From Actinotalea lenta (lineage in GTDB: Bacteria; Actinomycetota; Actinomycetes; Actinomycetales; Cellulomonadaceae), in the NCBI RefSeq assembly GCF_030586465.1, contig NZ_JAUQYP010000001.1:2150981-2214980 (forward strand): DNA of 64,000 nucleotides. The letters are read 5' to 3'. Below, piece after piece: positions 1-64,000 of this stretch; the stretch's first letter is position 1; each line of letters starts with the position of its first letter. The position numbers and the translations under genes are program-made. The notes beneath the pieces are model-generated. The model searched no databases. It worked only from the letters and a program-made list of their open reading frames with translations, and was not told where the DNA came from.

Positions 1-2339
1 CGGACGCCGGACGCCTTCGCGGCGCCGATCAGCTCGGTCAGGCTCGGCACGTTGTGGTCCCGCATGACCTTCTTGATCATCGCCGGGCCGCCACCGAGCA
101 TGTTCATGGTCGACAGCGGCATCGAGTCCGGGCCGGACGGCATCATCACGCCGAAGGCCCGTTCGAGCGTGGACTTCTCCGCCTTCGGGGCGTCCGGGCG
201 CTTGAGTGCGTTCAGGCCCCAGAACGTGAAGAACATCGAGACCTCGTCGCCCATCGCCACCGCGCCGTTGGCGATGATGAACGCTGCGAGCAGCTTGTCG
301 AGGTCCCCGGAGAAGACGACGAACGACTTCTTGTCCTTGATGCGTGCCGCGGCGCCGCCCAGGAGTGGGCCGCCCTTGCGGAACCGTGCGGCGAAGCCGG
401 GACCCTCGGGCTTGATCTCGACCAGCTGGTGGCCGTTGCGCTGTGCCCACGCGGGTGCGTCGAGGGCGAAACCCGGGTCGGACACGTGCGCGAGCACCTC
501 GTCGCCGGGAGCCATGGTCAGCATCGTCTTGGTCAGCCGCATGATCGGGCCAGGGCAGGCCAGGCCGGTGCAGTCCAGGTCGACGACGACGCCGGTGGGA
601 CCGGCGGTCGGGCCGCTGGCCTCCTCGGCGTAGGAGATCATCGGCGTGCTGGACTCCATCACCGTCGGGTCGACGTCGTGGAACGCGCGGAACGTGGTCG
701 AGCCGCCGGACAGCGTCTTGACGTCGGTGAACCCCCGCTGGACCAGCGATCGGTAGGCGAGGTAGCTGCGGAACCCGACCGCGCAGTAGAGCCGGATCGG
801 GGTGTCCTTGTCCCAGCCCTCCTGAGCGGTGCGCAGGGTCTTGAGCGGGACGTTCTCGGCACCGGGGATGTGCCAGATCGCGAACTCGTCGGGCCCCCGT
901 ACGTCGATGAGCCGGGAGCCGTCGGTGGCCTGCGGGTAGTCCTCGGCATACCAGAGCTGAAGGTCCCCGCGCAGCACGTTGGATGCGACGAAGCCGGCCA
1001 TGTTCACGGGGTCCTTGGCCGAGCCGAACGGTGGTGCGTAGGCGAGCTCGAGGTGCTCGAGGTCGTGCACCGTCATGCCTGCCCGGATCGCGGTGGCGAA
1101 CACGTCCAGGCGCTTGTCCACACCGTCGAACCCGGCCACCTGCGCGCCCAGGATCGCCCCGTCGTCGGGGGAGAACAGCACCTTGACGTGCATCATCGCC
1201 GTGCCGGGGTAGTACCCGGCGTGACCGTGCGGGTGGGTGCTGACGGTGCGGAACGGCACCCCGGCGGCCACCAGCTGCTTCTCGGAGGCGCCGGTACCGC
1301 CGGCGACCATGTCGAACACCTTGACGACGCTGGTGCCTTGCACGGAGTCGAAGGTCGTGTCGCGCCCGCAGATGTTCTCCGCCGCAACCCGGCCCTGGCG
1401 GTTGGCCGGACCGGCCAGGGGGACGAGCCAGCTGTCCGGCAGCACCGTGTGCCGCACCTCGACCACGTCGCCGGCCGCCCAGATGCTCGGGTCGGACGTG
1501 CGCATGTGGTCGTCGACGACGACGCCGCCGCGCGGCCCGATCTCGAGGCCCGCCGCAACGGCCAGCTCAGCGCTCGGGCGCACGCCGGCCGCCATGATCA
1601 CCATGTCGGTCTCGATGAAGGTGTTGTTCTTCAGCTCGACCTGGGTGCGTCCGTTCGACTTGCGCGTGAAGGCCGCGGCCGCCGTGCTGAGGTGCAGCGT
1701 GATGCCGTGGCCTTGGAGGTACTTCTCCATCGCCCGGGTCATCTCGTGGTCGAGCGGTGGCACGATCTGGTCGGCCATCTCGACGACCTCGACCGTGACG
1801 CCGCGCTCGTGCAGGTTCTCGGCCATCTCCAGGCCGATGTACCCGGCGCCGATCACGACGGCGTGCCTGACCCCGCCGGTGCGCGCCTTGTCGCCCTCAC
1901 CGTCGACGGCGGCCTTGATGGCGTCCATGTCGCCGATCCGGCGGAGCACGTGCACGGAGTCCAGCTCGATGCCCGGCAGCGGTGGCCGGACGGGGGCGGC
2001 CCCGGGCGCGAGGGCGAGGGCTTCGTACGGCTCGTCGTACTCCTCACCGGTGTCGACCACACGGGCCCGGACCGTCTTGGTCTTGCGGTCGATCGCGACG
2101 ACCTCGACGCCGGTCCGGACGTCGATGTCGAGCGTCTCGTGCAGGGACTCGGGGGTCTGGAGGAGCAGGCGGGAGCGGTCCTTGATGGTCTGGCCGATGT
2201 GGTAGGGCAGGCCGCAGTTCGCGAACGAGACGTGACGACCGCGTTCGAACACGACGATGTCGGCGAACTCGTCCAGGCGCCGGGCGCGGGCCGCGATCGA
2301 CATGCCGGCAGCGACACCACCGACGACAACGATCTTCAT
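1..2339 (-). CDS. CoA-disulfide/persulfide reductase with rhodanese, TusA and DsrE domains (partial)
   Basis: This is a pyridine nucleotide-disulfide oxidoreductase of the CoA-disulfide/persulfide reductase group; 779 residues are visible and the C-terminus is cut by the window edge. The N-terminus has the FAD motif VVVGGVAAG, then the conserved cysteine in FANCGLPY, a second NAD-binding motif VVIGAGYIGLE (about residue 160) and the dimerisation region. A rhodanese domain follows (RGPDEFAIWHIPGA, active-site loop CAVGFRS), then a TusA-like domain with LDCTGLACPGPIM, and last a DsrE/peroxiredoxin-like region (KKSFVVFSGDLDKLLAAFIIA). In known relatives these domains reduce CoA persulfide or polysulfide and relay sulfane sulfur. 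The start has an AGAGGA ribosome site about 9 bases upstream. A CsoR/CstR-like operator lies in the divergent promoter region, which fits sulfane-sulfur control. The family is clear; the physiological substrate is inferred. Confidence 0.9.
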   Translation of the reverse strand, partial: MKIVVVGGVAAGMSIAARARRLDEFADIVVFERGRHVSFANCGLPYHIGQTIKDRSRLLLQTPESLHETLDIDVRTGVEVVAIDRKTKTVRARVVDTGEEYDEPYEALALAPGAAPVRPPLPGIELDSVHVLRRIGDMDAIKAAVDGEGDKARTGGVRHAVVIGAGYIGLEMAENLHERGVTVEVVEMADQIVPPLDHEMTRAMEKYLQGHGITLHLSTAAAAFTRKSNGRTQVELKNNTFIETDMVIMAAGVRPSAELAVAAGLEIGPRGGVVVDDHMRTSDPSIWAAGDVVEVRHTVLPDSWLVPLAGPANRQGRVAAENICGRDTTFDSVQGTSVVKVFDMVAGGTGASEKQLVAAGVPFRTVSTHPHGHAGYYPGTAMMHVKVLFSPDDGAILGAQVAGFDGVDKRLDVFATAIRAGMTVHDLEHLELAYAPPFGSAKDPVNMAGFVASNVLRGDLQLWYAEDYPQATDGSRLIDVRGPDEFAIWHIPGAENVPLKTLRTAQEGWDKDTPIRLYCAVGFRSYLAYRSLVQRGFTDVKTLSGGSTTFRAFHDVDPTVMESSTPMISYAEEASGPTAGPTGVVVDLDCTGLACPGPIMRLTKTMLTMAPGDEVLAHVSDPGFALDAPAWAQRNGHQLVEIKPEGPGFAARFRKGGPLLGGAAARIKDKKSFVVFSGDLDKLLAAFIIANGAVAMGDEVSMFFTFWGLNALKRPDAPKAEKSTLERAFGVMMPSGPDSMPLSTMNMLGGGPAMIKKVMRDHNVPSLTELIGAAKASGV

Positions 2340-2448
2340 GGCAGGGGTCCTCTTTCCGTGGTCGGACGTGGCGCACGGAGACCCCCGGGGGGCTGTCGCG
2401 CACCCACGGTGGAGCGGAAGCCAGGGTGGTCGGCCACCCCGTTGCCAT

Positions 2449-2464
2449 ATACCGTAGGGGGTAT
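2449..2464. promoter_or_regulatory. CsoR/CstR-family operator-like palindrome
   Basis: The 16-bp element ATACCGTAGGGGGTAT has ATACC/GGTAT arms, like operators of the CsoR family (copper-sensing CsoR, persulfide-sensing CstR). It sits between the persulfide reductase gene and the divergent membrane-protein gene and overlaps the latter's first ATG. The persulfide gene favours CstR-like control. No CsoR/CstR gene is visible in the window, so the regulator is unassigned. Confidence 0.5.
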
Positions 2465-2981
2465 GCAGATGCGCACGCTGGGCCCCCGGTCCCGGACTCT
2501 CGGCACCGTGATCGCGGCCCTCGCCGCCCTGCGGGGCTGGCCACTGCGCCGCTACCTCACCGCGGTGGTGACCGCACTGATCACGGTACTCGTGGTCGCG
2601 GTGCCGACCGCGATGATCCCGACCCCGATCTTCGGCCGGGAGATCGCAGTGACGCTGTGGGCGTGGCCGGCGCTCCTGCTCACGGCAGTGCTCTCCGGGT
2701 TGCTGTTCGCCACGTATGTACGGTCGGCCGACGAGCGGGCGGAGGCGACGAAGGAGGGCCGCGCCGGTGCGCTCGGCGGCTTCCTGACCTTCCTCGCGGT
2801 GGGCTGCCCGGTGTGCAACAAGCTGGCCCTCCTCGCGCTCGGCTACACCGGTGCGATCCAGTGGTTCGCCCCGGTCCAGCCATGGTTGGCCGTGCTCGCT
2901 GTCGGCCTGCTGTCGTGGGCCCTGGTGAAGCGGCTCGCGACGAGCGAGTCGTGCGCCCTGCCCGCATCGACACGCGGCTGA
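2463..2981 (+). CDS. Membrane protein with conserved CPVC motif
   Basis: This 172-residue integral membrane protein has about four hydrophobic segments: residues ~28-50, ~58-80, a helix around GGFLTFLAVGCPVCNKLAL, and a C-terminal helix. The CPVC pair at the start of the third helix suggests redox or metal/sulfur chemistry. It is transcribed divergently from the persulfide reductase, with a CsoR/CstR-like operator over its first ATG; a second ATG two codons on (2469) is possible, and either start may be leaderless. The pairing suggests a role in sulfur or thiol stress, but I cannot name a function. Uncharacterised actinobacterial proteins of this shape are familiar to me only as hypothetical membrane proteins. 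Confidence 0.7.
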   Translation: MQMRTLGPRSRTLGTVIAALAALRGWPLRRYLTAVVTALITVLVVAVPTAMIPTPIFGREIAVTLWAWPALLLTAVLSGLLFATYVRSADERAEATKEGRAGALGGFLTFLAVGCPVCNKLALLALGYTGAIQWFAPVQPWLAVLAVGLLSWALVKRLATSESCALPASTRG

Positions 2982-3074
2982 CGCTCTCGCCGCACGCGCG
3001 TCGCGGACGTGCCGAGCGCGTGAACCCGCGCCACGATGGGGTGCCCGAAACCCCTCGCGCCGGGAGGACTGTCC

Positions 3075-4484
3075 GTGGGTACACCCGAACGGCCCGTGCC
3101 GCGTAGCGGGACGATGGCGCGACTGTGGACCGGGGAGGGCGCCCGGCTCGGGATCTCGGGCAACCTGCGGCGCCGGCCGCTGCAGCTCATCGTCCTGGGG
3201 TTCGCGGGGGCGGTGCTGGTGGGCACGGCACTGCTGGAGCTTCCCGTCTCGAGCGCGGGGTCCGGTCCGGGCCTGCTGGCGTCGCTGTTCACCGCCACGT
3301 CCGCGGTGTGCGTGACCGGGCTCGTGGTGGTGCACACCTCCACTGCGTGGAGTGGGTTCGGTCAGGTGGTCATCCTGGCCCTCATCCAGGTCGGCGGGTT
3401 CGGCATCATGACGCTGGCCTCGCTGGTGGCCATGCTCGTGTCCCGCCGCCTCGGGCTGCAGACCCGGTTGACCGCGGCCGCCTCGACCCGCTCGGTGGGG
3501 CTGGGCGACGTCCGGTCGGTGCTCGTCCGCGTGGCGCGCGTGACGGTCGTGATCGAGCTCCTGGTCGCGGCGATCCTGACCGTGCGCTGGATGATCGGGT
3601 ACCACCAGCCGTTCGGGCGGGCCGCCTGGTGGGGGGTGTTCCACGCAGTGTCCGCGTTCAACAACGCGGGCTTCGCGCTGTGGCCGGACAGCCTCGAGCG
3701 TTACGCCACGGACGCCTGGATCTGTCTGCCCATCGCCGCCGCGGTGCTCGTCGGCGGCCTCGGGTTCCCCGTGCTGTTCGAGCTGTGGAGCAGGCACCGC
3801 CGTCCGGGACGGTGGAGCCTGCACACCAAGCTCACCATGCTGATGACCGCGATCCTCGTGCCGCTGGGGATGTTCTTCGTCCTCGCAGCGGAGTGGAACA
3901 ACCCCGGCACCCTCGGAGCGCTCAGCGTGCCGGGGCGGTTCCTGGCCGCCTTCGTCCAGGGCGTGATGCCCCGGACGGCGGGATTCACCGTGCTGGACCC
4001 GGCCGCGATCCACCAGGGGACCTGGTTGGGCACCGACGTGCTGATGTTCATCGGGGGCGGCAGCGCCTCCACGGCGGGCGGCATCAAGATGACCACCTTC
4101 GCGGTGCTGGGGGCCGTCATCTGGTCCGAGCTGCGTGGCGACCCGGACGTGACGTTCTTCGACCGCCGGATCGCGCCCTCCGCGCAGCGTCAGGCAGCCG
4201 CGGTCGCGCTCGTCGGGGTCGCAGCGGTCATCGTGCCGACGATCGCGATCGACCTGACCTCGACGCTGCCGCTGGACCAGATCCTCGTGGAGGTCGTGTC
4301 GGCCTCGGCCACCGTGGGACTGTCGACGGGCATCACGTCCGACCTGGTGCCGTGGCACCAGGTGCTCCTGGTGGTGCTGATGTTCGCCGGAAGGCTCGGC
4401 TCGATCACGCTGGGCGCTTCCCTCGCGCTGCGCGAGCGCGCCCGAGTGGTGCGCAGGCCCGAAGGGGCACCGTTGATCGGCTGA
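3075..4484 (+). CDS. TrkH/KtrB-family potassium uptake channel subunit
   Basis: The 469-residue K+-translocating subunit has the four pseudo-repeated selectivity-filter segments of the TrkH/KtrB superfamily: TSAVCVTGL, FNNAGFAL, PRTAGFTV and SATVGLSTG. Each carries the filter glycine that lines the pore, and the protein is built of about eight long hydrophobic stretches as expected. I chose the GTG at 3075 because GGGAGG lies 7 bases upstream and leaves a short cytoplasmic N-terminus; an ATG at 3114 is the alternative. The usual partner, a TrkA/KtrA NAD-binding regulator, is not next to it, so it must be encoded elsewhere or be missing. The flanking genes look unrelated. Confidence 0.93.
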   Translation: MGTPERPVPRSGTMARLWTGEGARLGISGNLRRRPLQLIVLGFAGAVLVGTALLELPVSSAGSGPGLLASLFTATSAVCVTGLVVVHTSTAWSGFGQVVILALIQVGGFGIMTLASLVAMLVSRRLGLQTRLTAAASTRSVGLGDVRSVLVRVARVTVVIELLVAAILTVRWMIGYHQPFGRAAWWGVFHAVSAFNNAGFALWPDSLERYATDAWICLPIAAAVLVGGLGFPVLFELWSRHRRPGRWSLHTKLTMLMTAILVPLGMFFVLAAEWNNPGTLGALSVPGRFLAAFVQGVMPRTAGFTVLDPAAIHQGTWLGTDVLMFIGGGSASTAGGIKMTTFAVLGAVIWSELRGDPDVTFFDRRIAPSAQRQAAAVALVGVAAVIVPTIAIDLTSTLPLDQILVEVVSASATVGLSTGITSDLVPWHQVLLVVLMFAGRLGSITLGASLALRERARVVRRPEGAPLIG

Positions 4485-4533
4485 GGCGTGAGCCGACCGC
4501 GCCTTCTCGCTGCCGACCTGCGACGATCACCCC

Positions 4534-4941
4534 ATGACCGACACGCATCGCAGCCTGACCGTCGACCGCGCGCGCGAAGGGGTCTACGTGGCCCGTAACG
4601 CCGATGGGGTCGAGCTCACCTTCGGCGCCGGCGGGATGTCGCCCGTCGAGCTCCTGATGGCGGCCCTGGCCGGGTGCGCCGCCGTGGACGTCGACACCGC
4701 GACGAGCCGGCGGGCCGAGCCGGAGCGGTTCACCGTCCGGGTGGACGCGGAGAAGCTCACCGAGGGCGGCAACCGCCTCGCGGACGTCGTCGTGACGTTC
4801 GACGTCGCGTTCCCGCCCGGCCCGGACGGGGACGTGGCCCGGACGATCCTCCCTCGGGCGCTGGCGGTCTCGCACGACAAGGCGTGCACCGTCTCGCGGA
4901 CCCTCGAGGCGCCGACCCCGGTCACCATGCGCACCGCGTGA
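4534..4941 (+). CDS. OsmC family protein
   Basis: This is a compact 135-residue OsmC/Ohr-type protein. The two family cysteines are visible: Cys48 in AALAGCAAVDV at the start of the central helix and Cys118 in SHDKACTVSRTL. In characterised members this pair reduces organic hydroperoxides with thiol reductants; here peroxidase activity is inferred from the cysteines only. The length is typical. It starts 49 bases after the K+ channel gene and is followed by a short hairpin, so it may be read with that gene or alone. It resembles the YhfA-like branch more than Ohr in its C-terminal cysteine context. Confidence 0.88.
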   Translation: MTDTHRSLTVDRAREGVYVARNADGVELTFGAGGMSPVELLMAALAGCAAVDVDTATSRRAEPERFTVRVDAEKLTEGGNRLADVVVTFDVAFPPGPDGDVARTILPRALAVSHDKACTVSRTLEAPTPVTMRTA

Positions 4942-4950
4942 CCGCCTGAC

Positions 4951-4969
4951 GGCACCGGTTGCCGGTGCC
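4951..4969 (+). terminator. Short hairpin after the OsmC gene
   Basis: The inverted repeat GGCACCGG-TTG-CCGGTGCC begins 9 bases after the OsmC stop codon. The stem is 8 bp with a 3-base loop and no T run, as is usual for GC-rich actinobacterial terminators. It may end transcription before the next gene. Confidence 0.45.
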
Positions 4970-5013
4970 CGGAGCCGGGCGCAGACTGACGGCCTCTCCC
5001 CGAGGAGGCTCGC

Positions 5014-5676
5014 ATGGTGACGCAGATCCCCGAATCGCTCCCGGTGCTGGGTCCCGGTGCGCACCGCAGGCCGCGCGACGGCGGTTGCTTCATGGAGTGG
5101 GCCAGCCTGCTGGCGGGTGAGCGGTGGAGCGACCACCCGCGCTGCACGCACCCCCTGCTCGCACACCTGGCGCGGGCCGTGAACGACGTCGTCGACGATC
5201 GCGCCCGGCAGCGCCTGGCCCCGTGGATCCCCGCGGTCGTCGGCCTGACCGGTGGCACGGTGCGGTGGGACCTCGAGATCGCGCTCCTGGTCACCCGACG
5301 TGCCATCGGGCTCGGCGGCACCCTGGACGTGCTCGGGCCACTGGCCGCGGGTCTGCTGACAGTGGACCGTGCGCTGGCCACTGTCGACGGCCGCACCGGC
5401 GCCCGGCTCCGTCCCGGGACCCGCGACGCGCTCGATCAGGTCCCCGCCGCGGCAGCGTGGGCCCGGGAATGGACCGAGCCGCTCGGGGTGCCGCGTTCCG
5501 GGTACCACGACCTCTCCCGCGCTGCGGTGGATCGCTCCCTGGCGGTGCTGGCCTCGCACCTCGGCCCGGGCCGCGACGCACTCCTGGTCGAGGTGCTCAC
5601 CGACGCCATCGAGGTGTGCGCCAGGCTCGCGGGTCGGTCCGCTCCACGGCGGGTCCAGGCCGGCGCCGTGGCCTGA
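5014..5676 (+). CDS. Conserved actinobacterial hypothetical protein
   Basis: This 220-residue soluble protein opens with a conserved-looking block (GGCFMEWASLLAGERWSDHP, then CTHPLLAHLARAVND) that I recognise from uncharacterised actinobacterial proteins, but no function is known to me. The remainder is alanine-rich and helical, without a signal peptide or membrane segment. AGGAGG lies 5 bases before the ATG. It ends one base before the convergent hydrolase gene, so no terminator separates the two. No enzymatic motif can be assigned. Confidence 0.75.
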   Translation: MVTQIPESLPVLGPGAHRRPRDGGCFMEWASLLAGERWSDHPRCTHPLLAHLARAVNDVVDDRARQRLAPWIPAVVGLTGGTVRWDLEIALLVTRRAIGLGGTLDVLGPLAAGLLTVDRALATVDGRTGARLRPGTRDALDQVPAAAAWAREWTEPLGVPRSGYHDLSRAAVDRSLAVLASHLGPGRDALLVEVLTDAIEVCARLAGRSAPRRVQAGAVA

Positions 5677-5677
5677 C

Positions 5678-6730
5678 TCAGCCGCGCACCCACGACACGA
5701 GCGCCTCGACGAACTCCGCGGGCCGCTCGAGGTGCGGGCTGTGCCCGACGCCCTCGAGCAGGACCTCCGTGTACCGGCCGCCCGCACGCGCGTAGGCCTC
5801 GAGCACGTCGCGGGTCTGGCTCACCATGGGCTGCGGCGGGGCCACCTCGTCGCCGGGCCACCCGGGGACGAGGCCCGCCTTGCCCAGCATGTTGAGGTCG
5901 AAGAAGGACGCGTCGGACACGATGGCGTCGGCGGAGCCGTGGATCCACAGGATCGGGGGCTTGACCTCGAGATCGACCAGCCCTGCCGTGCTGAACCTCG
6001 TCGGGGCCAGGGTGTTGAGCACGCCTCGCGTGCCTGCTGCGAAGCCCGGCCAGCTCTCGCTCGGCACGGAGTCGCCGGGATAGTGGTCGACCCCGGTCGC
6101 GGTGCTGAGCATCGACTCGACCCAGAGGTCCTCGTGCTCGCTGGTGTACCCAGGGGCGACGTAGCCGCTGCGGAACACGCTGCGCGGCGAGGTGGGTGCG
6201 TCGGCCGAGGTGTCGCGGTCGATGATGCGCTGCACGAAGTCCGGGTTCGCGCCGCCGCCCCCGGTGCCCGCGCCGTCCTGGGTCAGCAGGGTGCCGTCCC
6301 GGCGCGTCCCGCCGAAACCGTACGGGGAGACCGGGGCCTGGAGCGTGAGGCTGAGCACCGGGTGGTCGAGCGCGTACTGCATGACCACCCCGCCGCCGAG
6401 GGACCATCCGACCAGGTGGACCGGCCCGCAGCCGAGCGCCTCGAGCGTCGCGTGGATGTCGTCGCTGTAGTCCCGGCACCCACGCGAGGCATCCACGGGC
6501 AGGGCCTCGGTCTCCCCGAAGCCGCGCAGGTCGACGGCCAGCACCCGCAGGTCCTCGGGCAGGGCGAGCATGATCTCCTGCCAGAACAGCGCGGACGAGA
6601 CGTTGCCGTGGACCAGGACGACGGTTCGGTCATCGGGGGTGGATGGGTCGTCGTCCGTCCGTTCGAGGACGTTCACCGAGAGCCGCGTCGTGGGTACGGT
6701 GCGGGCCGTGATGCCGGGTTCGAGCGCCAT
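5678..6730 (-). CDS. Alpha/beta hydrolase
   Basis: The 350-residue alpha/beta hydrolase has the oxyanion strand VVLVHGNVSSALFW near residue 40 and the nucleophile elbow GWSLGGG, where Ser is catalytic. The catalytic His is probably in VGHSPHLERPAEF near the C-terminus. Ester, lactone or thioester hydrolysis is possible; the sequence does not tell which. AGGAGG lies just upstream of the ATG. The gene follows a TetR gene by 22 bases and is the last gene of the long minus-strand acyl-CoA operon, so it probably acts on a precursor or ester of the same substrate. It has a long cap insertion between the elbow and the C-terminus. Confidence 0.88.
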   Translation of the reverse strand: MALEPGITARTVPTTRLSVNVLERTDDDPSTPDDRTVVLVHGNVSSALFWQEIMLALPEDLRVLAVDLRGFGETEALPVDASRGCRDYSDDIHATLEALGCGPVHLVGWSLGGGVVMQYALDHPVLSLTLQAPVSPYGFGGTRRDGTLLTQDGAGTGGGGANPDFVQRIIDRDTSADAPTSPRSVFRSGYVAPGYTSEHEDLWVESMLSTATGVDHYPGDSVPSESWPGFAAGTRGVLNTLAPTRFSTAGLVDLEVKPPILWIHGSADAIVSDASFFDLNMLGKAGLVPGWPGDEVAPPQPMVSQTRDVLEAYARAGGRYTEVLLEGVGHSPHLERPAEFVEALVSWVRG

Positions 6731-6752
6731 TGCTCCTCCTGGGCTGGTCGCC

Positions 6753-7361
6753 TCACTCCACGCCGCGTCGGATGAGCTCGATCGTGCCGCGCAGGTGGTC
6801 GCGCATGTCGGGCAACGTCATGCGGTCCGTGAGGTTCTGGAAGATGAAGATGTCGGTCATGAAGTGCACGCACAGGTCCGCCAGCACCGAGCTGTCGACG
6901 TCGGGGCGGATCGTGCCGTTGTCCTGGTCACGCTCGATAGCGAGCAGGAAGAGGTCCCGGTAGCGGGTCTTGATCGCGCGGATCAGGCTCAGCGAGACGC
7001 CGGAGGCGTGGCTGTACATCACCTTGCCCATCTGGATGTGCAGCGGGTGGCGCGCGAGGAACTCGGTGTCCATCGCGTAGAAGTGCTCGAAGAACGTCAG
7101 GAACGGGCTCGTGAGGTAGTGCTCGAAGGCCGGTTTGGTGTACTCCCGGCGCTCCTCGCGGAGTCGCTCGAAGACGTAGACGTAGAGGTCTTCCTTGGTC
7201 TCGAAGTACTGGTAGATGCTGCCCCGCGGGATTCCGGCCGCCCGGACGATGTTCGAGAGCTTGGCCTCCTCGACGTTCCTCTTGCTGAACTCGTCGATCG
7301 CAGCCGCGATCACCGTCTCCTGCTTGGCGGCAGGGAGGTTGAGGAACGTCTGAGTGGGCAT
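6753..7361 (-). CDS. TetR-family repressor of the acyl-CoA cluster (inferred)
   Basis: This 202-residue TetR/AcrR-type regulator has its helix-turn-helix in IVRAAGIPRGSIYQYFETKEDLY (residues ~35-57), followed by a helical ligand domain typical of FadR/PaaR-like regulators of acyl-CoA metabolism. I prefer the ATG at 7361; an upstream GTG-type extension is possible but lacks conserved residues. The gene sits inside the minus-strand operon, between the thiolase and the last hydrolase. Two identical-type 16-bp palindromes in the divergent promoter region near 17 kb are its most likely targets. The regulator-operator match is inferred, not shown. Confidence 0.87.
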   Translation of the reverse strand: MPTQTFLNLPAAKQETVIAAAIDEFSKRNVEEAKLSNIVRAAGIPRGSIYQYFETKEDLYVYVFERLREERREYTKPAFEHYLTSPFLTFFEHFYAMDTEFLARHPLHIQMGKVMYSHASGVSLSLIRAIKTRYRDLFLLAIERDQDNGTIRPDVDSSVLADLCVHFMTDIFIFQNLTDRMTLPDMRDHLRGTIELIRRGVE

Positions 7362-7472
7362 CGAATCCTGCCTCGGCGTGGTCCGTGGGGAGCGACTCAC
7401 CGGCCCGGCGCCGTCGGCCGCCTGCTCCGATGAGTGCAGGGGACAGTATGGTGCACGGGCCGCCGGCGCCGG

Positions 7473-8648
7473 TCAGCATGCCTCGTACACGGAGGCGATG
7501 CCCATCCCGCCGCCGATGCACAGGGTCGCGAGTCCGTACCGCGAACCCCGTCGCGCCATCTCGTGCACCAGGGTGACCACGATGCGCGCGCCCGAGGCGC
7601 CGATCGGGTGACCCAGGGCGATGGCGCCGCCGTTGACGTTCACGCGGTCCCAGTCCCAGCCGAGGTCGCCGCCGACGGCCAGGGCCTGGGCCGCGAACGC
7701 CTCGTTCGCCTCGACCAGATCGAGGTCGTCGACCGCGAGGTTCGCCCTGGCCAGGGCGCGGCGCGTCGCCTCGATCGGGCCGACCCCCATGATCGCCGGG
7801 TCGACACCGGCCTGACCCCACCCGATGAGTTTGACCATCGGGGTGAGTCCCAGCTCGGCCACGGCCTCACCGCTGGCGAGCACCAGCGCCGCCGCCCCGT
7901 CGTTGATCCCGGAGGCCGACCCGGCCGTCACCGTGCCGTCCTTCATGAACGCCGGCCGGAGACTCGCCAGCGCCTCCGCGGTCGTGGACCGGGGGTACTC
8001 GTCGACCGCGAACTCCACCGTCTCGCGCCTGACCCGGACCGGGACCGGGACGATCTCCTCGGCGAACCGGCCCGCCGCGACGGCAGCCGCCGCCTTGGAC
8101 TGGGACTCGAGCGCGAAGGCGTCCATCCGGTCGCGGCTGATGCCCCACCGCTGGGCGACGTTCTCCGCCGTGACGCCCATGTGGTCGCCGCTGAAGGCGT
8201 CGGTGAGCCCGTCGGTGAGCATCGTGTCACGCATGCTCGCGTCGCCCATCCGGGCACCCCAGCGGGCGGCAGGGACCACGTACGGCGCCGCCGACATGTT
8301 CTCGGTGCCGCCCACCACGACGACATGGGCGTCCCCGGCCAGGATCGCCCGAGCCCCCTCGACGATCGTCTTCATGCCCGACCCGCACAGCATGTTCACC
8401 GTCGTCGCCGTCACCTCGGCCGGGATGCCGGCGCCGATCGCGGCCTGCCGGGCGACGTTCTGCCCGGCGCCCGCCGTGAGGATGCAACCCAGGAGGACCT
8501 CGTCGACCTGATCCGGGGCGACGCCGGCCCGCGCCAGGGCCTCCGCCACCACGATGGTGCCGAGCGTGGCTGGCGGGACGTCCTTGAGGCTGCCTCCGAA
8601 GCTGCCGATGGCAGTCCGGCACGCGGAGACGAGGTAGAGGTCGGTCAT
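7473..8648 (-). CDS. Acetyl-CoA acyltransferase (thiolase)
   Basis: A 391-residue degradative-type thiolase. The acyl-accepting Cys88 is in TVNMLCGSGMKT, the catalytic His lies in GHPIGASGAR, and the second catalytic Cys is in CIGGGMG near the C-terminus; NEAFAAQA is also present. It cleaves or condenses 3-oxoacyl-CoA with CoA. Within the island it supplies the last step after the MaoC/enoyl-CoA hydratase and 3-hydroxyacyl-CoA dehydrogenase encoded by the divergent operon. It begins 28 bases after the preceding hydrolase gene. The chain-length preference cannot be read from the sequence. Confidence 0.95.
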   Translation of the reverse strand: MTDLYLVSACRTAIGSFGGSLKDVPPATLGTIVVAEALARAGVAPDQVDEVLLGCILTAGAGQNVARQAAIGAGIPAEVTATTVNMLCGSGMKTIVEGARAILAGDAHVVVVGGTENMSAAPYVVPAARWGARMGDASMRDTMLTDGLTDAFSGDHMGVTAENVAQRWGISRDRMDAFALESQSKAAAAVAAGRFAEEIVPVPVRVRRETVEFAVDEYPRSTTAEALASLRPAFMKDGTVTAGSASGINDGAAALVLASGEAVAELGLTPMVKLIGWGQAGVDPAIMGVGPIEATRRALARANLAVDDLDLVEANEAFAAQALAVGGDLGWDWDRVNVNGGAIALGHPIGASGARIVVTLVHEMARRGSRYGLATLCIGGGMGIASVYEAC

Positions 8649-8676
8649 GTCAGGTCCCTCCGTCGGGGCGCAGGCG

Positions 8677-9495
8677 TCACGAGATCGCGATGCCGGTGGT
8701 CTGGTGGTTGACGAAGCCCAGGACGAGTGCGGTGAACTCGGTCGGCTTCTCGTACATCGCGGCGTGGCCCGCGCCCTGGATCATGACGTGCGCCGCGCCC
8801 GGGATGCCCGCGACGAGCTCGGTCTGGTTGACCAGGGGCGTGACATGGTCGTGCTCGGAGCTGATGACCAGGGTGGGTGCGGTGACCTCGGCCAGCCGCG
8901 CGCGCTCGTCGTGGGTCTCGGCGCTGCGGGTCAGCCTCGCGAACGCGTCGTAGACCTCGGGCGTGAAGACCCGGACGAAGAACTCCTCGCGCGCCGCGAT
9001 CCAGTCGTGGTTCGCCTCGTAGAAGCCGGGGGAGTAGACCACCGGGATGCACGTCGTGAAGAACACGTGGCCGTCGTGCGAGGCCATGGCGCGCTCCCAG
9101 GACTTGCCGATGTCGTACAGCCACGGCGAGGTGTGAGCAGTGGTGTTGGCGAGCACGAGCTTGCGGACCCGGTCGGGGTGACGCGTCGCGACGCGCAGCG
9201 CGACCTCGCCGCCATAGCTGACTCCGCACAGGTGGGCGTCGGCCAGGCCCAGGTGGTCCAGGAACGCGAGCACGACCCGCTCCTGGAGCTCCTGGGTGTA
9301 CTCGTGGTCGACCGTGCCGCTGGCGCCCTGGTCGACCAGGTCGAGCAGCAGGAGCCGGTTGCGCGCCGAGAACGACGGCACGAAGGCCTGCCAGGAGGCG
9401 CACGACATGAAGATGCCGTTGAGCACCACCAGGGGCTCACCCTCGCCATGGTCCTCGTAGTGGATCGTCGTGCCGTCGAGCTCGAAGCAAGGCAT
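8677..9495 (-). CDS. Alpha/beta hydrolase, 3-oxoadipate enol-lactonase-like
   Basis: The 272-residue alpha/beta hydrolase begins MPCFELDGTTIHYEDHG, with nucleophile Ser in LCGVSYGGE, acid Asp in ISSEHDHVTP and His in QGAGHAAMYEKP. The size and layout resemble small lactonases and C-C bond hydrolases of the enol-lactonase group. The start at 9495 is 2 bases from the end of the CoA-transferase gene. It is one of two hydrolases in this operon; a role in opening a lactone or ester before CoA activation is an inference. Confidence 0.87.
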   Translation of the reverse strand: MPCFELDGTTIHYEDHGEGEPLVVLNGIFMSCASWQAFVPSFSARNRLLLLDLVDQGASGTVDHEYTQELQERVVLAFLDHLGLADAHLCGVSYGGEVALRVATRHPDRVRKLVLANTTAHTSPWLYDIGKSWERAMASHDGHVFFTTCIPVVYSPGFYEANHDWIAAREEFFVRVFTPEVYDAFARLTRSAETHDERARLAEVTAPTLVISSEHDHVTPLVNQTELVAGIPGAAHVMIQGAGHAAMYEKPTEFTALVLGFVNHQTTGIAIS

Positions 9496-9497
9496 CG

Positions 9498-10850
9498 TTA
9501 CCGCCCCACCACCGCTGCGCGGGCCACCGAAGGCGCCACCGAGACGTACCCGCACCGCACCGCCTCCGCGTGCAGCTGTTCGCGGAAGTCGGGGTGCGCG
9601 ATCGAGATCAGCCGCTCGACCCGCTCGGCGATCGTCGTGCCGCGCAGGCTGACCGCGCCGTACTCGGTCACGACCCAGTCCACGTCGTTGCGCGACAGCG
9701 AGACTGCCGCACCCGGGCGCAGGGTCGGCACGATCTTGGAGATGACCTGCTTCTCCCCGGTCACCCGGTCGGTCTTCTCCACGGTGGAGTACAGCGCGAT
9801 GATCGACCGGCCGTTGCGCGAGCGCTGCGCCCCGGTCGCGGTGTCGGACTGGCCGCCCGTTCCCGAGATCTGCTGGGTGCCGATCGACTCCGAGCAGCAC
9901 TGCCCGGTCAGGTCGATCTCGATGCTGGTGTTGATGCTGACCTGGTTGTCGTTGCGGGCGATGAGCCAGGGGTTGTTGACCTCCTCGCCGCGGCCGGTCC
10001 AGCAGTCCGGGTTCCGGTCGATGAACTCGTACATCTCCGCGCTGCCGAGCGCGAAGGCGAACACGGCCTTGCCGACGTCGACCTGCTTGCGGGCGCCGGT
10101 CACCACGCCGGCCTTCATCAGGTCCATGATCCCGGTGGTCATCATCTCGGTGTGGATGCCGAGGTCCTTCTTCTCCATGAGGTAGCCGCACACCGCGTTC
10201 GGGATGCCGCCTATCCCCACCTGGATGCAGTCGCCGTCGTCGACGAGGTCTGCGATGTACCGGCCGATGACGAGGTCGCGGTCGTTGGGTGCGACAACGG
10301 GGATGGTGCCGGGCCACCCGTCGGACTCGATGACGTAGTCGATGGAGTCCCAGTCCAGGTAGTTCTGCCCGTAGCAGTGCGGGGCGTTCGGGCTGATCTC
10401 GACGATGCGCAGGTCCGCGTCCCGGCCGATCATCTCCTCGTAGGTGTTGCCGGCGGCGAACCGGGTGCGCCCGTCGGCCTCGGGCATCGAGGCCAGCGAG
10501 ATCAGCATCCGGGATCGCTTGTGGGCGTTGCGCTTGGTCCCCGCCAGGTGCAGGTGGTTGGGGATGAAGCTCACCCGGCCGGTGCCGGCCAGCTTGCGCA
10601 GCGGCGGCGTGGAGAACCAGCAGTCGATGGAGAACGAGGAACGGATGTTCTCCTCGGACAGGTACTCACCCATCACGGTGGGCAGGCAGTCCGTGATGGT
10701 GACGTCGCTGACCCGATCGGCGATCCGGTGCAGGCTGCTCAGGAAGGCCGGAGGCTCGTTGGCGCCCAGACCGACCGTGATGTTGTCGCCGTCACGCACG
10801 AGGTCCAGCGCTTGGTCGACGGTGATGAGCTTGGAGCGGTAGTCGACCAT
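9498..10850 (-). CDS. Acetyl-CoA hydrolase/CoA-transferase family protein
   Basis: This 450-residue family I CoA-transferase is of the acetyl-CoA hydrolase/4-hydroxybutyrate CoA-transferase type. The catalytic glutamate is probably Glu235 in LGIHTEMMTTG, and the glycine-rich CoA site is QVGIGGIPNAV; the C-terminal domain has SIGTQQISGTGGQ. It would move CoA from acetyl-CoA (or another donor) to a free carboxylic acid and so activate the imported substrate. The ATG overlaps the stop of the upstream KAS III-like gene by one base (TGATG), which implies translational coupling of the two proteins. Confidence 0.92.
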   Translation of the reverse strand: MVDYRSKLITVDQALDLVRDGDNITVGLGANEPPAFLSSLHRIADRVSDVTITDCLPTVMGEYLSEENIRSSFSIDCWFSTPPLRKLAGTGRVSFIPNHLHLAGTKRNAHKRSRMLISLASMPEADGRTRFAAGNTYEEMIGRDADLRIVEISPNAPHCYGQNYLDWDSIDYVIESDGWPGTIPVVAPNDRDLVIGRYIADLVDDGDCIQVGIGGIPNAVCGYLMEKKDLGIHTEMMTTGIMDLMKAGVVTGARKQVDVGKAVFAFALGSAEMYEFIDRNPDCWTGRGEEVNNPWLIARNDNQVSINTSIEIDLTGQCCSESIGTQQISGTGGQSDTATGAQRSRNGRSIIALYSTVEKTDRVTGEKQVISKIVPTLRPGAAVSLSRNDVDWVVTEYGAVSLRGTTIAERVERLISIAHPDFREQLHAEAVRCGYVSVAPSVARAAVVGR

Positions 10851-11884
10851 CACGCGACCTTTCCCCAGCGGATGCACGTGGCGGCCCACACGTAGCCGAT
10901 ACCGGCCGCGATGAGGGCCACGAGCGAACCGTCGGTGATCTTCCCGCTCGCCAGCCCCAGGTGGAGGGTGAGCATCTGGTCGACCTGTCCGATGTGGCCG
11001 TAGTCCTCGAGATAGGTGGTCTGGTTCGGCGTCAGGCCGAGCTCGGCGAGCATCGCCACGTGCTGGCTGCGCTTGAAGTGCAGGACGCCGAGGTAGTCGA
11101 TGTCCGTGCGGGACAGGCCGCCGCTCTTGCGCAGGCTCTCGTCGATGCACGTGTACCAGGTGGGCAGGCTGGTCGCGTTGAGCCGCTCCTTCATCCGCAC
11201 CGGATCCATCAGACGCAGCGAGCGGTAGCCCTCGTCGACGGTGGTGGCGGTGAAGGGCTCCGCGATGCCGCCGATCTGCACGCCGGCCGTGTGCGCGAGC
11301 GAGCCGTCGGACACGATGTGGGTGCCGAGGATGAGGTTCTCGTCCATGCCCTTGCGGACCAGGAACGCGCCGCCTCCGGCGCCGAGGTTGAAGAACATCG
11401 ACGCCGTGGAGTCGGTGTAGTCCACGAAGTCGCCGTTGCGGTAGCCGCCGGCCACGAGGACCGTGTCGATGTCGTCGTCGGCCAGGAGCATGTCCTTGGC
11501 CATCTTGAGCGCGGTCAGGGTCGTGCAGCAACGGTTGGCCACGTCGATGCCCCAGGCATTCGTGGCTCCGATGCGGTCCTGGATGTACAGCGCCGACGTG
11601 GTCAGCGCGTACTCCTTCCACTCCTCGCCGACGCTCAGGATCACGTCGATCTCGAGGGGGTCGATCCCGGTGCGCTCGAGCGCGTCGAGCGCTGCGCGCG
11701 CCCCCATCTCCTGGGTGCCGTCGTCGGGACCCGGGATCGGCTTGCGGACGATCCCGAGCTTGTCGACCACGGCCTGCTCGGACCAGATCCCGCCCGTCGC
11801 TTCCGAGATCTCGCGCGCGGTCATGACGGGCTCGGGCAGGTACAGCCCGTAGCCGAGGATGCCGACGTTCTCCTGCGTGTTCAT
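10850..11884 (-). CDS. KAS III-like thiolase-superfamily enzyme
   Basis: The 344-residue protein belongs to the 3-oxoacyl-ACP synthase III/HMG-CoA synthase fold group. The probable nucleophile is Cys120 (or Cys119) in DVANRCCTTLTAL. The FabH histidine position is His269 (LGVLHFKRSQH), but the FabH asparagine position reads His297 (EDYGHIGQVDQ), so the classic Cys-His-Asn triad becomes Cys-His-His. It lies in a catabolic operon, coupled to a CoA-transferase, not among fatty-acid synthesis genes. A carbon-carbon bond forming or acyl-transfer step on CoA substrates is likely; the exact reaction is unknown. It starts about 70 bases after the binding-protein gene, behind an intercistronic hairpin. 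Confidence 0.82.
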   Translation of the reverse strand: MNTQENVGILGYGLYLPEPVMTAREISEATGGIWSEQAVVDKLGIVRKPIPGPDDGTQEMGARAALDALERTGIDPLEIDVILSVGEEWKEYALTTSALYIQDRIGATNAWGIDVANRCCTTLTALKMAKDMLLADDDIDTVLVAGGYRNGDFVDYTDSTASMFFNLGAGGGAFLVRKGMDENLILGTHIVSDGSLAHTAGVQIGGIAEPFTATTVDEGYRSLRLMDPVRMKERLNATSLPTWYTCIDESLRKSGGLSRTDIDYLGVLHFKRSQHVAMLAELGLTPNQTTYLEDYGHIGQVDQMLTLHLGLASGKITDGSLVALIAAGIGYVWAATCIRWGKVA

Positions 11885-11914
11885 CACTGCCCCGTGAAGT
11901 CGTGGTGGTGCGGC

Positions 11915-11945
11915 GGGCCGGGGAACGCGGGGCGCTCCCCGGCCC
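11915..11945 (-). other. Intercistronic hairpin after the binding-protein gene
   Basis: A 10-bp perfect stem (GGGCCGGGGA/TCCCCGGCCC) with an 11-base loop lies between the binding-protein stop codon and the KAS III-like start, inside the operon. Such hairpins often protect the upstream message and attenuate downstream expression, so the abundant binding protein outnumbers the enzymes. This role is inferred. Confidence 0.55.
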
Positions 11946-11954
11946 GCACGCGTG

Positions 11955-13247
11955 CTACTTGCCCAGCAGCGCGTCGATGCTCTGCAGCGGCTCGACCGGC
12001 TCCCAGCCGACCGGGTTGGCATCGCTGACCGGCACGACCTTGGACAGGCTCATCTGCTGCGTGCCCTTGCGCTGGCCGTTCGAGTAGTCGATGGTTCCGC
12101 CGAACGGGTTCTGGATCGGCGCCTCCTCCATCGCGGCCTTGTAGGAGTCCCAGGTGACCTCCTTGCCCTCGAGGCGCTTGAGGCCCTCGACGAAGAAGGA
12201 CGCGGCGATCCAACCGGTCTGGGCGTAGACGTTGTTGGCGTACTGCGAGTCCACGTTGGCCTGGAAGTCGGCGAGCGAGGCCTGGGCGGTGTCGGTGGAG
12301 TAGTCCACCCAACCCGGTCCGTACAGGTCGAACTTGCCCTGGATGTCGGCGCTCACCGCGTCGCTCATGGCCGAGGAGACGTTGACGTAGCTCGTGATCG
12401 CGTCCTTGCCCACGCCCTGCGCGGCGAGCTCCTTGACGATCGTCGGCATCGTGCCCTGGATCGCGGCGATGATCACGAAGTCGACGTCCGCATTCTTGAT
12501 CGACGTCACTGCGGCGGAGACGTCGGCGGCGCCGGCGGCGACCTGCTCCTCCACGTAGTCCACGCCGTCCATGGACGTGATCTGGGAGACAGCGCCCTTC
12601 TCCAGGTCGGACCCCGCGTCATCGTTCGTGTAGATGATGCCGATCTTCGTGGCGCCGAACTTGCCCGCCGCGTACGCGGCCATGATGCCGCCCTCGGTGC
12701 GGTACAGCGGCTGGACGGGGAAGAGGTTGGCGCCCTCGGCGTCGGTCGTGGCGTCCTCCGCGTAGAGCTGGCCGATGCCGGTCGCGAAGTACACCGACGG
12801 GATGCCGGACTCCTTGAGGGTGTCGACCGTCGCTGCGACGACCGGCGTGCCGAAGTGGCCGACGATCGCGAAGACCTTGTCGTCCTCGATGAACTTCGTC
12901 AGGGCCGCTGCGCCCTTGGCGGGGTCGAACTCGTCGTCGGTGTGCAGGAACGTGATCGTCCGGCCGTCGACGCCGCCATCCTTGTTGACCATGTCCAGGT
13001 ACCCCTGGATGCCGGCGATGAACGGCACGCCCACCGGGGCGTAGGCCCCGGAGGTGGCGGCGCTGTTGGCGATGAGGACCTCGGTGTCCGTGATGCCCTG
13101 GACCTTGCCGCCCGAACCGTCGTCGGTCGCGGCGCTGCTGCTCCCGTCCCCGGTGCCGGTGTCGGCAGCCGCGCCGCCGGCGCACCCTGCCATCATCAAG
13201 GCGAGCGACGCGGCCAGCGCCGTCGCGAGGAACTTCGTGCTCTTCAC
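11955..13247 (-). CDS. ABC transporter substrate-binding lipoprotein (branched-chain amino acid type)
   Basis: The 430-residue precursor has a lipoprotein signal with lipobox MMAGC (Cys22), then a Ser/Gly/Asp-rich linker and a periplasmic-binding fold of the LivJ/HAAT family (TDTEVLIANSAATSGAYAP, later DMVNKDGGVDGR). It captures the substrate outside the membrane for the LivHMGF importer encoded just upstream. The GTG start overlaps the LivF stop (GTGA), with AAGGAG ahead of it. The cluster's acyl-CoA enzymes suggest that the ligand is a carboxylic acid or small aromatic/alicyclic compound rather than leucine; HAAT proteins are known to bind such ligands. Confidence 0.93.
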   Translation of the reverse strand: MKSTKFLATALAASLALMMAGCAGGAAADTGTGDGSSSAATDDGSGGKVQGITDTEVLIANSAATSGAYAPVGVPFIAGIQGYLDMVNKDGGVDGRTITFLHTDDEFDPAKGAAALTKFIEDDKVFAIVGHFGTPVVAATVDTLKESGIPSVYFATGIGQLYAEDATTDAEGANLFPVQPLYRTEGGIMAAYAAGKFGATKIGIIYTNDDAGSDLEKGAVSQITSMDGVDYVEEQVAAGAADVSAAVTSIKNADVDFVIIAAIQGTMPTIVKELAAQGVGKDAITSYVNVSSAMSDAVSADIQGKFDLYGPGWVDYSTDTAQASLADFQANVDSQYANNVYAQTGWIAASFFVEGLKRLEGKEVTWDSYKAAMEEAPIQNPFGGTIDYSNGQRKGTQQMSLSKVVPVSDANPVGWEPVEPLQSIDALLGK

Positions 13248-13999
13248 GGTGTCTCCTTCGTGTTCTTCTCCGGGTGCTTGCCGCCCGAGCCGAGGTAGGC
13301 CTCGACGAGCGCGTGGTCCTGGATGAGGTCTGCCGCCGGGCCCTCGAGGTGGTTGCGGCCCGTGGCGAGGACGTAGGCGTAGTCGGCGATCTTGAGCGTC
13401 TGGAGCGCGTTCTGCTCGACGATGAGCACGGTGGTGCCCTCGGCCCTGATCTCCGCGAGGATGCGGAAGATGTCCTGCACGACGAGCGGGGCCAGGCCGA
13501 GCGACGGCTCGTCGAGCAGCAGGAGCCTGGGGCTCGCCATGAGCGCCCGGGCGATGGCGAGCATCTGGAGCTCGCCACCCGAGAGCGTGTAGGCGAGCTG
13601 GCTCCGACGTTCTGCCAGCCGGGGGAAGTAGCGGTAGCAGCGGTCGAAGCTCGACGCGACCTGAGCCTTGCTGCGGACCGTGAACGCGCCGGTGCGCAGG
13701 TTCTCCTCGACCGTGAGGTCGGCGAACACCTGCCTGCCCTCGGGGGACTGGGCGATCCCGAGGCGCGTGACCTTCTCGGCGTCGAGATGCGTGATGTCGC
13801 GCCCCTCGTAGCTGATCGAGCCGGCCGCGACCGGGGAGAGCCCCGAGATCGCGCGGAGCGTCGACGTCTTGCCGGCGCCGTTCGCTCCGAGGAGGGCGAC
13901 GACGTGGCCCTGCGGGACGTCGAGGTCCACGCCGCGTACGGCTTCGACGGCGCCGTAGCGGATGACGAGTCCACGGATGGACAACGCGGTGTCAGGCAT
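13244..13999 (-). CDS. livF: ABC transporter ATPase LivF-type
   Basis: The 251-residue ATPase shows Walker A GANGAGKTS, signature LSGGELQM, Walker B LLLLDEPSLGLAP and the switch His replaced by Gln in IVEQNA, as is normal for LivF. It energises the branched-chain-type importer with the LivG-type subunit. It overlaps LivG by 8 bases and the binding-protein gene by 4, so the transporter genes are translationally coupled. Confidence 0.93.
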   Translation of the reverse strand: MPDTALSIRGLVIRYGAVEAVRGVDLDVPQGHVVALLGANGAGKTSTLRAISGLSPVAAGSISYEGRDITHLDAEKVTRLGIAQSPEGRQVFADLTVEENLRTGAFTVRSKAQVASSFDRCYRYFPRLAERRSQLAYTLSGGELQMLAIARALMASPRLLLLDEPSLGLAPLVVQDIFRILAEIRAEGTTVLIVEQNALQTLKIADYAYVLATGRNHLEGPAADLIQDHALVEAYLGSGGKHPEKNTKETP

Positions 14000-14810
14000 C
14001 GTCCCGCTCCCCCAGGTAGGCCTCGTGGACGCGGACGTCGCGCTGGATCTCCACGGGGGTGCCGGAAGCCAGGAACTTGCCGAACGAGATCGCGCAGATC
14101 TGGTCGCACACGTCCATGACGAGCCCCATGTCGTGCTCGACGAGGAGCACCGAGCACCCGAACGTGTCGCGAATCCGACGGATCGTGTCAGCCAGGTCCT
14201 CGGTCTCGGACTCGTTGAGCCCGGCGGCCGGCTCGTCCAGGATGATCAGCCGCGGCTCGGCCATCAGGGTGCGGGCCATCTCGAGGCGCTTGCGCACCCC
14301 GTAGGGCTGGCCCCCCGCCAGCTGGTCGGCGAGGTGCTCGATCGACAGGAAGCGCAGGGCCTCGCGAGCCTTCTCGCGGTACTGCGCCTCCTCCGCACGT
14401 GCTCGTGGCAGCCGCAGCATCTGGGCGATCATGCTCGACCGGAAGTCCACATGGCCGCCGATGAGCACGTTGTCCAGCACCGTGAGCTCGGGGATGATCT
14501 CGACGTTCTGGAACGTGCGGACCAGGCCGTAGCGGATGACGCGGTGCACCGGCTGGCCGACGAGGTCGATCCGGTCCGTGCCGGCGTGCCCGGCGCGGAC
14601 CAACCGGTCGACGCCCGGCGCGAACCAGACCGTCCCGGTGTCCGGCCGGTAGAACTGGGTGACGCAGTTGAACACCGTGGTCTTGCCCGCGCCGTTGGGG
14701 CCGATGAGGCCGAAGATCTCGTGGTCGGAGACCGTGAAGGACAAGTCGTCCAGGGCCTTGAGGCCACCGAAGCTGATGGACAGGTTCTCGACCTGGAGCA
14801 CGTCGGTCAT
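13992..14810 (-). CDS. livG: ABC transporter ATPase LivG-type
   Basis: The 272-residue ATPase has Walker A GPNGAGKTT, Walker B IILDEPAAGLN and switch VEHDM. Its signature region reads AGGQPYGVRKRLEMART, the loose LivG form in which the LSGGQ motif is replaced by a PYG-type sequence. It pairs with LivF on the inner face of the membrane. The start overlaps the LivM stop by 4 bases. The C-terminal VHEAYLGE box is the family hallmark. Confidence 0.93.
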   Translation of the reverse strand: MTDVLQVENLSISFGGLKALDDLSFTVSDHEIFGLIGPNGAGKTTVFNCVTQFYRPDTGTVWFAPGVDRLVRAGHAGTDRIDLVGQPVHRVIRYGLVRTFQNVEIIPELTVLDNVLIGGHVDFRSSMIAQMLRLPRARAEEAQYREKAREALRFLSIEHLADQLAGGQPYGVRKRLEMARTLMAEPRLIILDEPAAGLNESETEDLADTIRRIRDTFGCSVLLVEHDMGLVMDVCDQICAISFGKFLASGTPVEIQRDVRVHEAYLGERDDA

Positions 14811-15856
14811 CGGGCCGCCACCTCGTCGCGGGCGGCGTCGACCGGCGCGCTCACGGGTCGACGGGTGCTCGCCATCCGCCGTCCGACGTCCCACACACCC
14901 CGCAGGCCCTGCGGGAAGAACATGATCACGACGATGATCAGCACGCCGGAGAAGATGTAGGGGAGCCCCGCCACGTCGCCGATCACGGGCAGCCGCTTGA
15001 GCACGAGCTCCGGGACCGCGAAGATCACGAACGCGCCGACGACGGTCCCGTAGATCGAGCGCAGACCGCCGACCACCACCATCGCGACCACGTTGAGCGA
15101 CAGGAAGAGGTTCCAGGTCGAGGGGTAGCTGCTCTTGAGGAAGAACAGGTAGAGGGCACCCGCGAGGCCGGCGTACAACGTCGCGACGGCGAACGCGAAG
15201 AGCTTGTACGTCAGCACGTTGACGCCCATCGCCTGCGCGGCGACCTCGCTGGCTCGCATCGCGTGCAGGGCACGCCCGAGCTGACCGTGCACGATGTTGT
15301 GGGTGAGCATCATCACGAGCACGAGCGCGACCACGATGATTCCGAACACGAGGGCCCGGTCTGCCTGAACGCCCAGGATCACGGGGTAGTGCGACTGCTT
15401 GCCCGCCGTACCGTGCGTGAACCACTCGGCCTGCTCGAACGTCTTGAGCAGGATCTCGGAGATCGTCAGGGTCGCGATCGCGAGGTAGATGCTGCGTACC
15501 CGTAGGGACACGACGCCGACAAGGATCCCGATCACCGTGGGGATCACCAGCGCGGCGAGCACGGCGACCCAGAACCCCAGGCCCAGGTCGTCCTGGACGT
15601 ACGCCGCGAGGTACGCGCCCAGACCCATGAAGCCCGCGGTGCCCAGCGAGATCAGGCCGGAGTAGCCGAGCAGCAGGTTCAGGCCCATGGCCACGATCGC
15701 GTAGATCAACGTGAAGCCGACGGTCATGAGCGTGCTGGTCATCATCAGGCCGGAGCCCGCCAGGACGGGCAGCGTCATGAGAGCGGCGCCGAAGACGGCA
15801 TATCCGACGTGCGGGTTGCGGGCGAGCCGCCCGGCAGCGGTGAAGGTGGTGCTCAT
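14807..15856 (-). CDS. livM: ABC transporter permease LivM-type
   Basis: A 349-residue membrane protein with about ten hydrophobic segments and the LivM block MGLNLLLGYSGLISLGTAGFM near residue 60, which forms the family's permease signature. With LivH it makes the substrate channel. It starts 4 bases after LivH. A short Arg-rich C-terminal tail follows the last helix (GRRMASTRRPVSAP). Confidence 0.93.
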   Translation of the reverse strand: MSTTFTAAGRLARNPHVGYAVFGAALMTLPVLAGSGLMMTSTLMTVGFTLIYAIVAMGLNLLLGYSGLISLGTAGFMGLGAYLAAYVQDDLGLGFWVAVLAALVIPTVIGILVGVVSLRVRSIYLAIATLTISEILLKTFEQAEWFTHGTAGKQSHYPVILGVQADRALVFGIIVVALVLVMMLTHNIVHGQLGRALHAMRASEVAAQAMGVNVLTYKLFAFAVATLYAGLAGALYLFFLKSSYPSTWNLFLSLNVVAMVVVGGLRSIYGTVVGAFVIFAVPELVLKRLPVIGDVAGLPYIFSGVLIIVVIMFFPQGLRGVWDVGRRMASTRRPVSAPVDAARDEVAAR

Positions 15857-15859
15857 CCC

Positions 15860-16732
15860 TCACACCTTCTTCAGGTAGGTCTTGCCGACCAGCCCGTTGG
15901 GCCGGACCAGCAGGAACAGGAGGATGAGGAGGTACAGGAGCTGCTCACCCCAGACCGAGCTGACGTACAGCTGCAGGAAGTTGCCCGCCACGGCGATGAG
16001 GTAGGCCCCCAGCACCGGGCCGTAGAAGGTCTGGAAGCCGCCCAGGACGCAGGCGAACAGGGCGGTGACCTGCACGGTGTTCATGAAGGTCGGCGTCACC
16101 GTGGTCGCGGGCGCGATCATCACCGCGGCGAGCATGCCCAGCACGCCGGCTGCGGCCCATGCGAGCACCGTGACCCTGCGCGTCGGGATCCCCATCAGGC
16201 GGGCGGTCTGCTCGTTCGACGCCGTGGCCCGGATCGCGAGGCCGATCTTGGTCTTCTGCAGCATCACGAACAGCCCGGCGGCGATGGCGACACCCAGGCA
16301 GATGTTCAGCAGGCCGTTGTAGGAGAGGTAGGCGTCCCCGATGGTGAGCGCGCCGTCGGGTATCGCTTTCGGCAGGAGCATCGGTTCGGTCCCGAACAGG
16401 ATGGGTGCCAGCCCCAGGAAGACCATGATCAGACCGAGGGTGACGATCTCCTTGCCGACCGCGGTGGCGCGCCGCAGCCGGCGGATCACGGCGAAGTCGA
16501 CCGCGAACCCGAGGGCGATGGCGACCGCGGCCCCCACGAGCACGCTGGCCCACAGCGGCGCACCGGTGCGGTTGAGCACGAACGCGACCGCGGTGCCGCT
16601 GAACATGCCCATCGAGCCCTGCGCGAAGTGCATCACGAGGCTCGTGCGCCACACGAGGATGATCCCGAGGGCCGCGAGGGCGTACACGCTGCCCGTCTCG
16701 AGGCTCCGAAGGAGCGGTTGTAGCAGCCCCAC
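15860..16732 (-). CDS. livH: ABC transporter permease LivH-type
   Basis: The predicted 290-residue permease starts VGLLQPLLRSLETGSVYAL, the usual opening of LivH proteins, and contains RTSLVMHFAQGSMGMFSG. About eight hydrophobic segments follow. I chose the GTG at 16732 because it gives the family length; an in-frame ATG at 16780 would add 16 residues but has no ribosome site. The purine stretch AAGGAAGGGG lies 12 or more bases before the GTG. It is the first gene of the long minus-strand operon and shares a control region with the divergent MaoC operon. Confidence 0.9.
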   Translation of the reverse strand: MGLLQPLLRSLETGSVYALAALGIILVWRTSLVMHFAQGSMGMFSGTAVAFVLNRTGAPLWASVLVGAAVAIALGFAVDFAVIRRLRRATAVGKEIVTLGLIMVFLGLAPILFGTEPMLLPKAIPDGALTIGDAYLSYNGLLNICLGVAIAAGLFVMLQKTKIGLAIRATASNEQTARLMGIPTRRVTVLAWAAAGVLGMLAAVMIAPATTVTPTFMNTVQVTALFACVLGGFQTFYGPVLGAYLIAVAGNFLQLYVSSVWGEQLLYLLILLFLLVRPNGLVGKTYLKKV

Positions 16733-16853
16733 CTGGCGGACACGCCCCTTCCTTGGAGAGGAATCTGACACCGATGACATCCATGACGGTCGCCAGTAGC
16801 CGCCCCTCCAGGGGAACGTGGTCGACCTTGACGCACGCGCTGAAGAGGAAGAT

Positions 16854-16869
16854 ATGACGCGCATGTCAT
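16854..16869. promoter_or_regulatory. 16-bp palindromic operator, copy 1
   Basis: ATGACGCGCATGTCAT has ATGAC/GTCAT arms and the same length and outer bases as the second copy 260 bp away. It lies upstream of the livH operon, where repressor binding would block transcription to the left. It is a likely site for the cluster's TetR regulator. Confidence 0.6.
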
Positions 16870-17077
16870 CCGTGGCAAGAGGCGCACCGGAATTGGCCTC
16901 CTCGGGTCGTGGCGTCGCGCGACATTCCAGGTCAGGAGGATGTCGTCCCATGTCACGGCTCGATAACTCCGAAGCGAAGGCGCCACGGGCGTAGCTGTAG
17001 AGCGACGCGCCCGGGCCCGATCCCGCACCGTGTGATGACTGAGATGTCGCCCTGGGCGGTGACAGTCGGGGGGGTGC

Positions 17078-17108
17078 TTGACAGGCGACCCTGGCCGGGC
17101 TCTATTCT
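17078..17108 (+). promoter_or_regulatory. Promoter of the MaoC operon
   Basis: A perfect -35 box TTGACA (17078-17083) is followed by TATTCT (17103-17108) as the best -10, with a long 19-base spacer. The 16-bp palindrome starts 5 bases after the -10, over the expected start of transcription, as in a repressed promoter. The MaoC ATG lies 40 bases beyond the -10. Confidence 0.55.
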
Positions 17109-17113
17109 CCGGG

Positions 17114-17129
17114 ATGACAAGGGTGTCAT
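17114..17129. promoter_or_regulatory. 16-bp palindromic operator, copy 2
   Basis: ATGACAAGGGTGTCAT is a perfect inverted repeat (ATGACA/TGTCAT, 4-base centre). It overlaps the predicted transcription start of the MaoC operon. With copy 1 it brackets the divergent control region, so one repressor could govern both operons. Confidence 0.68.
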
Positions 17130-17147
17130 CATTTGAAGGGTCGGGGC

Positions 17148-17579
17148 ATGTACGACGACGAACTGGCCGAGGGCGACTCCGCGTGGTTCGAGAAGACCAT
17201 CTCCGAGGCCGACGTGTACGGCTTCGCCGGGATCGTCGGGGACTTCAACCCGGCCCACGTGAACCAGCGCTACGCGGAGCAGACGCGGTTCGGCGCCCGG
17301 ATCGCCCACGGCATGCTCTCCGGCAGCCTGTTCTCGACGGTGTTCGGCACCTCCCTGCCGGGCGAGGGAGCGATCTACGTCTCGCAGACCCTGACGTTCA
17401 CCGCCCCGGTGTTCATCGGTGACACCGTCCGGGCCACGGTCACCGTCTCCGAGAAGATGCCGAAGGGTCGCGTGCGGTTCGACTGCGTCGCGGCCAAGCC
17501 GGACGGCACGGTCGTCGTCACCGGCGAAGCCGTGCTCCTGCCGCGTCGGCGGCCGGCGGCGTCAGGAGACGAGTCGTGA
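17148..17579 (+). CDS. MaoC-family (R)-enoyl-CoA hydratase
   Basis: The 143-residue hot-dog fold protein has the catalytic hydratase motif GDFNPAHVN (Asp32, His37) and the AHGML segment of the PhaJ/MaoC family. It would hydrate a 2-enoyl-CoA to the (R)-3-hydroxyacyl-CoA. GAAGGG precedes the ATG at 17148; an upstream TTG in frame is less likely. The stop overlaps the next gene's GTG. Having both an (R)-type hydratase and an (S)-type crotonase in one operon suggests a pathway with two hydration steps, or epimerisation of a 3-hydroxy intermediate. Confidence 0.9.
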   Translation: MYDDELAEGDSAWFEKTISEADVYGFAGIVGDFNPAHVNQRYAEQTRFGARIAHGMLSGSLFSTVFGTSLPGEGAIYVSQTLTFTAPVFIGDTVRATVTVSEKMPKGRVRFDCVAAKPDGTVVVTGEAVLLPRRRPAASGDES

Positions 17580-18346
17580 GCCACGTCGCGTACGAGCTGT
17601 CCGACCAGGTGGCCACCATCACGATCACCCGGGAGGAGGCGCTCAACGCGCTCGACCCCGACGTGCTGAGCGAGCTCGAGACGGCTGTCGACCGTGTCGC
17701 CGCGGACCGGGCCCGCGCAGTCGTCGTGACCGGCGCCGGCCGGGCGTTCGTCGCGGGTGCCGACGTGGCGCGCATGTCGACCTTCTCGGTGGCGCAGGCG
17801 CGGGCCTTCAGCTCCCTGGGCAACCGGGTGTTCCGCAAGCTCGAGCTGGGAGCGCCCTCGATCGCGGCCGTGAACGGGTACGCGCTGGGTGGCGGCTGCG
17901 AGCTCGCGCTGGCGTGCGACCTCCGTCTCGCGTCGGATCGAGCGGTCTTCGCGCAGCCCGAGGTGGGCCTCGGCGTCACCGCAGGGTTCGGAGGGACGCA
18001 GCGCCTGGCCCGGGTGGTCGGGCCGGCGGTCGCCAAGGAGCTGCTGCTCACGGGCCGGCGCCTCAAGGCAGACCGTGCCCTCGAGGTCGGGCTGGTCAAC
18101 GCCGTGCACGCGCCGGACGAGCTGCTCGGGGCGGCCCTGGCCCTCGCCGAGGAGATCGCCCAGCAGGCGCCCGCTGCGGTGCGGGCGACGAAGGCTGCGA
18201 TCGCGCGCGGCGCCCACACCGACCTCGACACGGCACTGGGGATCGAGGTCGAGGAGTTCGCGTCCTGCTTCGAGACCGCGGACCAGCGTGAGGCGATGGC
18301 CGCCTTCGTGCAGAAGCGGCCGCACAGCCCGTTCCAGGACAGGTAG
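17576..18346 (+). CDS. Enoyl-CoA hydratase (crotonase family)
   Basis: The 256-residue crotonase has the oxyanion-hole segments GRAFVAGADVARM and NGYALGGGCELALACD, and the two catalytic glutamates of true hydratases: in GGCELAL and in QPEVGLGVTAGFGG. It should add water to 2-enoyl-CoA to give the (S)-3-hydroxyacyl-CoA used by the next gene product. The GTG start overlaps the MaoC stop by 3 bases, with AGGAG upstream. Confidence 0.94.
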   Translation: MSHVAYELSDQVATITITREEALNALDPDVLSELETAVDRVAADRARAVVVTGAGRAFVAGADVARMSTFSVAQARAFSSLGNRVFRKLELGAPSIAAVNGYALGGGCELALACDLRLASDRAVFAQPEVGLGVTAGFGGTQRLARVVGPAVAKELLLTGRRLKADRALEVGLVNAVHAPDELLGAALALAEEIAQQAPAAVRATKAAIARGAHTDLDTALGIEVEEFASCFETADQREAMAAFVQKRPHSPFQDR

Positions 18347-18361
18347 CCAGGAGGAGCAGTC

Positions 18362-19198
18362 ATGCGTGTGGGAGTCGTGGGCGCCGGGACCATGGGCGCC
18401 GGGATCGCCGAGGTGTTCGCCCGGACCGAGGGGTTCGAGGTGACGCTGACCGATGCGGACCTCGACCTCGCCGAGGCGGGCGTCGCGCGGATCGCGGCGA
18501 GCCAGGACCGGCTGGTCGCGAAGGGCAAGATCGGGGCCGATGCAGCGGAGGCGACCACGGCGCGCGTCCGGGCCGGCGAGCTCGACGACCTCGCCGGGGC
18601 CGACCTCGTGATCGAGGCCGTCGTGGAGGCCATGGCCGCGAAGCGTCCGATCGTCGAGCGACTGGATGAGCTGTGCGGGCCGGGCACGATCCTGGCGACC
18701 AACACGTCCTCGTTGTCCGTCACGGAGCTCGGGGCCGGGCTGACCCACCCGGTCGTGGGCATGCACTTCTTCAACCCGGCGCCCGTGATGAAGCTCGTCG
18801 AGGTGGTCGCCGGTGCGGCCACCCCGACCCAGGTCGTGACGCGCGTGACGGAGCTCGCGACCCAGCTGGGCAAGACCCCGGTGCAGGTCAACGAGGCGGC
18901 CGGCTTCGTGGTGAACCGGATCCTGGTGCCGTTGGTCAACGAGGGCGTCGAGGTGCTCGCGGCCGGCACCGCGTCGGCCGAGGACATCGACACCGCGATG
19001 AAGCTGGGTGCGAACCACCCCATGGGGCCGCTCGAGCTCGGAGACCTCATCGGCCTGGACGTGGTGCTGGCCATCATGGAGGTCCTGCAGGCCGAGACCG
19101 GTGACCCGAAGTACCGGCCGCACCCGCTGCTGCGCACGTACGTCCGAGCGGGCTGGCTGGGCCGCAAGACGGGCCGCGGGTTCCACAGCTACGCCTGA
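18362..19198 (+). CDS. 3-hydroxyacyl-CoA (3-hydroxybutyryl-CoA) dehydrogenase
   Basis: This 278-residue stand-alone dehydrogenase has the NAD+ motif VGAGTMGAGIAEVF at the start, NTSSLSVTEL, the catalytic His region GMHFFNPAPVMKLVEV and the C-terminal dimer region NHPMGPLELGDLIGLD. It oxidises (S)-3-hydroxyacyl-CoA to 3-oxoacyl-CoA, the substrate of the thiolase in the divergent operon. AGGAGC lies 5 bases upstream. It ends tail to tail with the Gfo/Idh gene, overlapping it by 10 bases. Confidence 0.95.
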   Translation: MRVGVVGAGTMGAGIAEVFARTEGFEVTLTDADLDLAEAGVARIAASQDRLVAKGKIGADAAEATTARVRAGELDDLAGADLVIEAVVEAMAAKRPIVERLDELCGPGTILATNTSSLSVTELGAGLTHPVVGMHFFNPAPVMKLVEVVAGAATPTQVVTRVTELATQLGKTPVQVNEAAGFVVNRILVPLVNEGVEVLAAGTASAEDIDTAMKLGANHPMGPLELGDLIGLDVVLAIMEVLQAETGDPKYRPHPLLRTYVRAGWLGRKTGRGFHSYA

Positions 19199-20247
19199 GA
19201 AGCGGTACCCACCGTGACGCGCACACCTTCGTCGCCGGACCGGATGATGGCGTGCGCGACCTGCAGCGCGCGGCGGCCCGCCTCGGCCGGCACGGGGGGC
19301 GGGCCGCCCGCCCGCAGGGCGCGGAGCAGGTCGTCGACGTACCGGTCGAACGTGCCGTGGAAGTCGCGGGCCTCGTCGTCGAAGTACCCGGCCTGCCACA
19401 CCCGGGCCACGTCGTCGCCGGCACGGGACAGGGTCAGGCGGCGCACGGTGTCCTCGACGAGGCCGCGCCCCTCGGTGCCGTTGACCTCCAGCAGGTGCGT
19501 CCCGGGGTAGGCGTACGACGAGTCGTAGGTGCCCAGGAGCGTTCCGACCGCCCCCGAGGCGAACTCGAGCGCGACCGCGAGCGTCGTGACGGTGCCGGGG
19601 TGCGTCCCGTCGAACGGCTGCGCCATCACCGAAGCGATCGGACCGCACAGCTGCTCGAGCATGTCGAGCCCGTGCACCTGGGTCTCGATGAGGTTGGCGT
19701 GCCGGGAGCCGCCGAGGTTGGGCTCGCCACCGAACCGCCAGGTCGCGAAGACGAGAGCGCCGAGGTCGCCGGCGTCGATGGCTGCCTTGAGCCGCTGGAC
19801 CGGCTCGGCGTAGCGATGGTTGAGGTCGATCGCGACGAACAGGTCGCGCTCGGCCGCCGCATCCAGCAGGGCGTCGGCCTCGGTGAGGTCGAACACCAAG
19901 GGCTTCTCGACGAGCAGGGGCACGCCGCGCTCGATGAGGTGCAGCGTCGGGGCGAAGTGCTCCTCGTTGGGCAGGCAGACGGTGACCAGGTCCGGCTGCG
20001 CGGTGTCCAGCATGGCGTCCACGTCCGTGTACGCGTCCGTCCGGTAGGCGTCTGCGCGCGCACGGGCTCGCGTCACGTCGCGTCCGACCACTCCCACGAG
20101 CTCGGTGTCCGTGCGGTCGGCGAACACCCGGGCGTGCTGCTCACCCCACCCGCCGGTGCCGACCACCGCCACCCGCACCGGCTGCTCCGGGGTGGGGGTA
20201 CGCGGACGGAAGGCCGGGCGGAACTCGGGTGCGGGGAGTGGGGGCAT
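19189..20247 (-). CDS. Gfo/Idh/MocA-family oxidoreductase
   Basis: The 352-residue NAD(P)-dependent oxidoreductase has the Rossmann motif VVGTGGWGEQHA near residue 30, EKPL (VEKPLVFD) and a C-terminal sheet domain. The conserved His/Asp region around residues 200-215 (LIETQVHGLDMLEQL) could serve in catalysis. Such enzymes act on sugars, inositols or their derivatives; the substrate cannot be told here. I start at the ATG at 20247 because residues before it lack conservation. It is monocistronic and convergent to the acyl-CoA operon. Confidence 0.9.
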   Translation of the reverse strand: MPPLPAPEFRPAFRPRTPTPEQPVRVAVVGTGGWGEQHARVFADRTDTELVGVVGRDVTRARARADAYRTDAYTDVDAMLDTAQPDLVTVCLPNEEHFAPTLHLIERGVPLLVEKPLVFDLTEADALLDAAAERDLFVAIDLNHRYAEPVQRLKAAIDAGDLGALVFATWRFGGEPNLGGSRHANLIETQVHGLDMLEQLCGPIASVMAQPFDGTHPGTVTTLAVALEFASGAVGTLLGTYDSSYAYPGTHLLEVNGTEGRGLVEDTVRRLTLSRAGDDVARVWQAGYFDDEARDFHGTFDRYVDDLLRALRAGGPPPVPAEAGRRALQVAHAIIRSGDEGVRVTVGTASQA

Positions 20248-20545
20248 GGCTCCACTGTGCACCCTGAGCGCGCCGGCGGGGCGACGGACCGGCCGGGAAT
20301 GCTCAAGGTCGCTCCCGTGTTGCCGACATACCAGATGACGGGCGGTGCTCGTCACGTACGCAGTACGCCGCCGAGCGGTCCGACATCCCGCCCTGGTGCT
20401 GCGTCCTGGTCGTACCGCGGGCCTGGAGTCATGGGCACCGGGTGCGGCCGGGTGGCGCGTCCCCGACGGCGACCAACGCGCCGGTCGTGGTTCAAGCTCC
20501 CCGAGAAGGGCAAACGGGGGAGCGGGCGGGGACGACGATGTCGAT
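20248..20545. other. Intergenic region without a gene
   Basis: About 300 bases between the Gfo/Idh start and the terminator of the FtsH-like gene. I see no open reading frame with a ribosome site and no repeat. It should carry the Gfo/Idh promoter, but no clear -35/-10 pair stands out. Confidence 0.5.
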
Positions 20546-20582
20546 CCCGCACCGGGTGCCGCGTCGCGGAACCCGGTGCGGG
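20546..20582 (-). terminator. Terminator of the FtsH-like gene
   Basis: A 12-bp perfect stem (CCCGCACCGGGT/ACCCGGTGCGGG) with a 13-base loop begins 3 bases beyond the stop codon of the FtsH-like gene on the minus strand. Position and stability fit an intrinsic terminator; there is no T tract. Confidence 0.7.
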
Positions 20583-20584
20583 GC

Positions 20585-22375
20585 TCATGCCACGTGCGCA
20601 GTCGTCGGGTCCCCGTCCGAAGGCACGCGTCGCGAGGTCCCGCTCGCCTCGACGAGGACGTCGGTGATCTCGTCGCCGACGAGCTCGTGCCGTTCCAGCA
20701 GCGCGTCGCGCAGCGCCTCGACGAGGTGCCGGTTCCGCGAGAGCAGCCAGACGACGCGCCTGCGGGCGTCCTCGAGCAGCTCCTCGACCTGCTCTCGTGC
20801 GGCCGAGTCCGCCAGCACCGCCTCCACGAGGTCCCGCCCGGTCGCCTGGAAGGAGACCAGCGAGCCTGTCATCCCCGCGGCCCCGACCATCTGCGCGGCC
20901 GTCCTGGTCGCCGCCGCGAGGTCGCTCGCCGGGCCCGTGGTGGTGTCGCCGAAGAACAGCTCCTCGGCCACGAGTCCCCCCATGGCGATCTGGACGAGTG
21001 CGCGCAGCTCCGAGGAGGTGTGGGTGTAGATCTCCTCGGTGTCCGAGTGCGCGAGGAGCCCCAGGGCCTCGCCGCGCTTGACGATCGTGAGCACCTCGAG
21101 CGTGCGGCCCGGCGCCACGAGCCACGCGGCCACGGCGTGGCCGGCCTCGTGGGTCGCGATGAGCAGCTGCTCGTGCTCGGTGTAGGTCACGGGTTGTCCC
21201 AGCCCCACCATCTCCGTGAGCCGCGCCTTCTCCACGTCCTCGTAGGACATCCGGGTGTCTCCCCGCCGGACCGCGTTGACCAGTGCCTCGTCGAGCAGGT
21301 GCTCGATCATCACCGGTGTCCATCCGCTGGTGGCCGCCGCGATCCGGTCCCGGACCGCGGGCTCGCCCAGCTCCGGTTCGTGGGCCCTGCGGTCCAGGAA
21401 GTGCTGGACCAGCTCGCGGCGTCCGTGCACGTCAGGAGTGGCGAAGGTCAGCCGCCGGTCGAAGCGCCCGGGCCGCAGCAGCGCGGGATCCAGCGAGTCC
21501 GCGCGGTTGGTCGCGGCGATGAGCAGGATCGGAGCGCGGACGGGCGTGATCTGCGGGATCTGGTTCTCCGCCGGGAGCAGCAGGTTGGCCGCCGCCACGA
21601 CGCGGTTGACCAGCCGGGCCCCGCGCGACGGCTGGTCGAAGGACTGCATCTGCACGAGCAGCTCGTTGACGACACCCCCGGTGCCCTCGCTGATCATCGC
21701 CGACGTGATCGGGCCGCGGTCGGTGGTGGCCACCGATCCGAGCAGGCCGCCCCGGCGCGTGGCGATGGCGTCGATCTCCTCGATGAAGCCGATCGCGCCG
21801 CCCTCACGCCGGGCCGCGTCGCGCAGCGCGGCGAAGTACGCGCGGATCTTGCGGGCGGTCGCGCCGTAGTACATCGACTGGAAGGACGTGGCCGACACGA
21901 ACAGGAAGGGGACGCCGGCCTCGGCGGCCATCGCCTTCGCCGTCATCGTCTTGCCGGTGCCGGGCAGACCTTCGAAGAGCAGGCCGCGGCGCGGCGTCCC
22001 GCCCATCTGCTCGGCGAACCGCCGGTGCGTCTGGAAGAGGTCGATGGATCGCCGTACGTCCTCCAGGACAGGGTCGATGCCCAGCACGTCCGCCAGGCGG
22101 ACGTCCACCTGCTCGGGCCGGTACGTCAGGTGCGGGGAGCGCCCGGCGACCACCTGGGTGCCGAGCAGCACCACGATGAGCACGACGAAGAACAGCACCG
22201 GCACCAGGATCAGGGGGTCGGTCGACGGCAGCGAAGGCCAGGGCGACCGCCCGGTGAACGGCGCGACGATGAACCACGCTTCCAGGGCCAGGACGACCGT
22301 TGCCCAGCGGTAGACGCGGTGCCGGCGCAACCGGTCCCGATCGGCCGCGATGTCGTGCTGTGCCTGCCGGGGCAT
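20585..22375 (-). CDS. FtsH-like AAA+ membrane metalloprotease
   Basis: The 596-residue protein has two N-terminal membrane segments (residues ~23-40 and 55-75), an AAA+ domain with Walker A GLPGTGKT (136-143) and sensor region IAATNRADSLDPALLRPGRFD, and a peptidase domain with HEAGH (409-413) and the probable third zinc ligand Asp485 in GPASDLAAA. Walker B reads FIEEID where FtsH normally has FIDEID. The pore loop reads MYYG, and about 45 extra residues interrupt the AAA+ domain. It is shorter than housekeeping FtsH and is probably a paralogue that degrades membrane proteins. GGAGG lies 9 bases before the ATG. Confidence 0.88.
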   Translation of the reverse strand: MPRQAQHDIAADRDRLRRHRVYRWATVVLALEAWFIVAPFTGRSPWPSLPSTDPLILVPVLFFVVLIVVLLGTQVVAGRSPHLTYRPEQVDVRLADVLGIDPVLEDVRRSIDLFQTHRRFAEQMGGTPRRGLLFEGLPGTGKTMTAKAMAAEAGVPFLFVSATSFQSMYYGATARKIRAYFAALRDAARREGGAIGFIEEIDAIATRRGGLLGSVATTDRGPITSAMISEGTGGVVNELLVQMQSFDQPSRGARLVNRVVAAANLLLPAENQIPQITPVRAPILLIAATNRADSLDPALLRPGRFDRRLTFATPDVHGRRELVQHFLDRRAHEPELGEPAVRDRIAAATSGWTPVMIEHLLDEALVNAVRRGDTRMSYEDVEKARLTEMVGLGQPVTYTEHEQLLIATHEAGHAVAAWLVAPGRTLEVLTIVKRGEALGLLAHSDTEEIYTHTSSELRALVQIAMGGLVAEELFFGDTTTGPASDLAAATRTAAQMVGAAGMTGSLVSFQATGRDLVEAVLADSAAREQVEELLEDARRRVVWLLSRNRHLVEALRDALLERHELVGDEITDVLVEASGTSRRVPSDGDPTTAHVA

Positions 22376-22559
22376 CTCGGACCCCCTCCGGGGTCGACCA
22401 CCGACCCGTACTCCTACTGTGGGCGAACCGGGCATACCCGGCAACGGCAGGGGACCCATTCGGGTGAACGGTAGGTCCAGGGCACGCCGGAGGCTCTCAA
22501 GACGCCCGATCCGGCCGATCGTCGAGGAGCCAGCCCTGCCACGGATCCCCGGAGCTGCC

Positions 22560-24332
22560 GTGCCGTTCACGACCGCCTGGCCGGCGCCGTCAGCCGACGT
22601 GCGCCGGCACAGCAGGTACTTCCGCACGGCGACGGCGATCGCCACCCCGCAGAGGATGACGGCGGTCGTGGCCGGCCTGTACGCCCTGGGTGGGTTCACG
22701 GTGCTGGCCGGCGTGCTCGCGGTGCGCCCGGAGCGCTGGTTGCCGCTCAGCCTGCTCGGCGCGACCGGGGTGGTGGTCGCAGCAGCGCTCGCGGCGAGGC
22801 GGAACGTCCCGAGCAACGTGCTCGCCGCCCTGCCGGCGCTCGGTGCCGTGATCGTGACTGCGGACATCGCGCTCGCCGCGGGCACCCCTCTCGCGCACGC
22901 CTACGCGTTGCTCTACCTGTTCGTGATCGTCGACGCCTCCTTCTTCTTCGACTGGTGGACGGCGGCGCTGCACTGGGCCGTGGTCGCCGTGGCGCAGGTG
23001 ACCACAGCCTTCGTGACAGGCGTGTCCTGGGTCGAGGTCGGTGCGGTGCTCGTCACCCTCGGCGTTGCCGGGGGCGTGACGGGCTGGTTGGTCCGGGTGG
23101 CTGCGCTGGCCGGGGTGGACCCGCTGACGGGCCTGGTGGATCGTGGCGTGGGCGACCGGGAGATCGAGGCGGCCGTGGGCCGCGTGGCGCGCACCGGTGA
23201 GGACGCCGCCCTCGTGCTGATCGACCTCGACGCGTTCAGCACGCTGAACCACGAGCAGGGTGTCGCCGCCGGCGACGACGTGCTGGTGCAGGTGGCGGGC
23301 GCGTGCGCCGCCGTGGTGGCCGGTACGGGGACCGGGTGCCGTTTCGGCAGTGACGAGTTCCTGCTGATCCTGGCGCGAGCCGACCGGGAGCAGGCCCTGG
23401 TGACGGTGGCGGACCTGAGGCGCCGGGTGGCACCGGTGCGCTTCTCCGCCGCCGTGACCACCGTCTCGCGTGCGGACACCCGCGCCGGAATCGCGTGGCG
23501 GCTGATGACGGCGTTGCGCGGGGCGACCGAGCAGGGCGGTGGGGCGACCGTCGTCGCGGACGACAGCGCCACGGCCACCGTCCGGCTGCGGGAGGCGATC
23601 GCGGGTGGAGAGCTGGAGATGCACTACCAGCCGATCGTGCACCTGGGCCGCCGCGAGGTGGTCGGCCTCGAGGCCCTCGTGCGATGGCGGGACCCTGACC
23701 GGGGACTGGTCCCACCGGACTCGTTCGTCCCGCACGCGGAGCGCGACGGGACGATCGTCGACCTCGGCAGGTGGGTGGTCGCCGAGGTCTGTCGCCAGAT
23801 GCGCCAGTGGGCGGCCGAGGGGGTCGAGGTCCCGGTCGCGGTCAACGCCTCGCACGCCGAGCTGAACAGGTCGGACTTCGCGGACCGCTTCCTGCGGACG
23901 TGCCGGGAGCACGGAGTGCCACCCTCAGCCATCGTCGTCGAGGTCACCGAGACGACCGTCGCGCGCACGGAGGACCGTGTGATGGCGAATCTCGAGCGGC
24001 TGCGTGCGGCAGGTGTCGGGGTGTCCATCGACGACTTCGGTACCGGGTACTCGTCGCTCGCCAGGCTGCAGCGCCTGCCGGTCACCCAGCTCAAGATCGA
24101 CCGGGCGTTCGTCGCCGCCCTCGAGGACGGCGGGGGCGGTGGACCGGTGCTCTCCGTGATCGTGGCGCTCGGGGCGGCCCTGGGCCTGGACGTCGTCGCG
24201 GAGGGCATCGAGACGCCGGCTCAGGCCGAGGTGCTGGGCCGGCTGGGGGTGCGGCACGGCCAGGGCTACCACTTCGCGCGGCCGATGTGCGCGGCGCAGC
24301 TCGCGGCGGGACTCGTCCGCCGCGGCCCGTGA
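22560..24332 (+). CDS. Membrane GGDEF-EAL cyclic-di-GMP protein
   Basis: About 590 residues. Five or six N-terminal membrane helices (to ~170) precede a GGDEF domain and an EAL domain. The GGDEF motif reads GSDEF, so diguanylate cyclase activity may be weak or only GTP-binding. The EAL domain has all catalytic landmarks: EALVRW, the NAS metal site, EVTETT, IDDFGTGYSSL, KIDRAF, EGIE and QGYHFARP. It is therefore probably an active phosphodiesterase. I chose the GTG at 22560 with GGAG 5 bases upstream; the reading frame extends further up, but with a proline/arginine-rich stretch unlike a protein start. It is divergent from the FtsH-like gene. Confidence 0.9.
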   Translation: MPFTTAWPAPSADVRRHSRYFRTATAIATPQRMTAVVAGLYALGGFTVLAGVLAVRPERWLPLSLLGATGVVVAAALAARRNVPSNVLAALPALGAVIVTADIALAAGTPLAHAYALLYLFVIVDASFFFDWWTAALHWAVVAVAQVTTAFVTGVSWVEVGAVLVTLGVAGGVTGWLVRVAALAGVDPLTGLVDRGVGDREIEAAVGRVARTGEDAALVLIDLDAFSTLNHEQGVAAGDDVLVQVAGACAAVVAGTGTGCRFGSDEFLLILARADREQALVTVADLRRRVAPVRFSAAVTTVSRADTRAGIAWRLMTALRGATEQGGGATVVADDSATATVRLREAIAGGELEMHYQPIVHLGRREVVGLEALVRWRDPDRGLVPPDSFVPHAERDGTIVDLGRWVVAEVCRQMRQWAAEGVEVPVAVNASHAELNRSDFADRFLRTCREHGVPPSAIVVEVTETTVARTEDRVMANLERLRAAGVGVSIDDFGTGYSSLARLQRLPVTQLKIDRAFVAALEDGGGGGPVLSVIVALGAALGLDVVAEGIETPAQAEVLGRLGVRHGQGYHFARPMCAAQLAAGLVRRGP

Positions 24333-24394
24333 CCTACCTGGAGGACCTTCCGCGTCCCGCTGCCGGTGGGCCTTGCCCCGAACCGTCTCGGCTG

Positions 24395-24417
24395 TTACGT
24401 TACGTGGCGGAACGTAA
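24395..24417. promoter_or_regulatory. TetR autoregulatory operator
   Basis: A perfect inverted repeat, TTACGTT and AACGTAA with a 9-base spacer, lies 18 bases before the TetR start codon used here. The low-GC arms stand out in this genome. Position and symmetry suggest that the adjacent TetR protein binds it and represses its own operon. Confidence 0.62.
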
Positions 24418-24434
24418 TGAGGATCGGGGAAGGC

Positions 24435-25085
24435 ATGCTGGATGACGCTCGCGCCCCACGCCGTCCGGGCGGCCACGGCTCGGGGCGAGGGCGCCCGCGG
24501 GACCCCGAGCTGGACCGACGGGTCCTCGAGACCACCCTGGGCCTGCTGGCCGAGGTGGGCTACGGCGGTCTCACCGTGGCGGAGGTCGCCAGACGAGCGC
24601 AGGTCGGCAAGCCTGCGGTGTATCGGCGATGGGCAGGGAAGTCCCAGCTCGTGGTCGAGGCACTGGTCACGCAGCTGCGCCCCCAGGGCGACGCCGGTGC
24701 GGGCTCGGTGGTCGAGGACCTGACCGGACTCATCGGTGAGCTCGTCCACCTGCTGACGCGCACCCCACTCGGCCGCGTGCTACCCGGGCTGGTGTCCGAG
24801 ATGGCCACCGACCCCGTTCTCGCGGAGAGCTACCGTCGGCTGATCATCGGCCCCAACCAGCAACGCTGGTGGTCCGCGGTCGAACGGGGGATCGGCCGGG
24901 GCGAGCTCGTCGCCGAGACGGACGTCGACGCGGTCGTGAACGCCCTCGCCGGCCCGCTGTACCTCCGCGTGCTCATCACGGGCGAGCCCGTCCCGGACGA
25001 CTACGCCGCGACGGCGGTCGGCATGGTGCTGGCCCGCTACGGCGCCACGGCACCGCACTCTCGACCGATGGAGAAGGAAGGATGA
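24435..25085 (+). CDS. TetR-family regulator
   Basis: A 216-residue TetR protein. The N-terminal arm is Arg/Gly-rich and then the helix-turn-helix reads VAEVARRAQVGKPAVYRRWAGKSQLV (residues ~40-65), followed by a helical C-terminal domain of the TetR_C type. It is first in a three-gene operon with a membrane protein and a methyltransferase, joined by ATGA/TGATG overlaps. The palindrome just upstream suggests autoregulation. An earlier ATG at 24417 would start inside that operator. The inducer is unknown. Confidence 0.87.
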   Translation: MLDDARAPRRPGGHGSGRGRPRDPELDRRVLETTLGLLAEVGYGGLTVAEVARRAQVGKPAVYRRWAGKSQLVVEALVTQLRPQGDAGAGSVVEDLTGLIGELVHLLTRTPLGRVLPGLVSEMATDPVLAESYRRLIIGPNQQRWWSAVERGIGRGELVAETDVDAVVNALAGPLYLRVLITGEPVPDDYAATAVGMVLARYGATAPHSRPMEKEG

Positions 25086-26002
25086 CCATGTCGGGCTCGA
25101 CGCCCGCGCCCGATCGGGTGCTCGGTACGTCCCTGATCGCCGCCGGCCTGGGCACGGCCGCGGTCGCGGTGCTCGGTCCGCTCGTGACAGGCGTGATCCG
25201 CTATCACGCCTCGGAGTCGGCCGTGGCCCAGGTCGCCGGCGGCGACCTCGCCGGCCTGCTGCTGGCCGCACCGGTGAGCATCGTGGCCGGCGTGCTGGTC
25301 CTGCGCCGGCACCGGGCGGGAACGGTGCTCGCGCTCGCGCCCGCGGGATACGTCGGCTACACGGCTACCCAGCTGGCTCTCGGCGGCGACGTGATCCGCT
25401 ACCCGGGCAACAGCGAGCGGTTCTTCCCGCTGTTCCTTGGCCTCCTCGTGCTCGCGATCGTCATCGCCGTGCGGGCATGGCGCGGGCTGGATCCTGCGAC
25501 GCTACCCGTCGCCTCACGCCGCGTGGACCGCACCGTCGGGGTGTTCGCGCTCGCGGTCGCGGCGTTCCTCGTGCTCGGCCTGCACCTGCCCGGCCTCCTG
25601 GACGCGTGGAGCCCTACCCCCAGCGATCCTGGCTATCTGGCCGACCCGGTCGTGTTCTGGCTGGTCAAGCTGATGGACCTCGGGCTCGTGGTGCCGGCCC
25701 TCGTCGCCGTCGGCGGGGGCGCTCTGCGGGGTGGCGACGGCGCTCAGCGGGTGAGGTACGCCGCGGTGGGCTGGATGGCGCTGCTGGCGACCGCGGTCGC
25801 CGGCATGGCGCTGGTCATGCAGGCGCGGGACGACCCGGCGGCGTCGGTCCCCAGCACGGTCGCCTTCGCCTGCTTCGCGGGGATCGGCCTTGCCGTCGCG
25901 GGGATGGTGTTCCGCCCCGTGCTCGCGCCCGGCTCGTCCACGACCCCGGTGGGCCAGGGACCGGGCACGTTCACGGGCGCGGTCCCCGAGGTGGTCGAGT
26001 GA
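25082..26002 (+). CDS. Polytopic membrane protein
   Basis: This 306-residue protein has about eight hydrophobic segments and no enzyme motif that I recognise. It starts on an ATGA overlap with the TetR gene and ends on a one-base overlap with the methyltransferase, so the three are one translational unit. The membrane protein could be the target or effector that the TetR protein controls. The C-terminus is a short Pro/Gly-rich tail. No family name can be given. Confidence 0.8.
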   Translation: MTMSGSTPAPDRVLGTSLIAAGLGTAAVAVLGPLVTGVIRYHASESAVAQVAGGDLAGLLLAAPVSIVAGVLVLRRHRAGTVLALAPAGYVGYTATQLALGGDVIRYPGNSERFFPLFLGLLVLAIVIAVRAWRGLDPATLPVASRRVDRTVGVFALAVAAFLVLGLHLPGLLDAWSPTPSDPGYLADPVVFWLVKLMDLGLVVPALVAVGGGALRGGDGAQRVRYAAVGWMALLATAVAGMALVMQARDDPAASVPSTVAFACFAGIGLAVAGMVFRPVLAPGSSTTPVGQGPGTFTGAVPEVVE

Positions 26003-26832
26003 TGATCGAGGAGGTCATGCGGGCCGCGCGCCGCCCGGAGCCCTTCCAGCCCAGCGAGGCGCCGTTCTGGGACGACCCCTACATCGCGGGCCAGCTGCTG
26101 GGCTTCCACCTGGACGACCGGACCGAGGCCGCCAGCCGGCCCTCGTCGGTCATCGCGCGGGACGTCGGCGTCCTCCTCGAGCGAGGCCTCGCGGGGCCGG
26201 GCCGGCGGGTCCTCGACCTCGGTTGCGGGCCCGGCCTGTACGCCCACCGGCTGGCCGCCGCCGGGTGTGCCGTGACCGGGCTGGACCTGAGCGCCGGATC
26301 GATCGAGTTCGCCCGCGCGCGGGCCGCGGACGCCGGACTGACGGTGGACTACCGCGTGCAGGATTTCCGCACGCTGGACGCGCATGCGACCTATGACCTG
26401 GTCCTGCAGTCGTTCGGGGAGGTGTCCACGTTCTCCGACACCGTGCGTGACGACCTGCTACGCCGGATCCGCCGCGCGCTGGCACCTGGGGGAGCGCTCC
26501 TGTTCGACATGACCAGGCCGTCGGCCCACCGTCCGCCGGCGCCGCGGCGCGTCGAGCTGCTCGACGGTGGTCTGTGGCGACCCGGGCCGCACCTCGTGGT
26601 CACCGACACGTACGTCTACCCGGACGACATCACCTGCGACCAGTACGTGGTCGCGGACGACTCCGTGGTCGTCTACCGCATGTGGTTCCACGACTACACA
26701 CCGGCTACCCTCGCACCGGTGCTGACCGAGGCAGGCCTGATGGTTCAGGAGGTCTGGGGTTCGCTGGGTGGCGGTCCTCCTGCCACCGACGACGACTGGT
26801 TCGCCGTGCTGGCCCGTGCTGACGGAGCGTGA
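26002..26832 (+). CDS. SAM-dependent class I methyltransferase
   Basis: The 276-residue protein has the SAM-binding motif VLDLGCGPGLYAHRLA (motif I), GLDLSAGSIEFAR (motif II), and the downstream LAPGGALLFDMTRP strand. Its N-terminal ~45 residues (SEAPFWDDPYIAGQLL) form a helical cap that may bind the acceptor. The acceptor is not evident. It is translationally coupled to the preceding membrane protein, and its gene is the last of the TetR operon. It ends 48 bases from the convergent PspA gene. Confidence 0.9.
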   Translation: MIEEVMRAARRPEPFQPSEAPFWDDPYIAGQLLGFHLDDRTEAASRPSSVIARDVGVLLERGLAGPGRRVLDLGCGPGLYAHRLAAAGCAVTGLDLSAGSIEFARARAADAGLTVDYRVQDFRTLDAHATYDLVLQSFGEVSTFSDTVRDDLLRRIRRALAPGGALLFDMTRPSAHRPPAPRRVELLDGGLWRPGPHLVVTDTYVYPDDITCDQYVVADDSVVVYRMWFHDYTPATLAPVLTEAGLMVQEVWGSLGGGPPATDDDWFAVLARADGA

Positions 26833-26880
26833 GTCGGCGTCTCGGTGATCGTGGCGCCGTCGAGCCTGGGGTCGTTGGCC

Positions 26881-27600
26881 TCAGGCACCCGGGTTCTTGA
26901 GGGCCGCGAGCCGTGCCTCGACCTCGAGGTCGTCGCCGGACCTCTCGAGCTCGTCGAACTGAGCCTCGAGGGAGGAGGTCGCGACCTCGGCCCGTCCTGC
27001 AGCGTAGGCCTCCTCGTGCCGCACCTTGTCCTCGAAGCGGGACAGCTCACTGGTCGGGTCGAGGACGCTGATCGCTGAGAACGCTCCCTGGATCTTCGCC
27101 TGGGCCTCGGCGCTCTTCTGCCGGGCGACCAGCGAGTCGCGGCGGGTCTGGAGCTCGGCGAGCCTGTCCTTCATCGCGGACAGCCCGGACTTGAGCCTCT
27201 CGACTGCATCGGCCTGCGAGGCGATCATCGGCTCGGCCGCGGCAGCGTCCCGCTCCGCGGTGATCTGCTTGCCGAGGGCGGCCTTGGCGAGGTCGTCGAA
27301 CCTGTCGGCGTCCGCCGCGTTGCCGGCGGCCCGCAGCCGGTCCGCCCGGCTGGAGGCGGCCAGTGCCTTGCGGCCCCACTCGGATGCTGCGGCGACGTCG
27401 GCAGCGTGGTCCTGCTCTGCCAGACGCAGGTTCCCGATCGTCTGAGCGACCGCGTCCTGGGCCTCGACGACGGTGTTGGTGTAGTCCCGGATCAGCTGGT
27501 CGATCATCGTGCCGGGGTCCTCAGTGCGGTCCAGCAGCGCGTTGATGTTCGCCCGGGCCAGCTGGGAGATCCGGCCGAGCACGGTCCGCTTGTCCGCCAT
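26881..27600 (-). CDS. pspA: PspA/IM30 family membrane-stress protein
   Basis: The 239-residue protein is almost all alpha helix, with the IM30 opening (ADKRTVLGRISQLARANINALLD), EDPGTMIDQLIRDY and long heptad-rich coiled coil. PspA proteins form ESCRT-III-like assemblies on the cytoplasmic membrane under envelope stress. The next gene upstream, transcribed in the same direction, encodes a helical membrane-anchored protein, which in many actinobacteria is paired with PspA. A 52-base gap separates the two, so they are probably one operon. Confidence 0.92.
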   Translation of the reverse strand: MADKRTVLGRISQLARANINALLDRTEDPGTMIDQLIRDYTNTVVEAQDAVAQTIGNLRLAEQDHAADVAAASEWGRKALAASSRADRLRAAGNAADADRFDDLAKAALGKQITAERDAAAAEPMIASQADAVERLKSGLSAMKDRLAELQTRRDSLVARQKSAEAQAKIQGAFSAISVLDPTSELSRFEDKVRHEEAYAAGRAEVATSSLEAQFDELERSGDDLEVEARLAALKNPGA

Positions 27601-27652
27601 GGTGCGTCCTCTCGTGGGGTGGTAGGCCCGGGGCCGGCGGGGGAGTTTCGGG

Positions 27653-29065
27653 TCAGCAGCCTCGGCCGCGAAAGCCGTGACCTCGGAGCAGCTGGTTGAC
27701 CAGTAACCCGCCGAGCATCACCTCGGCGCCCGATGCGGCTGCCTCGGGACGCCCGGTGTCCTGCGCCCGTGGGGTGGAGACGTCTCGCTCGGCGAGCGCT
27801 TGCGCCTCGTGGATGAGGCGGGCCGCCGTGTTGGCTTCCATGAGGGCTCTCTCCGGCTCGCCGTGGGCCAGGAGCCGTGCCCGTTCTGCCCGGCGCGCAC
27901 CGTCGGCCACGCGCGTGCGCGCCTCGGCTCCCACGGCGTCACGGTGCGCGTCGACGTATGCGTTCACGGCGGCGATCTGGGCGTTGGCGTGGCCGAGGAC
28001 CTCCGTGAGCCTGCCACGTGCCTCCTCGGCTCGGGCTGCACGGTCGCGCAGCGGGGCGATGGTCGCAGCCAGCTCGGCATGCTGCCGCGTGACGAGCCGC
28101 AGCGCGCCGAGCGGGTCGCCGTCGGTGCGGGCCTGCTGTGCGGCCGCGATCGCCGCCGTGGCGGCGGACCTGGCCGAGCTGACCGCGGGGTCCGTGGGCG
28201 CCAGCCGCTCGGCCTGGCCGATCTGCTCGCGCAGGCCCAGGAGCGCTTCGGCGAGCCCGCTCTCGGCATCCTGGAGCTGCGCGGGGAGTCCTTCGATCTC
28301 GTCGAGCAGACCCGATGCCCGATCGACCGCGGACCGAGCGGCCCTGGCTGCCGAGGCAGCCGCCGCCGGATCCGCTCGCTCGAGCGCCTCGCGTCCGGCT
28401 GCGAGGCTTGCCGAGGCTTCGCCGGCGAGCGCGTCGACCAGGTCGGGGTTGGCGCTGACCTGCGCGAGCGCCACCGCGGAGTAGGAGTGTGAGAGGGCCT
28501 CGAGGGTCTGGCGGGAGGCGGCGCAGCGGGCACCCAGCAGGCGTTCCTGCTGGGAGAGCTCGTCGATCGCGGCCGGCGCGTGTGCCTGCGCGGCGCGCTC
28601 GGAGTCGAAGTCGTGAGCATGGGACTCGAGGTCGCTCGTGACGGCGTCGCAGATCCGGATGATCTCGCTCGCGGTCGCCCGGCGTCGAGCCCCGGACCGG
28701 GCGTCGTCGTCGAGTTGGCGGCGCAGGACGAACGCCCGCGCGACACTGTCCTTCGCGGCGGCAACCGCTGCCTCCAACGGAGCCGTCGCCTCGGAGCCGA
28801 ACTGCGCCTGGGCGAAGCCGAGCTCCTGGTCCCATCGCCGGACGCCGTCATCGACCGCGACGAGCGAGGCGTTCGCGCGCCTGAGCAACGAGGCCGTCGA
28901 CTCGGGCTCGGCTCCCGCGGGGCTGCTCGCACCGGCGGACCGCTCAGCGCTCCGCCGTTTCGCGGCGCGACGCCCGCTGGCAACGAAGATCGCCAGCAGG
29001 GTACCGAGGACGGTCAACAGGACAGCAGTGCCGATGACTGCGATCACGCCGAGCTGATCGCTCAC
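27653..29065 (-). CDS. Membrane-anchored helical protein resembling the C-terminal part of TPM-domain proteins
   Basis: The 470-residue protein starts with one membrane helix (residues ~6-28) and then has long helical, alanine-rich regions with heptads. The block LLGARCAASRQTLEALSHSYSA and the C-terminal VMLGGLLVNQLLRGHGFRG resemble the C-terminal half of actinobacterial TPM-domain proteins encoded beside PspA, but the N-terminal TPM domain itself is absent. The GTG start at 29065 has GGAGGG 8 bases upstream. It is upstream of and co-directional with pspA and could anchor PspA to the membrane. Its promoter carries one of five shared 11-bp-phased repeats. The family link is by recollection and should be treated as moderate. 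Confidence 0.7.
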   Translation of the reverse strand: MSDQLGVIAVIGTAVLLTVLGTLLAIFVASGRRAAKRRSAERSAGASSPAGAEPESTASLLRRANASLVAVDDGVRRWDQELGFAQAQFGSEATAPLEAAVAAAKDSVARAFVLRRQLDDDARSGARRRATASEIIRICDAVTSDLESHAHDFDSERAAQAHAPAAIDELSQQERLLGARCAASRQTLEALSHSYSAVALAQVSANPDLVDALAGEASASLAAGREALERADPAAAASAARAARSAVDRASGLLDEIEGLPAQLQDAESGLAEALLGLREQIGQAERLAPTDPAVSSARSAATAAIAAAQQARTDGDPLGALRLVTRQHAELAATIAPLRDRAARAEEARGRLTEVLGHANAQIAAVNAYVDAHRDAVGAEARTRVADGARRAERARLLAHGEPERALMEANTAARLIHEAQALAERDVSTPRAQDTGRPEAAASGAEVMLGGLLVNQLLRGHGFRGRGC

Positions 29066-29164
29066 GCGCGGCTCCCTCCGTTGCGGTTCGTTCCCATGGC
29101 GGTGCGTGGGTGCTCTCGATCCCATCGTGCGGCGCTCAGTCGTGCGCCAGGCTGCGAAAGTGGC

Positions 29165-29180
29165 GAAGAATCGATGAAGA
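29165..29180 (-). promoter_or_regulatory. 11-bp-phased TCTTC direct repeat, site A
   Basis: On the minus strand TCTTC-ATCGAT-TCTTC places two TCTTC words 11 bp apart, about 100 bp upstream of the TPM-like gene. It is one of five such sites in promoters of this island. An 11-bp period is typical of OmpR/PhoB-family binding. Confidence 0.5.
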
Positions 29181-29348
29181 GTGCACGCGACGTCGTCTGT
29201 CGGGGGCCGGAGTGCACCGTGGCGACCTGGGTGGTGGAGTGGCACGGACGGCCTGGTGCCCGCTGGTCCAGGGGTCGTGGCCGCGCGGGACGTGCGGGAC
29301 CGCCCGCGAACCTCCCGCAGGGTGGACGCCCGCAGTGAGGAGGACAGC

Positions 29349-29624
29349 ATGATGGCAGCGGTCGTGGACGTCGTGGTCGGGTCGGGCGCCAGGGCGGCGG
29401 TGCCTACCGGTCTGGTGAGTGTCGGGAGTGGATGGTCGAGCCCGATGGCCTGGTTGGTCGTCGTCGCGGTTCTCGGTGTCCTCGCCGCGGTGGCCTGGTG
29501 GATCGCGGGCCCGGCCCGGCGGCGCGGTGCCCGACGCGATGCGGACAGGTATCCCCGTGAGATCGCGAGGGGTGGGCGACGACGCGGGGGCGAGCCCCCG
29601 GCCGGCCGCCCTGGCCCGGAATGA
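29349..29624 (+). CDS. Small single-helix membrane protein
   Basis: The 91-residue protein has one clear membrane helix near the middle (MAWLVVVAVLGVLAAVAWWIAG) followed by a very Arg/Gly-rich basic tail, so it is probably N-out with a cytoplasmic tail. GAGGAGGA stands 4 bases before the ATG. No homologous family is recognised. It is divergent from the TPM-like gene and may share its regulated control region. Confidence 0.6.
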   Translation: MMAAVVDVVVGSGARAAVPTGLVSVGSGWSSPMAWLVVVAVLGVLAAVAWWIAGPARRRGARRDADRYPREIARGGRRRGGEPPAGRPGPE

Positions 29625-29782
29625 GGTGACGGCGGCGCACTCCGCCGGAGCAGTACCAGGCCCAGGGCGAGGAGACGCGACGGGATCCAGCCTCTGGCGT
29701 GCGACGCAGAGACGGCCGCGGGCGATCACACGAGAGCCCGAGGTCCCAGGGTTGGCGAGCGGTGGCGACCGTTCCCGGCGGA

Positions 29783-29798
29783 TCTTGACGGAGTCTTC
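29783..29798 (+). promoter_or_regulatory. 11-bp-phased TCTTG/TCTTC repeat, site B
   Basis: TCTTG (29783) and TCTTC (29794) are exactly 11 bp apart, about 80 bp before the glutaredoxin-like gene. The surrounding 21 bases, CTTGACGGAGTCTTCGTGG and the next two, match site D near 52.1 kb at 19 positions. A shared regulator is likely. Confidence 0.58.
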
Positions 29799-29878
29799 GT
29801 GGTTTCGCGGGCGTTGCTTCGGATCGCTCGAAGAGGCTGAGCCGTGCTCGATGGCCGCTGACGAACGGAGACCGCCCG

Positions 29879-30181
29879 ATGGACGCCGCCCAGGTCGGCG
29901 CGACGGTACGGATGACCGTCGTGACCAGTGAGGCCTGCCACTTCTGCGAGCAGGCACAGCAGGAGCTCGCACGACTCTCCCAGCACTTCTCGCTCGGCGT
30001 CCGGGCGGTGCCTGTCGAGTCGCCCGAGGGTGCCGCGCTCCTGGCTCGTCACCGACCGGCGATGAACCCGCTCGTCCTGGCCGACGGGGCGTTCTTCAGT
30101 GCCGGCCGACTGCCGGTCAAGAAGCTGATCCGGCACCTGGAGCGCGTCGGCGCAACCCGCACGGCGGACGGGACGGCCTGA
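29879..30181 (+). CDS. Glutaredoxin-like thiol protein
   Basis: The 100-residue protein has a CHFC redox motif (Cys20, Cys23) after the first beta strand (VRMTVVTSEACHFC), and it has the size of a glutaredoxin/thioredoxin-fold protein. A Pro before the third strand (MNPLVLADG) corresponds to the cis-Pro of the fold. It is the first of three coupled genes (this one, a CcdA-like membrane thiol transporter, a TlpA-like anchored thiol protein); together they look like a route for electrons from cytoplasmic thiols to the outside face. Confidence 0.8.
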   Translation: MDAAQVGATVRMTVVTSEACHFCEQAQQELARLSQHFSLGVRAVPVESPEGAALLARHRPAMNPLVLADGAFFSAGRLPVKKLIRHLERVGATRTADGTA

Positions 30182-31119
30182 TGGGCACCCTGCTGACGAC
30201 CGGCAGCATCCTGGCCGCGTTCTTCGCCGGCGGCGTGGCGCTGTTCGCCCCGTGCTGCATCGTCTTCCTGGCACCCAGCTACCTGGCCGTCGCCGCGAAG
30301 AACCGTCGCTGGCGCCTGCTGCCGCTGACCTTCGTGTTCGCCGCTGGGCTCGCCCTGGTGCTGGTGCCGATCACCGTGGGTGCCAGCCTGCTCTCAGCCG
30401 CGATCGCGTCCTACCACTCGGTGCTGTACTACGGCGGAGCCATCCTCATGCTCGCGCTGGCCGTGCTGAGCCTGTCGGGGCGGATGTGGTCGCTCCCTTC
30501 CTTCATCGCATCGCCGGACACCAGTCGCGGTGACTCGGCGAGCTTCTTCGCCCTGGGGGTCTTCTCCGGAATCGCCTCGAGCTGCTGCGCGCCGGTGCTC
30601 GTCGGGGTGATGACCTTGTCGGCCCTCTCCGGTTCGGCTCTCGGTGGTGTGGCCCTGGGTCTGGCGTACGTGTTCGGCATGACGTTCCCGCTGTTCGTCA
30701 TGGCACTGGTCTGGGACAAGGCACGACTGTCCGAACGACGCTGGATGCGGGCCAAGCCGCTGCGTCTGACCGTCGCGGGCCGGACGCTGGTCACGAACAC
30801 CGTGAACCTGGCTGTCGCGATCGTGTTCGCGATCATGGCCGGCCTGGTGGCCTGGTTGGCCGCCGCCGGCGAGATGACCGGGGGGACGGGCGCCCAGGCT
30901 GCCATCGCCGCGTGGCTGACGGACGTCTTCGGCGCGGTGGAGACCTGGCTCGCCCCCGTGCCCGAGCCGGTCCTGGGTCTGGCGCTGCTCGCCGTTGCGG
31001 CCGTCTTCGTGGTTGCGACGCTGCGTCGCCGCCCCGTGCTCGTGGAGCCCGGGTCCGCACCGGAGCCGCAGGCTCCCACCTGCCACGCCATCATCGACCG
31101 TGAGGAGCAGACCCGATGA
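30181..31119 (+). CDS. CcdA/DsbD-type transmembrane thiol transporter
   Basis: The 312-residue protein has about seven or eight membrane segments. The first carries APCCIVFLAPSYL and the fourth CCAPVLVG, resembling the paired cysteine-proline motifs with which CcdA/DsbD passes reducing equivalents across the membrane. The ATG overlaps the stop of the glutaredoxin-like gene by one base, and its stop overlaps the TlpA-like gene. The family normally reduces apocytochrome c or other extracytoplasmic disulfides; here the neighbours suggest copper or thiol proteins as clients. Confidence 0.85.
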   Translation: MGTLLTTGSILAAFFAGGVALFAPCCIVFLAPSYLAVAAKNRRWRLLPLTFVFAAGLALVLVPITVGASLLSAAIASYHSVLYYGGAILMLALAVLSLSGRMWSLPSFIASPDTSRGDSASFFALGVFSGIASSCCAPVLVGVMTLSALSGSALGGVALGLAYVFGMTFPLFVMALVWDKARLSERRWMRAKPLRLTVAGRTLVTNTVNLAVAIVFAIMAGLVAWLAAAGEMTGGTGAQAAIAAWLTDVFGAVETWLAPVPEPVLGLALLAVAAVFVVATLRRRPVLVEPGSAPEPQAPTCHAIIDREEQTR

Positions 31120-31745
31120 GCTCGACCAGCGAAGCACGTCGTCGCGAGGCGCAGCGTCAGCCACCCGTGGCACCCCTGCGGGCCAAGGCCGCACGCGGCC
31201 GCAGGTTGGGGTCCCTGTCCATCTGGTTGGGCGTGCTCCTGCTGGTGGCGGCAGTGACCACCGCGGGCCTGGTCACCTCTCGTCCGGCGAGCAGTGACGA
31301 CCACCATGCGGCCCCGAACTTCACCCTGCCCACCACGGCGGGGACAACCGTGTCCCTCTCGGACTTCCGCGGCCGGCCGGTGCTCCTCTACTTCAACGAG
31401 GGCGCGGGGTGCGACGCGTGCACGGCCCAGCTCGCGGCCATCGAGCAGGACCGCGCGGCGTTCGACGACCTGGGCGTCGCGATCCTGCCCATCGTCATGA
31501 ACTCCCGTGCGCAGATCCAGGCTGACCTCGACCGGTTCGGGGTCACCATCCCGGTGCTCCTGGACGACGGCGCCGTCTCCAAGGCCTACGACACCCTCGG
31601 CAAGGGAATGCACGCGGGCCTGCCCGGGCACTCATTCATCCTCATCGACGCCCAGGGCACCCAGCTGTGGTACGGCGAGTACCCGTCGATGTGGCTCGCT
31701 CCTGCCGACCTCCGCAAGGAGATCACCTCGCGGCTCGACGCGTGA
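31116..31745 (+). CDS. Membrane-anchored TlpA/peroxiredoxin-like thiol-disulfide protein
   Basis: The 209-residue protein has an N-terminal basic stretch and one membrane helix (residues ~33-53), then an extracytoplasmic thioredoxin-fold domain (APNFTLPTTAGTTVSLSDFRGRPVLLYF) with CDAC (Cys99, Cys102). The AhpC/TSA-like layout and HSFILIDAQG strand are seen. It would receive electrons from the CcdA-like protein, with which its gene overlaps by 4 bases (ATGA). Substrates are likely extracytoplasmic cysteine or metalloproteins. Confidence 0.85.
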   Translation: MSSTSEARRREAQRQPPVAPLRAKAARGRRLGSLSIWLGVLLLVAAVTTAGLVTSRPASSDDHHAAPNFTLPTTAGTTVSLSDFRGRPVLLYFNEGAGCDACTAQLAAIEQDRAAFDDLGVAILPIVMNSRAQIQADLDRFGVTIPVLLDDGAVSKAYDTLGKGMHAGLPGHSFILIDAQGTQLWYGEYPSMWLAPADLRKEITSRLDA

Positions 31746-31867
31746 GCGGTGCGCACGCGCCCGAGCCCGGGCCCGAGCAGCCGACCGAAGGTTGACGCAC
31801 CCTGCCCGGAGCGTTCGCGCAGGCCGCTGACGCTGGACCCCACTTGATCAACCACGCAGGAGGCGCC

Positions 31868-31984
31868 GTGCGAACCGTGCCGTTCTCCGTCCCCGGACTG
31901 GATGATCTGGCGAGCGACGCCTCGACCGACTCCCGATGGCGCGCCGAGCCACGGCGCCAGACCACGACGGAGGTCGCCGGATGA
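31868..31984 (+). CDS. Predicted 38-residue small protein, coupled to the next gene
   Basis: A short frame reads VRTVPFSVPGLDDLASDAST and on to residue 38. AGGAGG stands 4 bases before its GTG, and its TGA overlaps the ATG of the next small gene (ATGA). The overlap and ribosome site argue for a real leader or small protein; no domain is evident. It may mainly set translation of the membrane protein that follows. Confidence 0.4.
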   Translation: MRTVPFSVPGLDDLASDASTDSRWRAEPRRQTTTEVAG

Positions 31985-32160
31985 CCGTTGCGGCCCTGGT
32001 GGTGGTCGCGCTCATCGGGGTGATCTTCGTGGGCCTGGGCGTGTGGACGATCACTCAGATCTTCCCTGCGCCCCGTTCCGGGTCGCTGACCCGCGGGCAC
32101 CACGGTGGACGGCGCCCGGCGCGAACGGGCATCGACAGGCGAGGGGAGGCGAAGGAGTGA
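31981..32160 (+). CDS. Small single-helix membrane protein
   Basis: The 59-residue protein is one N-terminal membrane helix (MTVAALVVVALIGVIFVGLG) plus a basic, His/Arg-rich tail. It overlaps the preceding 38-residue frame by 4 bases. The location between the thiol-transfer operon and the NarL-type two-component genes suggests a part in the respiratory island, but no family can be named. Confidence 0.5.
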   Translation: MTVAALVVVALIGVIFVGLGVWTITQIFPAPRSGSLTRGHHGGRRPARTGIDRRGEAKE

Positions 32161-32268
32161 GCGAGAGCTGCAGGGACATGACGGCGTCGAGCGGCTGCTG
32201 AGAGCGTGGCGAGTCGGACCGATGCGAGCGCGCGAAGCAGTCCTGAAGGTGGGCCCGTGCACGGCTCG

Positions 32269-33657
32269 TCACCGCCCGAGAGGTGCGGACACCCGGATCG
32301 TCGTCCCGGCGCCCAGCTGGGACTCGACCGCCAGCTGGGCGCCGATCCGCTCTGCGCGCTCGTTGGCTCCGATGAGCCCCAGCCCGCCGGTGCCGTCCCG
32401 GTCAGGGGAGAAGCCTCGGCCGTCGTCGCGGATGCTCACCGTGAGCCTGGCGCCGAACTCGACGTCCAGTGCCACGCTTCGCGCCCCGGAGTGCTTGGCG
32501 GCGTTGGTCAGTGCCTCCTGGGCGATCCGGTAGACGGCGAGCTCGACGTCGCTCGGGGCGCGGGTCACCGCGCCGACCGTCCGGACGTGGACACTGATCT
32601 TGGCCCGCTTCTGCACGGTGTCGGCGAGCTGGCGCAGTGCCGGCACGAGGCCGAGGTCGTCCAGGATGGGCGGGCGAAGACCTTGGATCAGCTGACGCAG
32701 CGCCGCGGAGGCGTTGCGGGCGACGTCCAGGCCGTCCTGCACGGGCTGGACGAGCACCGAGGGCAGCAGCGGGTCGCTGCCGAGCTCGTCGAGGCTCCTC
32801 GTGAGGTAGGTGAGCTGCTGGAGCGGGTCGTCGTGCAGCTCACGTGACAGGTGAAGCCGCTCCTGCTCCTGGACCTCCAGGACCCGGCCCGTGAACGCAC
32901 GTTGGACCTCGCGCCGCCGGTGCTCGGGGGAGACATCCGCCAGGAGCACCTGGGTCACGGTGCGACCGTCCCGGTCGGTGAGCGAGTGGGTCGAGGGCAT
33001 GTACTGGCGGACAGTGCCGTCCGGCCCCGCGATCGGGAGCGGGACGTCCCGCTCGAGGAGGTCGTGTGGGGTCTGTCCCACCACCGCGACCAGCGGTCGA
33101 CCGACGACGGCGTGTCCGAGCACGCGGAGGGCGGCGCCGTTCGCCTCGACGACGACACCGTCGGCATCAGTGACGACCACAGGCGATGGCTGGTGCTCGA
33201 ACAGGTCATGGAACCTGGCCTCGGCGACGGCGACCTGTCGCAGTGCACGCTCCGTGCGGGTCCGCGCGTCCCGTTCGGCATCCACCTGTCGGCCCACGAC
33301 GGCCCCGCTCGCGCCCAGGACGACCATGCTGACGAGCTCGATCCACAGGTGCGCGCTCGTGACCGGGTCGCGGTGCACCACCAACCAGTGCAGCGCGAAC
33401 AGCGCCGTCGCCCACCCCGCGGTCGCGAGGGCGCCTGCGGCGCCGAAGCTCATCGCCGCGTAGAGCACCGGGATGAGCATGAGGCTCGAGGTCAGGGGGG
33501 CAGGGATGCCCACGAGGTCCCGGCCGTCGAGCGAGGCCAGCACCAGCGTGTGGAGGGTCATGATCGCGAGGATCGTGGCCTGGAGGATCCAGAAGCGTCG
33601 GGACCGGACGGGCACGGTGAGCCGGTGGCGGCCACCGCCCGGCTCAGCGGTCGGCAT
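32269..33657 (-). CDS. NarL-type sensor histidine kinase with PAS domain
   Basis: The 462-residue kinase has about four membrane segments (residues ~22-42, 55-95, 105-123), a PAS domain (FHDLFEHQPSPVVVTDADG, ~149-245), a HisKA_3 domain with His275 in SRELHDDPLQQL, and an HATPase_c domain (NAAKHSG, DDGRGF, GGLGLIGANERA). The ATG at 33657 overlaps the regulator gene's end by 14 bases; a TTG at 33672 would add five residues. It phosphorylates the LuxR-type regulator upstream. The PAS fold could sense redox state or oxygen, but no heme or flavin ligand can be assigned. Confidence 0.9.
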   Translation of the reverse strand: MPTAEPGGGRHRLTVPVRSRRFWILQATILAIMTLHTLVLASLDGRDLVGIPAPLTSSLMLIPVLYAAMSFGAAGALATAGWATALFALHWLVVHRDPVTSAHLWIELVSMVVLGASGAVVGRQVDAERDARTRTERALRQVAVAEARFHDLFEHQPSPVVVTDADGVVVEANGAALRVLGHAVVGRPLVAVVGQTPHDLLERDVPLPIAGPDGTVRQYMPSTHSLTDRDGRTVTQVLLADVSPEHRRREVQRAFTGRVLEVQEQERLHLSRELHDDPLQQLTYLTRSLDELGSDPLLPSVLVQPVQDGLDVARNASAALRQLIQGLRPPILDDLGLVPALRQLADTVQKRAKISVHVRTVGAVTRAPSDVELAVYRIAQEALTNAAKHSGARSVALDVEFGARLTVSIRDDGRGFSPDRDGTGGLGLIGANERAERIGAQLAVESQLGAGTTIRVSAPLGR

Positions 33658-34297
33658 CGGGGCCCCTGACAAGGCCGAGGGCGAGGGCTGTCACGACCGC
33701 CTCGGTCCGGGAGTGCACCGCGAGCTTGGCGTAGATGCCTTCGCAGTGGCGTTCCACGGTCCTCGGGCTGATGTGCAACCTCCCTGCGATGCGCTTGTTG
33801 GGCAGACCCTGGGCCAACAGGTCGAGCACCGCGTGCTCCCGCTCACTCAGGGCGGGAGCCTGACTCCGTGTGTCGCGGTGGGTCGCCAACAGACGTGCCA
33901 GCACATCGTGGCGGACGACGCTGCGGCCGGCGACCACCGACCGGATCGCGTCCACCAGGTCGTGGCCAGGCGCTGCCTTGCTGAGGTGGCCGGAGGCGCC
34001 CGCCTCCAACGCCCCACGGACGTACTCGTCGTCCTCGTACGCGCTGACGATCAACACGTGGACACGGGGATGGGCGTCCCGCAGGAGTCGTGTGGCCTCG
34101 ATGCCGCTGATGCCGGGCAGCCGGACGTCCATGAGGACCACATCCGGCTCCAGACGCGCGGCGAGAGCGACGGCCATCTCGCCGCTGTCCGCCTCGCCGA
34201 CGACTTCGATGTCCTGATGCTGGGCAAGGATCCCGCGCGCACCGTCGCGGTGGAGCGGGTGGTCGTCGACGACGAGAACACGGATGACCTCCGTCAC
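33644..34297 (-). CDS. LuxR/NarL-type response regulator
   Basis: A 217-residue regulator. The receiver has the acidic pair Asp11-Asp12, phosphoacceptor Asp57 in VVLMDVRLPG and the SAYEDDEYV/LSKAA conserved Ser and Lys regions. The C-terminal NarL HTH begins LSEREHAVLDLLAQGLPNKRI. It is co-transcribed with the overlapping sensor kinase. It is divergent from the cytochrome b operon, so that operon and the other respiratory genes are plausible targets. Confidence 0.92.
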   Translation of the reverse strand: MTEVIRVLVVDDHPLHRDGARGILAQHQDIEVVGEADSGEMAVALAARLEPDVVLMDVRLPGISGIEATRLLRDAHPRVHVLIVSAYEDDEYVRGALEAGASGHLSKAAPGHDLVDAIRSVVAGRSVVRHDVLARLLATHRDTRSQAPALSEREHAVLDLLAQGLPNKRIAGRLHISPRTVERHCEGIYAKLAVHSRTEAVVTALALGLVRGPDADR

Positions 34298-34478
34298 GTC
34301 CCGAACCCTATGTCAGGCCGTTGCCTCGACCCCTGGGTGATCCCACGCAGTGCACCTGGGTAGAGCCCGCCGGAACGGCGCGGGGTAGGCCCCTGGCCGG
34401 GCCCGGACCCTGCTCGAAGAATCGAAGGGAGGTCGCCGACTCCCGTCGGCGAGTGACTGACCTTGGAGGGCACGAGTG

Positions 34479-35078
34479 ATGCGCAGACGGATCCCGCACG
34501 CCAGGCGCCGGCCGTGGTGGACGGTGCTGGTCTCGTGCGTGCTGGCCGCCGCTGGGACCGTCTCGCTCGCCTCGGCGGCGTGGGCGCACGGCGACGGGGA
34601 AGGCGAGACCAAGGAGGGCTATCTCCTCGTCCAGCAGGCACTCGGCTATCTGGCCCACCAGGGAACGAACGGCATCGACGCCGCACTGGAGAAGATCGAC
34701 GACACGCTCGCGACGACCGACCAGGAGGGCGTGGACGTCAGCCAGGTCGAGGCGGCCCAGAGCGCCCTCAGCTCAGGTGATGTCGCAAAGGGGCAGGAGC
34801 TGCTCCAGGCGTCGATCACGGAGGCGGTGAGCGACCTCCCGCCCGCCGTCGGCTCGGCGACCGGAACCACGGTCATCCCGTCCGACATGCCAGGGCGCGG
34901 AGCTCTCGGAGGATCGGACTGGGTCTTCCTGGGGGCATCGGCACTGTTCGCGGCGCTTGGCGCCTGGCTCGCGGCCAGGCTCCGGCCGGCGGACACCGTC
35001 CGGTCGCTCCGGGCGCGGCTGGGGACCGGGGAGCTGACACAGGGGAACGAGGAGTCAGCAGGGATGGAGCGAGCATGA
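34479..35078 (+). CDS. Exported helical protein with C-terminal membrane anchor
   Basis: The 199-residue protein has a signal peptide (basic start, hydrophobic core to SLASAAWAHG), an extracellular helical domain with a long acidic coil (residues ~40-115), and a C-terminal membrane helix (DWVFLGASALFAALGAWLAA). There are no cysteines or heme motifs. GGAGGG lies 8 bases ahead of the ATG, with an alternative GTG one codon earlier. Its stop overlaps the start of cytochrome b (ATGA), so it is probably a subunit or assembly factor of that complex. Confidence 0.7.
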   Translation: MRRRIPHARRRPWWTVLVSCVLAAAGTVSLASAAWAHGDGEGETKEGYLLVQQALGYLAHQGTNGIDAALEKIDDTLATTDQEGVDVSQVEAAQSALSSGDVAKGQELLQASITEAVSDLPPAVGSATGTTVIPSDMPGRGALGGSDWVFLGASALFAALGAWLAARLRPADTVRSLRARLGTGELTQGNEESAGMERA

Positions 35079-36205
35079 CCACGAGCACCCGAACGAGCCC
35101 TGGAACGACCGCCTCGGCGAACCCTGAGCAGAGTGATGTACGCCGCGGACGCGGCCGTGCCGTGCTGGACGTCGTCGACGAGCGGTTGGGCATCAGCGCC
35201 CTGGAGTATCCCGTACCCGGTCACGCGAACAACCTGGCCTGGAGCCTCGGCGGGATCACCGCTGCCTCGCTCGGCATCCTGATCGTCACAGGGATCCTGC
35301 TGGTGCAGTTCTACAGTCCGACGCCGGAGACCGCGAACGCCTCGGTGCGGCACATCGTCACCGGCGTCTGGGGTGGCGGGTTCGTGCGTGGTGTGCACTT
35401 CTGGGCAGCGCAGGCGATGTACGTGACCGCGCTGCTCCACCTCGGTCGGGTCTTCGTCTCGGGCTCCTACAAGCGCCCGCGCGAGGGCAACTACCTCGTC
35501 GGCGTCGCGATGCTCGGACTGGTCACCCTCGCGATCTTCACCGGCACCGTGCTCAAGTGGGATCAGGAGGGTTTCGAGGCTCTTGGTCACAACATCGAGA
35601 TCGGCAACCTGCTCGGTGGCGCAGGGCTGTGGTTCTCACCGCAGTTCGCCGACCAGGTCCCCATCCTGGTGCGCCTGTACGCCGCGCACACCGTCATCGT
35701 CCCCGGTCTGATCCTCGTGCTGGCGGTCCTGCACGGACTTCTCGTCAAGAAGCACAGAATCTCGCCGCACCCGGCGCTACCCACCGACGCCTCGGGAACG
35801 CAGGCCCCCGCCGACGAGCCGACCGCGCCGTTCACCCACCACCTGCGCCGGATCGCGGCCTTCGGCCTGGCCCTGCTCGGGATCCTGGGGATCCTCGCGG
35901 TGCTGCTGCCGCCGGCCGTCGGCGCACCCCCGGTCGAGGGCATCGAGATCACCCGCCCGCCGTGGATGTTCTGGTGGGTCTTCACGCTGGAGAACTGGAT
36001 CGGTCTGTCCGGCATCCTGTGGGGCGAGCTGGCCTTCTTCGCACTCCTCGTCGCCCTGCCGTTCATCGACCGCAACCCGAATCGCCTCTGGCGGCGCCGT
36101 CCGGTGGCGATGGCGCTCGGGTCGGTGCTCATGGTTCTCCTGGCCGTCCTGACCGTCCTCATGGTCGTGACTCCGGCGAAGCAGCACCTCGGAATGGGGA
36201 TGTGA
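35075..36205 (+). CDS. Cytochrome b, b6-like, without adjacent Rieske protein
   Basis: The 376-residue membrane protein has two bis-histidine heme sites: His108/His122 (VRGVHFWAAQAMYVTALLHL) and His205/His220 (YAAHTVIVPGLILVLAVLH). The second pair is 15 residues apart, as in cytochrome b6 rather than in mitochondrial cytochrome b. Four helices are followed by a linker and a subunit IV-like part. The Qo-site PEWY motif is replaced by PPWM (RPPWMFWWVF), so the usual bifurcating quinol oxidation is doubtful. No Rieske or cytochrome c gene is near. It is coupled to genes for small membrane or exported proteins on both sides, so it probably forms a quinone-linked complex of unknown donor. Confidence 0.87.
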   Translation: MTTSTRTSPGTTASANPEQSDVRRGRGRAVLDVVDERLGISALEYPVPGHANNLAWSLGGITAASLGILIVTGILLVQFYSPTPETANASVRHIVTGVWGGGFVRGVHFWAAQAMYVTALLHLGRVFVSGSYKRPREGNYLVGVAMLGLVTLAIFTGTVLKWDQEGFEALGHNIEIGNLLGGAGLWFSPQFADQVPILVRLYAAHTVIVPGLILVLAVLHGLLVKKHRISPHPALPTDASGTQAPADEPTAPFTHHLRRIAAFGLALLGILGILAVLLPPAVGAPPVEGIEITRPPWMFWWVFTLENWIGLSGILWGELAFFALLVALPFIDRNPNRLWRRRPVAMALGSVLMVLLAVLTVLMVVTPAKQHLGMGM

Positions 36206-36507
36206 CGGTGCCGACGCCCCCGCGAGAGCAGGTGCCAGATGCCGCTGGGCGCGCACGCCGGTCCTTCTGGGTGCTGACCGCAGCGGCGATCGCGGGAACC
36301 GGGTCGCTGAGCGGGGCGATCGGTGCTCCTCCGTCTCCGCTCACCGGCGTGTGGTTCGGGGTGAGCGCGCTCGTGGTCGTCGCCTCCCTCGGGCTGGCCC
36401 TGCGCGTGATGGGGGCACTGGCTCGCGTCGGCGGTGGAGGCGTCAGGGCGGTGGCCCGGGAGCTCACGGCTCCGTCTCGCGGGACGGGATCGGGTGCGGG
36501 CCGGTAG
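36202..36507 (+). CDS. Small two-helix membrane protein of the cytochrome b operon
   Basis: The 101-residue protein begins VTVPTPPREQ and has two hydrophobic segments (residues ~22-42 and 48-70) and a basic tail. Its GTG overlaps the cytochrome b stop (GTGA), so the two are translated together. No motif is recognised. It may be an accessory subunit of the cytochrome b complex. Confidence 0.6.
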   Translation: MTVPTPPREQVPDAAGRARRSFWVLTAAAIAGTGSLSGAIGAPPSPLTGVWFGVSALVVVASLGLALRVMGALARVGGGGVRAVARELTAPSRGTGSGAGR

Positions 36508-36881
36508 CGCACCACGTTCAGGCCACGGCTGAGCTCTTGGGCAACGCCTCCTTCGGCTCGGGTGTGCGCGGGGCCCCGATGAGCTCTCCGGTGGGGACCC
36601 GGCGACGCTGAACCTGGCACTCGTCCTGCTCGTGGACCCCCGACGGTCACTCCTTGACGAGCCATGCGTCGGGGCCGTCCGGCGCACCTGCCGACCGGCG
36701 CTCACGGCTGAGGGTCGGCGACCCGTGGCTGTGACGTACGCCGTGGTCGTGCCCTCATCGGAGCGCTTGCTCGGCCGGATAGGCGGCTTCGGCAGGGGCC
36801 TCGCTCGGGGCGCCGGGTCGAGTTGATCGACTCTTCATCGTCGTGGGGTCATTCCTTGCTGTGCGCGGGAGTAGGGTCGGA
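36508..36881. other. Intergenic region without a gene
   Basis: About 370 bases between the cytochrome b operon and the copper operator. I find no convincing coding frame or terminator. Near its right end TCTTC (36832) and CCTTG (36854) lie 22 bp apart, two turns of the 11-bp repeat found in other island promoters, but the middle copy is missing. Confidence 0.5.
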
Positions 36882-36898
36882 ATACCCCGTGGGGGTAT
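36882..36898. promoter_or_regulatory. CsoR-type copper operator
   Basis: ATACCCCGTGGGGGTAT is a perfect inverted repeat with 7-bp arms and a 3-base centre, matching operators of the CsoR copper-sensing repressor. It lies 26 bases before the YHS gene and just upstream of the copper ATPase, so copper de-repression of this pair is likely. Confidence 0.75.
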
Positions 36899-36924
36899 CG
36901 GATTGGCAATCGGAGGAGGGTGGC

Positions 36925-37125
36925 ATGGCGGAGACGACGATCGACCCGGTGTGCGGGATGAGTGTGGACCAGGCGACCGCGCCGAGCGCTGAGGTCGACG
37001 GGACGACGTACTACTTCTGCGCCCCGGGGTGCCGCAAGGCGTTCGTGGCCGACCCGGCGTCGTTCCTCGGGGGCGGGCACACGCACGGTGGCCACGAGCA
37101 CGGGCACGGCGGCCAGCACCACTGA
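36925..37125 (+). CDS. YHS-domain small metal protein with His-rich tail
   Basis: The 66-residue protein starts MAETTIDPVCGMSVD, the YHS-domain opening, and has YYFCAPGCRKAF; the three cysteines can bind a metal. The C-terminus is a Gly/His tail (HTHGGHEHGHGGQHH). YHS domains are often fused to or encoded beside copper ATPases and act in delivery of the ion. GGAGGAGGG precedes the ATG. It is 63 bases from the copper ATPase, so both are probably under the CsoR-type operator. Confidence 0.87.
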   Translation: MAETTIDPVCGMSVDQATAPSAEVDGTTYYFCAPGCRKAFVADPASFLGGGHTHGGHEHGHGGQHH

Positions 37126-37188
37126 TGGCGCGCGGTCGGGCCCGTGCGTCGCGCGGGCCCGACCGGGGCCAGGAGGAGAGGAGCAGAG

Positions 37189-39483
37189 ATGGCTGGGCAG
37201 ATCATCGAGCTGGAGATCGGCGGGATGACGTGCTCGTCGTGCGCCTCCCGGATCGAGCGCAAGCTCAACAAGCTGCCGGGTGTCGAGGCGAGCGTCAACT
37301 TCGCCACGGAGAAGGCGCGGGTCGTTCTTCCCGAGGGCACCGAGACCGAGATCGCGATCGCGACCGTGGAAGCGACCGGCTACTCGGCAGTCCTGCCGGC
37401 GCCACCGGACGACGCCGACCAGGCAGACGGTGAGCCGGTCGACGCCGAGACCGAGGCGCTGCGCCGCCGGCTCATCGTCACCGCGGTGCTCACGACACCG
37501 GTCGTGCTGTTGTCGATGGTGCGGCCGTTGCAGTTCGACAACTGGCAGTGGCTGTCCCTGACGCTGGCCGCGCCCGTCGTGGTGTGGGGCGCTCTACCGT
37601 TCCACCGGGCGACGTGGACCAACCTTCGCCACCGTGCGGCGACCATGGACACCCTGATCAGCGTCGGCGTGAGCGCGGCCTTCCTGTGGTCGCTGGTCGC
37701 CCTCTTCTTCGGCAGCGCGGGCGAACCCGGCATGCGCATGCAGTTCACGCTGCTGCCCGCACGTGGCGCCGGCGGGATGACCGAGATCTACCTCGAGGTC
37801 GCCTCCGCGGTCACCGTCTTCATCCTGCTGGGCCGCTACCTCGAAGCCCGCGCCAAGCGCCGCTCGGGGGCGGCCTTGCGTGCCCTGCTGGAGATGGGCG
37901 CCAAGGACGTCGCCGTCCTGCGCGACGGCGCCGAGCAGCGCATCCCCGTCTCGCAGCTGGCCGTGGGCGACCGATTCGTGGTCCGCCCGGGCGAGAAGAT
38001 CGCGACCGACGGCCGCGTCGTCGAAGGCGCCTCCGCGGTGGACGCCTCGATGCTCACCGGCGAGCCGGTCCCGGTCGAGGTCACCGTCGGCGACCAGGTC
38101 GTCGGCGCGACCGTCAACGCCGGCGGGCGCCTGGTGGTCGAGGCCACAAGGATCGGCGCGGACACCCAGCTCGCGCAGATGGCCAAGCTCGTCGAGGAGG
38201 CCCAGACCGGCAAGGCCCCCGTGCAGCGCCTCGCCGACCGGATCTCGGCGGTGTTCGTGCCGGTCGTCATCTCGCTGGCCATCCTGACGCTGTTCGGATG
38301 GCTGATCGCCGGTGCCGGCGCCCAGGCCGCCTTCACCGCTGCCGTGGCCGTGCTGATCATCGCCTGCCCGTGCGCCCTGGGTCTGGCCACCCCGACTGCC
38401 CTGATGGTCGGCACCGGCCGCGGGGCGCAGCTGGGCCTCCTCATCAAGGGCCCGCAGATCCTGGAGTCCACCCGCCGGGTCGACACGATCGTGCTGGACA
38501 AGACCGGCACGGTCACGGCCGGCCGGATGCAGCTGGTGGGCGTCGTCCCGGTGGGGAGCGCCGACGCCGACGAGCTGCTGCGCCTGGCCGGAGCGGTCGA
38601 GGGCGCGTCGGAGCACCCGATCGCTGCGGCGATCGCCACCGCGGCGAGCGATCGCCTCGGCCCGCTGCCGACCGTGGGTGACTTCGCCAACGTGCAGGGA
38701 CGCGGCGTGACGGGCACGGTCGACGGTCACGCCGTGCTGGCCGGCCGCCCCTTGTGGATGGCGGAGACTCTGACGATCGCGCTGCCGGGCGAGGCCCAGG
38801 TCGCGGTGGACCGCGCCCAGGAGGCAGGCCACACCGTGGTCGCCGTCGGCTGGGACGGTGAGGTCCGCGGTGTCCTGATGGTCGCCGACACCCTCAAGCC
38901 GACCTCGGCCCAGGCGGTCCGCGAGCTCGTCGGGCTGGGTCTCACGCCCGTCCTGCTGACCGGGGACAACGCGCGAGCCGCGGCGACGGTGGCCGGCCAG
39001 GTGGGCGTCACTGAGGTCATCGCGGACGTGCTGCCCCAGGACAAGGTCGACGTCGTACGCCGCCTGCAGGCCGAAGGCCGCGTGGTCGCGATGGTGGGCG
39101 ACGGCGTCAACGACGCGGCCGCCCTGGCCCAGTCCGACCTGGGCATCGCGATGGGCACCGGGACGGACGTGGCCATCGAGGCTTCCGACCTCACGCTGGT
39201 GCGCGGGGACCTGCGCGCCGCCGTGGACGCGATCCGCCTGTCGCGGCGGACCCTGGCGACGATCAAGGGCAACCTGTTCTGGGCGTTCGCCTACAACACC
39301 GCCGCGATCCCGCTGGCCATCGCCGGGATGCTCAACCCGCTGATCGCCGGCGCGGCGATGGCGTTCTCCTCGGTGTTCGTCGTGACGAACAGCCTGCGGC
39401 TGCGCCGGTTCACCGCCGTGTCGCTCGACGCCGCGGCGCAGCCGAGTGCTGCTGCGACTGTGCCGGTCGGTGCGTCGGCCTGA
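37189..39483 (+). CDS. copA: Copper-translocating P1B-type ATPase
   Basis: The 764-residue pump has one N-terminal heavy-metal-associated domain with GGMTCSSC (Cys15, Cys18), membrane helices from ~residue 95, the transmembrane CPC (Cys393-Pro-Cys395), phosphorylation Asp437 in DKTGT, the HP motif in SEHPIAAA and the hinge GDGVND. These are the marks of Cu(I)-exporting ATPases of the CopA/CtpV type. AGGAGAGGAG lies upstream of the ATG. It follows the YHS gene and precedes an OmpR-type two-component pair that may react to copper or envelope stress. Confidence 0.96.
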
Positions 39484-39514
39484 CCGGGGCGGGGCGGGGC
39501 GCGAGGATGGACGG

Positions 39515-40246
39515 ATGGTTCCGTCCCCGCCCCCACCCGGCGCCAAGGGCAGCGTGCTCGTCGTCGAGGACGAGGTGCCGCTCGCGCGCCTCATCGCCTC
39601 CTACCTGTCCCGGGAGGGGTTCGACGTCGACACGCTCGGCGACGGGCTGGAGGCCATCGACCGTGTGCGCACCGAGAACCCCGACGTGCTGGTGCTCGAC
39701 CTCGGGCTGCCCGGCGCGGACGGGGTGGAGGTCTGTCGTACCGTGCGGACCTTCAGTGACTGCTACGTGATCATGCTGACCGCCCGGGCCGAGGAGGTCG
39801 ACCGGCTCATCGGTCTATCGGTCGGGGCCGACGACTACGTGACCAAACCCTTCAGTCCGCGGGAGCTGGTGGCACGGGTTCAGGCGATGCTGCGGCGCCC
39901 TCGTGGCATCGGGACCCGTGCGGCCCCGGAGCAGACGCACGAGGTGCGTGAGATCGGTCGGCTGCGGGTGGACCTCTCGGCGAGGGAGGTTGCCGTGGAC
40001 GGAGAACCGGTGGGCCTGACGCGCACGGAGTTCGACGTGCTGGCGGTGCTTGTCCGGCAGCCCCGGCGAGCCTTCTCCCGCGATCAGCTCATCGCCGAGG
40101 TCTGGGGCGAGGGATGGGTCGGCGACCCGCACCTCGTCGACGTCCACCTGGGGCACGTGAGGCGCAAGCTGGGCGACGACGCCTCGGCGCCGGCCTTCGT
40201 GCAGACGGTGCGGGGCTACGGCTACCGGCTGGGCCCGTGCGCCTGA
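39515..40246 (+). CDS. OmpR/PhoB-type response regulator
   Basis: The 243-residue regulator has a receiver (Asp62 in LVLDLGLPGADG, Lys in YVTKPFSPREL) and a C-terminal winged helix with the recognition region VDVHLGHVRRKLG and the RGYGYRL wing. It begins 32 bases after the copper ATPase and overlaps the kinase gene by 10 bases. OmpR-type proteins bind 11-bp direct repeats, and five such repeats occur in promoters nearby, so this regulator is the best candidate for controlling them. That assignment is inferred. Confidence 0.93.
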   Translation: MVPSPPPPGAKGSVLVVEDEVPLARLIASYLSREGFDVDTLGDGLEAIDRVRTENPDVLVLDLGLPGADGVEVCRTVRTFSDCYVIMLTARAEEVDRLIGLSVGADDYVTKPFSPRELVARVQAMLRRPRGIGTRAAPEQTHEVREIGRLRVDLSAREVAVDGEPVGLTRTEFDVLAVLVRQPRRAFSRDQLIAEVWGEGWVGDPHLVDVHLGHVRRKLGDDASAPAFVQTVRGYGYRLGPCA

Positions 40247-41343
40247 TCGACCGCGCCGAACGCGCTGACCTCGCCACGCGTCTCCTGCTGGCGATCGTCG
40301 TGGTGGTACTCGTCGGAGCTGCCACGGCGTGGGCCGTCGGGGCCGCTGTGGGACCGGGGCTGTTCCACGAGCACATGCTGCGCACCACGGGGACCGCGGA
40401 GAGCGCGACCGAGCACGCCGAACGGGCCTTCGCGACGGCGTCGGTGCTGTCGTTGTCGCTGTCGCTGCTGGCCGCGCTGGTGGCGTCGGCGGCCGTGAGC
40501 ATCGTGCTCGCGCGTCGCATCCGCCGCTCGTTGGCGCCGTTGGGCGCCGCAGCGGAGCGGGTCGCGGCCGGTGACCTGACCGTCCGGGTGGAGCCGCCGC
40601 GGGTCGGACCGGAGTTCGACCAGCTCGCGGAGTCGTTCACCGCGATGGCCGCTGAGCTGGCCAGGGTCGAGCAGACCCGGACCCAGCTGCTCGCGGACCT
40701 CGCGCACGAGATGCGCACACCGGTCTCGGTGCTGGCCGGTTACCTCGAGGCGTTCGCCGAGGGGGTGGAGGCGCCCGACGAGGAGACCCTGCGCATGCTG
40801 CGCGAGCAGGTCGAGCGGCTCGCGCGGCTGAGCGAGGACGTCGCCCTGGTCACCAGCGCCGAGGAGGGCAGGCTCAGGCTCGAGCTGCGCGGCACCGACG
40901 TCGGGCAGGTCGCACGGGAAGCGGTCGCCCAGGCGCTGGCGCGGCACGTCGGCAGCGGGGTCGAGGTGGACGTCGAGGCCGAGGGCGGCCTGCTCGCGCA
41001 GGCCGACCCGGACCGCATCGGTCAGGTGCTGACCAACCTCCTCGACAACGCCGTGCGTCACACGCCGGCCGGTGGTCGCGTGTCGGTGCGTGCCGGGCGG
41101 GACGGCGGTGACGTGCTGGTCGTCGTGACGGACACCGGTGAGGGCATCGCCGCGGAGCACCTCCCGCGACTGTTCGACCGCTTCTACCGCGTCGACGCGG
41201 CGCGTGACCGCCGGCACGGCGGTTCCGGGATCGGACTGTCGATCGCTCGGGCCATCGCTCGTGCCCACGGTGGGTCGCTCGAGGCGGCGAGCCCGGGCCC
41301 CGGCCAGGGCGCGACGTTCACGCTGCGGTTGCCGGCCGTCTAG
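40237..41343 (+). CDS. Sensor histidine kinase with short extracellular loop
   Basis: The 368-residue kinase has two membrane helices (residues ~12-38 and ~70-92) around a short extracytoplasmic loop with histidines (GLFHEHMLRTTG). A HAMP domain, HisKA with His157 in ADLAHEMRTPVSVL and HATPase_c (NLLDNAVRHTP, DTGEGI, GGSGIGLSIA) follow. The GTG start overlaps the regulator gene by 10 bases. The tiny loop could bind a metal or sense membrane state. The stop is 14 bases from the convergent NuoN-like gene. Confidence 0.92.
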   Translation: MRLIDRAERADLATRLLLAIVVVVLVGAATAWAVGAAVGPGLFHEHMLRTTGTAESATEHAERAFATASVLSLSLSLLAALVASAAVSIVLARRIRRSLAPLGAAAERVAAGDLTVRVEPPRVGPEFDQLAESFTAMAAELARVEQTRTQLLADLAHEMRTPVSVLAGYLEAFAEGVEAPDEETLRMLREQVERLARLSEDVALVTSAEEGRLRLELRGTDVGQVAREAVAQALARHVGSGVEVDVEAEGGLLAQADPDRIGQVLTNLLDNAVRHTPAGGRVSVRAGRDGGDVLVVVTDTGEGIAAEHLPRLFDRFYRVDAARDRRHGGSGIGLSIARAIARAHGGSLEAASPGPGQGATFTLRLPAV

Positions 41344-41356
41344 TCCGCGGCGGCCG

Positions 41357-42760
41357 TCACGAGGTGAGGTGCCCGGAGAAGGCGCTCAGCACCGGCCCGG
41401 CCACCAGCCCCAGGCCGAGCGCGACCACACCGGCGGCCACCGCCACGGTCGACGCGCTGCGCACCGCGCCACCGTCGGGCACCTGGTCGTCGGGGGGAGC
41501 GATGAACGCGGCGCGTATCCAGCGCAGGTAGTACGCGAGGCTGACGACCGTCAGGATCGCCGCGAGCACGACGAGCCAGGGCCAGCCGGCCCCCCAGGCG
41601 GCCGAGAACACGGTGACCTTCCCGGCGAAGATGGCGGTCGGCGGGGTGCCGACCAGACCGAGCATGGCGATGACGAGGGCGGTAGCGCTGGCCGGGTGGC
41701 TGCGCGCGAGGCCGGCCCAGTCGGCCATCACGCGGCGCCCCGGGTGCGCGGCGGCCACGGCGAATGCGGCCACGTTCGTGACCGCGTAACCCGCGAGGTA
41801 CAGCCCCACGGCCGGAAGTGCCTCCGGGTCCGACAGCGCGGCCGGGGCCATGAGCAGGAACCCGACCTGAGCCACCGCGGACCAGCCGAGGAGCCGGCGG
41901 GTGTCGTCCTGTCCGAGGGCGGCCAGGTTGCCCACGATCATCGACGCCGCAGCCATGATCGCGACGGCCCAGGTGGCCGCGACCGCCACACCACCCATGA
42001 GGTCGACGATGCGGAGGACCGCCAGGACACCACCGATCTTGGGCACCGTGGTGACGAACGCTGCCGCAGTGACGCTGCCACCTTGAGCCGCGTCGGGCAG
42101 CCAGAAGTGGCCCGGTACGGCGGCGGCCTTGAACGCGAGGCCGGCGAGCAGTGCTACGAGTCCCACGGCGACGCCTGCCGGGGGGGCGGTGACGAGGCCT
42201 GCGTGCAGGTCGCGGTAGCCGGTGGCGCCGCCGACGCCGTACAGCACGACCGTACCGAGCAGCATCGTCACGCCGAGCATGGCGCCCAGCAGGTACGTCT
42301 TCAGGGCCGCCTCCGCGGCAGCGCCGGCGCGGCCCAAGCCGACGAGGGCATACACCGGGATCGAGGCGAGGAGATACCCCGCCGCGAGCACCGCGAGGTC
42401 GGTGGCACCGGCCAGCACGACGGCTCCGGCCGTGCCGAGCAGCACGAGGGTGTAGGTCTCCGCCTCACGTGTCGTGCGGGCCAGCTCACCTGCTCCGAGC
42501 CAGATCACCCCGAGACTCGCCAGTGGTGCGACCACTCGGGCCACGGCGGTGGCGGGGTCGAGCGCGTAGCTGTGCTCGAAGATCGATCCGGTGCCCGCCG
42601 CGAGCGCCGTGGCCACGGAGCCCAGCAGGACGGCGCTGGCGACCCAGCGGGTGAGCGGCAGGCGCCGGCGGGGGAGGAAGGACCCGAGGAGCAGCACCAG
42701 GACCGATCCCGCGACCAGCACGCCCTCGGGTGCCAGGGCGGTGTAGTCGTGCCCGCTCAT
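41357..42760 (-). CDS. nuoN: NuoN-like complex I antiporter subunit
   Basis: The 467-residue protein has 13-14 hydrophobic helices and the proton-channel landmark VPGHFWLPDAAQGGSVTAAAFVTTVPKIGG, in which His/Lys residues line the channel. It belongs to the Mrp-like antiporter family with NuoL and NuoM. It is the last gene of the complex I-like operon, 25 bases after NuoM. There is no distal electron-input module in this operon, so the subunit would translocate ions for an unknown driver. Confidence 0.9.
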   Translation of the reverse strand: MSGHDYTALAPEGVLVAGSVLVLLLGSFLPRRRLPLTRWVASAVLLGSVATALAAGTGSIFEHSYALDPATAVARVVAPLASLGVIWLGAGELARTTREAETYTLVLLGTAGAVVLAGATDLAVLAAGYLLASIPVYALVGLGRAGAAAEAALKTYLLGAMLGVTMLLGTVVLYGVGGATGYRDLHAGLVTAPPAGVAVGLVALLAGLAFKAAAVPGHFWLPDAAQGGSVTAAAFVTTVPKIGGVLAVLRIVDLMGGVAVAATWAVAIMAAASMIVGNLAALGQDDTRRLLGWSAVAQVGFLLMAPAALSDPEALPAVGLYLAGYAVTNVAAFAVAAAHPGRRVMADWAGLARSHPASATALVIAMLGLVGTPPTAIFAGKVTVFSAAWGAGWPWLVVLAAILTVVSLAYYLRWIRAAFIAPPDDQVPDGGAVRSASTVAVAAGVVALGLGLVAGPVLSAFSGHLTS

Positions 42761-42785
42761 CGCTCATCCTCCGCACGCACGCCCG

Positions 42786-44273
42786 TCACCCTCCGATCGC
42801 CGAGATCACGGACGCGGCGAACGGCCGGATCAGGTCGAGCACCGGGCCGGGGACGATGCCGAGGGCCAGCGACAGCGCCAGGAGGCCGCCTGCGCCCACC
42901 AGCTCGGCGCCCCGCAGGTCGGCGAACCCGCGCGTGGCGGGGCCTTCGGGGCCGGTGAAGACGCGGTGGAACGCCCGCAGGAAGAGGGCGGCCGTCAGCA
43001 GGATGCCCGGCAGGGCGAGCGCCGCGACCCAGGTCGCCGCGATGGACCCGGTGAAGATCTGGAACTCGGCCACGAACCCGGACAGCGCCGGGAGTCCGAG
43101 CGACGCCAGCGCCCCCACGGCGAACAGGGCCGTGTAGCGCGGGGCCACGCCCGCCAGGCCCCCGAACCGGTCCATCTCGTAGCTGTGCGCACGGCTCTCG
43201 AGGACCCCGGCAAGCAGGAAGAGCGCGCCGGTGACCAGCCCGTGGCTGACCATCTGGGTGACGGCGCCCGTGATCGCGACCTCGCGGGCGGTGGCCGAGT
43301 CGGGCGCCACCAGCCCCGCCGCACCGACCGCGAGCACCACGTAGCCCATGTGGTTCACCGACGTGTAGGCGATCATCCGCTTGACGTTGTTCTGCGCCAG
43401 GGCGACCAGCGCCCCGTAGAGCACGGAGACGAGCCCGACCGCCACGATCGCCCACGCCCAGGACCGCCAGGCGTCGGGAAGCAGGGGCATCCCGACCCGA
43501 AGGAAGCCGTAGGTCCCCATCTTCAGCAGCACGCCGGCGAGGATCGCGGAGCCGACCGCAGGTGCGTCGGTGTGGGCCGGGGGCAGCCAGGTGTGGAAGG
43601 GGACCGTCGGGGTCTTGATCGCCAGGCCCAGCAGGATCAGTCCCAGGACCGCGCCACCGGCCAGGGCGGTGCCGCCCTGGGCGCGCGCCACCAGCGTGGG
43701 GATGTCGAAGGTGTGCGGCGTGGATCCGAGGTACAGCCCGATGAAGCCGACCAGCAGGGCGAGCGAGCCCAGGAACGTGTACAGGAAGAACTGCAGCGCC
43801 GACCGCTTGGCCTGCTCTCCGTGACCCCAGCCCGCGATGACCGCGTACATCGCCACGATCGACAGGTCGAAGAACAGGAAGAACAGGATCAGGTCCTGGG
43901 CCGCGAACAACCCCAGGCACGTGGTCTGCAGAGCGAGGAACAGCGCGGCCAGGCGGCGGACGCGGTCATCCATGCGCAACGCCCAGACCGCACACGCAGC
44001 GAACAGGACGTCGGTCACCAGCAGCATCGGCAGCGACAGGCCGTCGACACCCACGTGGTAGGACACGCCCGCGCCGGGGATCCAGTCGACCTGCTCGGCG
44101 TAGGCCAACCCACCGGCTGCCGGCGGGCGGTAGCCCATGGTCATCGCGACCACCAACGCCAGGTCTGCGACGGTGACGGCGAGCCACACGCCCCGAGCGG
44201 GCCGTGGCCCGGTCCTGCTGAAGGCGAGCAGGGCCGCACCCAGCAACGGCAGGAACACGATCACGGTCAGCAT
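42786..44273 (-). CDS. nuoM: NuoM-like complex I antiporter subunit
   Basis: The 495-residue subunit has about 14 helices. The channel motifs are canonical: HVGVDGLSLPMLLVTD, KTPTVPFHTWLPPAHTDAPA and SVLLKMGTYG-type (ILAGVLLKMGTYGFLR), plus YTSVNHMGYVVLA. Essential Lys and Glu positions therefore look intact. The ATG overlaps the NuoL stop by one base (TGATG). Confidence 0.93.
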   Translation of the reverse strand: MLTVIVFLPLLGAALLAFSRTGPRPARGVWLAVTVADLALVVAMTMGYRPPAAGGLAYAEQVDWIPGAGVSYHVGVDGLSLPMLLVTDVLFAACAVWALRMDDRVRRLAALFLALQTTCLGLFAAQDLILFFLFFDLSIVAMYAVIAGWGHGEQAKRSALQFFLYTFLGSLALLVGFIGLYLGSTPHTFDIPTLVARAQGGTALAGGAVLGLILLGLAIKTPTVPFHTWLPPAHTDAPAVGSAILAGVLLKMGTYGFLRVGMPLLPDAWRSWAWAIVAVGLVSVLYGALVALAQNNVKRMIAYTSVNHMGYVVLAVGAAGLVAPDSATAREVAITGAVTQMVSHGLVTGALFLLAGVLESRAHSYEMDRFGGLAGVAPRYTALFAVGALASLGLPALSGFVAEFQIFTGSIAATWVAALALPGILLTAALFLRAFHRVFTGPEGPATRGFADLRGAELVGAGGLLALSLALGIVPGPVLDLIRPFAASVISAIGG

Positions 44274-46162
44274 CAAGGCCTCACCACCACGAGGAGGACG
44301 GCGCCAACGGCGAGCACGACGGCCGCGGCACCCAGGTACTGATGAACGAGCCCGGACTGCGGGCGTAGCGTGGCGCGCCCCGCGGCGCGCACGGAGCCGG
44401 CGACCGCGCGCACGGCACCGTCGACCCCCGAGACGTCCAGGCGTGCCGCGGCGGCGGCCACGGTCGTCGTCGCGCGGGCCGTGCCCGCGACCGCGCGGTC
44501 CAGCGCCCGGTCCAGCCGGTCGGCACGTGCGGCGAGCGTCTCGACGGGCGTCACCACGAGGACGGCCGCGGCACGGTCGAGGTCGAACCATCGCACCGCG
44601 CCAGGGACCGGTCGCGGCACCCGGCGCAGCACCAGACCGAACGCGGTCACGGCCAGCGCGGCGGACAGTGCCATCTCTGCTGCCCCCGGCGTGGCCGCTC
44701 CCGTCACGCCGAGCAGGGCGTCGACCGCGTCGGAGGCGGCCGGCACCAGGAGGGCGACGGGTGCCAGGGCGCCTCCCGCGAGCACCGCGAGGGGCAGGAC
44801 GGCGGCCCGCGGCACGTGCCGGTCGCCGGGCTCCTCGCTGTCCCACCCGGGCCGATCGGTGGGACGGCGTTCGGGACCGCGCCACGCTGCCCGCAGCGCG
44901 ACGGCCGCGTAGCCCGCGGACAGCACGGCGCCGATGAGCGCGACCCCGTACAGCCATCCGCTGCGTTCGGCGGCAGCGGCCAGGACGTGGTCCTTGGTCA
45001 CCCACAGCCCGAGCGGGGGCAGTCCGGCCAACGTCAGCGCGGCGAGCGTGAACAGCACCCCGACGGCGCGCCACCAGCGCGCCGCGCCGGCCATCGCCTC
45101 GAGCTGTTTGGTCCCGAGGGCCGTGAGCCACAGTCCCGCAACGAGGAACAGCAACGCCTTGGTGCCCGCGTGCCCGAGCAGGTGCTCTGTCCCACCGGCC
45201 GCGTCGCCCACTCCTGCAGCCAGGACCACGAAGCCCAGCTGGGCGGAGGTCGAGGCGGCGAGGAGCTGTTTGAGGTCCTGCTGCGCCATCGCCACCACCC
45301 CGAGGACCACGGTGGTCACCGCGCCGGTCCACGCCGCTGCCGAGGCAACCGCGGGTGTTGCCGCAAGGAGCGGCTCGACGCGCAGGAGCAGGTACCCGCC
45401 CATCGCCACCATCGCCGCCGAGTGCAGCAACGCGCTGACTGGGCTGGGGCCCAGCATCGCCTTGGACAGCCAGACGCTGAACGGTAGCTGCGCGGCCTTC
45501 CCGAGCGCTGCGACCACGACGCCGACGGCCACGACCTGGCGCCACGGCGAGGAGAGGTCCGGGAGGGCCTCGAGCCCGAGCCCGAGATGGTCCGATGCCG
45601 AGCCGGCCGCCGCGGCGCCCGCCGCCAGGTACAGGCCGAGATCCGCTGTCCGGGTGGTGACGAACGCGGCCACACCGGCCGACGTCCGCTCCGGATCGCG
45701 CCACCGGAACCCGATCAGCGACCAGGACGCGGCGCCCATCAGCTCCCACCCGAGCAGCAGCGCCGGCAGCGACGTGGCGGTGAGCGTGACCGCGACCGCC
45801 GCCACGAACAGCAGCATCAACCCGTGGAACCGGGCGGCCGGCTCGGTGCGCTCGACGGCGGCCGCGACCAGCACCAGGAGGGCGACGGCCAGCACACCGG
45901 GCAGCAGCAGCGCGGTCAGGCCGTCCACGCCCAGCGCGAAGGCGCCCCCTGGGATGAACGACCACGTCAGGACGGGTCGGCCTGCGGACACCAGGATGCC
46001 GAGGGCCACGCTGAGACTCGCCGTGGCCAGGGCGATGCCGCTCGCGGTGCGATCCCGCGCCGGTGCGTGTCCCGTCCGGGCACGTGCGGCCCCGCGGCCC
46101 AGCAGGCCCGCGCCACCGAGCGCGGGGAGCGCGACGAGCGCGAGGAGCGAGCCGCCGCTCAT
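44273..46162 (-). CDS. nuoL: NuoL-like complex I antiporter subunit
   Basis: The 629-residue subunit shows FSVWLSKAMLGPSPVSALLH and HLLGHAGTKALLFLVAG, the NuoL/NuoM channel motifs. Its C-terminal ~150 residues have further hydrophobic segments and a long amphipathic stretch that could be the lateral helix HL spanning the antiporter subunits. The length is typical of NuoL. It starts on a 4-base overlap with NuoK. Confidence 0.93.
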   Translation of the reverse strand: MSGGSLLALVALPALGGAGLLGRGAARARTGHAPARDRTASGIALATASLSVALGILVSAGRPVLTWSFIPGGAFALGVDGLTALLLPGVLAVALLVLVAAAVERTEPAARFHGLMLLFVAAVAVTLTATSLPALLLGWELMGAASWSLIGFRWRDPERTSAGVAAFVTTRTADLGLYLAAGAAAAGSASDHLGLGLEALPDLSSPWRQVVAVGVVVAALGKAAQLPFSVWLSKAMLGPSPVSALLHSAAMVAMGGYLLLRVEPLLAATPAVASAAAWTGAVTTVVLGVVAMAQQDLKQLLAASTSAQLGFVVLAAGVGDAAGGTEHLLGHAGTKALLFLVAGLWLTALGTKQLEAMAGAARWWRAVGVLFTLAALTLAGLPPLGLWVTKDHVLAAAAERSGWLYGVALIGAVLSAGYAAVALRAAWRGPERRPTDRPGWDSEEPGDRHVPRAAVLPLAVLAGGALAPVALLVPAASDAVDALLGVTGAATPGAAEMALSAALAVTAFGLVLRRVPRPVPGAVRWFDLDRAAAVLVVTPVETLAARADRLDRALDRAVAGTARATTTVAAAAARLDVSGVDGAVRAVAGSVRAAGRATLRPQSGLVHQYLGAAAVVLAVGAVLLVVVRP

Positions 46163-46461
46163 CGCTTGAGCTCGCTCGCCATGTCCGTCATGTCCGTGCC
46201 ACGACGTCGGTGCAGCAGGAGCGCGACGGCGAAGCCCATCGCCATCTCCACCGTCATCGCCGCGATCACCACGAGCAGGAGCACCTGGCCGTCGGGCGAC
46301 GGCGTGGTGAACCACCAGAACGCACCGCCTGCAAGGATCACGGCGTTGATCATGAGCTCGATCCCCATCATCACCATCACGACCACCTGCTGGGACAGCG
46401 CGCCCCACAGGCCGACGGCGAACAACGCGGCGGCCACCACGAGCACGAGGGACAGGGTCAT
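46159..46461 (-). CDS. nuoK: NuoK-like complex I subunit
   Basis: The 100-residue protein has three membrane helices. It carries the two membrane glutamates that are essential in NuoK: in MMGIELMINAVI and in AAMTVEMAMGFAVAL. It overlaps NuoJ and NuoL by 4 bases on both sides. The C-terminal tail is basic and Met-rich (RRRGTDMTDMASELKR). Confidence 0.94.
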   Translation of the reverse strand: MTLSLVLVVAAALFAVGLWGALSQQVVVMVMMGIELMINAVILAGGAFWWFTTPSPDGQVLLLVVIAAMTVEMAMGFAVALLLHRRRGTDMTDMASELKR

Positions 46462-47021
46462 CGGCCGACACCGCCCTGGATCGGGTCGTCCGGATGGTCG
46501 CGCTCGAGGTCGTCGCCGTATCGCTGGTAACGGTCCCGGGGGTGCCCCAGCACCAGCGCACCGATGATCGTGGCGAACAGCACCGGGCTGACGGTGAGCA
46601 TCACGAGCATCTTCGAGCCCATGACGGCGTCCCCCAGGCTTCGCGTGAGGTCGGCCGCGGGGGCACCGGCCCTGTCGGGCCACGGGATCAGGAGGGCCGC
46701 GGCCGCGAGACCCACGAACACCACGGCGGCGACCACGGTCGCGGTGCGCTTGCCGTGCACCATGGACATGGGCATCAGCGCTGGATTCATGCCCATCAGC
46801 ATGATCATGAACAGCGCCATGATCGCCATCTCCATGACCATCATGAGGATGACGATCACGCCCAGGTAGTCCAGCTCGAAGGCGAGGAGCATCACCCCGA
46901 CCGCCACGAAGGATGCGGCGAGCGCGTAGGAGGCGCGGGCCATGGAGTCGGTGCGGAACACCTCGACCCCGGCGGCCACCGCGACCAGCGCCGCGACCCA
47001 GAACACGATCGTCCCGATCAC
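46458..47021 (-). CDS. nuoJ: NuoJ-like complex I subunit
   Basis: The 187-residue protein has five hydrophobic segments. A methionine-rich one (LMMVMEMAIMALFMIMLMGMNP) corresponds to TM3 of NuoJ. The GTG start at 47021 has GGGAGG 7 bases before it and overlaps the NuoH stop (GTGA). The many methionines in TM3 and the following loop are unusual, though NuoJ tolerates changes there. Confidence 0.9.
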   Translation of the reverse strand: MIGTIVFWVAALVAVAAGVEVFRTDSMARASYALAASFVAVGVMLLAFELDYLGVIVILMMVMEMAIMALFMIMLMGMNPALMPMSMVHGKRTATVVAAVVFVGLAAAALLIPWPDRAGAPAADLTRSLGDAVMGSKMLVMLTVSPVLFATIIGALVLGHPRDRYQRYGDDLERDHPDDPIQGGVGR

Positions 47022-47944
47022 GACGCACCTCCCGCTGCCACGAGCATCTGCAGCACCGTGGCCGGGAGCAGCACCATCCAGCCGACCTCCGCGAAGCGCT
47101 CCGGCCGGATCATCGGCGCCCGTCCGGCGCTGAGCTCGAGCACGGCGAGCACGACCAGCGCCTTGACCAGCGTCCACGCCACGGGGCCGAGCACGGGCCC
47201 GGCCCCGCCGCCCAGGAACAGCGGGACCGCCACGAGCGCGGCGGCGGCCAGCACCAGGTGACGCCCGGCGAGCACCAGCCATCGGTCCACCCCGGACGTC
47301 TCCGCGAGCACGCCGCCGGCCAGGTCGCTGTGCGCGGCGACGGCGAACGGCCCCCACGAGCTGAACGCCACGGCGGAGAGCAGGTACACCCCGAAAGCCA
47401 CCGGCATCCAGACGGCGAACCACAGGCCCTGCTGGGCGGACGCCACGTCCGCCAGTCGCAGGCTGTGCGCCGCGATCGCAGGCGAGGTCAGCGCGAACAT
47501 GAGCGGCAGCTCGTAGGCCAGTGCCAGTCCCAGGAAGCGGTGGCCGGCGACCAGCGAGTGCGTGCTGTTCGGGCCCCAGCCTGCGAGCCACCACAACGCC
47601 CAGAGCATGACGTCCATCGCGTTGAACCACACGACGCCGACGGGGCTGTCGACGAGCACCACCGAGCCCAGCGGGACGACGACCGCCATCAGGACCGCGA
47701 CCACGGGCAGGCCACCGACGGCCACGTGCCACAGGACGCGGTCCGCAGCGACCGGGACCCGGCGGCGCTGGCGCAGCAGCCGCCAGGTCTCGGTCAGTGG
47801 CGTCGTGGCAGCGACGAGCGGGCCGTCGCCGCGGCGTCGCGCGGTCTGTGCGCCGGCCATCGCCGCACCCGCCGCGGCGAGCGTGAGCAGCGTCACGGGA
47901 GCCAGGGCAGCCCACCAGGGCTGGAGCGTCGTCACCTCAGGCAT
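47018..47944 (-). CDS. nuoH: NuoH-like subunit with altered quinone loop
   Basis: The 308-residue protein is recognisably NuoH (complex I subunit 1): GWGPNSTHSLVAGHRFLGLALAYELPL is the usual TM3-TM4 block, and about eight helices are present. But the loop that normally reads like PFDLPEAESELVAG is here PFAVAAHSDLAGG, so the conserved acidic residues of the quinone chamber/proton entry are lost. The protein probably keeps the structural role but not normal quinone coupling. It starts 8 bases inside the end of the NuoB/D-like gene. Confidence 0.86.
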   Translation of the reverse strand: MPEVTTLQPWWAALAPVTLLTLAAAGAAMAGAQTARRRGDGPLVAATTPLTETWRLLRQRRRVPVAADRVLWHVAVGGLPVVAVLMAVVVPLGSVVLVDSPVGVVWFNAMDVMLWALWWLAGWGPNSTHSLVAGHRFLGLALAYELPLMFALTSPAIAAHSLRLADVASAQQGLWFAVWMPVAFGVYLLSAVAFSSWGPFAVAAHSDLAGGVLAETSGVDRWLVLAGRHLVLAAAALVAVPLFLGGGAGPVLGPVAWTLVKALVVLAVLELSAGRAPMIRPERFAEVGWMVLLPATVLQMLVAAGGAS

Positions 47945-49025
47945 CTGCAGCCACCCCGGCGTCCAGTGCCATGCTCGCGACGAGCAGCCGCAGGCTCGCC
48001 AGCTCCTGGCCTTCCGCAAGCTCCGGCAGCAGCGCGAGATCGTCGCCGAGCGGCACGTGTGCCGGACCCTGCGGGTCGGCGAGGGTCGTCGCGGCGGCCT
48101 CGAGCAGGGCGATGAGTCGTCGGCGTACGACGCTGCCCGGGGCGGGAGACGACGGAGCACGGTGCCCGGGGCCCTCCAGGGACCAGCGCAGCAGCACCGA
48201 GCGGCGAACCCGTCGGGTGAGCCGGGCGACATCGGCGGCTGCGATGCGCGTGGCACCGGCGGCGTCCATCAGGTCGTCCCGGGCTCGGCGCGCGGAGTCG
48301 GCGGCAGCCGACCAGCCGGCCAGGTCCAGCACGCCGGCCGCGGCGTCCACCAGGAGGGCAGCCCGTACGGCCGGGTCGGAGAGCGACGGCGGGGCGGGGG
48401 AGGCGAGCACCTCGACTCCCGTCACCACGTCCCCGTGCAGCGTCGCCCGTAGCACGAGGCCGGCGGGCCAGCCGGGCAGCCCCGCCCCCAGGATCACGTG
48501 CCCGACGTCCATCTCGAGCCCGTCCCGGTCGTCGTCGGAGCTCCCGGCAAGCGCGATCCCACCCGGCCCGGTCATCGACATGTCCCCGTGGTCCATGTCC
48601 CCGTGGTCCATGTCGCCGTGGTCCATGTCGCCGTGGTCCATGTCGCCGTGGTCCATGCCCGCGTGGTCCATGTCCTCGTGGTCCATGCCCATCGGGGCGG
48701 AGGCGTCCGCCTCCTGGGCCAACGTCGCCTGGAGCTCATGGTCCTCGAGCGCCGATGCGGCCTGGCTGAGCAGCTCGCCGAGGGCCTCGGTGCTGGTCAC
48801 CTCGACGCGGGCGCGCGGGCCGGGTAGCTGTCGCCAGATCTGCTCGATCGCGTCGCGCTCCTGGTCAGCCGGCGTCCCGCACACCGCCAGCAGGTCGGCG
48901 TCGGCCGGGGACGATGCCGGGACCCATCCCAAGGTGCGCAGCGCGCGCTCCACGCTCAGCCGCACCAGCGCTCCGCCGCGCGCCGCGACCACCAGGACGT
49001 GGATTCCGCGCCGTACGCCCGTCAC
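47937..49025 (-). CDS. Degenerate NuoB/NuoD-like fusion with MDHxx repeats
   Basis: The 362-residue protein has an N-terminal part (residues 8-75) whose SPADADLLAVCGT and IWRQLPGPRARVEV look like the NuoB segment before its Fe-S cysteines, but no cysteine cluster is present. Then come seven MDHxx pentapeptides (MDHED, MDHAG, then MDHGD repeated), able to bind copper or other metals. The C-terminal part (GLPGWPAGLVLRATLHGDVV) is reminiscent of the start of NuoD, again without its catalytic residues; the remainder is helical and Arg/Ala-rich. The GTG at 49025 overlaps the NuoA stop by 4 bases, in the position of NuoB. The homology is weak and inferred from spacing and order. I regard the gene as real because of its overlaps and codon use. 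Confidence 0.7.
   Translation of the reverse strand: MTGVRRGIHVLVVAARGGALVRLSVERALRTLGWVPASSPADADLLAVCGTPADQERDAIEQIWRQLPGPRARVEVTSTEALGELLSQAASALEDHELQATLAQEADASAPMGMDHEDMDHAGMDHGDMDHGDMDHGDMDHGDMDHGDMSMTGPGGIALAGSSDDDRDGLEMDVGHVILGAGLPGWPAGLVLRATLHGDVVTGVEVLASPAPPSLSDPAVRAALLVDAAAGVLDLAGWSAAADSARRARDDLMDAAGATRIAAADVARLTRRVRRSVLLRWSLEGPGHRAPSSPAPGSVVRRRLIALLEAAATTLADPQGPAHVPLGDDLALLPELAEGQELASLRLLVASMALDAGVAADA
48579..48683 (-). repeat. Seven 15-bp tandem repeats encoding MDHxx
   Basis: Seven units of the type CATGTCGCCGTGGTC in direct tandem (plus strand). Three units are identical, the others differ at one to three bases. They encode Met-Asp-His-x-x in the NuoB/D-like protein. Near-identity of adjacent units implies recent expansion, so copy number may vary between strains. 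Confidence 0.95.
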
Positions 49026-49369
49026 ACCCACCGCAGCACTCCCTCGCGCCATGCCCACACGACGCCCGCGAGCAGCACGCCGAGGAAGGCGAACATCTCG
49101 ACGATCGCCGCGGTGCCTCGGGCGGCGACCACGAGGGCCCACGGGTACATGAACAACATCTCGACGTCGAACGCCAGGAAGAGCAGGGTCATGGGATACC
49201 AGCGCGCGTGGTACCGGGACAGCGCGTGCTCGTCCGGACTGTGCCCTGACTGGAACGGCAGCGTCGTCAGCGGCGGTCGGCCCGCGGCGAGCCGGGAGGC
49301 GAGTCGCACCAGCACCACGAGCCCGGCCGTGGCCAGACCCGCGACGCCCAGACCTGCCCACGCGGTCAT
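49022..49369 (-). CDS. nuoA: NuoA-like complex I subunit
   Basis: The 115-residue protein has three membrane helices and the canonical NuoA block RYHARWYPMTLLFLAFDVEM, in which the membrane Asp and Glu are conserved. The first loop is unusually cysteine-free (FQSGHSPDEHALSRY). It is the first gene of the eight-gene operon; the ATG at 49369 is preferred over an upstream extension. Its stop overlaps the NuoB/D-like GTG. Confidence 0.9.
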   Translation of the reverse strand: MTAWAGLGVAGLATAGLVVLVRLASRLAAGRPPLTTLPFQSGHSPDEHALSRYHARWYPMTLLFLAFDVEMLFMYPWALVVAARGTAAIVEMFAFLGVLLAGVVWAWREGVLRWV

Positions 49370-49461
49370 GGCTCCCCTCCGGCGCTCGGCGCAGCTACGG
49401 ACGCCGACGACGCTACTGACCGGCCGCGACGTCGGCACGGTGAGGGTCGGCTTCAGGGTGT

Positions 49462-49477
49462 TCTTCGGGGTTTCTTC
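49462..49477 (+). promoter_or_regulatory. 11-bp-phased TCTTC direct repeat, site C
   Basis: TCTTC at 49462 and 49473 are 11 bp apart; a third, CTTC, lies 12 bp further upstream. TTATCT about 15 bases downstream could be the -10, so a bound activator would replace the -35. The site lies 74 bp before the SHOCT/multicopper oxidase operon and also upstream of the divergent nuo-like operon. Confidence 0.55.
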
Positions 49478-49550
49478 ATCGACACCGCCGGTTTATCTCC
49501 ACTCGGAACGGCGAAGGTGGTCCCTCAGCCGACACGGAGGGGAGCGCAGG

Positions 49551-49811
49551 ATGAGCGATCTGGCGGGCGCGGACGTCTGGACGTACGTGCTGTGGACCTT
49601 GGTGCTCGTCGGTGCCGCCACGGTGACGTACGTGGGCCTGCGGTCGTCGTCCCGGGCGGGACGCCGGCTGCGGCCCGACACCGGGGGCGGCCGGCTCCCT
49701 GGACGGCGCACCGGCCCTGCGGGCCCCGAGCTGCTCGAGCAGCGCCTCGCTCGGGGCGAGATCGACATCGACGAGTTCACCTCCCGGCTGCGAGCCCTGG
49801 AGGACCGGTGA
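49551..49811 (+). CDS. Small SHOCT-domain membrane protein
   Basis: The 86-residue protein has one N-terminal membrane helix (VWTYVLWTLVLVGAATVTYVGL), a basic linker and a C-terminal SHOCT motif (LLEQRLARGEIDIDEFTSRL). GGAGGGGAG lies before the ATG. Its stop overlaps the GTG of the multicopper oxidase gene. A second protein of the same design stands before the cupredoxin at 52.2 kb, so SHOCT proteins recur at the head of copper-protein operons here. Confidence 0.82.
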   Translation: MSDLAGADVWTYVLWTLVLVGAATVTYVGLRSSSRAGRRLRPDTGGGRLPGRRTGPAGPELLEQRLARGEIDIDEFTSRLRALEDR

Positions 49812-51273
49812 GTCAGATGTCACGACGTCAGGCCCTGACCCTGGGGGCGGCAGGGGCCGGGAGCCTCGCAGTCGGCCCGGCCGGCCTGGGGGCGCGGGGT
49901 TGGCCACCGTTCGGCACGGAGCCGGCTGCCACGGCGTCGCCGGGCCCCGCGTGGTCCGAGCCCCGGGTGATCACTGCGACCGCAGGAGTGCTCGACGTGG
50001 ACCTGACGGTCGCCAGGACGGAGGTGACGATCGACGGCCGACGCGTGAGCATGGTCACCTACAACGGCACCGTGCCCGGTCCCACGCTGCGCATGCGTCC
50101 CGGCGATCGCCTTCGGGTGCACCTGGCCAATGAGCTCGACGAGCCGACCAACCTGCACACCCACGGGTTGCTCGTCTCTCGGACGGACAACGGCGACAAC
50201 CCCTTCCTCCGGGTCGCACCGGGGGAGACCTTCGACTACGAGATCACGCTGCCGGCGGACCATCCCCCCGGTCTGTTCTGGTATCACCCGCACCACCACG
50301 GACAGTGGCGGACCAGGTGTTCGCCGGCCTCTACGGAGCGATCCTCATCGACGACGACGGCCCGGGCCGGCCCGCACCGCGCGTGGTGGTCGTGTCTGAC
50401 ACCACATTCTCCTCCGGTCGTGTCGCGGAAGCCTCGGCGCAGGACCGGATGCGCGGACGGGTCGGTGAGACGCTCCTGACCAACGGTCTCGTGGCCCCTG
50501 AGCTCGTGGCGACACCGGGGTCGACGCAGCGGCTGCTCGTGGTCAACGCCTGCACCAGTCGCTACCTGGATCTCTCCGTGGCCGGTCAGGAGATGCGCCT
50601 GCATGGCGTCGACTCGGGAGTGTTCTCGCCACCGTTGACGCGGCAGCGTGTGGTGCTCGCACCCGGGAACCGTGCCGACCTGGAGATCCAGGTGCCCGGC
50701 CGGCGCACGGGCGTCACAGCCCGCGCGTACCCGCGGGGGGCGGCAGGCATGGGGATGATGGGCTCGGACTCGTTCGACGGGCAGGACGCTCCCGTCCTCA
50801 CCCTGCGGCCCGGCGGCCGTGAGGTCTCCGGCACGACCCCCTCGACGCAGGCGGGACGTCCGCACCCCGCCCCACGTGACCTGCGCGGGGCCCGCGTGGA
50901 CCGGACCCGCACCCTGACCTTCACGATGGGCATGGGCGGCATGGGCGGCATGCAGTTCCTCATCGATGGGCGTGCGTTCGACGCGGACCGGGTCGACCAG
51001 CGCGTGGAGCTCGGCACCGTCGAGGAGTGGACCATCCGGAACGCGACGATGATGGATCACCCGTTCCACCTGCACGTGTGGCCGATGCAGGTCGTCGACG
51101 GGACCGACGCGGCGCGCGAGCGGGTCGACGTGCGCGACGTCGTCGACGTACCGGCCGGAGGCCAGGTCGTGGTCAGGATCGCGTTCGCCCGTCATGCCGG
51201 CGCGACGGTCTACCACTGCCACATCCTCGACCACGAGGACCTCGGGATGATGGGCGTCGTCGTCGTTCGGTAG
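49808..51273 (+). pseudogene. Multicopper oxidase with internal frameshift
   Basis: Two adjacent frames make one multicopper oxidase of about 487 residues. The first (49808 to ~50301) has a Tat signal (SRRQALTLG), NLHTHG and FWYHPHHHG. The second, from ~50302, continues VADQVFAGLYGAILID and ends with HPFHLHVWPMQV and VYHCHILDHEDLGMMG, which give the trinuclear and type 1 copper ligands. Family members read HHHG-TVADQVF; here one base is missing near 50300-50301, so the first frame runs into an unrelated tail. This could be true gene loss, programmed shift or a sequencing error. The intact flanks and a good start (GTG overlap with SHOCT) argue that it is recent or an error. Confidence 0.87.
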
Positions 51274-51309
51274 CCCGCGCGTGCCGGCATGCGCAGCCCA
51301 GGCGTGTGG

Positions 51310-51990
51310 TCAGCCGAAGAGCGCGACTCCGTACCGGGCGAGGATCGCCGCCGCCAGGAAGACCAGCCACGCGGCGACCCCGATGGCGTCGACGTCGGCG
51401 GCGATGAGGGCTCGGGCCTGGGAGAGCATCCGTGGGGGCAGGGGGAGGTTGCCGTCACGGATGTTGACGTGCGTGAGCGAGGTGAACACCAGCGTCGTCG
51501 AGACGGTGACCAGGAGGCACCACGGGCAGAGTGCATGGATGACGAACATCGACTGGACGAACAGCCAGTAGGCGAAGATCACGCCGAGCGTGTAGACCGT
51601 CTGCGCGGACACCATGAACCAGCGGGGGAAGCGCACCCCACCCAACGCCGCGACCGCGATGGTGATGACGACCGGCTCCGCGATCAGGCCGAGGAACGCG
51701 TTGGGGAACCCGAGGAGCTGGGCCTGCCACGACTGGGCGACGGTGCCACAGCTCAGGGTGCTGGAGATGTCGCAGCTGAGCTGGGTGCCGGGGTCGGCGG
51801 CCAGGCGCAGCGCATCCACCGACAGCACGAACGACGCGACCAGGCTTGCGCACGCCGAGACGAGCATCGTGACGAAGATGAAGCGATCGTGCTGCCGGAT
51901 GCGGTGCACGGTGGCCCAGAAGCCGCCGGGTCGCCGCTCGCCGGCCTCGGTGAGGTCGGTCTGGGAGTCACGCGCGGTGTCCAGGCTCAT
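51310..51990 (-). CDS. Vitamin K epoxide reductase (VKOR) family protein
   Basis: The 226-residue membrane protein has five hydrophobic segments. The redox CxxC is Cys155-Cys158 (HALCPWCLLV) and the loop pair is Cys73/Cys81 (LSCDISSTLSCG). Bacterial VKOR uses quinone to make disulfides in exported proteins, normally with a DsbA-like partner. That would place an oxidising path here opposite to the CcdA/TlpA-like reducing path at 30 kb. Its promoter holds a TCTTC/TCTTG repeat of the shared type. Confidence 0.92.
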   Translation of the reverse strand: MSLDTARDSQTDLTEAGERRPGGFWATVHRIRQHDRFIFVTMLVSACASLVASFVLSVDALRLAADPGTQLSCDISSTLSCGTVAQSWQAQLLGFPNAFLGLIAEPVVITIAVAALGGVRFPRWFMVSAQTVYTLGVIFAYWLFVQSMFVIHALCPWCLLVTVSTTLVFTSLTHVNIRDGNLPLPPRMLSQARALIAADVDAIGVAAWLVFLAAAILARYGVALFG

Positions 51991-52057
51991 CGGATGCTCC
52001 TCGGGTTCGGTGCGATCACCATCGGCATCCAGGCCGAAGAACCCGTCGAGCCACGGT

Positions 52058-52073
52058 CAAGAAACGGTGAAGA
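52058..52073 (-). promoter_or_regulatory. 11-bp-phased TCTTC/TCTTG repeat, site E
   Basis: On the minus strand TCTTC (from 52073) and TCTTG (from 52062) are 11 bp apart, with another TCTTC from 52040, 22 bp on. All three lie on one face of the helix. The site is 68 bp upstream of the VKOR gene. Confidence 0.58.
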
Positions 52074-52124
52074 CCCCGTCCGGTCGGCCCCTGCCCGGCG
52101 AGCGACCGGCCGGTCGCCAGGCCT

Positions 52125-52140
52125 TCTTGACGGATTCTTC
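52125..52140 (+). promoter_or_regulatory. 11-bp-phased TCTTG/TCTTC repeat, site D
   Basis: TCTTG (52125) and TCTTC (52136) are 11 bp apart, 72 bp before the SHOCT/cupredoxin operon. The region is nearly identical to site B at 29.8 kb (19 of 21 bases), although the genes downstream are unrelated. Confidence 0.6.
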
Positions 52141-52211
52141 GTCGTTGCGCCGGCAGCCCGCACATCTGCGTCACCCACGCTGGAGACGACGACGAGGGAA
52201 AGGATCCGATC

Positions 52212-52493
52212 ATGATGGGGATGTACGGCGGCATGGGCGGCGCAGGCTGGTTGGGCATGGGCCTGTTCTGGTTGGTGCTCATCGGCCTGGTGGTCTGGTT
52301 GGTCATTCGGCTGCTGCCCGAACGGGGCCACCGGTCAGATGCGCCGACGCCCCCGCCGCCCACCGGCGCGTCGACTCCGAGCGGGTCCGCGCTGGAGGTG
52401 CTGGACCAGCGCCTGGCCCGCGGTGAGGTGGACGTCGAGACCTACCGGAGCACGCGTGCGGCGATCCTGGATGCGCGCGGGGGTGGCCGGTGA
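52212..52493 (+). CDS. Small SHOCT-domain membrane protein
   Basis: A 93-residue protein with a Met/Gly-rich start (MMGMYGGMGGAGW), one membrane helix (WLGMGLFWLVLIGLVVWLVI) and a C-terminal SHOCT motif (VLDQRLARGEVDVETYRS). It is the sister of the protein at 49.6 kb. AAAGGATCC lies before the ATG. Its stop overlaps the GTG of the cupredoxin gene. The methionines near the N-terminus might bind Cu(I). Confidence 0.8.
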   Translation: MMGMYGGMGGAGWLGMGLFWLVLIGLVVWLVIRLLPERGHRSDAPTPPPPTGASTPSGSALEVLDQRLARGEVDVETYRSTRAAILDARGGGR

Positions 52494-53095
52494 CCAAGGC
52501 GGCGCGCGGCTGGACGATCGCCGCCCTTGTCGCCACCGTCGCGCTGCTGGCCACGTCCCTCGCTTGGGCGGTGGGAGGCGGCGTCACGCTGTCCACCCAG
52601 CGGGGCGCGTGGCCGATGTTCCGTGCGGGCGCGCCCGGTGAAGGTCTGGCGGACCTGCCCGGGACGGTTGTCGACGTGGTCGCGGCGGACATGGCGATGA
52701 TGGGCGGCTCCGGGATGATGGGCGGCCGGTCCGCCGACGCGGGGTCGTGGCCCAGCGGGTGGATGTCGCTGACCGCCCACCGTGCGGACGTCCCTGCCGG
52801 CACCGTGACGCTCAGGGTGGTCAACGGGGGCAGCGTCGACCACGAGCTCGTGGTCCTGCCCCTGCCTGACGGTCAGCGAGTCGGTCAACGCGACGTCGGC
52901 GCCGACGGGACGGTCGACGAGTCGACGAGCCTCGGGGAGGCCTCGGCGACCAACGCCGAGGGCGAGGGCGAGGGCATCGCACCCGGCGCGCAGGGTTGGG
53001 TCACACTCGACCTGAAGCCAGGGCGCTACGAGCTGGTCTGCAACCTTCCGGGGCACTACGCCGCGGGGATGGAGACGCTGCTCGTCGTGCGCTGA
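52490..53095 (+). CDS. Exported cupredoxin-like copper protein
   Basis: The 201-residue precursor has a signal peptide or N-terminal anchor (residues ~7-28), a Met/Gly-rich stretch (MAMMGGSGMMGG, ~68-79) and a cupredoxin domain with a probable type 1 copper site: His118 (VDHELV), Cys184, His189 and Met194 (CNLPGHYAAGM). It could pass single electrons outside the membrane, for example between the cytochrome b complex and an oxidase. The GTG overlaps the SHOCT stop. The gene has a 37-base gap to the convergent Gad gene. Confidence 0.87.
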   Translation: MTKAARGWTIAALVATVALLATSLAWAVGGGVTLSTQRGAWPMFRAGAPGEGLADLPGTVVDVVAADMAMMGGSGMMGGRSADAGSWPSGWMSLTAHRADVPAGTVTLRVVNGGSVDHELVVLPLPDGQRVGQRDVGADGTVDESTSLGEASATNAEGEGEGIAPGAQGWVTLDLKPGRYELVCNLPGHYAAGMETLLVVR

Positions 53096-53132
53096 GGTCA
53101 CCCCCGGCGACCGTGCCGGTAGGGGTCGAGGC

Positions 53133-54506
53133 TCAGGTGTGGCGGAAGGAGCTGGCGGGGCTGAACCCGCCGGGCGGGTACTCCGACAGGTGTCGCACTG
53201 CGTCCTCGAGGGCGGCGAGCAGCATGTCGGCGAGGTCGAACGTGAAGCCCTCGCGCACCACGACGCGGAGGACCGCGACGTCGGTGGCGTCGGCGGGCAA
53301 CGTGTACGCCGGAACCTGCCACCCGCCCTTGCGCAGCTCGTCGGAGACGTGGAAGACGGTGAACGGCGCGTGCGGGGTCGTGCGGAAGGCCAGGACCGGG
53401 ATGTCCGTTCCGTCGCTGACCAGCTCGAACATCTCCATCGCGGCGATCCGCGCGGCGAGATGATGAGCGACGTCGCGCAGCCGCTCCATGATGCGCCGGT
53501 ACCCGTCGCGGCCCAGCCGCACGAAGTTGTAGTACTGGCCCACGAGCTGGTTGCCGGGGCGGGAGAAGTTCAGCGTGAACGTCGGCATGTCGCCGCCCAG
53601 GTAGTTGACGTGGAACACCAGGTCCCCGGGCAGCTCCTCGGCCGAGCGCCACACCACGAAACCGATCCCGGGATAGGTGAGGCCGTACTTGTGGCCGGAC
53701 ACGTTGATCGAGCGGACCTGCGGCAGGCGGAAGTCCCACTCGAGGTCCGGGTGCAGGAAGGGCGCGACGAACCCCCCGCTCGCGGCGTCGACGTGCAGCG
53801 GGACGTCGGCATCGTGCTCCGCGTTCCAGGCGACCACCCGGTCGTGGATCTCCTTGATCGGCTCGAACTCGCCGGTGTACGTGGTGCCGAGGATCGGGAT
53901 CACGCCGATGGTGTTGTCATCCAGCCGGGCGACGACGTCCTCGGGCGTGACCACGTAGCGGTCATGGGCGACGGGGACGTACCGCGGTTCGACGTCCCAG
54001 TAGCGACAGAACTTCTCCCAGACGACCTGGACGTTGGAGCCCAGCACCAGGTTCGGGCGGGCGGCGGGGAGCCCGGCTGCCTCGCGCCGCTGACGCCAGC
54101 GCCACTTCATCGCCAGGCCGCCGAGCATGACCGCCTCGCTCGACCCGATCGTCGAGACCCCGACGGCGTCCCCGCCGGCCGGGGCGTGGAACAGGTCGGC
54201 GACGATGTTCACGCAGCGCCGCTCGATCTCGGCGGTCTGCGGGTACTCGTCCTTGTCGATCATGTTCTTGTCGAACGCCTCCGCCATGAGTACCTGGGCC
54301 TGCGGCTCCATCCAGGTGGTCACGAACGTCGCGAGGTTGAGGCGCGAGCTGCCATCCAGCAGGAGCTCGTCGTGGATCAGCCGGTAGACGGAGTCGGGCG
54401 GGGACTCCGACGCCGGCATGCGGTTCTTGGGGATGGGACCACCGAAGAGCCGTCCGGCGTAGGCGGGGAAGAGGCTGGCGTCGTCGTTCGTGTGCCGGTG
54501 GACCAT
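53133..54506 (-). CDS. gadB: Glutamate decarboxylase
   Basis: The 457-residue PLP enzyme has Lys273 in VSGHKYGLTYPG as the Schiff-base lysine, HVDAASGGFVAPF for the cofactor Asp/His environment and the FGGPIPKNRMP N-terminus. It converts glutamate to GABA with proton use. The last two residues are His-Thr, the same end as the E. coli enzyme, where that His closes the active site at neutral pH. AAGGAGG is before the ATG. No GABA antiporter gene is near. Confidence 0.96.
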   Translation of the reverse strand: MVHRHTNDDASLFPAYAGRLFGGPIPKNRMPASESPPDSVYRLIHDELLLDGSSRLNLATFVTTWMEPQAQVLMAEAFDKNMIDKDEYPQTAEIERRCVNIVADLFHAPAGGDAVGVSTIGSSEAVMLGGLAMKWRWRQRREAAGLPAARPNLVLGSNVQVVWEKFCRYWDVEPRYVPVAHDRYVVTPEDVVARLDDNTIGVIPILGTTYTGEFEPIKEIHDRVVAWNAEHDADVPLHVDAASGGFVAPFLHPDLEWDFRLPQVRSINVSGHKYGLTYPGIGFVVWRSAEELPGDLVFHVNYLGGDMPTFTLNFSRPGNQLVGQYYNFVRLGRDGYRRIMERLRDVAHHLAARIAAMEMFELVSDGTDIPVLAFRTTPHAPFTVFHVSDELRKGGWQVPAYTLPADATDVAVLRVVVREGFTFDLADMLLAALEDAVRHLSEYPPGGFSPASSFRHT

Positions 54507-54572
54507 CGAGACCTCCTTGGCGTCGTGTGTGACGCCCGTTGATAGAAGCACACACCGGCGACCGCAGATCGG

Positions 54573-54902
54573 TCAGGGGACCGCGAGCGGGCGCACCTCG
54601 ATCTTTCGGTGGCAGGCCCGCGACGCGTCCGCGCCGAGCTCGAGAGCGACGTCCAGATCCCGGGCCTCGAGGACCCAGAAGCCGGCGAGATACTCCTTGG
54701 ACTCGACGAAGGGGCCGTCCGTGACGAGTGCCTCACCGTGCCGGTTGTCGATGACGGTTGCGGTGGTGGGCGACGCCAGGCCGCCGACGAAGACCCAGTG
54801 GCCTCCGGCCCGGAGCCGGTCGTTGAACGCGTCGATGGCGGCGTCCTCCGTCGGCGTGGCCGGCCCGGTGCCGTCGTCGATGACGGAGACGAGGAACTGC
54901 AT
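54573..54902 (-). CDS. YCII-related (DGPF) protein
   Basis: The 109-residue protein has the DGPF motif (LVTDGPFVESKEYLAGFWV) of the YCII/YCGI family, with a conserved His-Asp style dimeric ferredoxin fold. The group is uncharacterised; many are encoded near ECF sigma factors or, as here, stress enzymes. GGAAGGAT lies before the ATG. It is co-directional with the Gad and DHFR-like genes. Confidence 0.88.
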   Translation of the reverse strand: MQFLVSVIDDGTGPATPTEDAAIDAFNDRLRAGGHWVFVGGLASPTTATVIDNRHGEALVTDGPFVESKEYLAGFWVLEARDLDVALELGADASRACHRKIEVRPLAVP

Positions 54903-54946
54903 CGGATGATCCTTCCGGTGGGGTGCGCGTCCTTCGCGCACGGGGC

Positions 54947-55555
54947 TCAGGCGGTGGCGTACTGCGGACGCCCGGCCGGGCGGTAGACCTGGACGCTCAC
55001 GCCTTTCGTGTCGACGTGCGACTCGACCAGATCGAGTGCGAGGTCCGGCCCGCTGTCCGGGAAGAGTCTCACGCCCTGGCCGAGGATCACGGGGACCACG
55101 ATCAGTGTCATCTGGTCGACCAGGTCGTTCTCCAGCAGCCACCGGGTCAGCGTGCCGCTGCCGTGCACCTGCAGCTCACCGCCCGGCTCGGCCTTGAGCG
55201 TCCGGATGGCGGTGCGCAGGTCCCCGTGGAGAACAACGCTGCCTCGCCACCGGGGCTCGGTGAGCGTGGTCGAGGCGACGTACTTCGTCGCATCGTTCAG
55301 GGCTATCCCCACGGGGTGCGCGCGCATCTGGTCGATCGATCCCCACGAACCGGCGAAGAGCTCGTAGGTGTGCCGGCCGAACAGGAACGCCTGGGCTCGC
55401 TGGTAGGTCTCCGTGATGAGCGTCCGGGTCTCGTCGTCCCCTCGGCCCCTCGCCCAGCCGCCCCGCTCGAACCCGCCCCGGCGGTCATCGGAGACAGCGC
55501 CGTTTCCCTGCATCACCCCGTCCAGCGTGACCTGCGTCATGGTCGTCAGCTTCAC
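54947..55555 (-). CDS. Dihydrofolate reductase/RibD C-terminal-like protein
   Basis: The 202-residue protein has the DHFR-like fold: TTMTQVTLDGVMQ at the start, AFLFGRHTYELFAG, and the NADPH-site GSGTLTRWLLENDLVDQ. Family members with this sequence are usually not folate enzymes; some are reductases of unknown substrate. I chose the GTG at 55555 with AAGGAG 8 bases upstream. It is probably in one unit with the YCII gene. Confidence 0.87.
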   Translation of the reverse strand: MKLTTMTQVTLDGVMQGNGAVSDDRRGGFERGGWARGRGDDETRTLITETYQRAQAFLFGRHTYELFAGSWGSIDQMRAHPVGIALNDATKYVASTTLTEPRWRGSVVLHGDLRTAIRTLKAEPGGELQVHGSGTLTRWLLENDLVDQMTLIVVPVILGQGVRLFPDSGPDLALDLVESHVDTKGVSVQVYRPAGRPQYATA

Positions 55556-55721
55556 GACTCGTGCTCCTTCGCTCGGTGCTGCCCCGGGCGGGCGGCCTTG
55601 TCCCTGCCACGAACGCGACCACGCGAATACGACAGCGGACGCTCGACGAGCGCCCTCGAGCCCGCTGCTCTGGGACTGCGGGCCCTCGCGGGGGTGTCCG
55701 CAGCGGAGCGACCATGACGTC

Positions 55722-56636
55722 ATGAGGCGCGCATCCCCGCGCTGGCTTGCGACCATCGTCGCGCTCGGCGCGCTGACGGGCTGCTGGACGAGCACGGCCC
55801 CGTCCGCCTCGCCCCTGCCGAGCCCCATGACGTGCACGACGGGGGCTGCCTCCCCGGGGGAGTCCACGTGCACGTCCCGCCCGTCGACGTCGCCGGTTCC
55901 GGCCACCCCGACCCCGACGGTCACCCCGACCCCCACGGTCACCCCGACACCGACGGTCACGCCCAAGCCGACGGTCATGCCGACCGCCAGCCCGACGCCG
56001 GCGCTTGATGACCTGTTCGGCACCGACTGGACGCTGCTGCCGACCTCCGCCGTCGCACTGACCTTCGACTGCGGTGCGTCCGACGCCGCCGTCGCCTCGA
56101 TCCTCGCCACGCTGGCGGCCGACGGCGTTCAGGGCACCTTCTTCGTGACGGGGCAGTTCGCCCGGACCTACCCGGCGGAGGTCGCCGCGATCGCAGCCCG
56201 AGGGCACGTCGTGGGCAACCACAGCGACACCCACGAGCACTACCCGCAGCTCACGAACGCAGCGATCGCAGCCGACCTGGCCGCCGCTCGGGCGGCCATC
56301 GAGGCGGCCGGCGCCCGTCCAGGGCCCTGGTTCCGGTTCCCCTATGGTGACCGCACCGACGCGGACGTCGCCGCGGTCAACACCGCCGGCTACGTCACGA
56401 TCCGCTGGACGGTCGACACCCTCGGTTGGCAGGGCACCAGCGGCGGCCGCTCCGCAGCCGAGGTCGTCGACAGGGTCCTCGACGCCGCGAGGCCGGGCGA
56501 GATCGTCCTGATGCACGTCGGGGCGAACCCCGACGACGGCAGCACCCTCGACGCAGACGCTCTGCCGGACGTGATCGCCGGGCTGCGCGCCGCTGGTTAC
56601 ACCTTCACAACGGTCGAGGCCCTGCTGGGCCGCTGA
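55722..56636 (+). CDS. Lipoprotein polysaccharide deacetylase
   Basis: The 304-residue precursor has a lipobox (LTGC, Cys18), a Pro/Thr-rich spacer (TPTPTV repeats, to ~residue 90) and a NodB domain: TFDCG with the catalytic Asp, NHSDTHEH with the zinc His pair, FRFPYGDRT, DTLGW and IVLMHVG. It would remove acetyl groups from peptidoglycan or another wall glycan outside the cell. The Pro/Thr spacer would reach through the wall. The promoter lies in the 166-base divergent gap with the DHFR-like gene. Confidence 0.93.
   Translation: MRRASPRWLATIVALGALTGCWTSTAPSASPLPSPMTCTTGAASPGESTCTSRPSTSPVPATPTPTVTPTPTVTPTPTVTPKPTVMPTASPTPALDDLFGTDWTLLPTSAVALTFDCGASDAAVASILATLAADGVQGTFFVTGQFARTYPAEVAAIAARGHVVGNHSDTHEHYPQLTNAAIAADLAAARAAIEAAGARPGPWFRFPYGDRTDADVAAVNTAGYVTIRWTVDTLGWQGTSGGRSAAEVVDRVLDAARPGEIVLMHVGANPDDGSTLDADALPDVIAGLRAAGYTFTTVEALLGR
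55905..55976 (+). repeat. Four 18-bp tandem repeats encoding a Pro/Thr spacer
   Basis: Four 18-bp units of the type ACCCCGACCCCGACGGTC follow each other, the last one diverged. They encode TPTPTV repeats between the lipid anchor and the deacetylase domain. The spacer length could vary by slippage. Confidence 0.85.
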
Positions 56637-56704
56637 GGACCGCGGCGGCGCGGGCTCGCGGCCGGACGTCGTGCGTGCGGGTCAGGCGCCGCAGCCCCGG
56701 GCGG

Positions 56705-57358
56705 TCACGCGTTCGTGGGGCGCGGGCCGAGAAGTCCCTCGAGCTGGCGGACCAGGGCGCCGAGGGCGATGAAGAGGAGGCTCGCGAGTCCGACGTTGCC
56801 CAGCACGGCCCGGTACCCGTGCCACGCCGGGTCGAAGAACGGGTAGGGGTACCAGGCGTTCAGCGCTCCGTTGCCGACGACGTACGCCGCGTAGGCGAGG
56901 GGCGGGACGAGGGACCACGCGACCGCAGCCCATGACAGGCGGATGCGAGGACCGGCGACGAACCAGGCGAGGACCGTGGCGACCGGTGTGACGGTGTGGA
57001 GCAGGAGATCGGAGACGACCGAGGCGAACGAGGGGTGCGGCATCGACCCGACGCCGGTGTGATAGAGGATGCCCGTGACGGCGACGCACACGACCGCGTC
57101 GAGCCTGAGCACCCGGAAGACCGGCCCACCACGCGAGGGCCGCAGCGCGAGCAGCGCGGACACCCCACCGACCAGGATGTTGGACTGGATCGTGAAGTAG
57201 CTGGCCCCGCGCGCGAGGCGTCCGGCCAAGCCCGACTCCGGGCCCGCGGTGACCGCCAGCACCAGCTCGATGGCCACACCACCGAGCGCCAGGACCGCCA
57301 CCAGGGCGTGCACGAACGGCACCGGAACTTTGTCGGTCACACGAGGCATGCGAGTCAC
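56705..57358 (-). CDS. Pr6Pr family membrane protein
   Basis: A 217-residue membrane protein with six helices. ASYFTIQSNILVG, SDLLLHTVTPVATVLAW and NAWYPYPFFDPAWHGY are typical of the bacterial Pr6Pr/FAR-17a group, whose role is unknown. The ATG at 57358 is used; 57349 is an alternative. It ends convergent with the deacetylase gene. Confidence 0.85.
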   Translation of the reverse strand: MTRMPRVTDKVPVPFVHALVAVLALGGVAIELVLAVTAGPESGLAGRLARGASYFTIQSNILVGGVSALLALRPSRGGPVFRVLRLDAVVCVAVTGILYHTGVGSMPHPSFASVVSDLLLHTVTPVATVLAWFVAGPRIRLSWAAVAWSLVPPLAYAAYVVGNGALNAWYPYPFFDPAWHGYRAVLGNVGLASLLFIALGALVRQLEGLLGPRPTNA

Positions 57359-57651
57359 ATCCTGACGGGCGGGGGTCGGCTGACGCCGGGCGGTAGCGCG
57401 GCCCCGGTCCCCACCCCGGGGACCAGAGCCGTCGGCGGACCGTTACCATTCTGTTATCAAAGTCGTGCTTCAGCGACCCGAGTGGCTTCCGCACCGCGCG
57501 GTCCCGCGGGTGGGTTGGCGGTGTGGGGAGGGTGCCGTGGAGAAGCGGTGGAGAGGGGTCCAACCGGCGTGGACGCCGCGGTGCGCCGATGACAACGTGG
57601 CCGCCATGCCGGTTGTGGAGCCCTTGCGGTCTCGTCATCTCGGGAGGCGCC
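57359..57651. other. Intergenic region without a clear gene
   Basis: About 290 bases with an AT-rich spot (TACCATTCTGTTATCAAAG, ~57444-57462) that may hold a promoter for either side. Short frames here lack ribosome sites. I see no repeat. Confidence 0.45.
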
Positions 57652-57858
57652 GTGCCAGCTGAACGGTGGTGGCCGGAGCCCGACCCGCGCGATGACGCCG
57701 ACGCGCTGCTGCGTGAGCTCATGGACGAGCGGATTCGCACGCGCGACCAGGTGCGCCGCGACGCGTGCGGGGCGGCCATCGAGCTGATCCTCGACTCCGG
57801 GATGCGCAGGACAGGACCGGAGAGTCTCCGCACACCGGGTCCCGTGGCGAAGATGTAG
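57652..57858 (+). CDS. Possible 68-residue small protein
   Basis: The frame reads VPAERWWPEPDPRDDADALL and continues as a charged helical stretch to residue 68. GGGAGG lies 4 bases before the GTG. There is no domain; codon use is GC-rich but not distinctive. I give it moderate-low confidence. Confidence 0.38.
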   Translation: MPAERWWPEPDPRDDADALLRELMDERIRTRDQVRRDACGAAIELILDSGMRRTGPESLRTPGPVAKM

Positions 57859-57930
57859 GAGCGCGACCACTTCGCCGCGATGCCGACGGCCTGAGAGTGG
57901 GATCCCGCACCGTGCGGTGGACGGGGCGTC

Positions 57931-58512
57931 ATGATGGGGGGAGCGGGCTGGAGGTCGACCGTGCACCGATACCTGGACTGGGCGAGCCACGAGTACCCGC
58001 TCCGGCGCCGGCTGGTGGTCCTATCGCTCCTCGCCGTGGTCTTCCTCGGCGTCCTGCCGACCCTCCTGGTTCGCGGCGCTACCAGGCTGGACGGCCGGCT
58101 CCGGCTTCGCCGCATCCGGGCCGGGATCGTCAACCCGGTCGCCGGGGGCGGACTCGTGGCGGTGGGTGCATGCCTGGCCCTGACCTCGATCCGCGCACAG
58201 GTGGACGCCGGGTCCGGCACACCGCTGCCGATGATGCCTACCCAGCGGCTCGTGGTGCAGCCGCCGTTCAGCTACAGCCGTAACCCGATGACCCTCGGCA
58301 CCCTTCTCGGCTACGGCGGCATCGGGGTGTGGCTCGGCTCGATATCGGCCCTCGGGATCGTCGCGTCGGCCGGTGTGGTGCTCCTGACGTACCTGCATGT
58401 CGTCGAGGAGAAGGAGCTCGAGGCGCGCTTCGGCGCGGACTACCTGGTGTACAAGCGCGCCACGCCGTTCCTCATCCCGAGGCTGAGCGCGCGACGGCCT
58501 ACCGTGCGATGA
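57931..58512 (+). CDS. Isoprenylcysteine methyltransferase-like membrane protein
   Basis: The 193-residue protein has four or five helices and the ICMT/phospholipid methyltransferase C-terminal pattern: SYSRNPMTLG, then EEKELEARFGADYLVYKR, with the paired Glu and Arg near the SAM/heavy-metal site. Bacterial members methylate lipids or small isoprenoid thiols or are uncharacterised. The start ATG is followed by a second Met. It is not coupled to its neighbours. Confidence 0.82.
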   Translation: MMGGAGWRSTVHRYLDWASHEYPLRRRLVVLSLLAVVFLGVLPTLLVRGATRLDGRLRLRRIRAGIVNPVAGGGLVAVGACLALTSIRAQVDAGSGTPLPMMPTQRLVVQPPFSYSRNPMTLGTLLGYGGIGVWLGSISALGIVASAGVVLLTYLHVVEEKELEARFGADYLVYKRATPFLIPRLSARRPTVR

Positions 58513-58582
58513 CGTCCTCGGCGCCCGGACTGCGTGGTGCGGGCGTCACTCACCCTGTGCGCCCGCCAGGCGATGAGTGAAC

Positions 58583-58732
58583 ATGCCCCGATCCGTTGAC
58601 GCGATCCTCGCCCACGCCGCGCGCCAGGCTGGGCTGTCCTGGTCGGCGATCGGCGTCGTGGTTGGCGTCACCGGGGAAGCCGCCCGGCAGCGGTACGGCC
58701 GCGGGCCTACCTTGGCCTGGGGAGGGGAGTGA
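58583..58732 (+). CDS. 49-residue helix-turn-helix protein
   Basis: The short frame has the sequence LSWSAIGVVVGVTGEAARQRYG, which fits a helix-turn-helix of the type seen in small actinobacterial DNA-binding proteins. It overlaps the following membrane-protein start by 3 bases (GTGA). Either a complete mini-regulator or the residual HTH of a larger protein is possible. Confidence 0.5.
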   Translation: MPRSVDAILAHAARQAGLSWSAIGVVVGVTGEAARQRYGRGPTLAWGGE

Positions 58733-58995
58733 GGTCCGTGATCCCGAGCATGATCGTCTTGGGGCTCGTCTTCGGACGCTGGTGGCGCTCCGCACTCGTG
58801 CTTGCTGCGGTGATCTGGGACGTGCTGCTGGTCGCCGACGGCGTGATGGGCTTCGAGCTGGGCCTGCTGGGTGCGGCCCTGCTGGCCGCGGCGAACGCCG
58901 CGATCGGCGTCCTCGTGCATCAGGGAGTGCTCCAGGCCTATCGGTGGCTCCGCCGGCGGCGGCTTCGCCGAGGGCGGGTTGGCGCTGAGGTCTGA
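58729..58995 (+). CDS. Small two- or three-helix membrane protein
   Basis: The 88-residue protein starts at GTG with GGAGGGGA just before it. It has hydrophobic segments ~5-30 and ~38-65 and ends in a strongly basic tail (YRWLRRRRLRRGRVG). It is coupled to the small HTH protein, which might act on its own promoter. The function is unknown. Confidence 0.55.
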   Translation: MRSVIPSMIVLGLVFGRWWRSALVLAAVIWDVLLVADGVMGFELGLLGAALLAAANAAIGVLVHQGVLQAYRWLRRRRLRRGRVGAEV

Positions 58996-59021
58996 ACCGG
59001 ACGTCGCCCGAGCTTCCTGGA

Positions 59022-59471
59022 CTACGTGGCGGGTCCTACGGCGTCTGACGCGTTGTTGAAGAAGGCGACTTCGCCGTCGCTGTTGTCGACGCAGCGCTGC
59101 GCGAGCTGGGAGGCCTCCGCGCCGAGGACCTGCTCGACGTCCGCGAGGGAGAGGTAACCGCCGCCGCCGGACACGTCTGTACCCACGGGGAGCACCGCCC
59201 CGTTCGGGCTCACGACCGCAGATCGCTCGCCGTCCCACGTCGCTCCTGCCGGCCAGACGACCGGGTACCGCTCCTCGCCGTCGAGGTAGAGGCAGTCACC
59301 CTCCAGCACCAGCCTTCCCCGGACCAGCGCATCCATGCCGCCGCGCGCCGACCGCTCCGTGTAGCGCATCACTGGTCCATCCAGCGGGGTCAGCGCGGGC
59401 CCACCGCCGATCGCGGCGCACGCGCTGAGCGCGGCGATCAGCGGGAGAACCACGAGACGGGCCGGATTCAC
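59022..59471 (-). CDS. Lipoprotein of unknown function
   Basis: The 149-residue precursor begins with VNPARLVVLPLIAALSACA, whose LSAC is a lipobox. The mature part is a beta-rich domain with EGDCLYLDGEERYPVVWPAG and a second Cys near the C-terminus, likely to pair in a disulfide. An alternative start lies 8 codons upstream. No family can be named. Confidence 0.72.
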   Translation of the reverse strand: MNPARLVVLPLIAALSACAAIGGGPALTPLDGPVMRYTERSARGGMDALVRGRLVLEGDCLYLDGEERYPVVWPAGATWDGERSAVVSPNGAVLPVGTDVSGGGGYLSLADVEQVLGAEASQLAQRCVDNSDGEVAFFNNASDAVGPAT

Positions 59472-59756
59472 GTGGCCCAACCTAGCCCGCGTCACGCGTC
59501 AGCGGACTGGGTGTGGCCCACCTCGCACGCGATCGGCGAGGCCGTCAAGGCACTCTCGGCCGACCTGACCGGCGGCCACCCTGAGGTGCCCTGGTCGGAC
59601 ATTGCCCGGATGCGCGACCTGATCGGCCACCACTACTACAAGCTCGACGCCCAGATCGTCCGCGCGACCATCGGCGCGCCCCTCGGCGCCCTGCGCAACG
59701 CCTGCCACGCCCTGCTCTCCGAACTCGAGCCAATCTCGGAGCCTGACGCTGACTGA
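59472..59756 (+). pseudogene. HepT-like toxin fragment
   Basis: The 94-residue frame holds the C-terminal two thirds of a HepT-family ribonuclease toxin: AIGEAVKALSADLTGGHPEVPW and IARMRDLIGHHYYKLD, with the R-x4-H and Tyr landmark. The N-terminal helices are missing; the frame begins with an unrelated stretch overlapping the divergent lipoprotein promoter. No MntA nucleotidyltransferase antitoxin is nearby. It is probably a remnant of a toxin-antitoxin module. Confidence 0.6.
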
Positions 59757-60335
59757 CGGCCGCCGCTACACCGATGACGCAGGGGAGACTCTTGCACGCT
59801 GTGCGATGAGGGGCCTCGGAGGGAGAGCATCAGGCGCACCACTCGGCCGTCGTCGGGACCACGAGCGGCTGGGAGAACAGTCCGGAGCCCATCCGGTCAT
59901 GGCCGATGTGCGCGCACGCTCCCCCCCTTCAGTTCCATGATCGTCAGTCTCGGCCGGATCTGGCGCGATCGACGCCGATCCGCGCCGAGAACCGGCGATC
60001 TTGGACGGCCTGATCCCACGCTCCCCCCCGCCGCATACGGCGCGCAACAGGCCTTCCACCCACCAACGTGGAAACTCCGGCACGGATCACGTGCCGGAAG
60101 CTCCACGATCCGGCCCGGCCGGGTGGTACCGACCCTGCCTGCTGCAGCTCCCGCGCCAACACCCGCTCATGCCGCAGATGGCATGGCGCCATAGCGTCGT
60201 CCGCGTAGCCGCGCGCGGGAGTGTCCGGCGGCTGCGTTCGAGGACTCGGCCCTCGCTCGAGTTCTCGAGATCGGCTGGCTGCGACACGTCTGTGACACGG
60301 TCTTGACTGCAAGCCGTCGAACTGCGCAAACGTCG
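59757..60335. other. Intergenic region with one hairpin and no gene
   Basis: About 580 bases between the HepT remnant and the tRNA. Frames are short and lack ribosome sites. Two copies of ACGCTCCCCCCC (59917 and 60031) and a strong hairpin at 60069-60105 are the only structures that I see. The stretch next to a tRNA could be an old integration scar, but no integrase or attachment repeat is visible. Confidence 0.5.
60069..60105. terminator. Strong imperfect hairpin in noncoding DNA
   Basis: Arms TGGA-AAC-TCCGGCACG and CGTGCCGGA-AGC-TCCA flank a 5-base loop: 9 bp perfect, a 3-base internal loop and 4 bp more. It lies 230 bases downstream of the tRNA (minus strand) and could be its terminator or part of a small RNA. 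Confidence 0.4.
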
Positions 60336-60409
60336 TGCCCCGAGTGGGATTCGAACCCACACTGGATCGGGTTTGAGCCGAACGCCTCTGCCAATTGGGC
60401 TATCGGGGC
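60336..60409 (-). tRNA. tRNA with CAA anticodon (Leu codon UUG), short variable arm
   Basis: A 74-base cloverleaf: acceptor GCCCCGA/TCGGGGC, T arm GTGGG-TTCGAAT-CCCAC, anticodon loop CTCAAAC giving anticodon CAA, discriminator A. The variable region is only 5 bases, whereas true tRNA-Leu has a long variable arm. The anticodon stem has a T-T at its outer pair and the D stem a C-A mismatch. Leucine identity is by anticodon only; it might be a divergent tRNA or tRNA-like gene. The terminal CCA is not encoded. Confidence 0.8.
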
Positions 60410-60501
60410 CGTGCCACGCGGTGAAGCCTCCCACACCGTCCGGGGGGCGGGCCTGGGCGACCGCCCGGTGGGCTGACCCGGGCTCCGCGTCGCAACGTGA
60501 C

Positions 60502-60513
60502 TAGGCTAGCGCC
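60502..60513 (+). promoter_or_regulatory. -10 element of the ANTAR regulator, leaderless transcript
   Basis: TAGGCT (60502-60507) lies 6 bases before the GTG of the ANTAR regulator gene, and there is no ribosome site. This spacing implies that transcription starts at or next to the start codon, as is common for leaderless actinobacterial messages. Confidence 0.45.
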
Positions 60514-61218
60514 GTGACGACGAAGGAACCCGCAGCCGGGAACGCGAAGCAGTCGGCCGACGCCGAGGGCCAGGACGCGACGAAGACGCTCGAGCTGCCT
60601 GAGGAGGGCACCAAGCCCGAGCCCGGCCCCCCGTCAGCGAGCCCGCGCCGTGCGGTGGTCGCCGAGGACGAGGCGCTCATCCGTATGGACGTGGCCGAGA
60701 CGCTGCGCGAGGCAGGGTTCGAGGTCGTCGGCGAGGCCGCCAACGGCGAGGAGGCCGTCGCTCTGGCGATGGAGCTGCGTCCGGACGTCATCGTGATGGA
60801 CGTGAAGATGCCCGTGATGGATGGCATCACGGCCGCGGAGAAGATCGTCAAGGAGCACGCCGCACCGGTCGTGCTGCTCACGGCCTTCTCGCAGTCCGAG
60901 CTCGTCGAGCGTGCGCGCGACGCCGGTGCGATGGCCTACGTCATCAAGCCCTTCACGCCGGCGGACCTGCTCCCCGCCGTCGAGATCGCGATCTCCCGGT
61001 ACCGGCAGATCCTCGCGCTCGAGGACGAGATCGCCGATCTCGGTGAGCGGTTCGAGACCCGCAAGCGCGTGGACCGGGCCAAGGGTCTCCTGATGACCAA
61101 GATGGGTCTGTCCGAGCCGGAGTCGTTCCGGTGGATCCAGAAGACCTCGATGGACCGTCGCCTCACCATGCGCGAGGTCGCAGACGCCGTGATCGAGCAG
61201 GTGGGCGGCGCGTCGTAG
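60514..61218 (+). CDS. pdtaR: ANTAR-domain response regulator (PdtaR-like)
   Basis: The 234-residue regulator has a disordered N-terminus (~45 residues), a receiver with Asp96 in VIVMDVKMPVMDG and Lys in YVIKPFTPADLL, and a C-terminal ANTAR domain (RVDRAKGLLMTKMGLSEPESF), which binds two-hairpin RNA motifs to control termination or translation. It resembles mycobacterial PdtaR, whose kinase is usually unlinked, and no kinase lies near it here. A GTG start without ribosome site points to a leaderless transcript. A strong terminator follows. Confidence 0.93.
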   Translation: MTTKEPAAGNAKQSADAEGQDATKTLELPEEGTKPEPGPPSASPRRAVVAEDEALIRMDVAETLREAGFEVVGEAANGEEAVALAMELRPDVIVMDVKMPVMDGITAAEKIVKEHAAPVVLLTAFSQSELVERARDAGAMAYVIKPFTPADLLPAVEIAISRYRQILALEDEIADLGERFETRKRVDRAKGLLMTKMGLSEPESFRWIQKTSMDRRLTMREVADAVIEQVGGAS

Positions 61219-61236
61219 AGGGGCAGCACATTCCAC

Positions 61237-61276
61237 AGGGCCGGTGAGCGGCGGGTGACCGCCGCTCACCGGCCCT
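61237..61276 (+). terminator. Terminator of the ANTAR regulator gene
   Basis: A perfect stem of at least 16 bp (GGGCCGGTGAGCGGCG and its complement) with a 6-base loop, 20 bases after the stop codon. It is followed by TTGTCG. It is one of the strongest hairpins in the window. Confidence 0.9.
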
Positions 61277-61323
61277 TGTCGTCCAGCATGCGGGCATTTT
61301 CACGGCCGTTGGTGTCAGTGCGG

Positions 61324-61352
61324 TCACGAAACGGCATCGACAACAGTATGAT
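61324..61352 (+). promoter_or_regulatory. Promoter of the binding-protein gene
   Basis: The -10 box TATGAT (61347-61352) is clear; TCACGA (61324-61329) is a weak -35 at a 17-base spacing. The start codon lies 107 bases downstream, so there is a long leader. Confidence 0.5.
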
Positions 61353-61459
61353 ACGTGACATTTCACATTCCGGACACATCGGGTGGTTACGGTGCCCAGC
61401 ACAGTTCCCCGGGTGATGGTCTGTGCCCGGGGTCGGTGAACACCGGAGGGGTGCCACAC

Positions 61460-62749
61460 ATGAGGAAGACCACCTACGCGGCACGGGCGGGAGCGCTGCT
61501 CGGAGCAGCAGCCCTGGCCCTGACCGCCTGCAGCAGCGCCAGCGGCTCGGGAAGCTCGAGCAGCAGCTCGGACGGCGCGGCCGCGTCGAGCAGCGGGTCG
61601 AGCATGTCCAGCGACGGGCTGAAGATCGGCTCGTTGCTCCCACAGACCGGGTCGCTCGCGTTCCTGGGCCCGCCCGAGATCGCAGGCGTCAACCTCGCGG
61701 TCAAGGAGATCAACGACAACGGTGGCGTCCTGGGCGCCGACGTGGAGCACGTGGCAGCGGACTCCTCGGACGCCGATCACGCTGACGTCGCTCCGCAGTC
61801 GTGGTCCGACCTGCAGAGCAAGGGGGTCTCCGCCGTCGTCGGCGCCGCGTCGTCCTCGGTGACCAAGCTCGTGGTGGACGACATCACCAACTCCAAGACC
61901 GTCATGGTCTCGCCGGCGAACACCGCCACGTCGCTGTCCGGCTACAGCCCGTACTACTTCCGCACCGCGCCGCCGGACACCGTCCAGGGATCGGCACTGG
62001 GCAATCTGATCGTCCAGGACGGCATCACGGACCTGGGCATCCTGGTGTTCAACGAGGAGTACGGGACCTCGCTGCGTGACGTCGTGAAGTCGACGGTCGA
62101 GGCGGCCGGCGTCAACGTGACCTACGGCGACAAGGGCCAGGAGTTCGACCCGGCCGCCGCGTCGTTCACCGACGCCGTGACCTCGATCCTGGCGACCAAC
62201 CCGCAGGCGATCGCGCTCATCGCGTTCGACCAGACCAAGTCGATCGTTCCCGAGCTCGTCGCGCAGGGTTTCCAGGGCAAGCTCTACATGGTCGACGGCA
62301 ACACGGCCGACTACTCCAAGGACTTCGACCCGGGCACGCTCAGCGCGTGGGACACGCAGGGGACCATCCCCGGTGCCTACCCCGATGACGCCTTCAAGAA
62401 GCGACTGCTGGGCGTCGACCCCAAGCTGGACAACTTCTCCTACGCCGCCGAGTCCTACGACGCGACCATGCTGATCGCCCTGGCGGCCCTCAAGGGAGGC
62501 GCGACCGACGGCGCGACCATCCAGGCCAACATGGCTGCGGTGTCCGGCGCCAACGGTGGCACCGAGTGCACCGGCTTCCAGGACTGCGCCGACCTGATCA
62601 AGAAGGGTGAGGAGATCAACTACCAGACGGTCTCCGGGGCCGGCCCGTTCAACGCCGACAACGACCCGTCGTCGGCCTTCGTGGGCATCTACAAGTACAA
62701 CGACGACAACACCTACACCTGGGTGAAGGCGATCGAGGGCAAGGCCTGA
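61460..62749 (+). CDS. ABC transporter substrate-binding lipoprotein (branched-chain amino acid type)
   Basis: The 429-residue precursor has a lipoprotein signal with LTAC (Cys24), a long Ser/Gly linker and a LivJ/HAAT fold (LKIGSLLPQTGSLAFLGPPE, NDNGGVLGADVE, NTATSLSGYSPYYFRT). GGAGGG is about 10 bases upstream of the ATG. It is a single gene ended by a bidirectional terminator. The LivG/LivF-type genes that could serve it are on the opposite strand to its right. The ligand is probably an amino acid or similar. Confidence 0.92.
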   Translation: MRKTTYAARAGALLGAAALALTACSSASGSGSSSSSSDGAAASSSGSSMSSDGLKIGSLLPQTGSLAFLGPPEIAGVNLAVKEINDNGGVLGADVEHVAADSSDADHADVAPQSWSDLQSKGVSAVVGAASSSVTKLVVDDITNSKTVMVSPANTATSLSGYSPYYFRTAPPDTVQGSALGNLIVQDGITDLGILVFNEEYGTSLRDVVKSTVEAAGVNVTYGDKGQEFDPAAASFTDAVTSILATNPQAIALIAFDQTKSIVPELVAQGFQGKLYMVDGNTADYSKDFDPGTLSAWDTQGTIPGAYPDDAFKKRLLGVDPKLDNFSYAAESYDATMLIALAALKGGATDGATIQANMAAVSGANGGTECTGFQDCADLIKKGEEINYQTVSGAGPFNADNDPSSAFVGIYKYNDDNTYTWVKAIEGKA

Positions 62750-62766
62750 GCCTCGAGCCCGAGACG

Positions 62767-62800
62767 ACGGGGCCCGGCTGCCGCAGCAGCCGGGCCCCGT
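62767..62800. terminator. Bidirectional terminator
   Basis: A perfect 15-bp stem (ACGGGGCCCGGCTGC and its complement) with loop CGCA lies between the convergent binding-protein and LivF genes. Its symmetry would stop transcription from both sides; TTGCT follows on the plus strand. Confidence 0.88.
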
Positions 62801-62849
62801 TGCTCTGGTCGGGAGGGCTCGGAGGCGTTCCCGCCTTCCCCCGGCCGGT

Positions 62850-63677
62850 CTACTGGGAGGCGCCGCCCTCGGCCGTACCCTCCTGGGCGGCGCGGCGCTC
62901 GGCGTCGGCCGCCTCGACGTCGGTGGCCAGGGTGCCCAGGTAGAGCTCGATGACCTTGGGGTCGTTCATCATCTCCCGGCCCGGGCCGGAATAGGCGTTC
63001 GCGCCCTGGTCCAGGACGTAGCCCCGGTCGCAGATCTGCAGCGCACGCCGCGCGTTCTGCTCCACGATGATGATCGACACTCCCGCCTTGTTGATCCTCC
63101 GGGTCCGGATGAACGTTTCGTCCTGTCGCACAGGCGACAGGCCGGCGGACGGCTCGTCGAGCAGCAGCACCTTGGGGTCCATCATCAGGGCCCGGGCCAT
63201 CGCGACCATCTGGCGCTCACCCCCGGAGAGCGAGCCGGCGCGCTGCTTGCGCCGGTCACCGAGGGTCGGGAACAGGTCGACGATCTGCTCGAACCGGGAC
63301 GCGAACTTCTTCGGGTCCTGGAAGACGCCCATCTGCATGTTCTCCTCGATGGTCAGCGAGGGGAACACGTTGTTGGTCTGGGGCACGAAGCCCACGCCCC
63401 GGTGCACGAGCTTGTCCGCGCGCAGGTTGGTGATCTCCTCGCCGTGCAGGGTCACCGCGCCCGAGCGGATCGGCACGAGGCCGAACAGCGCCTTGAGGAG
63501 GGTCGACTTGCCGGCGCCGTTGGGGCCGATGATGCCCACCAGCTCGCCGGGGTGCAGCACCAGGTTGCAGGCGTTGAGGATGTCCACGCCCGGCAGGTAC
63601 CCGGCATACAGGTCCTTGGCCTCCAGGAGCGGCTCGCCGGACGGCGCGCCGCGGTGCACCTGGGTCGTCGCGGTCAT
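62850..63677 (-). CDS. livF: ABC transporter ATPase LivF-type
   Basis: The 275-residue ATPase has Walker A GPNGAGKST, signature LSGGERQM, Walker B VLLLDEPSAGLSP and VEQNA. After Walker B the segment VRQDETFIRTRRINKAG is more basic than in most LivF proteins. The C-terminal tail is acidic and alanine-rich. It overlaps the LivG gene by 4 bases. It is a second, separate system from the one at 13 kb. Confidence 0.92.
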   Translation of the reverse strand: MTATTQVHRGAPSGEPLLEAKDLYAGYLPGVDILNACNLVLHPGELVGIIGPNGAGKSTLLKALFGLVPIRSGAVTLHGEEITNLRADKLVHRGVGFVPQTNNVFPSLTIEENMQMGVFQDPKKFASRFEQIVDLFPTLGDRRKQRAGSLSGGERQMVAMARALMMDPKVLLLDEPSAGLSPVRQDETFIRTRRINKAGVSIIIVEQNARRALQICDRGYVLDQGANAYSGPGREMMNDPKVIELYLGTLATDVEAADAERRAAQEGTAEGGASQ

Positions 63678-64000
63678 GCGTCCTCCTGCGTCCGGTGCTC
63701 CTGCGCCTCCGCCTCGGCCTCGAGCTCGTCCAGCACGTCGTCCCCGAGCAGCGAGTCGTCGCCCAGGTCGGTGTCGTGGTGCGCGCCGAGGTAGGCGTCG
63801 ACGACGGCCTCGTCCTGCATGATCGTGGTGGGCGGACCCTCGGCCACCACTCGGCCCTCCGCCATGACGACCACCCAGTCGGAGATGTGCCGCACCATGT
63901 GCATGTCGTGCTCGACGAACAGCACGGTCATGCCCTCGTCGCGCAGGTCCTGGATGTGGCCGAGCAACGACTGCGTCAGTGCGGGGTTCACGCCGGCCAT
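63674..64000 (-). CDS. livG: ABC transporter ATPase LivG-type (partial)
   Basis: Only the C-terminal ~109 residues are in the window: the last part of the nucleotide-binding domain (TVLFVEHDMHMVRHISDWVVVM with the switch His), VDAYLGAH and a long acidic tail (LLGDDVLDELEAEAEAQEH) not usual in LivG. The 5' part lies beyond the right edge. It overlaps LivF by 4 bases. Confidence 0.9.
   Translation of the reverse strand: MAGVNPALTQSLLGHIQDLRDEGMTVLFVEHDMHMVRHISDWVVVMAEGRVVAEGPPTTIMQDEAVVDAYLGAHHDTDLGDDSLLGDDVLDELEAEAEAQEHRTQEDA

Follow-up and report, generated by a model that had tools for sequence, protein, structure and literature searches.

As a rule, a cytochrome b complex works with a Rieske protein and has a PEWY-type site, and a cytochrome b found with neither raises the question of the partner with which it exchanges electrons. 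Such a gene, coding for a b6/subunit-IV-like cytochrome b (F0; 376 aa ORF, positions 35075 to 36205, forward strand), is contained in the window, i.e. the whole 64-kb stretch of Actinotalea lenta DNA analysed here. A previous reading of the sequence alone had described F0 as a b6-like protein with intact heme ligands and a destroyed PEWY motif, possibly belonging to a quinone:acceptor complex different from the standard QcrCAB.

The assignment of F0 was evaluated by Pfam searches, residue conservation and an AF2 model. Two Pfam families are matched above their cut-offs, Cytochrome_B with 84.8 bits and Cytochrom_B_N_2 with 80.8 bits, while Cytochrom_B_C is narrowly below it (19.4 bits, cut-off 20.7). 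The model (pLDDT 86.6, pTM 0.84) displays a cytochrome b fold with seven long helices and was aligned to bc1/bcc cytochrome b chains with a VIA Z of 28.7, the top rows covering 333-338 residues. Both histidine pairs are intact, as previously stated: H108/H122, with a spacing of 14, and H205/H220, with a spacing of 15, are invariant in 40/40 aligned relatives. By model and sequence, F0 is a cytochrome b fold with two predicted bis-His b hemes. Where PEWY is expected, the Qo motif reads P295-P-W-M298, in agreement with the sequence-only reading, but the word "destroyed" is not appropriate. The Nei-Gojobori dN/dS of F0, calculated against L004-L007, is about 0.16-0.23, indicating purifying selection, and the replaced motif is a trait of the entire family; for these reasons the loss of PEWY is not attributed to decay. 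The same dN/dS values, together with the conservation, rule out that the window copy is a decaying gene or pseudogene.

Related sequences were collected by a scan of GTDB species genomes, which detected 45 loci, 46 with the window, distributed among Actinomycetota, Chloroflexota, Spirochaetota and Candidatus Sysuimicrobiota. Four of the relatives (L026, L038, L039, L044) look frame-broken, L048 is a remnant and L027 is cut by a contig end; the cytochrome alignment (A1) was built without these six and consists of 40 rows. Within the phylum, 396 genomes, the parental one included, were searched: 11 contain a cytochrome scoring at least 270 bits, and a gap separates them from the next score, 231 bits. 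In a tree of 65 rows, built with the LG+G4 model, the 46 family rows form one clade with a support of 100/96, under long-branch warnings, and this monophyly is partly expected because family rows were picked by similarity. Outside the clade fall 17 canonical cytochromes b from the phylum, the b6 chain of 1vf5 and the QcrB encoded by A. lenta itself (L082, the only QcrB row, placed on a long branch). F0 is thus not located inside QcrB, as the sequence-only reading had anticipated in calling it unlike QcrCAB, and, judging from these sequence comparisons, it belongs to a conserved cytochrome b family distinct from the QcrB of its own genome.

Comparison with known systems revealed that the closest solved sequences, by profile, are those of cytochrome b6 (PetB), e.g. 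PDB 1vf5 (1.5e-52, 181.7 bits). F0 shares with b6 the 14/15 heme spacing, the W-D-Q in the cd block and the VP-x-H-(A/V)-N preceding helix A; unlike b6, it is fused with a subunit-IV-like half, lacks PEWY and has no Rieske or cytochrome f/c gene nearby. In addition, P-W-D-Q-V-G-Y-W-A in b6 corresponds to K-W-D-Q-E-G-F-E-A-x-x-H in the family. A Cys at the position which we take to be that of the heme ci ligand in b6 is present in 1/40 family rows. The 14/15 spacing, although correctly read, is not diagnostic of the b6 type, the QcrB of the same genome being aligned with the same spacing. This QcrB differs from F0 in that it contains PDWY, is encoded next to a Rieske protein and to another protein in which CXXCH occurs twice, and falls outside the family clade. 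The fold is shared with actinobacterial QcrB (PDB 9gy6 and 7qhm; VIA Z 28.6-28.7 over 333-338 residues, rmsd 3.5-3.9, 25% identity), while the score of F0 against the QcrB profile NF050120 is 70 bits, for a cut-off of 500. The best NCBIfam match of F0 is to ExtP (NF040969), from the selenite/tellurite ext cluster of Geobacter, with 141.1 bits, under half of the cut-off of 290. The same profile matches 40/40 family members, and both proteins are b6-like and found in a metal(loid) context. However, according to PMC5877670, the genes accompanying that of ExtP code for the Rieske protein ExtO and for multiheme c-type cytochromes, whereas the F0 locus has no Rieske motif within 8 kb.

Genes for Rieske proteins and c-type cytochromes had been reported as missing near F0, and both kinds were searched at all loci. 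A strict Rieske motif, searched in six frames within 8 kb of the cytochrome, was found at 0/46 family loci, 17 of the 45 fetched ones being shorter on a side. As a positive control, the motif was detected on called genes at 13/17 of the nearest canonical loci (about 6 kb on each side) and beside the QcrB of the same genome; all four canonical loci negative for the motif have a c-type cytochrome gene. Genes containing CXXCH are absent among the called genes of the 64-kb window, and one was found within 8 kb at 1/46 family loci (L040). A Rieske partner may be kept even where PEWY is lost, as four of the 17 canonical rows have APWY and yet a Rieske neighbor. F0 was not classified as a bc complex: the fold is shared, but a nearby Rieske gene, a nearby c-type cytochrome gene and PEWY/PDWY, the other features of the Rieske/cytochrome b family that were tested, are all absent. 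The tree and the absence of the Rieske motif thus support the view that F0 may be part of a different quinone:acceptor complex.

The replacement of PEWY is accompanied by further changes. K161, D163, E165, E168, H172, P295, W297 and E306 are invariant in 40/40 aligned rows, where the first five fall within the block K161-W-D-Q-E165-G-x-E168-A-x-x-H172, and the C-terminal H371 is kept in 39/40. The second position of the PEWY motif is occupied by P (21 rows), L (9), W (5), M (3), A (1) or R (1), and never by Glu or Asp. By comparison, K161, E168 and H172 are found in 0/19 canonical rows, and E306 in 0/18 of those having a residue there; the equivalent of E165 is present in one canonical row, L073 (RWDQEGFW), which adjoins a Rieske gene and whose sequence may offer a hint at the origin of the family. 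Six further relatives (L051, L052, L054, L058, L080 and L081, the last covering G062) keep K161 and H172 and exhibit small changes at or near E165, L058 having a D there; L050, L056 and L057, also fetched in the 396-genome scan, have no matching called gene and were left out of the alignment. On the presumed cytoplasmic side, H50 (39/40 rows), R125, R136, K225, S230 and H256 are conserved. In the AF2 structure a single turn of the predicted helix 167-187 separates E168 from H172, and E165 is placed in the preceding break.

In the topology of cytochrome b, the outer Qo pocket is located close to heme bL and is bordered by the cd region and by the PEWY loop. Because the altered residues fall within these two regions, it is the outer pocket of the family which, according to the alignment, has been remodelled by the gain of acidic residues and His; the inner side is conserved. 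From the sequences, we propose that E165, E168, H172 and E306 may form a metal site.

F0 is embedded in a cassette of small genes, and the translational coupling with membrane or exported proteins noticed in the sequence-only reading was confirmed. Upstream, the gene of a putative partner, the exported helical protein F1 (34476 to 35078, forward strand), overlaps with its stop the start of F0 as ATGA; a homologue is found beside the cytochrome at 31/46 loci. Downstream, the GTG start of F3, a small membrane protein of 99 aa (36208 to 36507, forward strand), is located at 36208, two bases past the F0 stop, and a homologue occurs downstream at 22/46 loci. Neither a convincing family for F1 nor any family for F3 was found in Pfam or NCBIfam. 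F1 is also under purifying selection, and is present in 8/396 genomes of the phylum, in all eight at a distance from the cytochrome of no more than about 100 bases. Loci of other phyla contain different genes: two other small ones downstream, F11 and then F12, in Chloroflexota (7/46 loci), and another exported one upstream, F41, at Spirochaetota-type loci (3/46); at L040, L041 and L044 an exported, membrane-anchored protein likewise adjoins the cytochrome. As a result, an exported, membrane-anchored partner is encoded at most 225 bases away from the cytochrome at 44/46 loci, with F11 in between in Chloroflexota. The two remaining loci are L027, at a contig end, and L048, a remnant with no called cytochrome gene. 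In a hydropathy test on the 44 partners, a later hydrophobic helix was found in 44/44 and an N-terminal one in 40/44, the four exceptions being F1 proteins with a start set too early, truncated or with a weak helix. The products of F1, F0 and F3 would form a complex.

The F1 of the window has a signal-peptide-like start ending in A-W-A|HGDGE and a C-terminal hydrophobic helix (146-168); its AF2 model (pLDDT 82, pTM 0.51) is a small helical bundle, formed by helices 48-119. Exported proteins commonly bind copper through an N-terminal His. The motif AH[GDEKNQT], searched in the first 80 residues, about the end of the signal peptide, is present in 29/41 partners vs 9/130 controls, selected from the same loci as signal-peptide-like proteins by a crude test. 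By kind of partner, it occurs in 19/31 F1, 7/7 F12 and 3/3 F41 sequences. A copper-binding N-terminal His, not universal in F1, may be taken as a lead only. The best fold matches of F1 are YfdX and the small metal-binding protein SmbP. Similarity to the latter is weak, with a Foldseek E of 0.27 and a VIA Z of 9.1, lower than the tool requires for helical bundles; the VIA Z values against the two proteins, 8.1-9.1 over 72-75 residues, are of a size that chance alone can give for such bundles. The YfdX family of Pfam matches one of the 30 F1 members in alignment A2, which leaves out L037, at 0.069. The comparisons with SmbP, YfdX and superoxide oxidase yielded no membership. F12 is not matched by any known family, except for weak Ig-like matches. 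The best PDB sequence match of F1, PsaK (0.0019), spans a helical stretch only and was distrusted. A DosR-like box, GGGACNNNNGTCCC, upstream of F1 was also considered, but with at most 2 mismatches it is found in 11/31 regions, for a mean of 11.6 after shuffling, and is therefore not enriched.

The genomic surroundings of the cassette were analyzed for genes related to metals. In the window, F3 is followed on the forward strand by genes coding for a YHS-domain protein with a His-rich tail (36925 to 37125; Pfam YHS, 2.3e-11) and for a CopA-like heavy-metal P1B ATPase (37189 to 39483), which scores 538 bits against the copper-type model TIGR01511 (cut-off 397). An exported Met-rich cupredoxin with the ligand pattern C-NLPG-H-YAAG-M (52490 to 53095, forward strand; Pfam SoxE and Copper-bind) is encoded 16 kb away, and L005, L006, L010 and L028 have homologues of it at a distance of 2-7 kb from the cytochrome. 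On the reverse strand, and divergent from the cassette, are a LuxR-type response regulator, candidate regulator of the cassette (33644 to 34297; Response_reg and GerE), and a sensor kinase with PAS, HisKA_3 and HATPase_c Pfam domains (32269 to 33672; cluster F7, 8/46 loci). The response regulator divergently adjoins F1 also in L004, L005 and L006; its cluster, F4 (15/46 loci), is merged with other response regulators.

P-type ATPases are encoded within about 7 kb at 21/46 family loci vs 0/18 canonical loci, the latter being somewhat shorter, and the copper cut-off of TIGR01511 is passed by 5/5 of those tested, that of the window included. As a less biased test, CsoR-family repressors (PF02583) were mapped in the genomes of 35 loci, and their expected proximity was computed from repressor numbers and genome sizes. 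A repressor is located within 10 kb of the cytochrome in 12/35 genomes vs 0.58 expected (P about 2e-13, the genomes not being independent), and within 25 kb in 19/35 vs 1.44 expected; for the other cytochromes b of those genomes (at least 90 bits), one within 10 kb was found in 1/46. In the A. lenta genome the matches, at 713900 and 1118646, are not near the cytochrome. Similar associations occur on plasmids. On pI of Streptomyces mirabilis P16B-1, the cytochrome is flanked by hypothetical proteins in the positions of F1 and F3, the second of which precedes a heavy-metal P-type ATPase; these four genes overlap or are separated by a 3-base gap, and DUF302 comes next. Within about 9 kb, pFRL4 codes for a metal-sensitive regulator, two P-type ATPases, DUF2933 and ICMT, and on pA of Pseudarthrobacter defluvii E5 DUF2933 and ICMT adjoin the cassette, with a P-type ATPase about 10 kb off. 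The cytochrome is thus linked to copper and heavy-metal resistance islands, and part of this linkage may be hitch-hiking on mobile islands which also carry lipid and stress genes.

The metal-gene setting and the exported partner suggest that the quinones of the membrane exchange electrons with an extracellular partner, which may be a metal. The reading preferred here, tentatively and at somewhat less than even chances, is that of an electron conduit which has no Rieske protein and connects menaquinone to a metal site outside the cytoplasm, copper being the most likely metal; we infer the quinone substrate, the p-side metal, its identity as copper and the direction of flow. F0 would be part of a membrane complex lacking a Rieske protein, in which it is joined by an exported protein dedicated to it, F1 in Actinomycetota and proteins of other folds in Chloroflexota and Spirochaetota, and in many cases by a small TM subunit. 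Electrons would most likely be exchanged with menaquinone at the presumed cytoplasmic side, because the two b hemes and the inner residues H50, R125, R136, K225, S230 and H256 are kept. The old Qo region, with E165, E168 plus H172, E306 and H371, would hold or dock a metal center, most likely copper, which either the partner or a cupredoxin would deliver. Because the potential of Cu(II)/Cu(I) is far above that of the menaquinone couple, menaquinol would be the likelier donor; the direction preferred is then from menaquinol, through the b hemes, to the extracytoplasmic metal, a flow which might serve envelope metal detoxification. A bolder form of this proposal appears improbable as a whole: a quinol:copper oxidoreductase in which copper, at E165/E168/H172/E306 and with the N-terminal-His partner, would replace the Rieske protein as high-potential acceptor, perhaps in a bifurcating reaction, in mobile metal-resistance islands of at least four phyla, and which would be the first such cytochrome b complex known.

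Unlikely, but the best supported of the alternatives, is an outward flow from menaquinol to an acceptor other than a metal ion, such as a cupredoxin, an exported thiol/disulfide protein or an envelope-stress enzyme repairing lipids or proteins. Stress genes are found in the surroundings: three clusters, F16-F18, PspA/HtpX-like by sequence reading, recur beside the cassette at 5 loci each, FtsH, ICMT and DUF302 are located near it on plasmids, and the window codes for DsbD/CcdA-like, AhpC/TSA and, below cut-off, glutaredoxin-like proteins. No such acceptor, however, is constant. Cupredoxin motifs within 8 kb of the cytochrome are limited to 5/46 loci (L005, L006, L010, L028, L043), while the commonest non-cassette neighbors, besides F3, are P-type ATPases (cluster F2, 22/46 loci), and the acidic/His block appears to be made for a cation.

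Inward flow, which is improbable, would make the family similar to superoxide oxidase (SOO, CybB): a reductant produced in metal stress, e.g. superoxide, would donate to heme bL from outside, and menaquinone would be reduced inside. We assume that SOO, which presumably belongs to a family different from that of F0, needs no exported partner, and that its cluster of charged residues is positive. As described in PMC11869295, SOO is a membrane four-helix bundle which, by means of two b hemes, links an outside one-electron reaction to quinone, and collects superoxide by the charged cluster. The two b hemes of F0, its conserved inner His, Arg and Lys residues and the lack of a partner with a recognized redox cofactor would fit such a scheme; at E <= 0.01, Pfam Ni_hydr_CYTB matches 17/40 family members and DUF4405 39/40. 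In contrast with SOO, the invariant p-side block is net acidic in the 40-row alignment, and the full cytochrome b architecture with a constant exported partner differs from a four-helix bundle. A cation would be a better fit than superoxide for the invariant acidic and His residues.

An ordinary bc-type Q cycle, served in trans by the Rieske protein and cytochrome c of QcrCA or by another Rieske protein, is less probable again. The components are available, since 35/36 family genomes contain some Rieske-fold protein and 34/36 another PF00033 match, which makes a Rieske protein in trans possible. In A. lenta, four Rieske-fold proteins are encoded, all outside the window (2150981-2214980), the nearest match being at 2063954; among the matches listed, the nearest Rieske protein sharing a contig with a family cytochrome is 39 kb off (G428) and adjoins another cytochrome b. 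Against this scheme, the old Qo-site block is rebuilt in 40/40 members and the Rieske motif is found at 0/46 loci; in addition, the genome of locus L045 (G429), a MAG which may be incomplete, has no PF00355 match, and the family cytochrome is its only PF00033 match. A role with no electron flow, in which the cytochrome b scaffold would serve in the membrane as a structural subunit or as a sensor of quinone or metal, is very unlikely: a two-component system does lie divergently beside the cassette in the window, L004, L005 and L006, but all four heme ligands are invariant in 40/40 rows, which would be odd for a scaffold.

A family which has no Rieske gene or PEWY at its loci, keeps the hemes and has gained a constant exported partner provides a natural test of how a Qo site may be rebuilt. 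If the preferred reading of a menaquinone-linked conduit to a metal is true, a membrane redox step would be added to bacterial copper and heavy-metal resistance, and it would occur also on plasmids, e.g. those of Streptomyces mirabilis P16B-1 and Pseudarthrobacter defluvii E5. In the literature searched, no paper was recognized as describing this cytochrome b family, although surveys of Qo motifs may include such proteins. In four annotated records the plasmid-borne cytochrome is labelled only as "cytochrome b N-terminal domain-containing protein", and in the three plasmid records examined the partner positions are annotated as hypothetical proteins.

A complex-I-like membrane module is found in the window at 41357-49369, on the reverse strand, with its genes arranged in the order NuoA, X, NuoH, NuoJ, a 100-aa protein, NuoL, NuoM and NuoN; the 100-aa protein, located between NuoJ and NuoL, is a candidate NuoK by its position. 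Protein X (47937-49031, reverse strand, 364 aa) occupies the place expected for the hydrophilic subunits and matched no family in Pfam and NCBIfam. A weak resemblance to NuoB (phmmer 0.009) was detected at residues 30-80, a stretch which contains a single Cys. In addition, X includes a run of MDHGDM repeats, which resemble copper-binding regions. All matches to PF01058 (NuoB family) in the window's own genome are located outside the module.

The same kind of Nuo-like module adjoins the cassette encoding the Rieske-free cytochrome b and its exported and small membrane partners at two loci of relatives, L007 and L016; at L007 it lies upstream of the cassette, in the same direction. The Nuo-like module may constitute a second respiratory module of an unusual type in metal islands.

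In the window, 29879-31745 (forward strand) encodes in succession a glutaredoxin-like protein, whose match is below cut-off, a DsbD/CcdA-like protein and an AhpC/TSA protein; homologues of the first two are again found together in the vicinity of relative L019. Stress proteins, named PspA-like (F18) and HtpX-like (F16) by inspection of their sequences, recur near the cassette at five loci each; L022, L024, L035 and L044 are among the loci concerned.

The genome of locus L033 (G420) contains four PF00033 matches (88-92 bits, on contigs C20, C46, C68 and C69), lying in open frames of 369-512 aa, which may represent four copies of the Rieske-free cytochrome b in one genome. In a further relative (L080, genome G111), the coding sequence of the family member is divided between two ORFs that overlap, one of 235 aa and the other of 127 aa, reflecting either a natural split or a frameshift.
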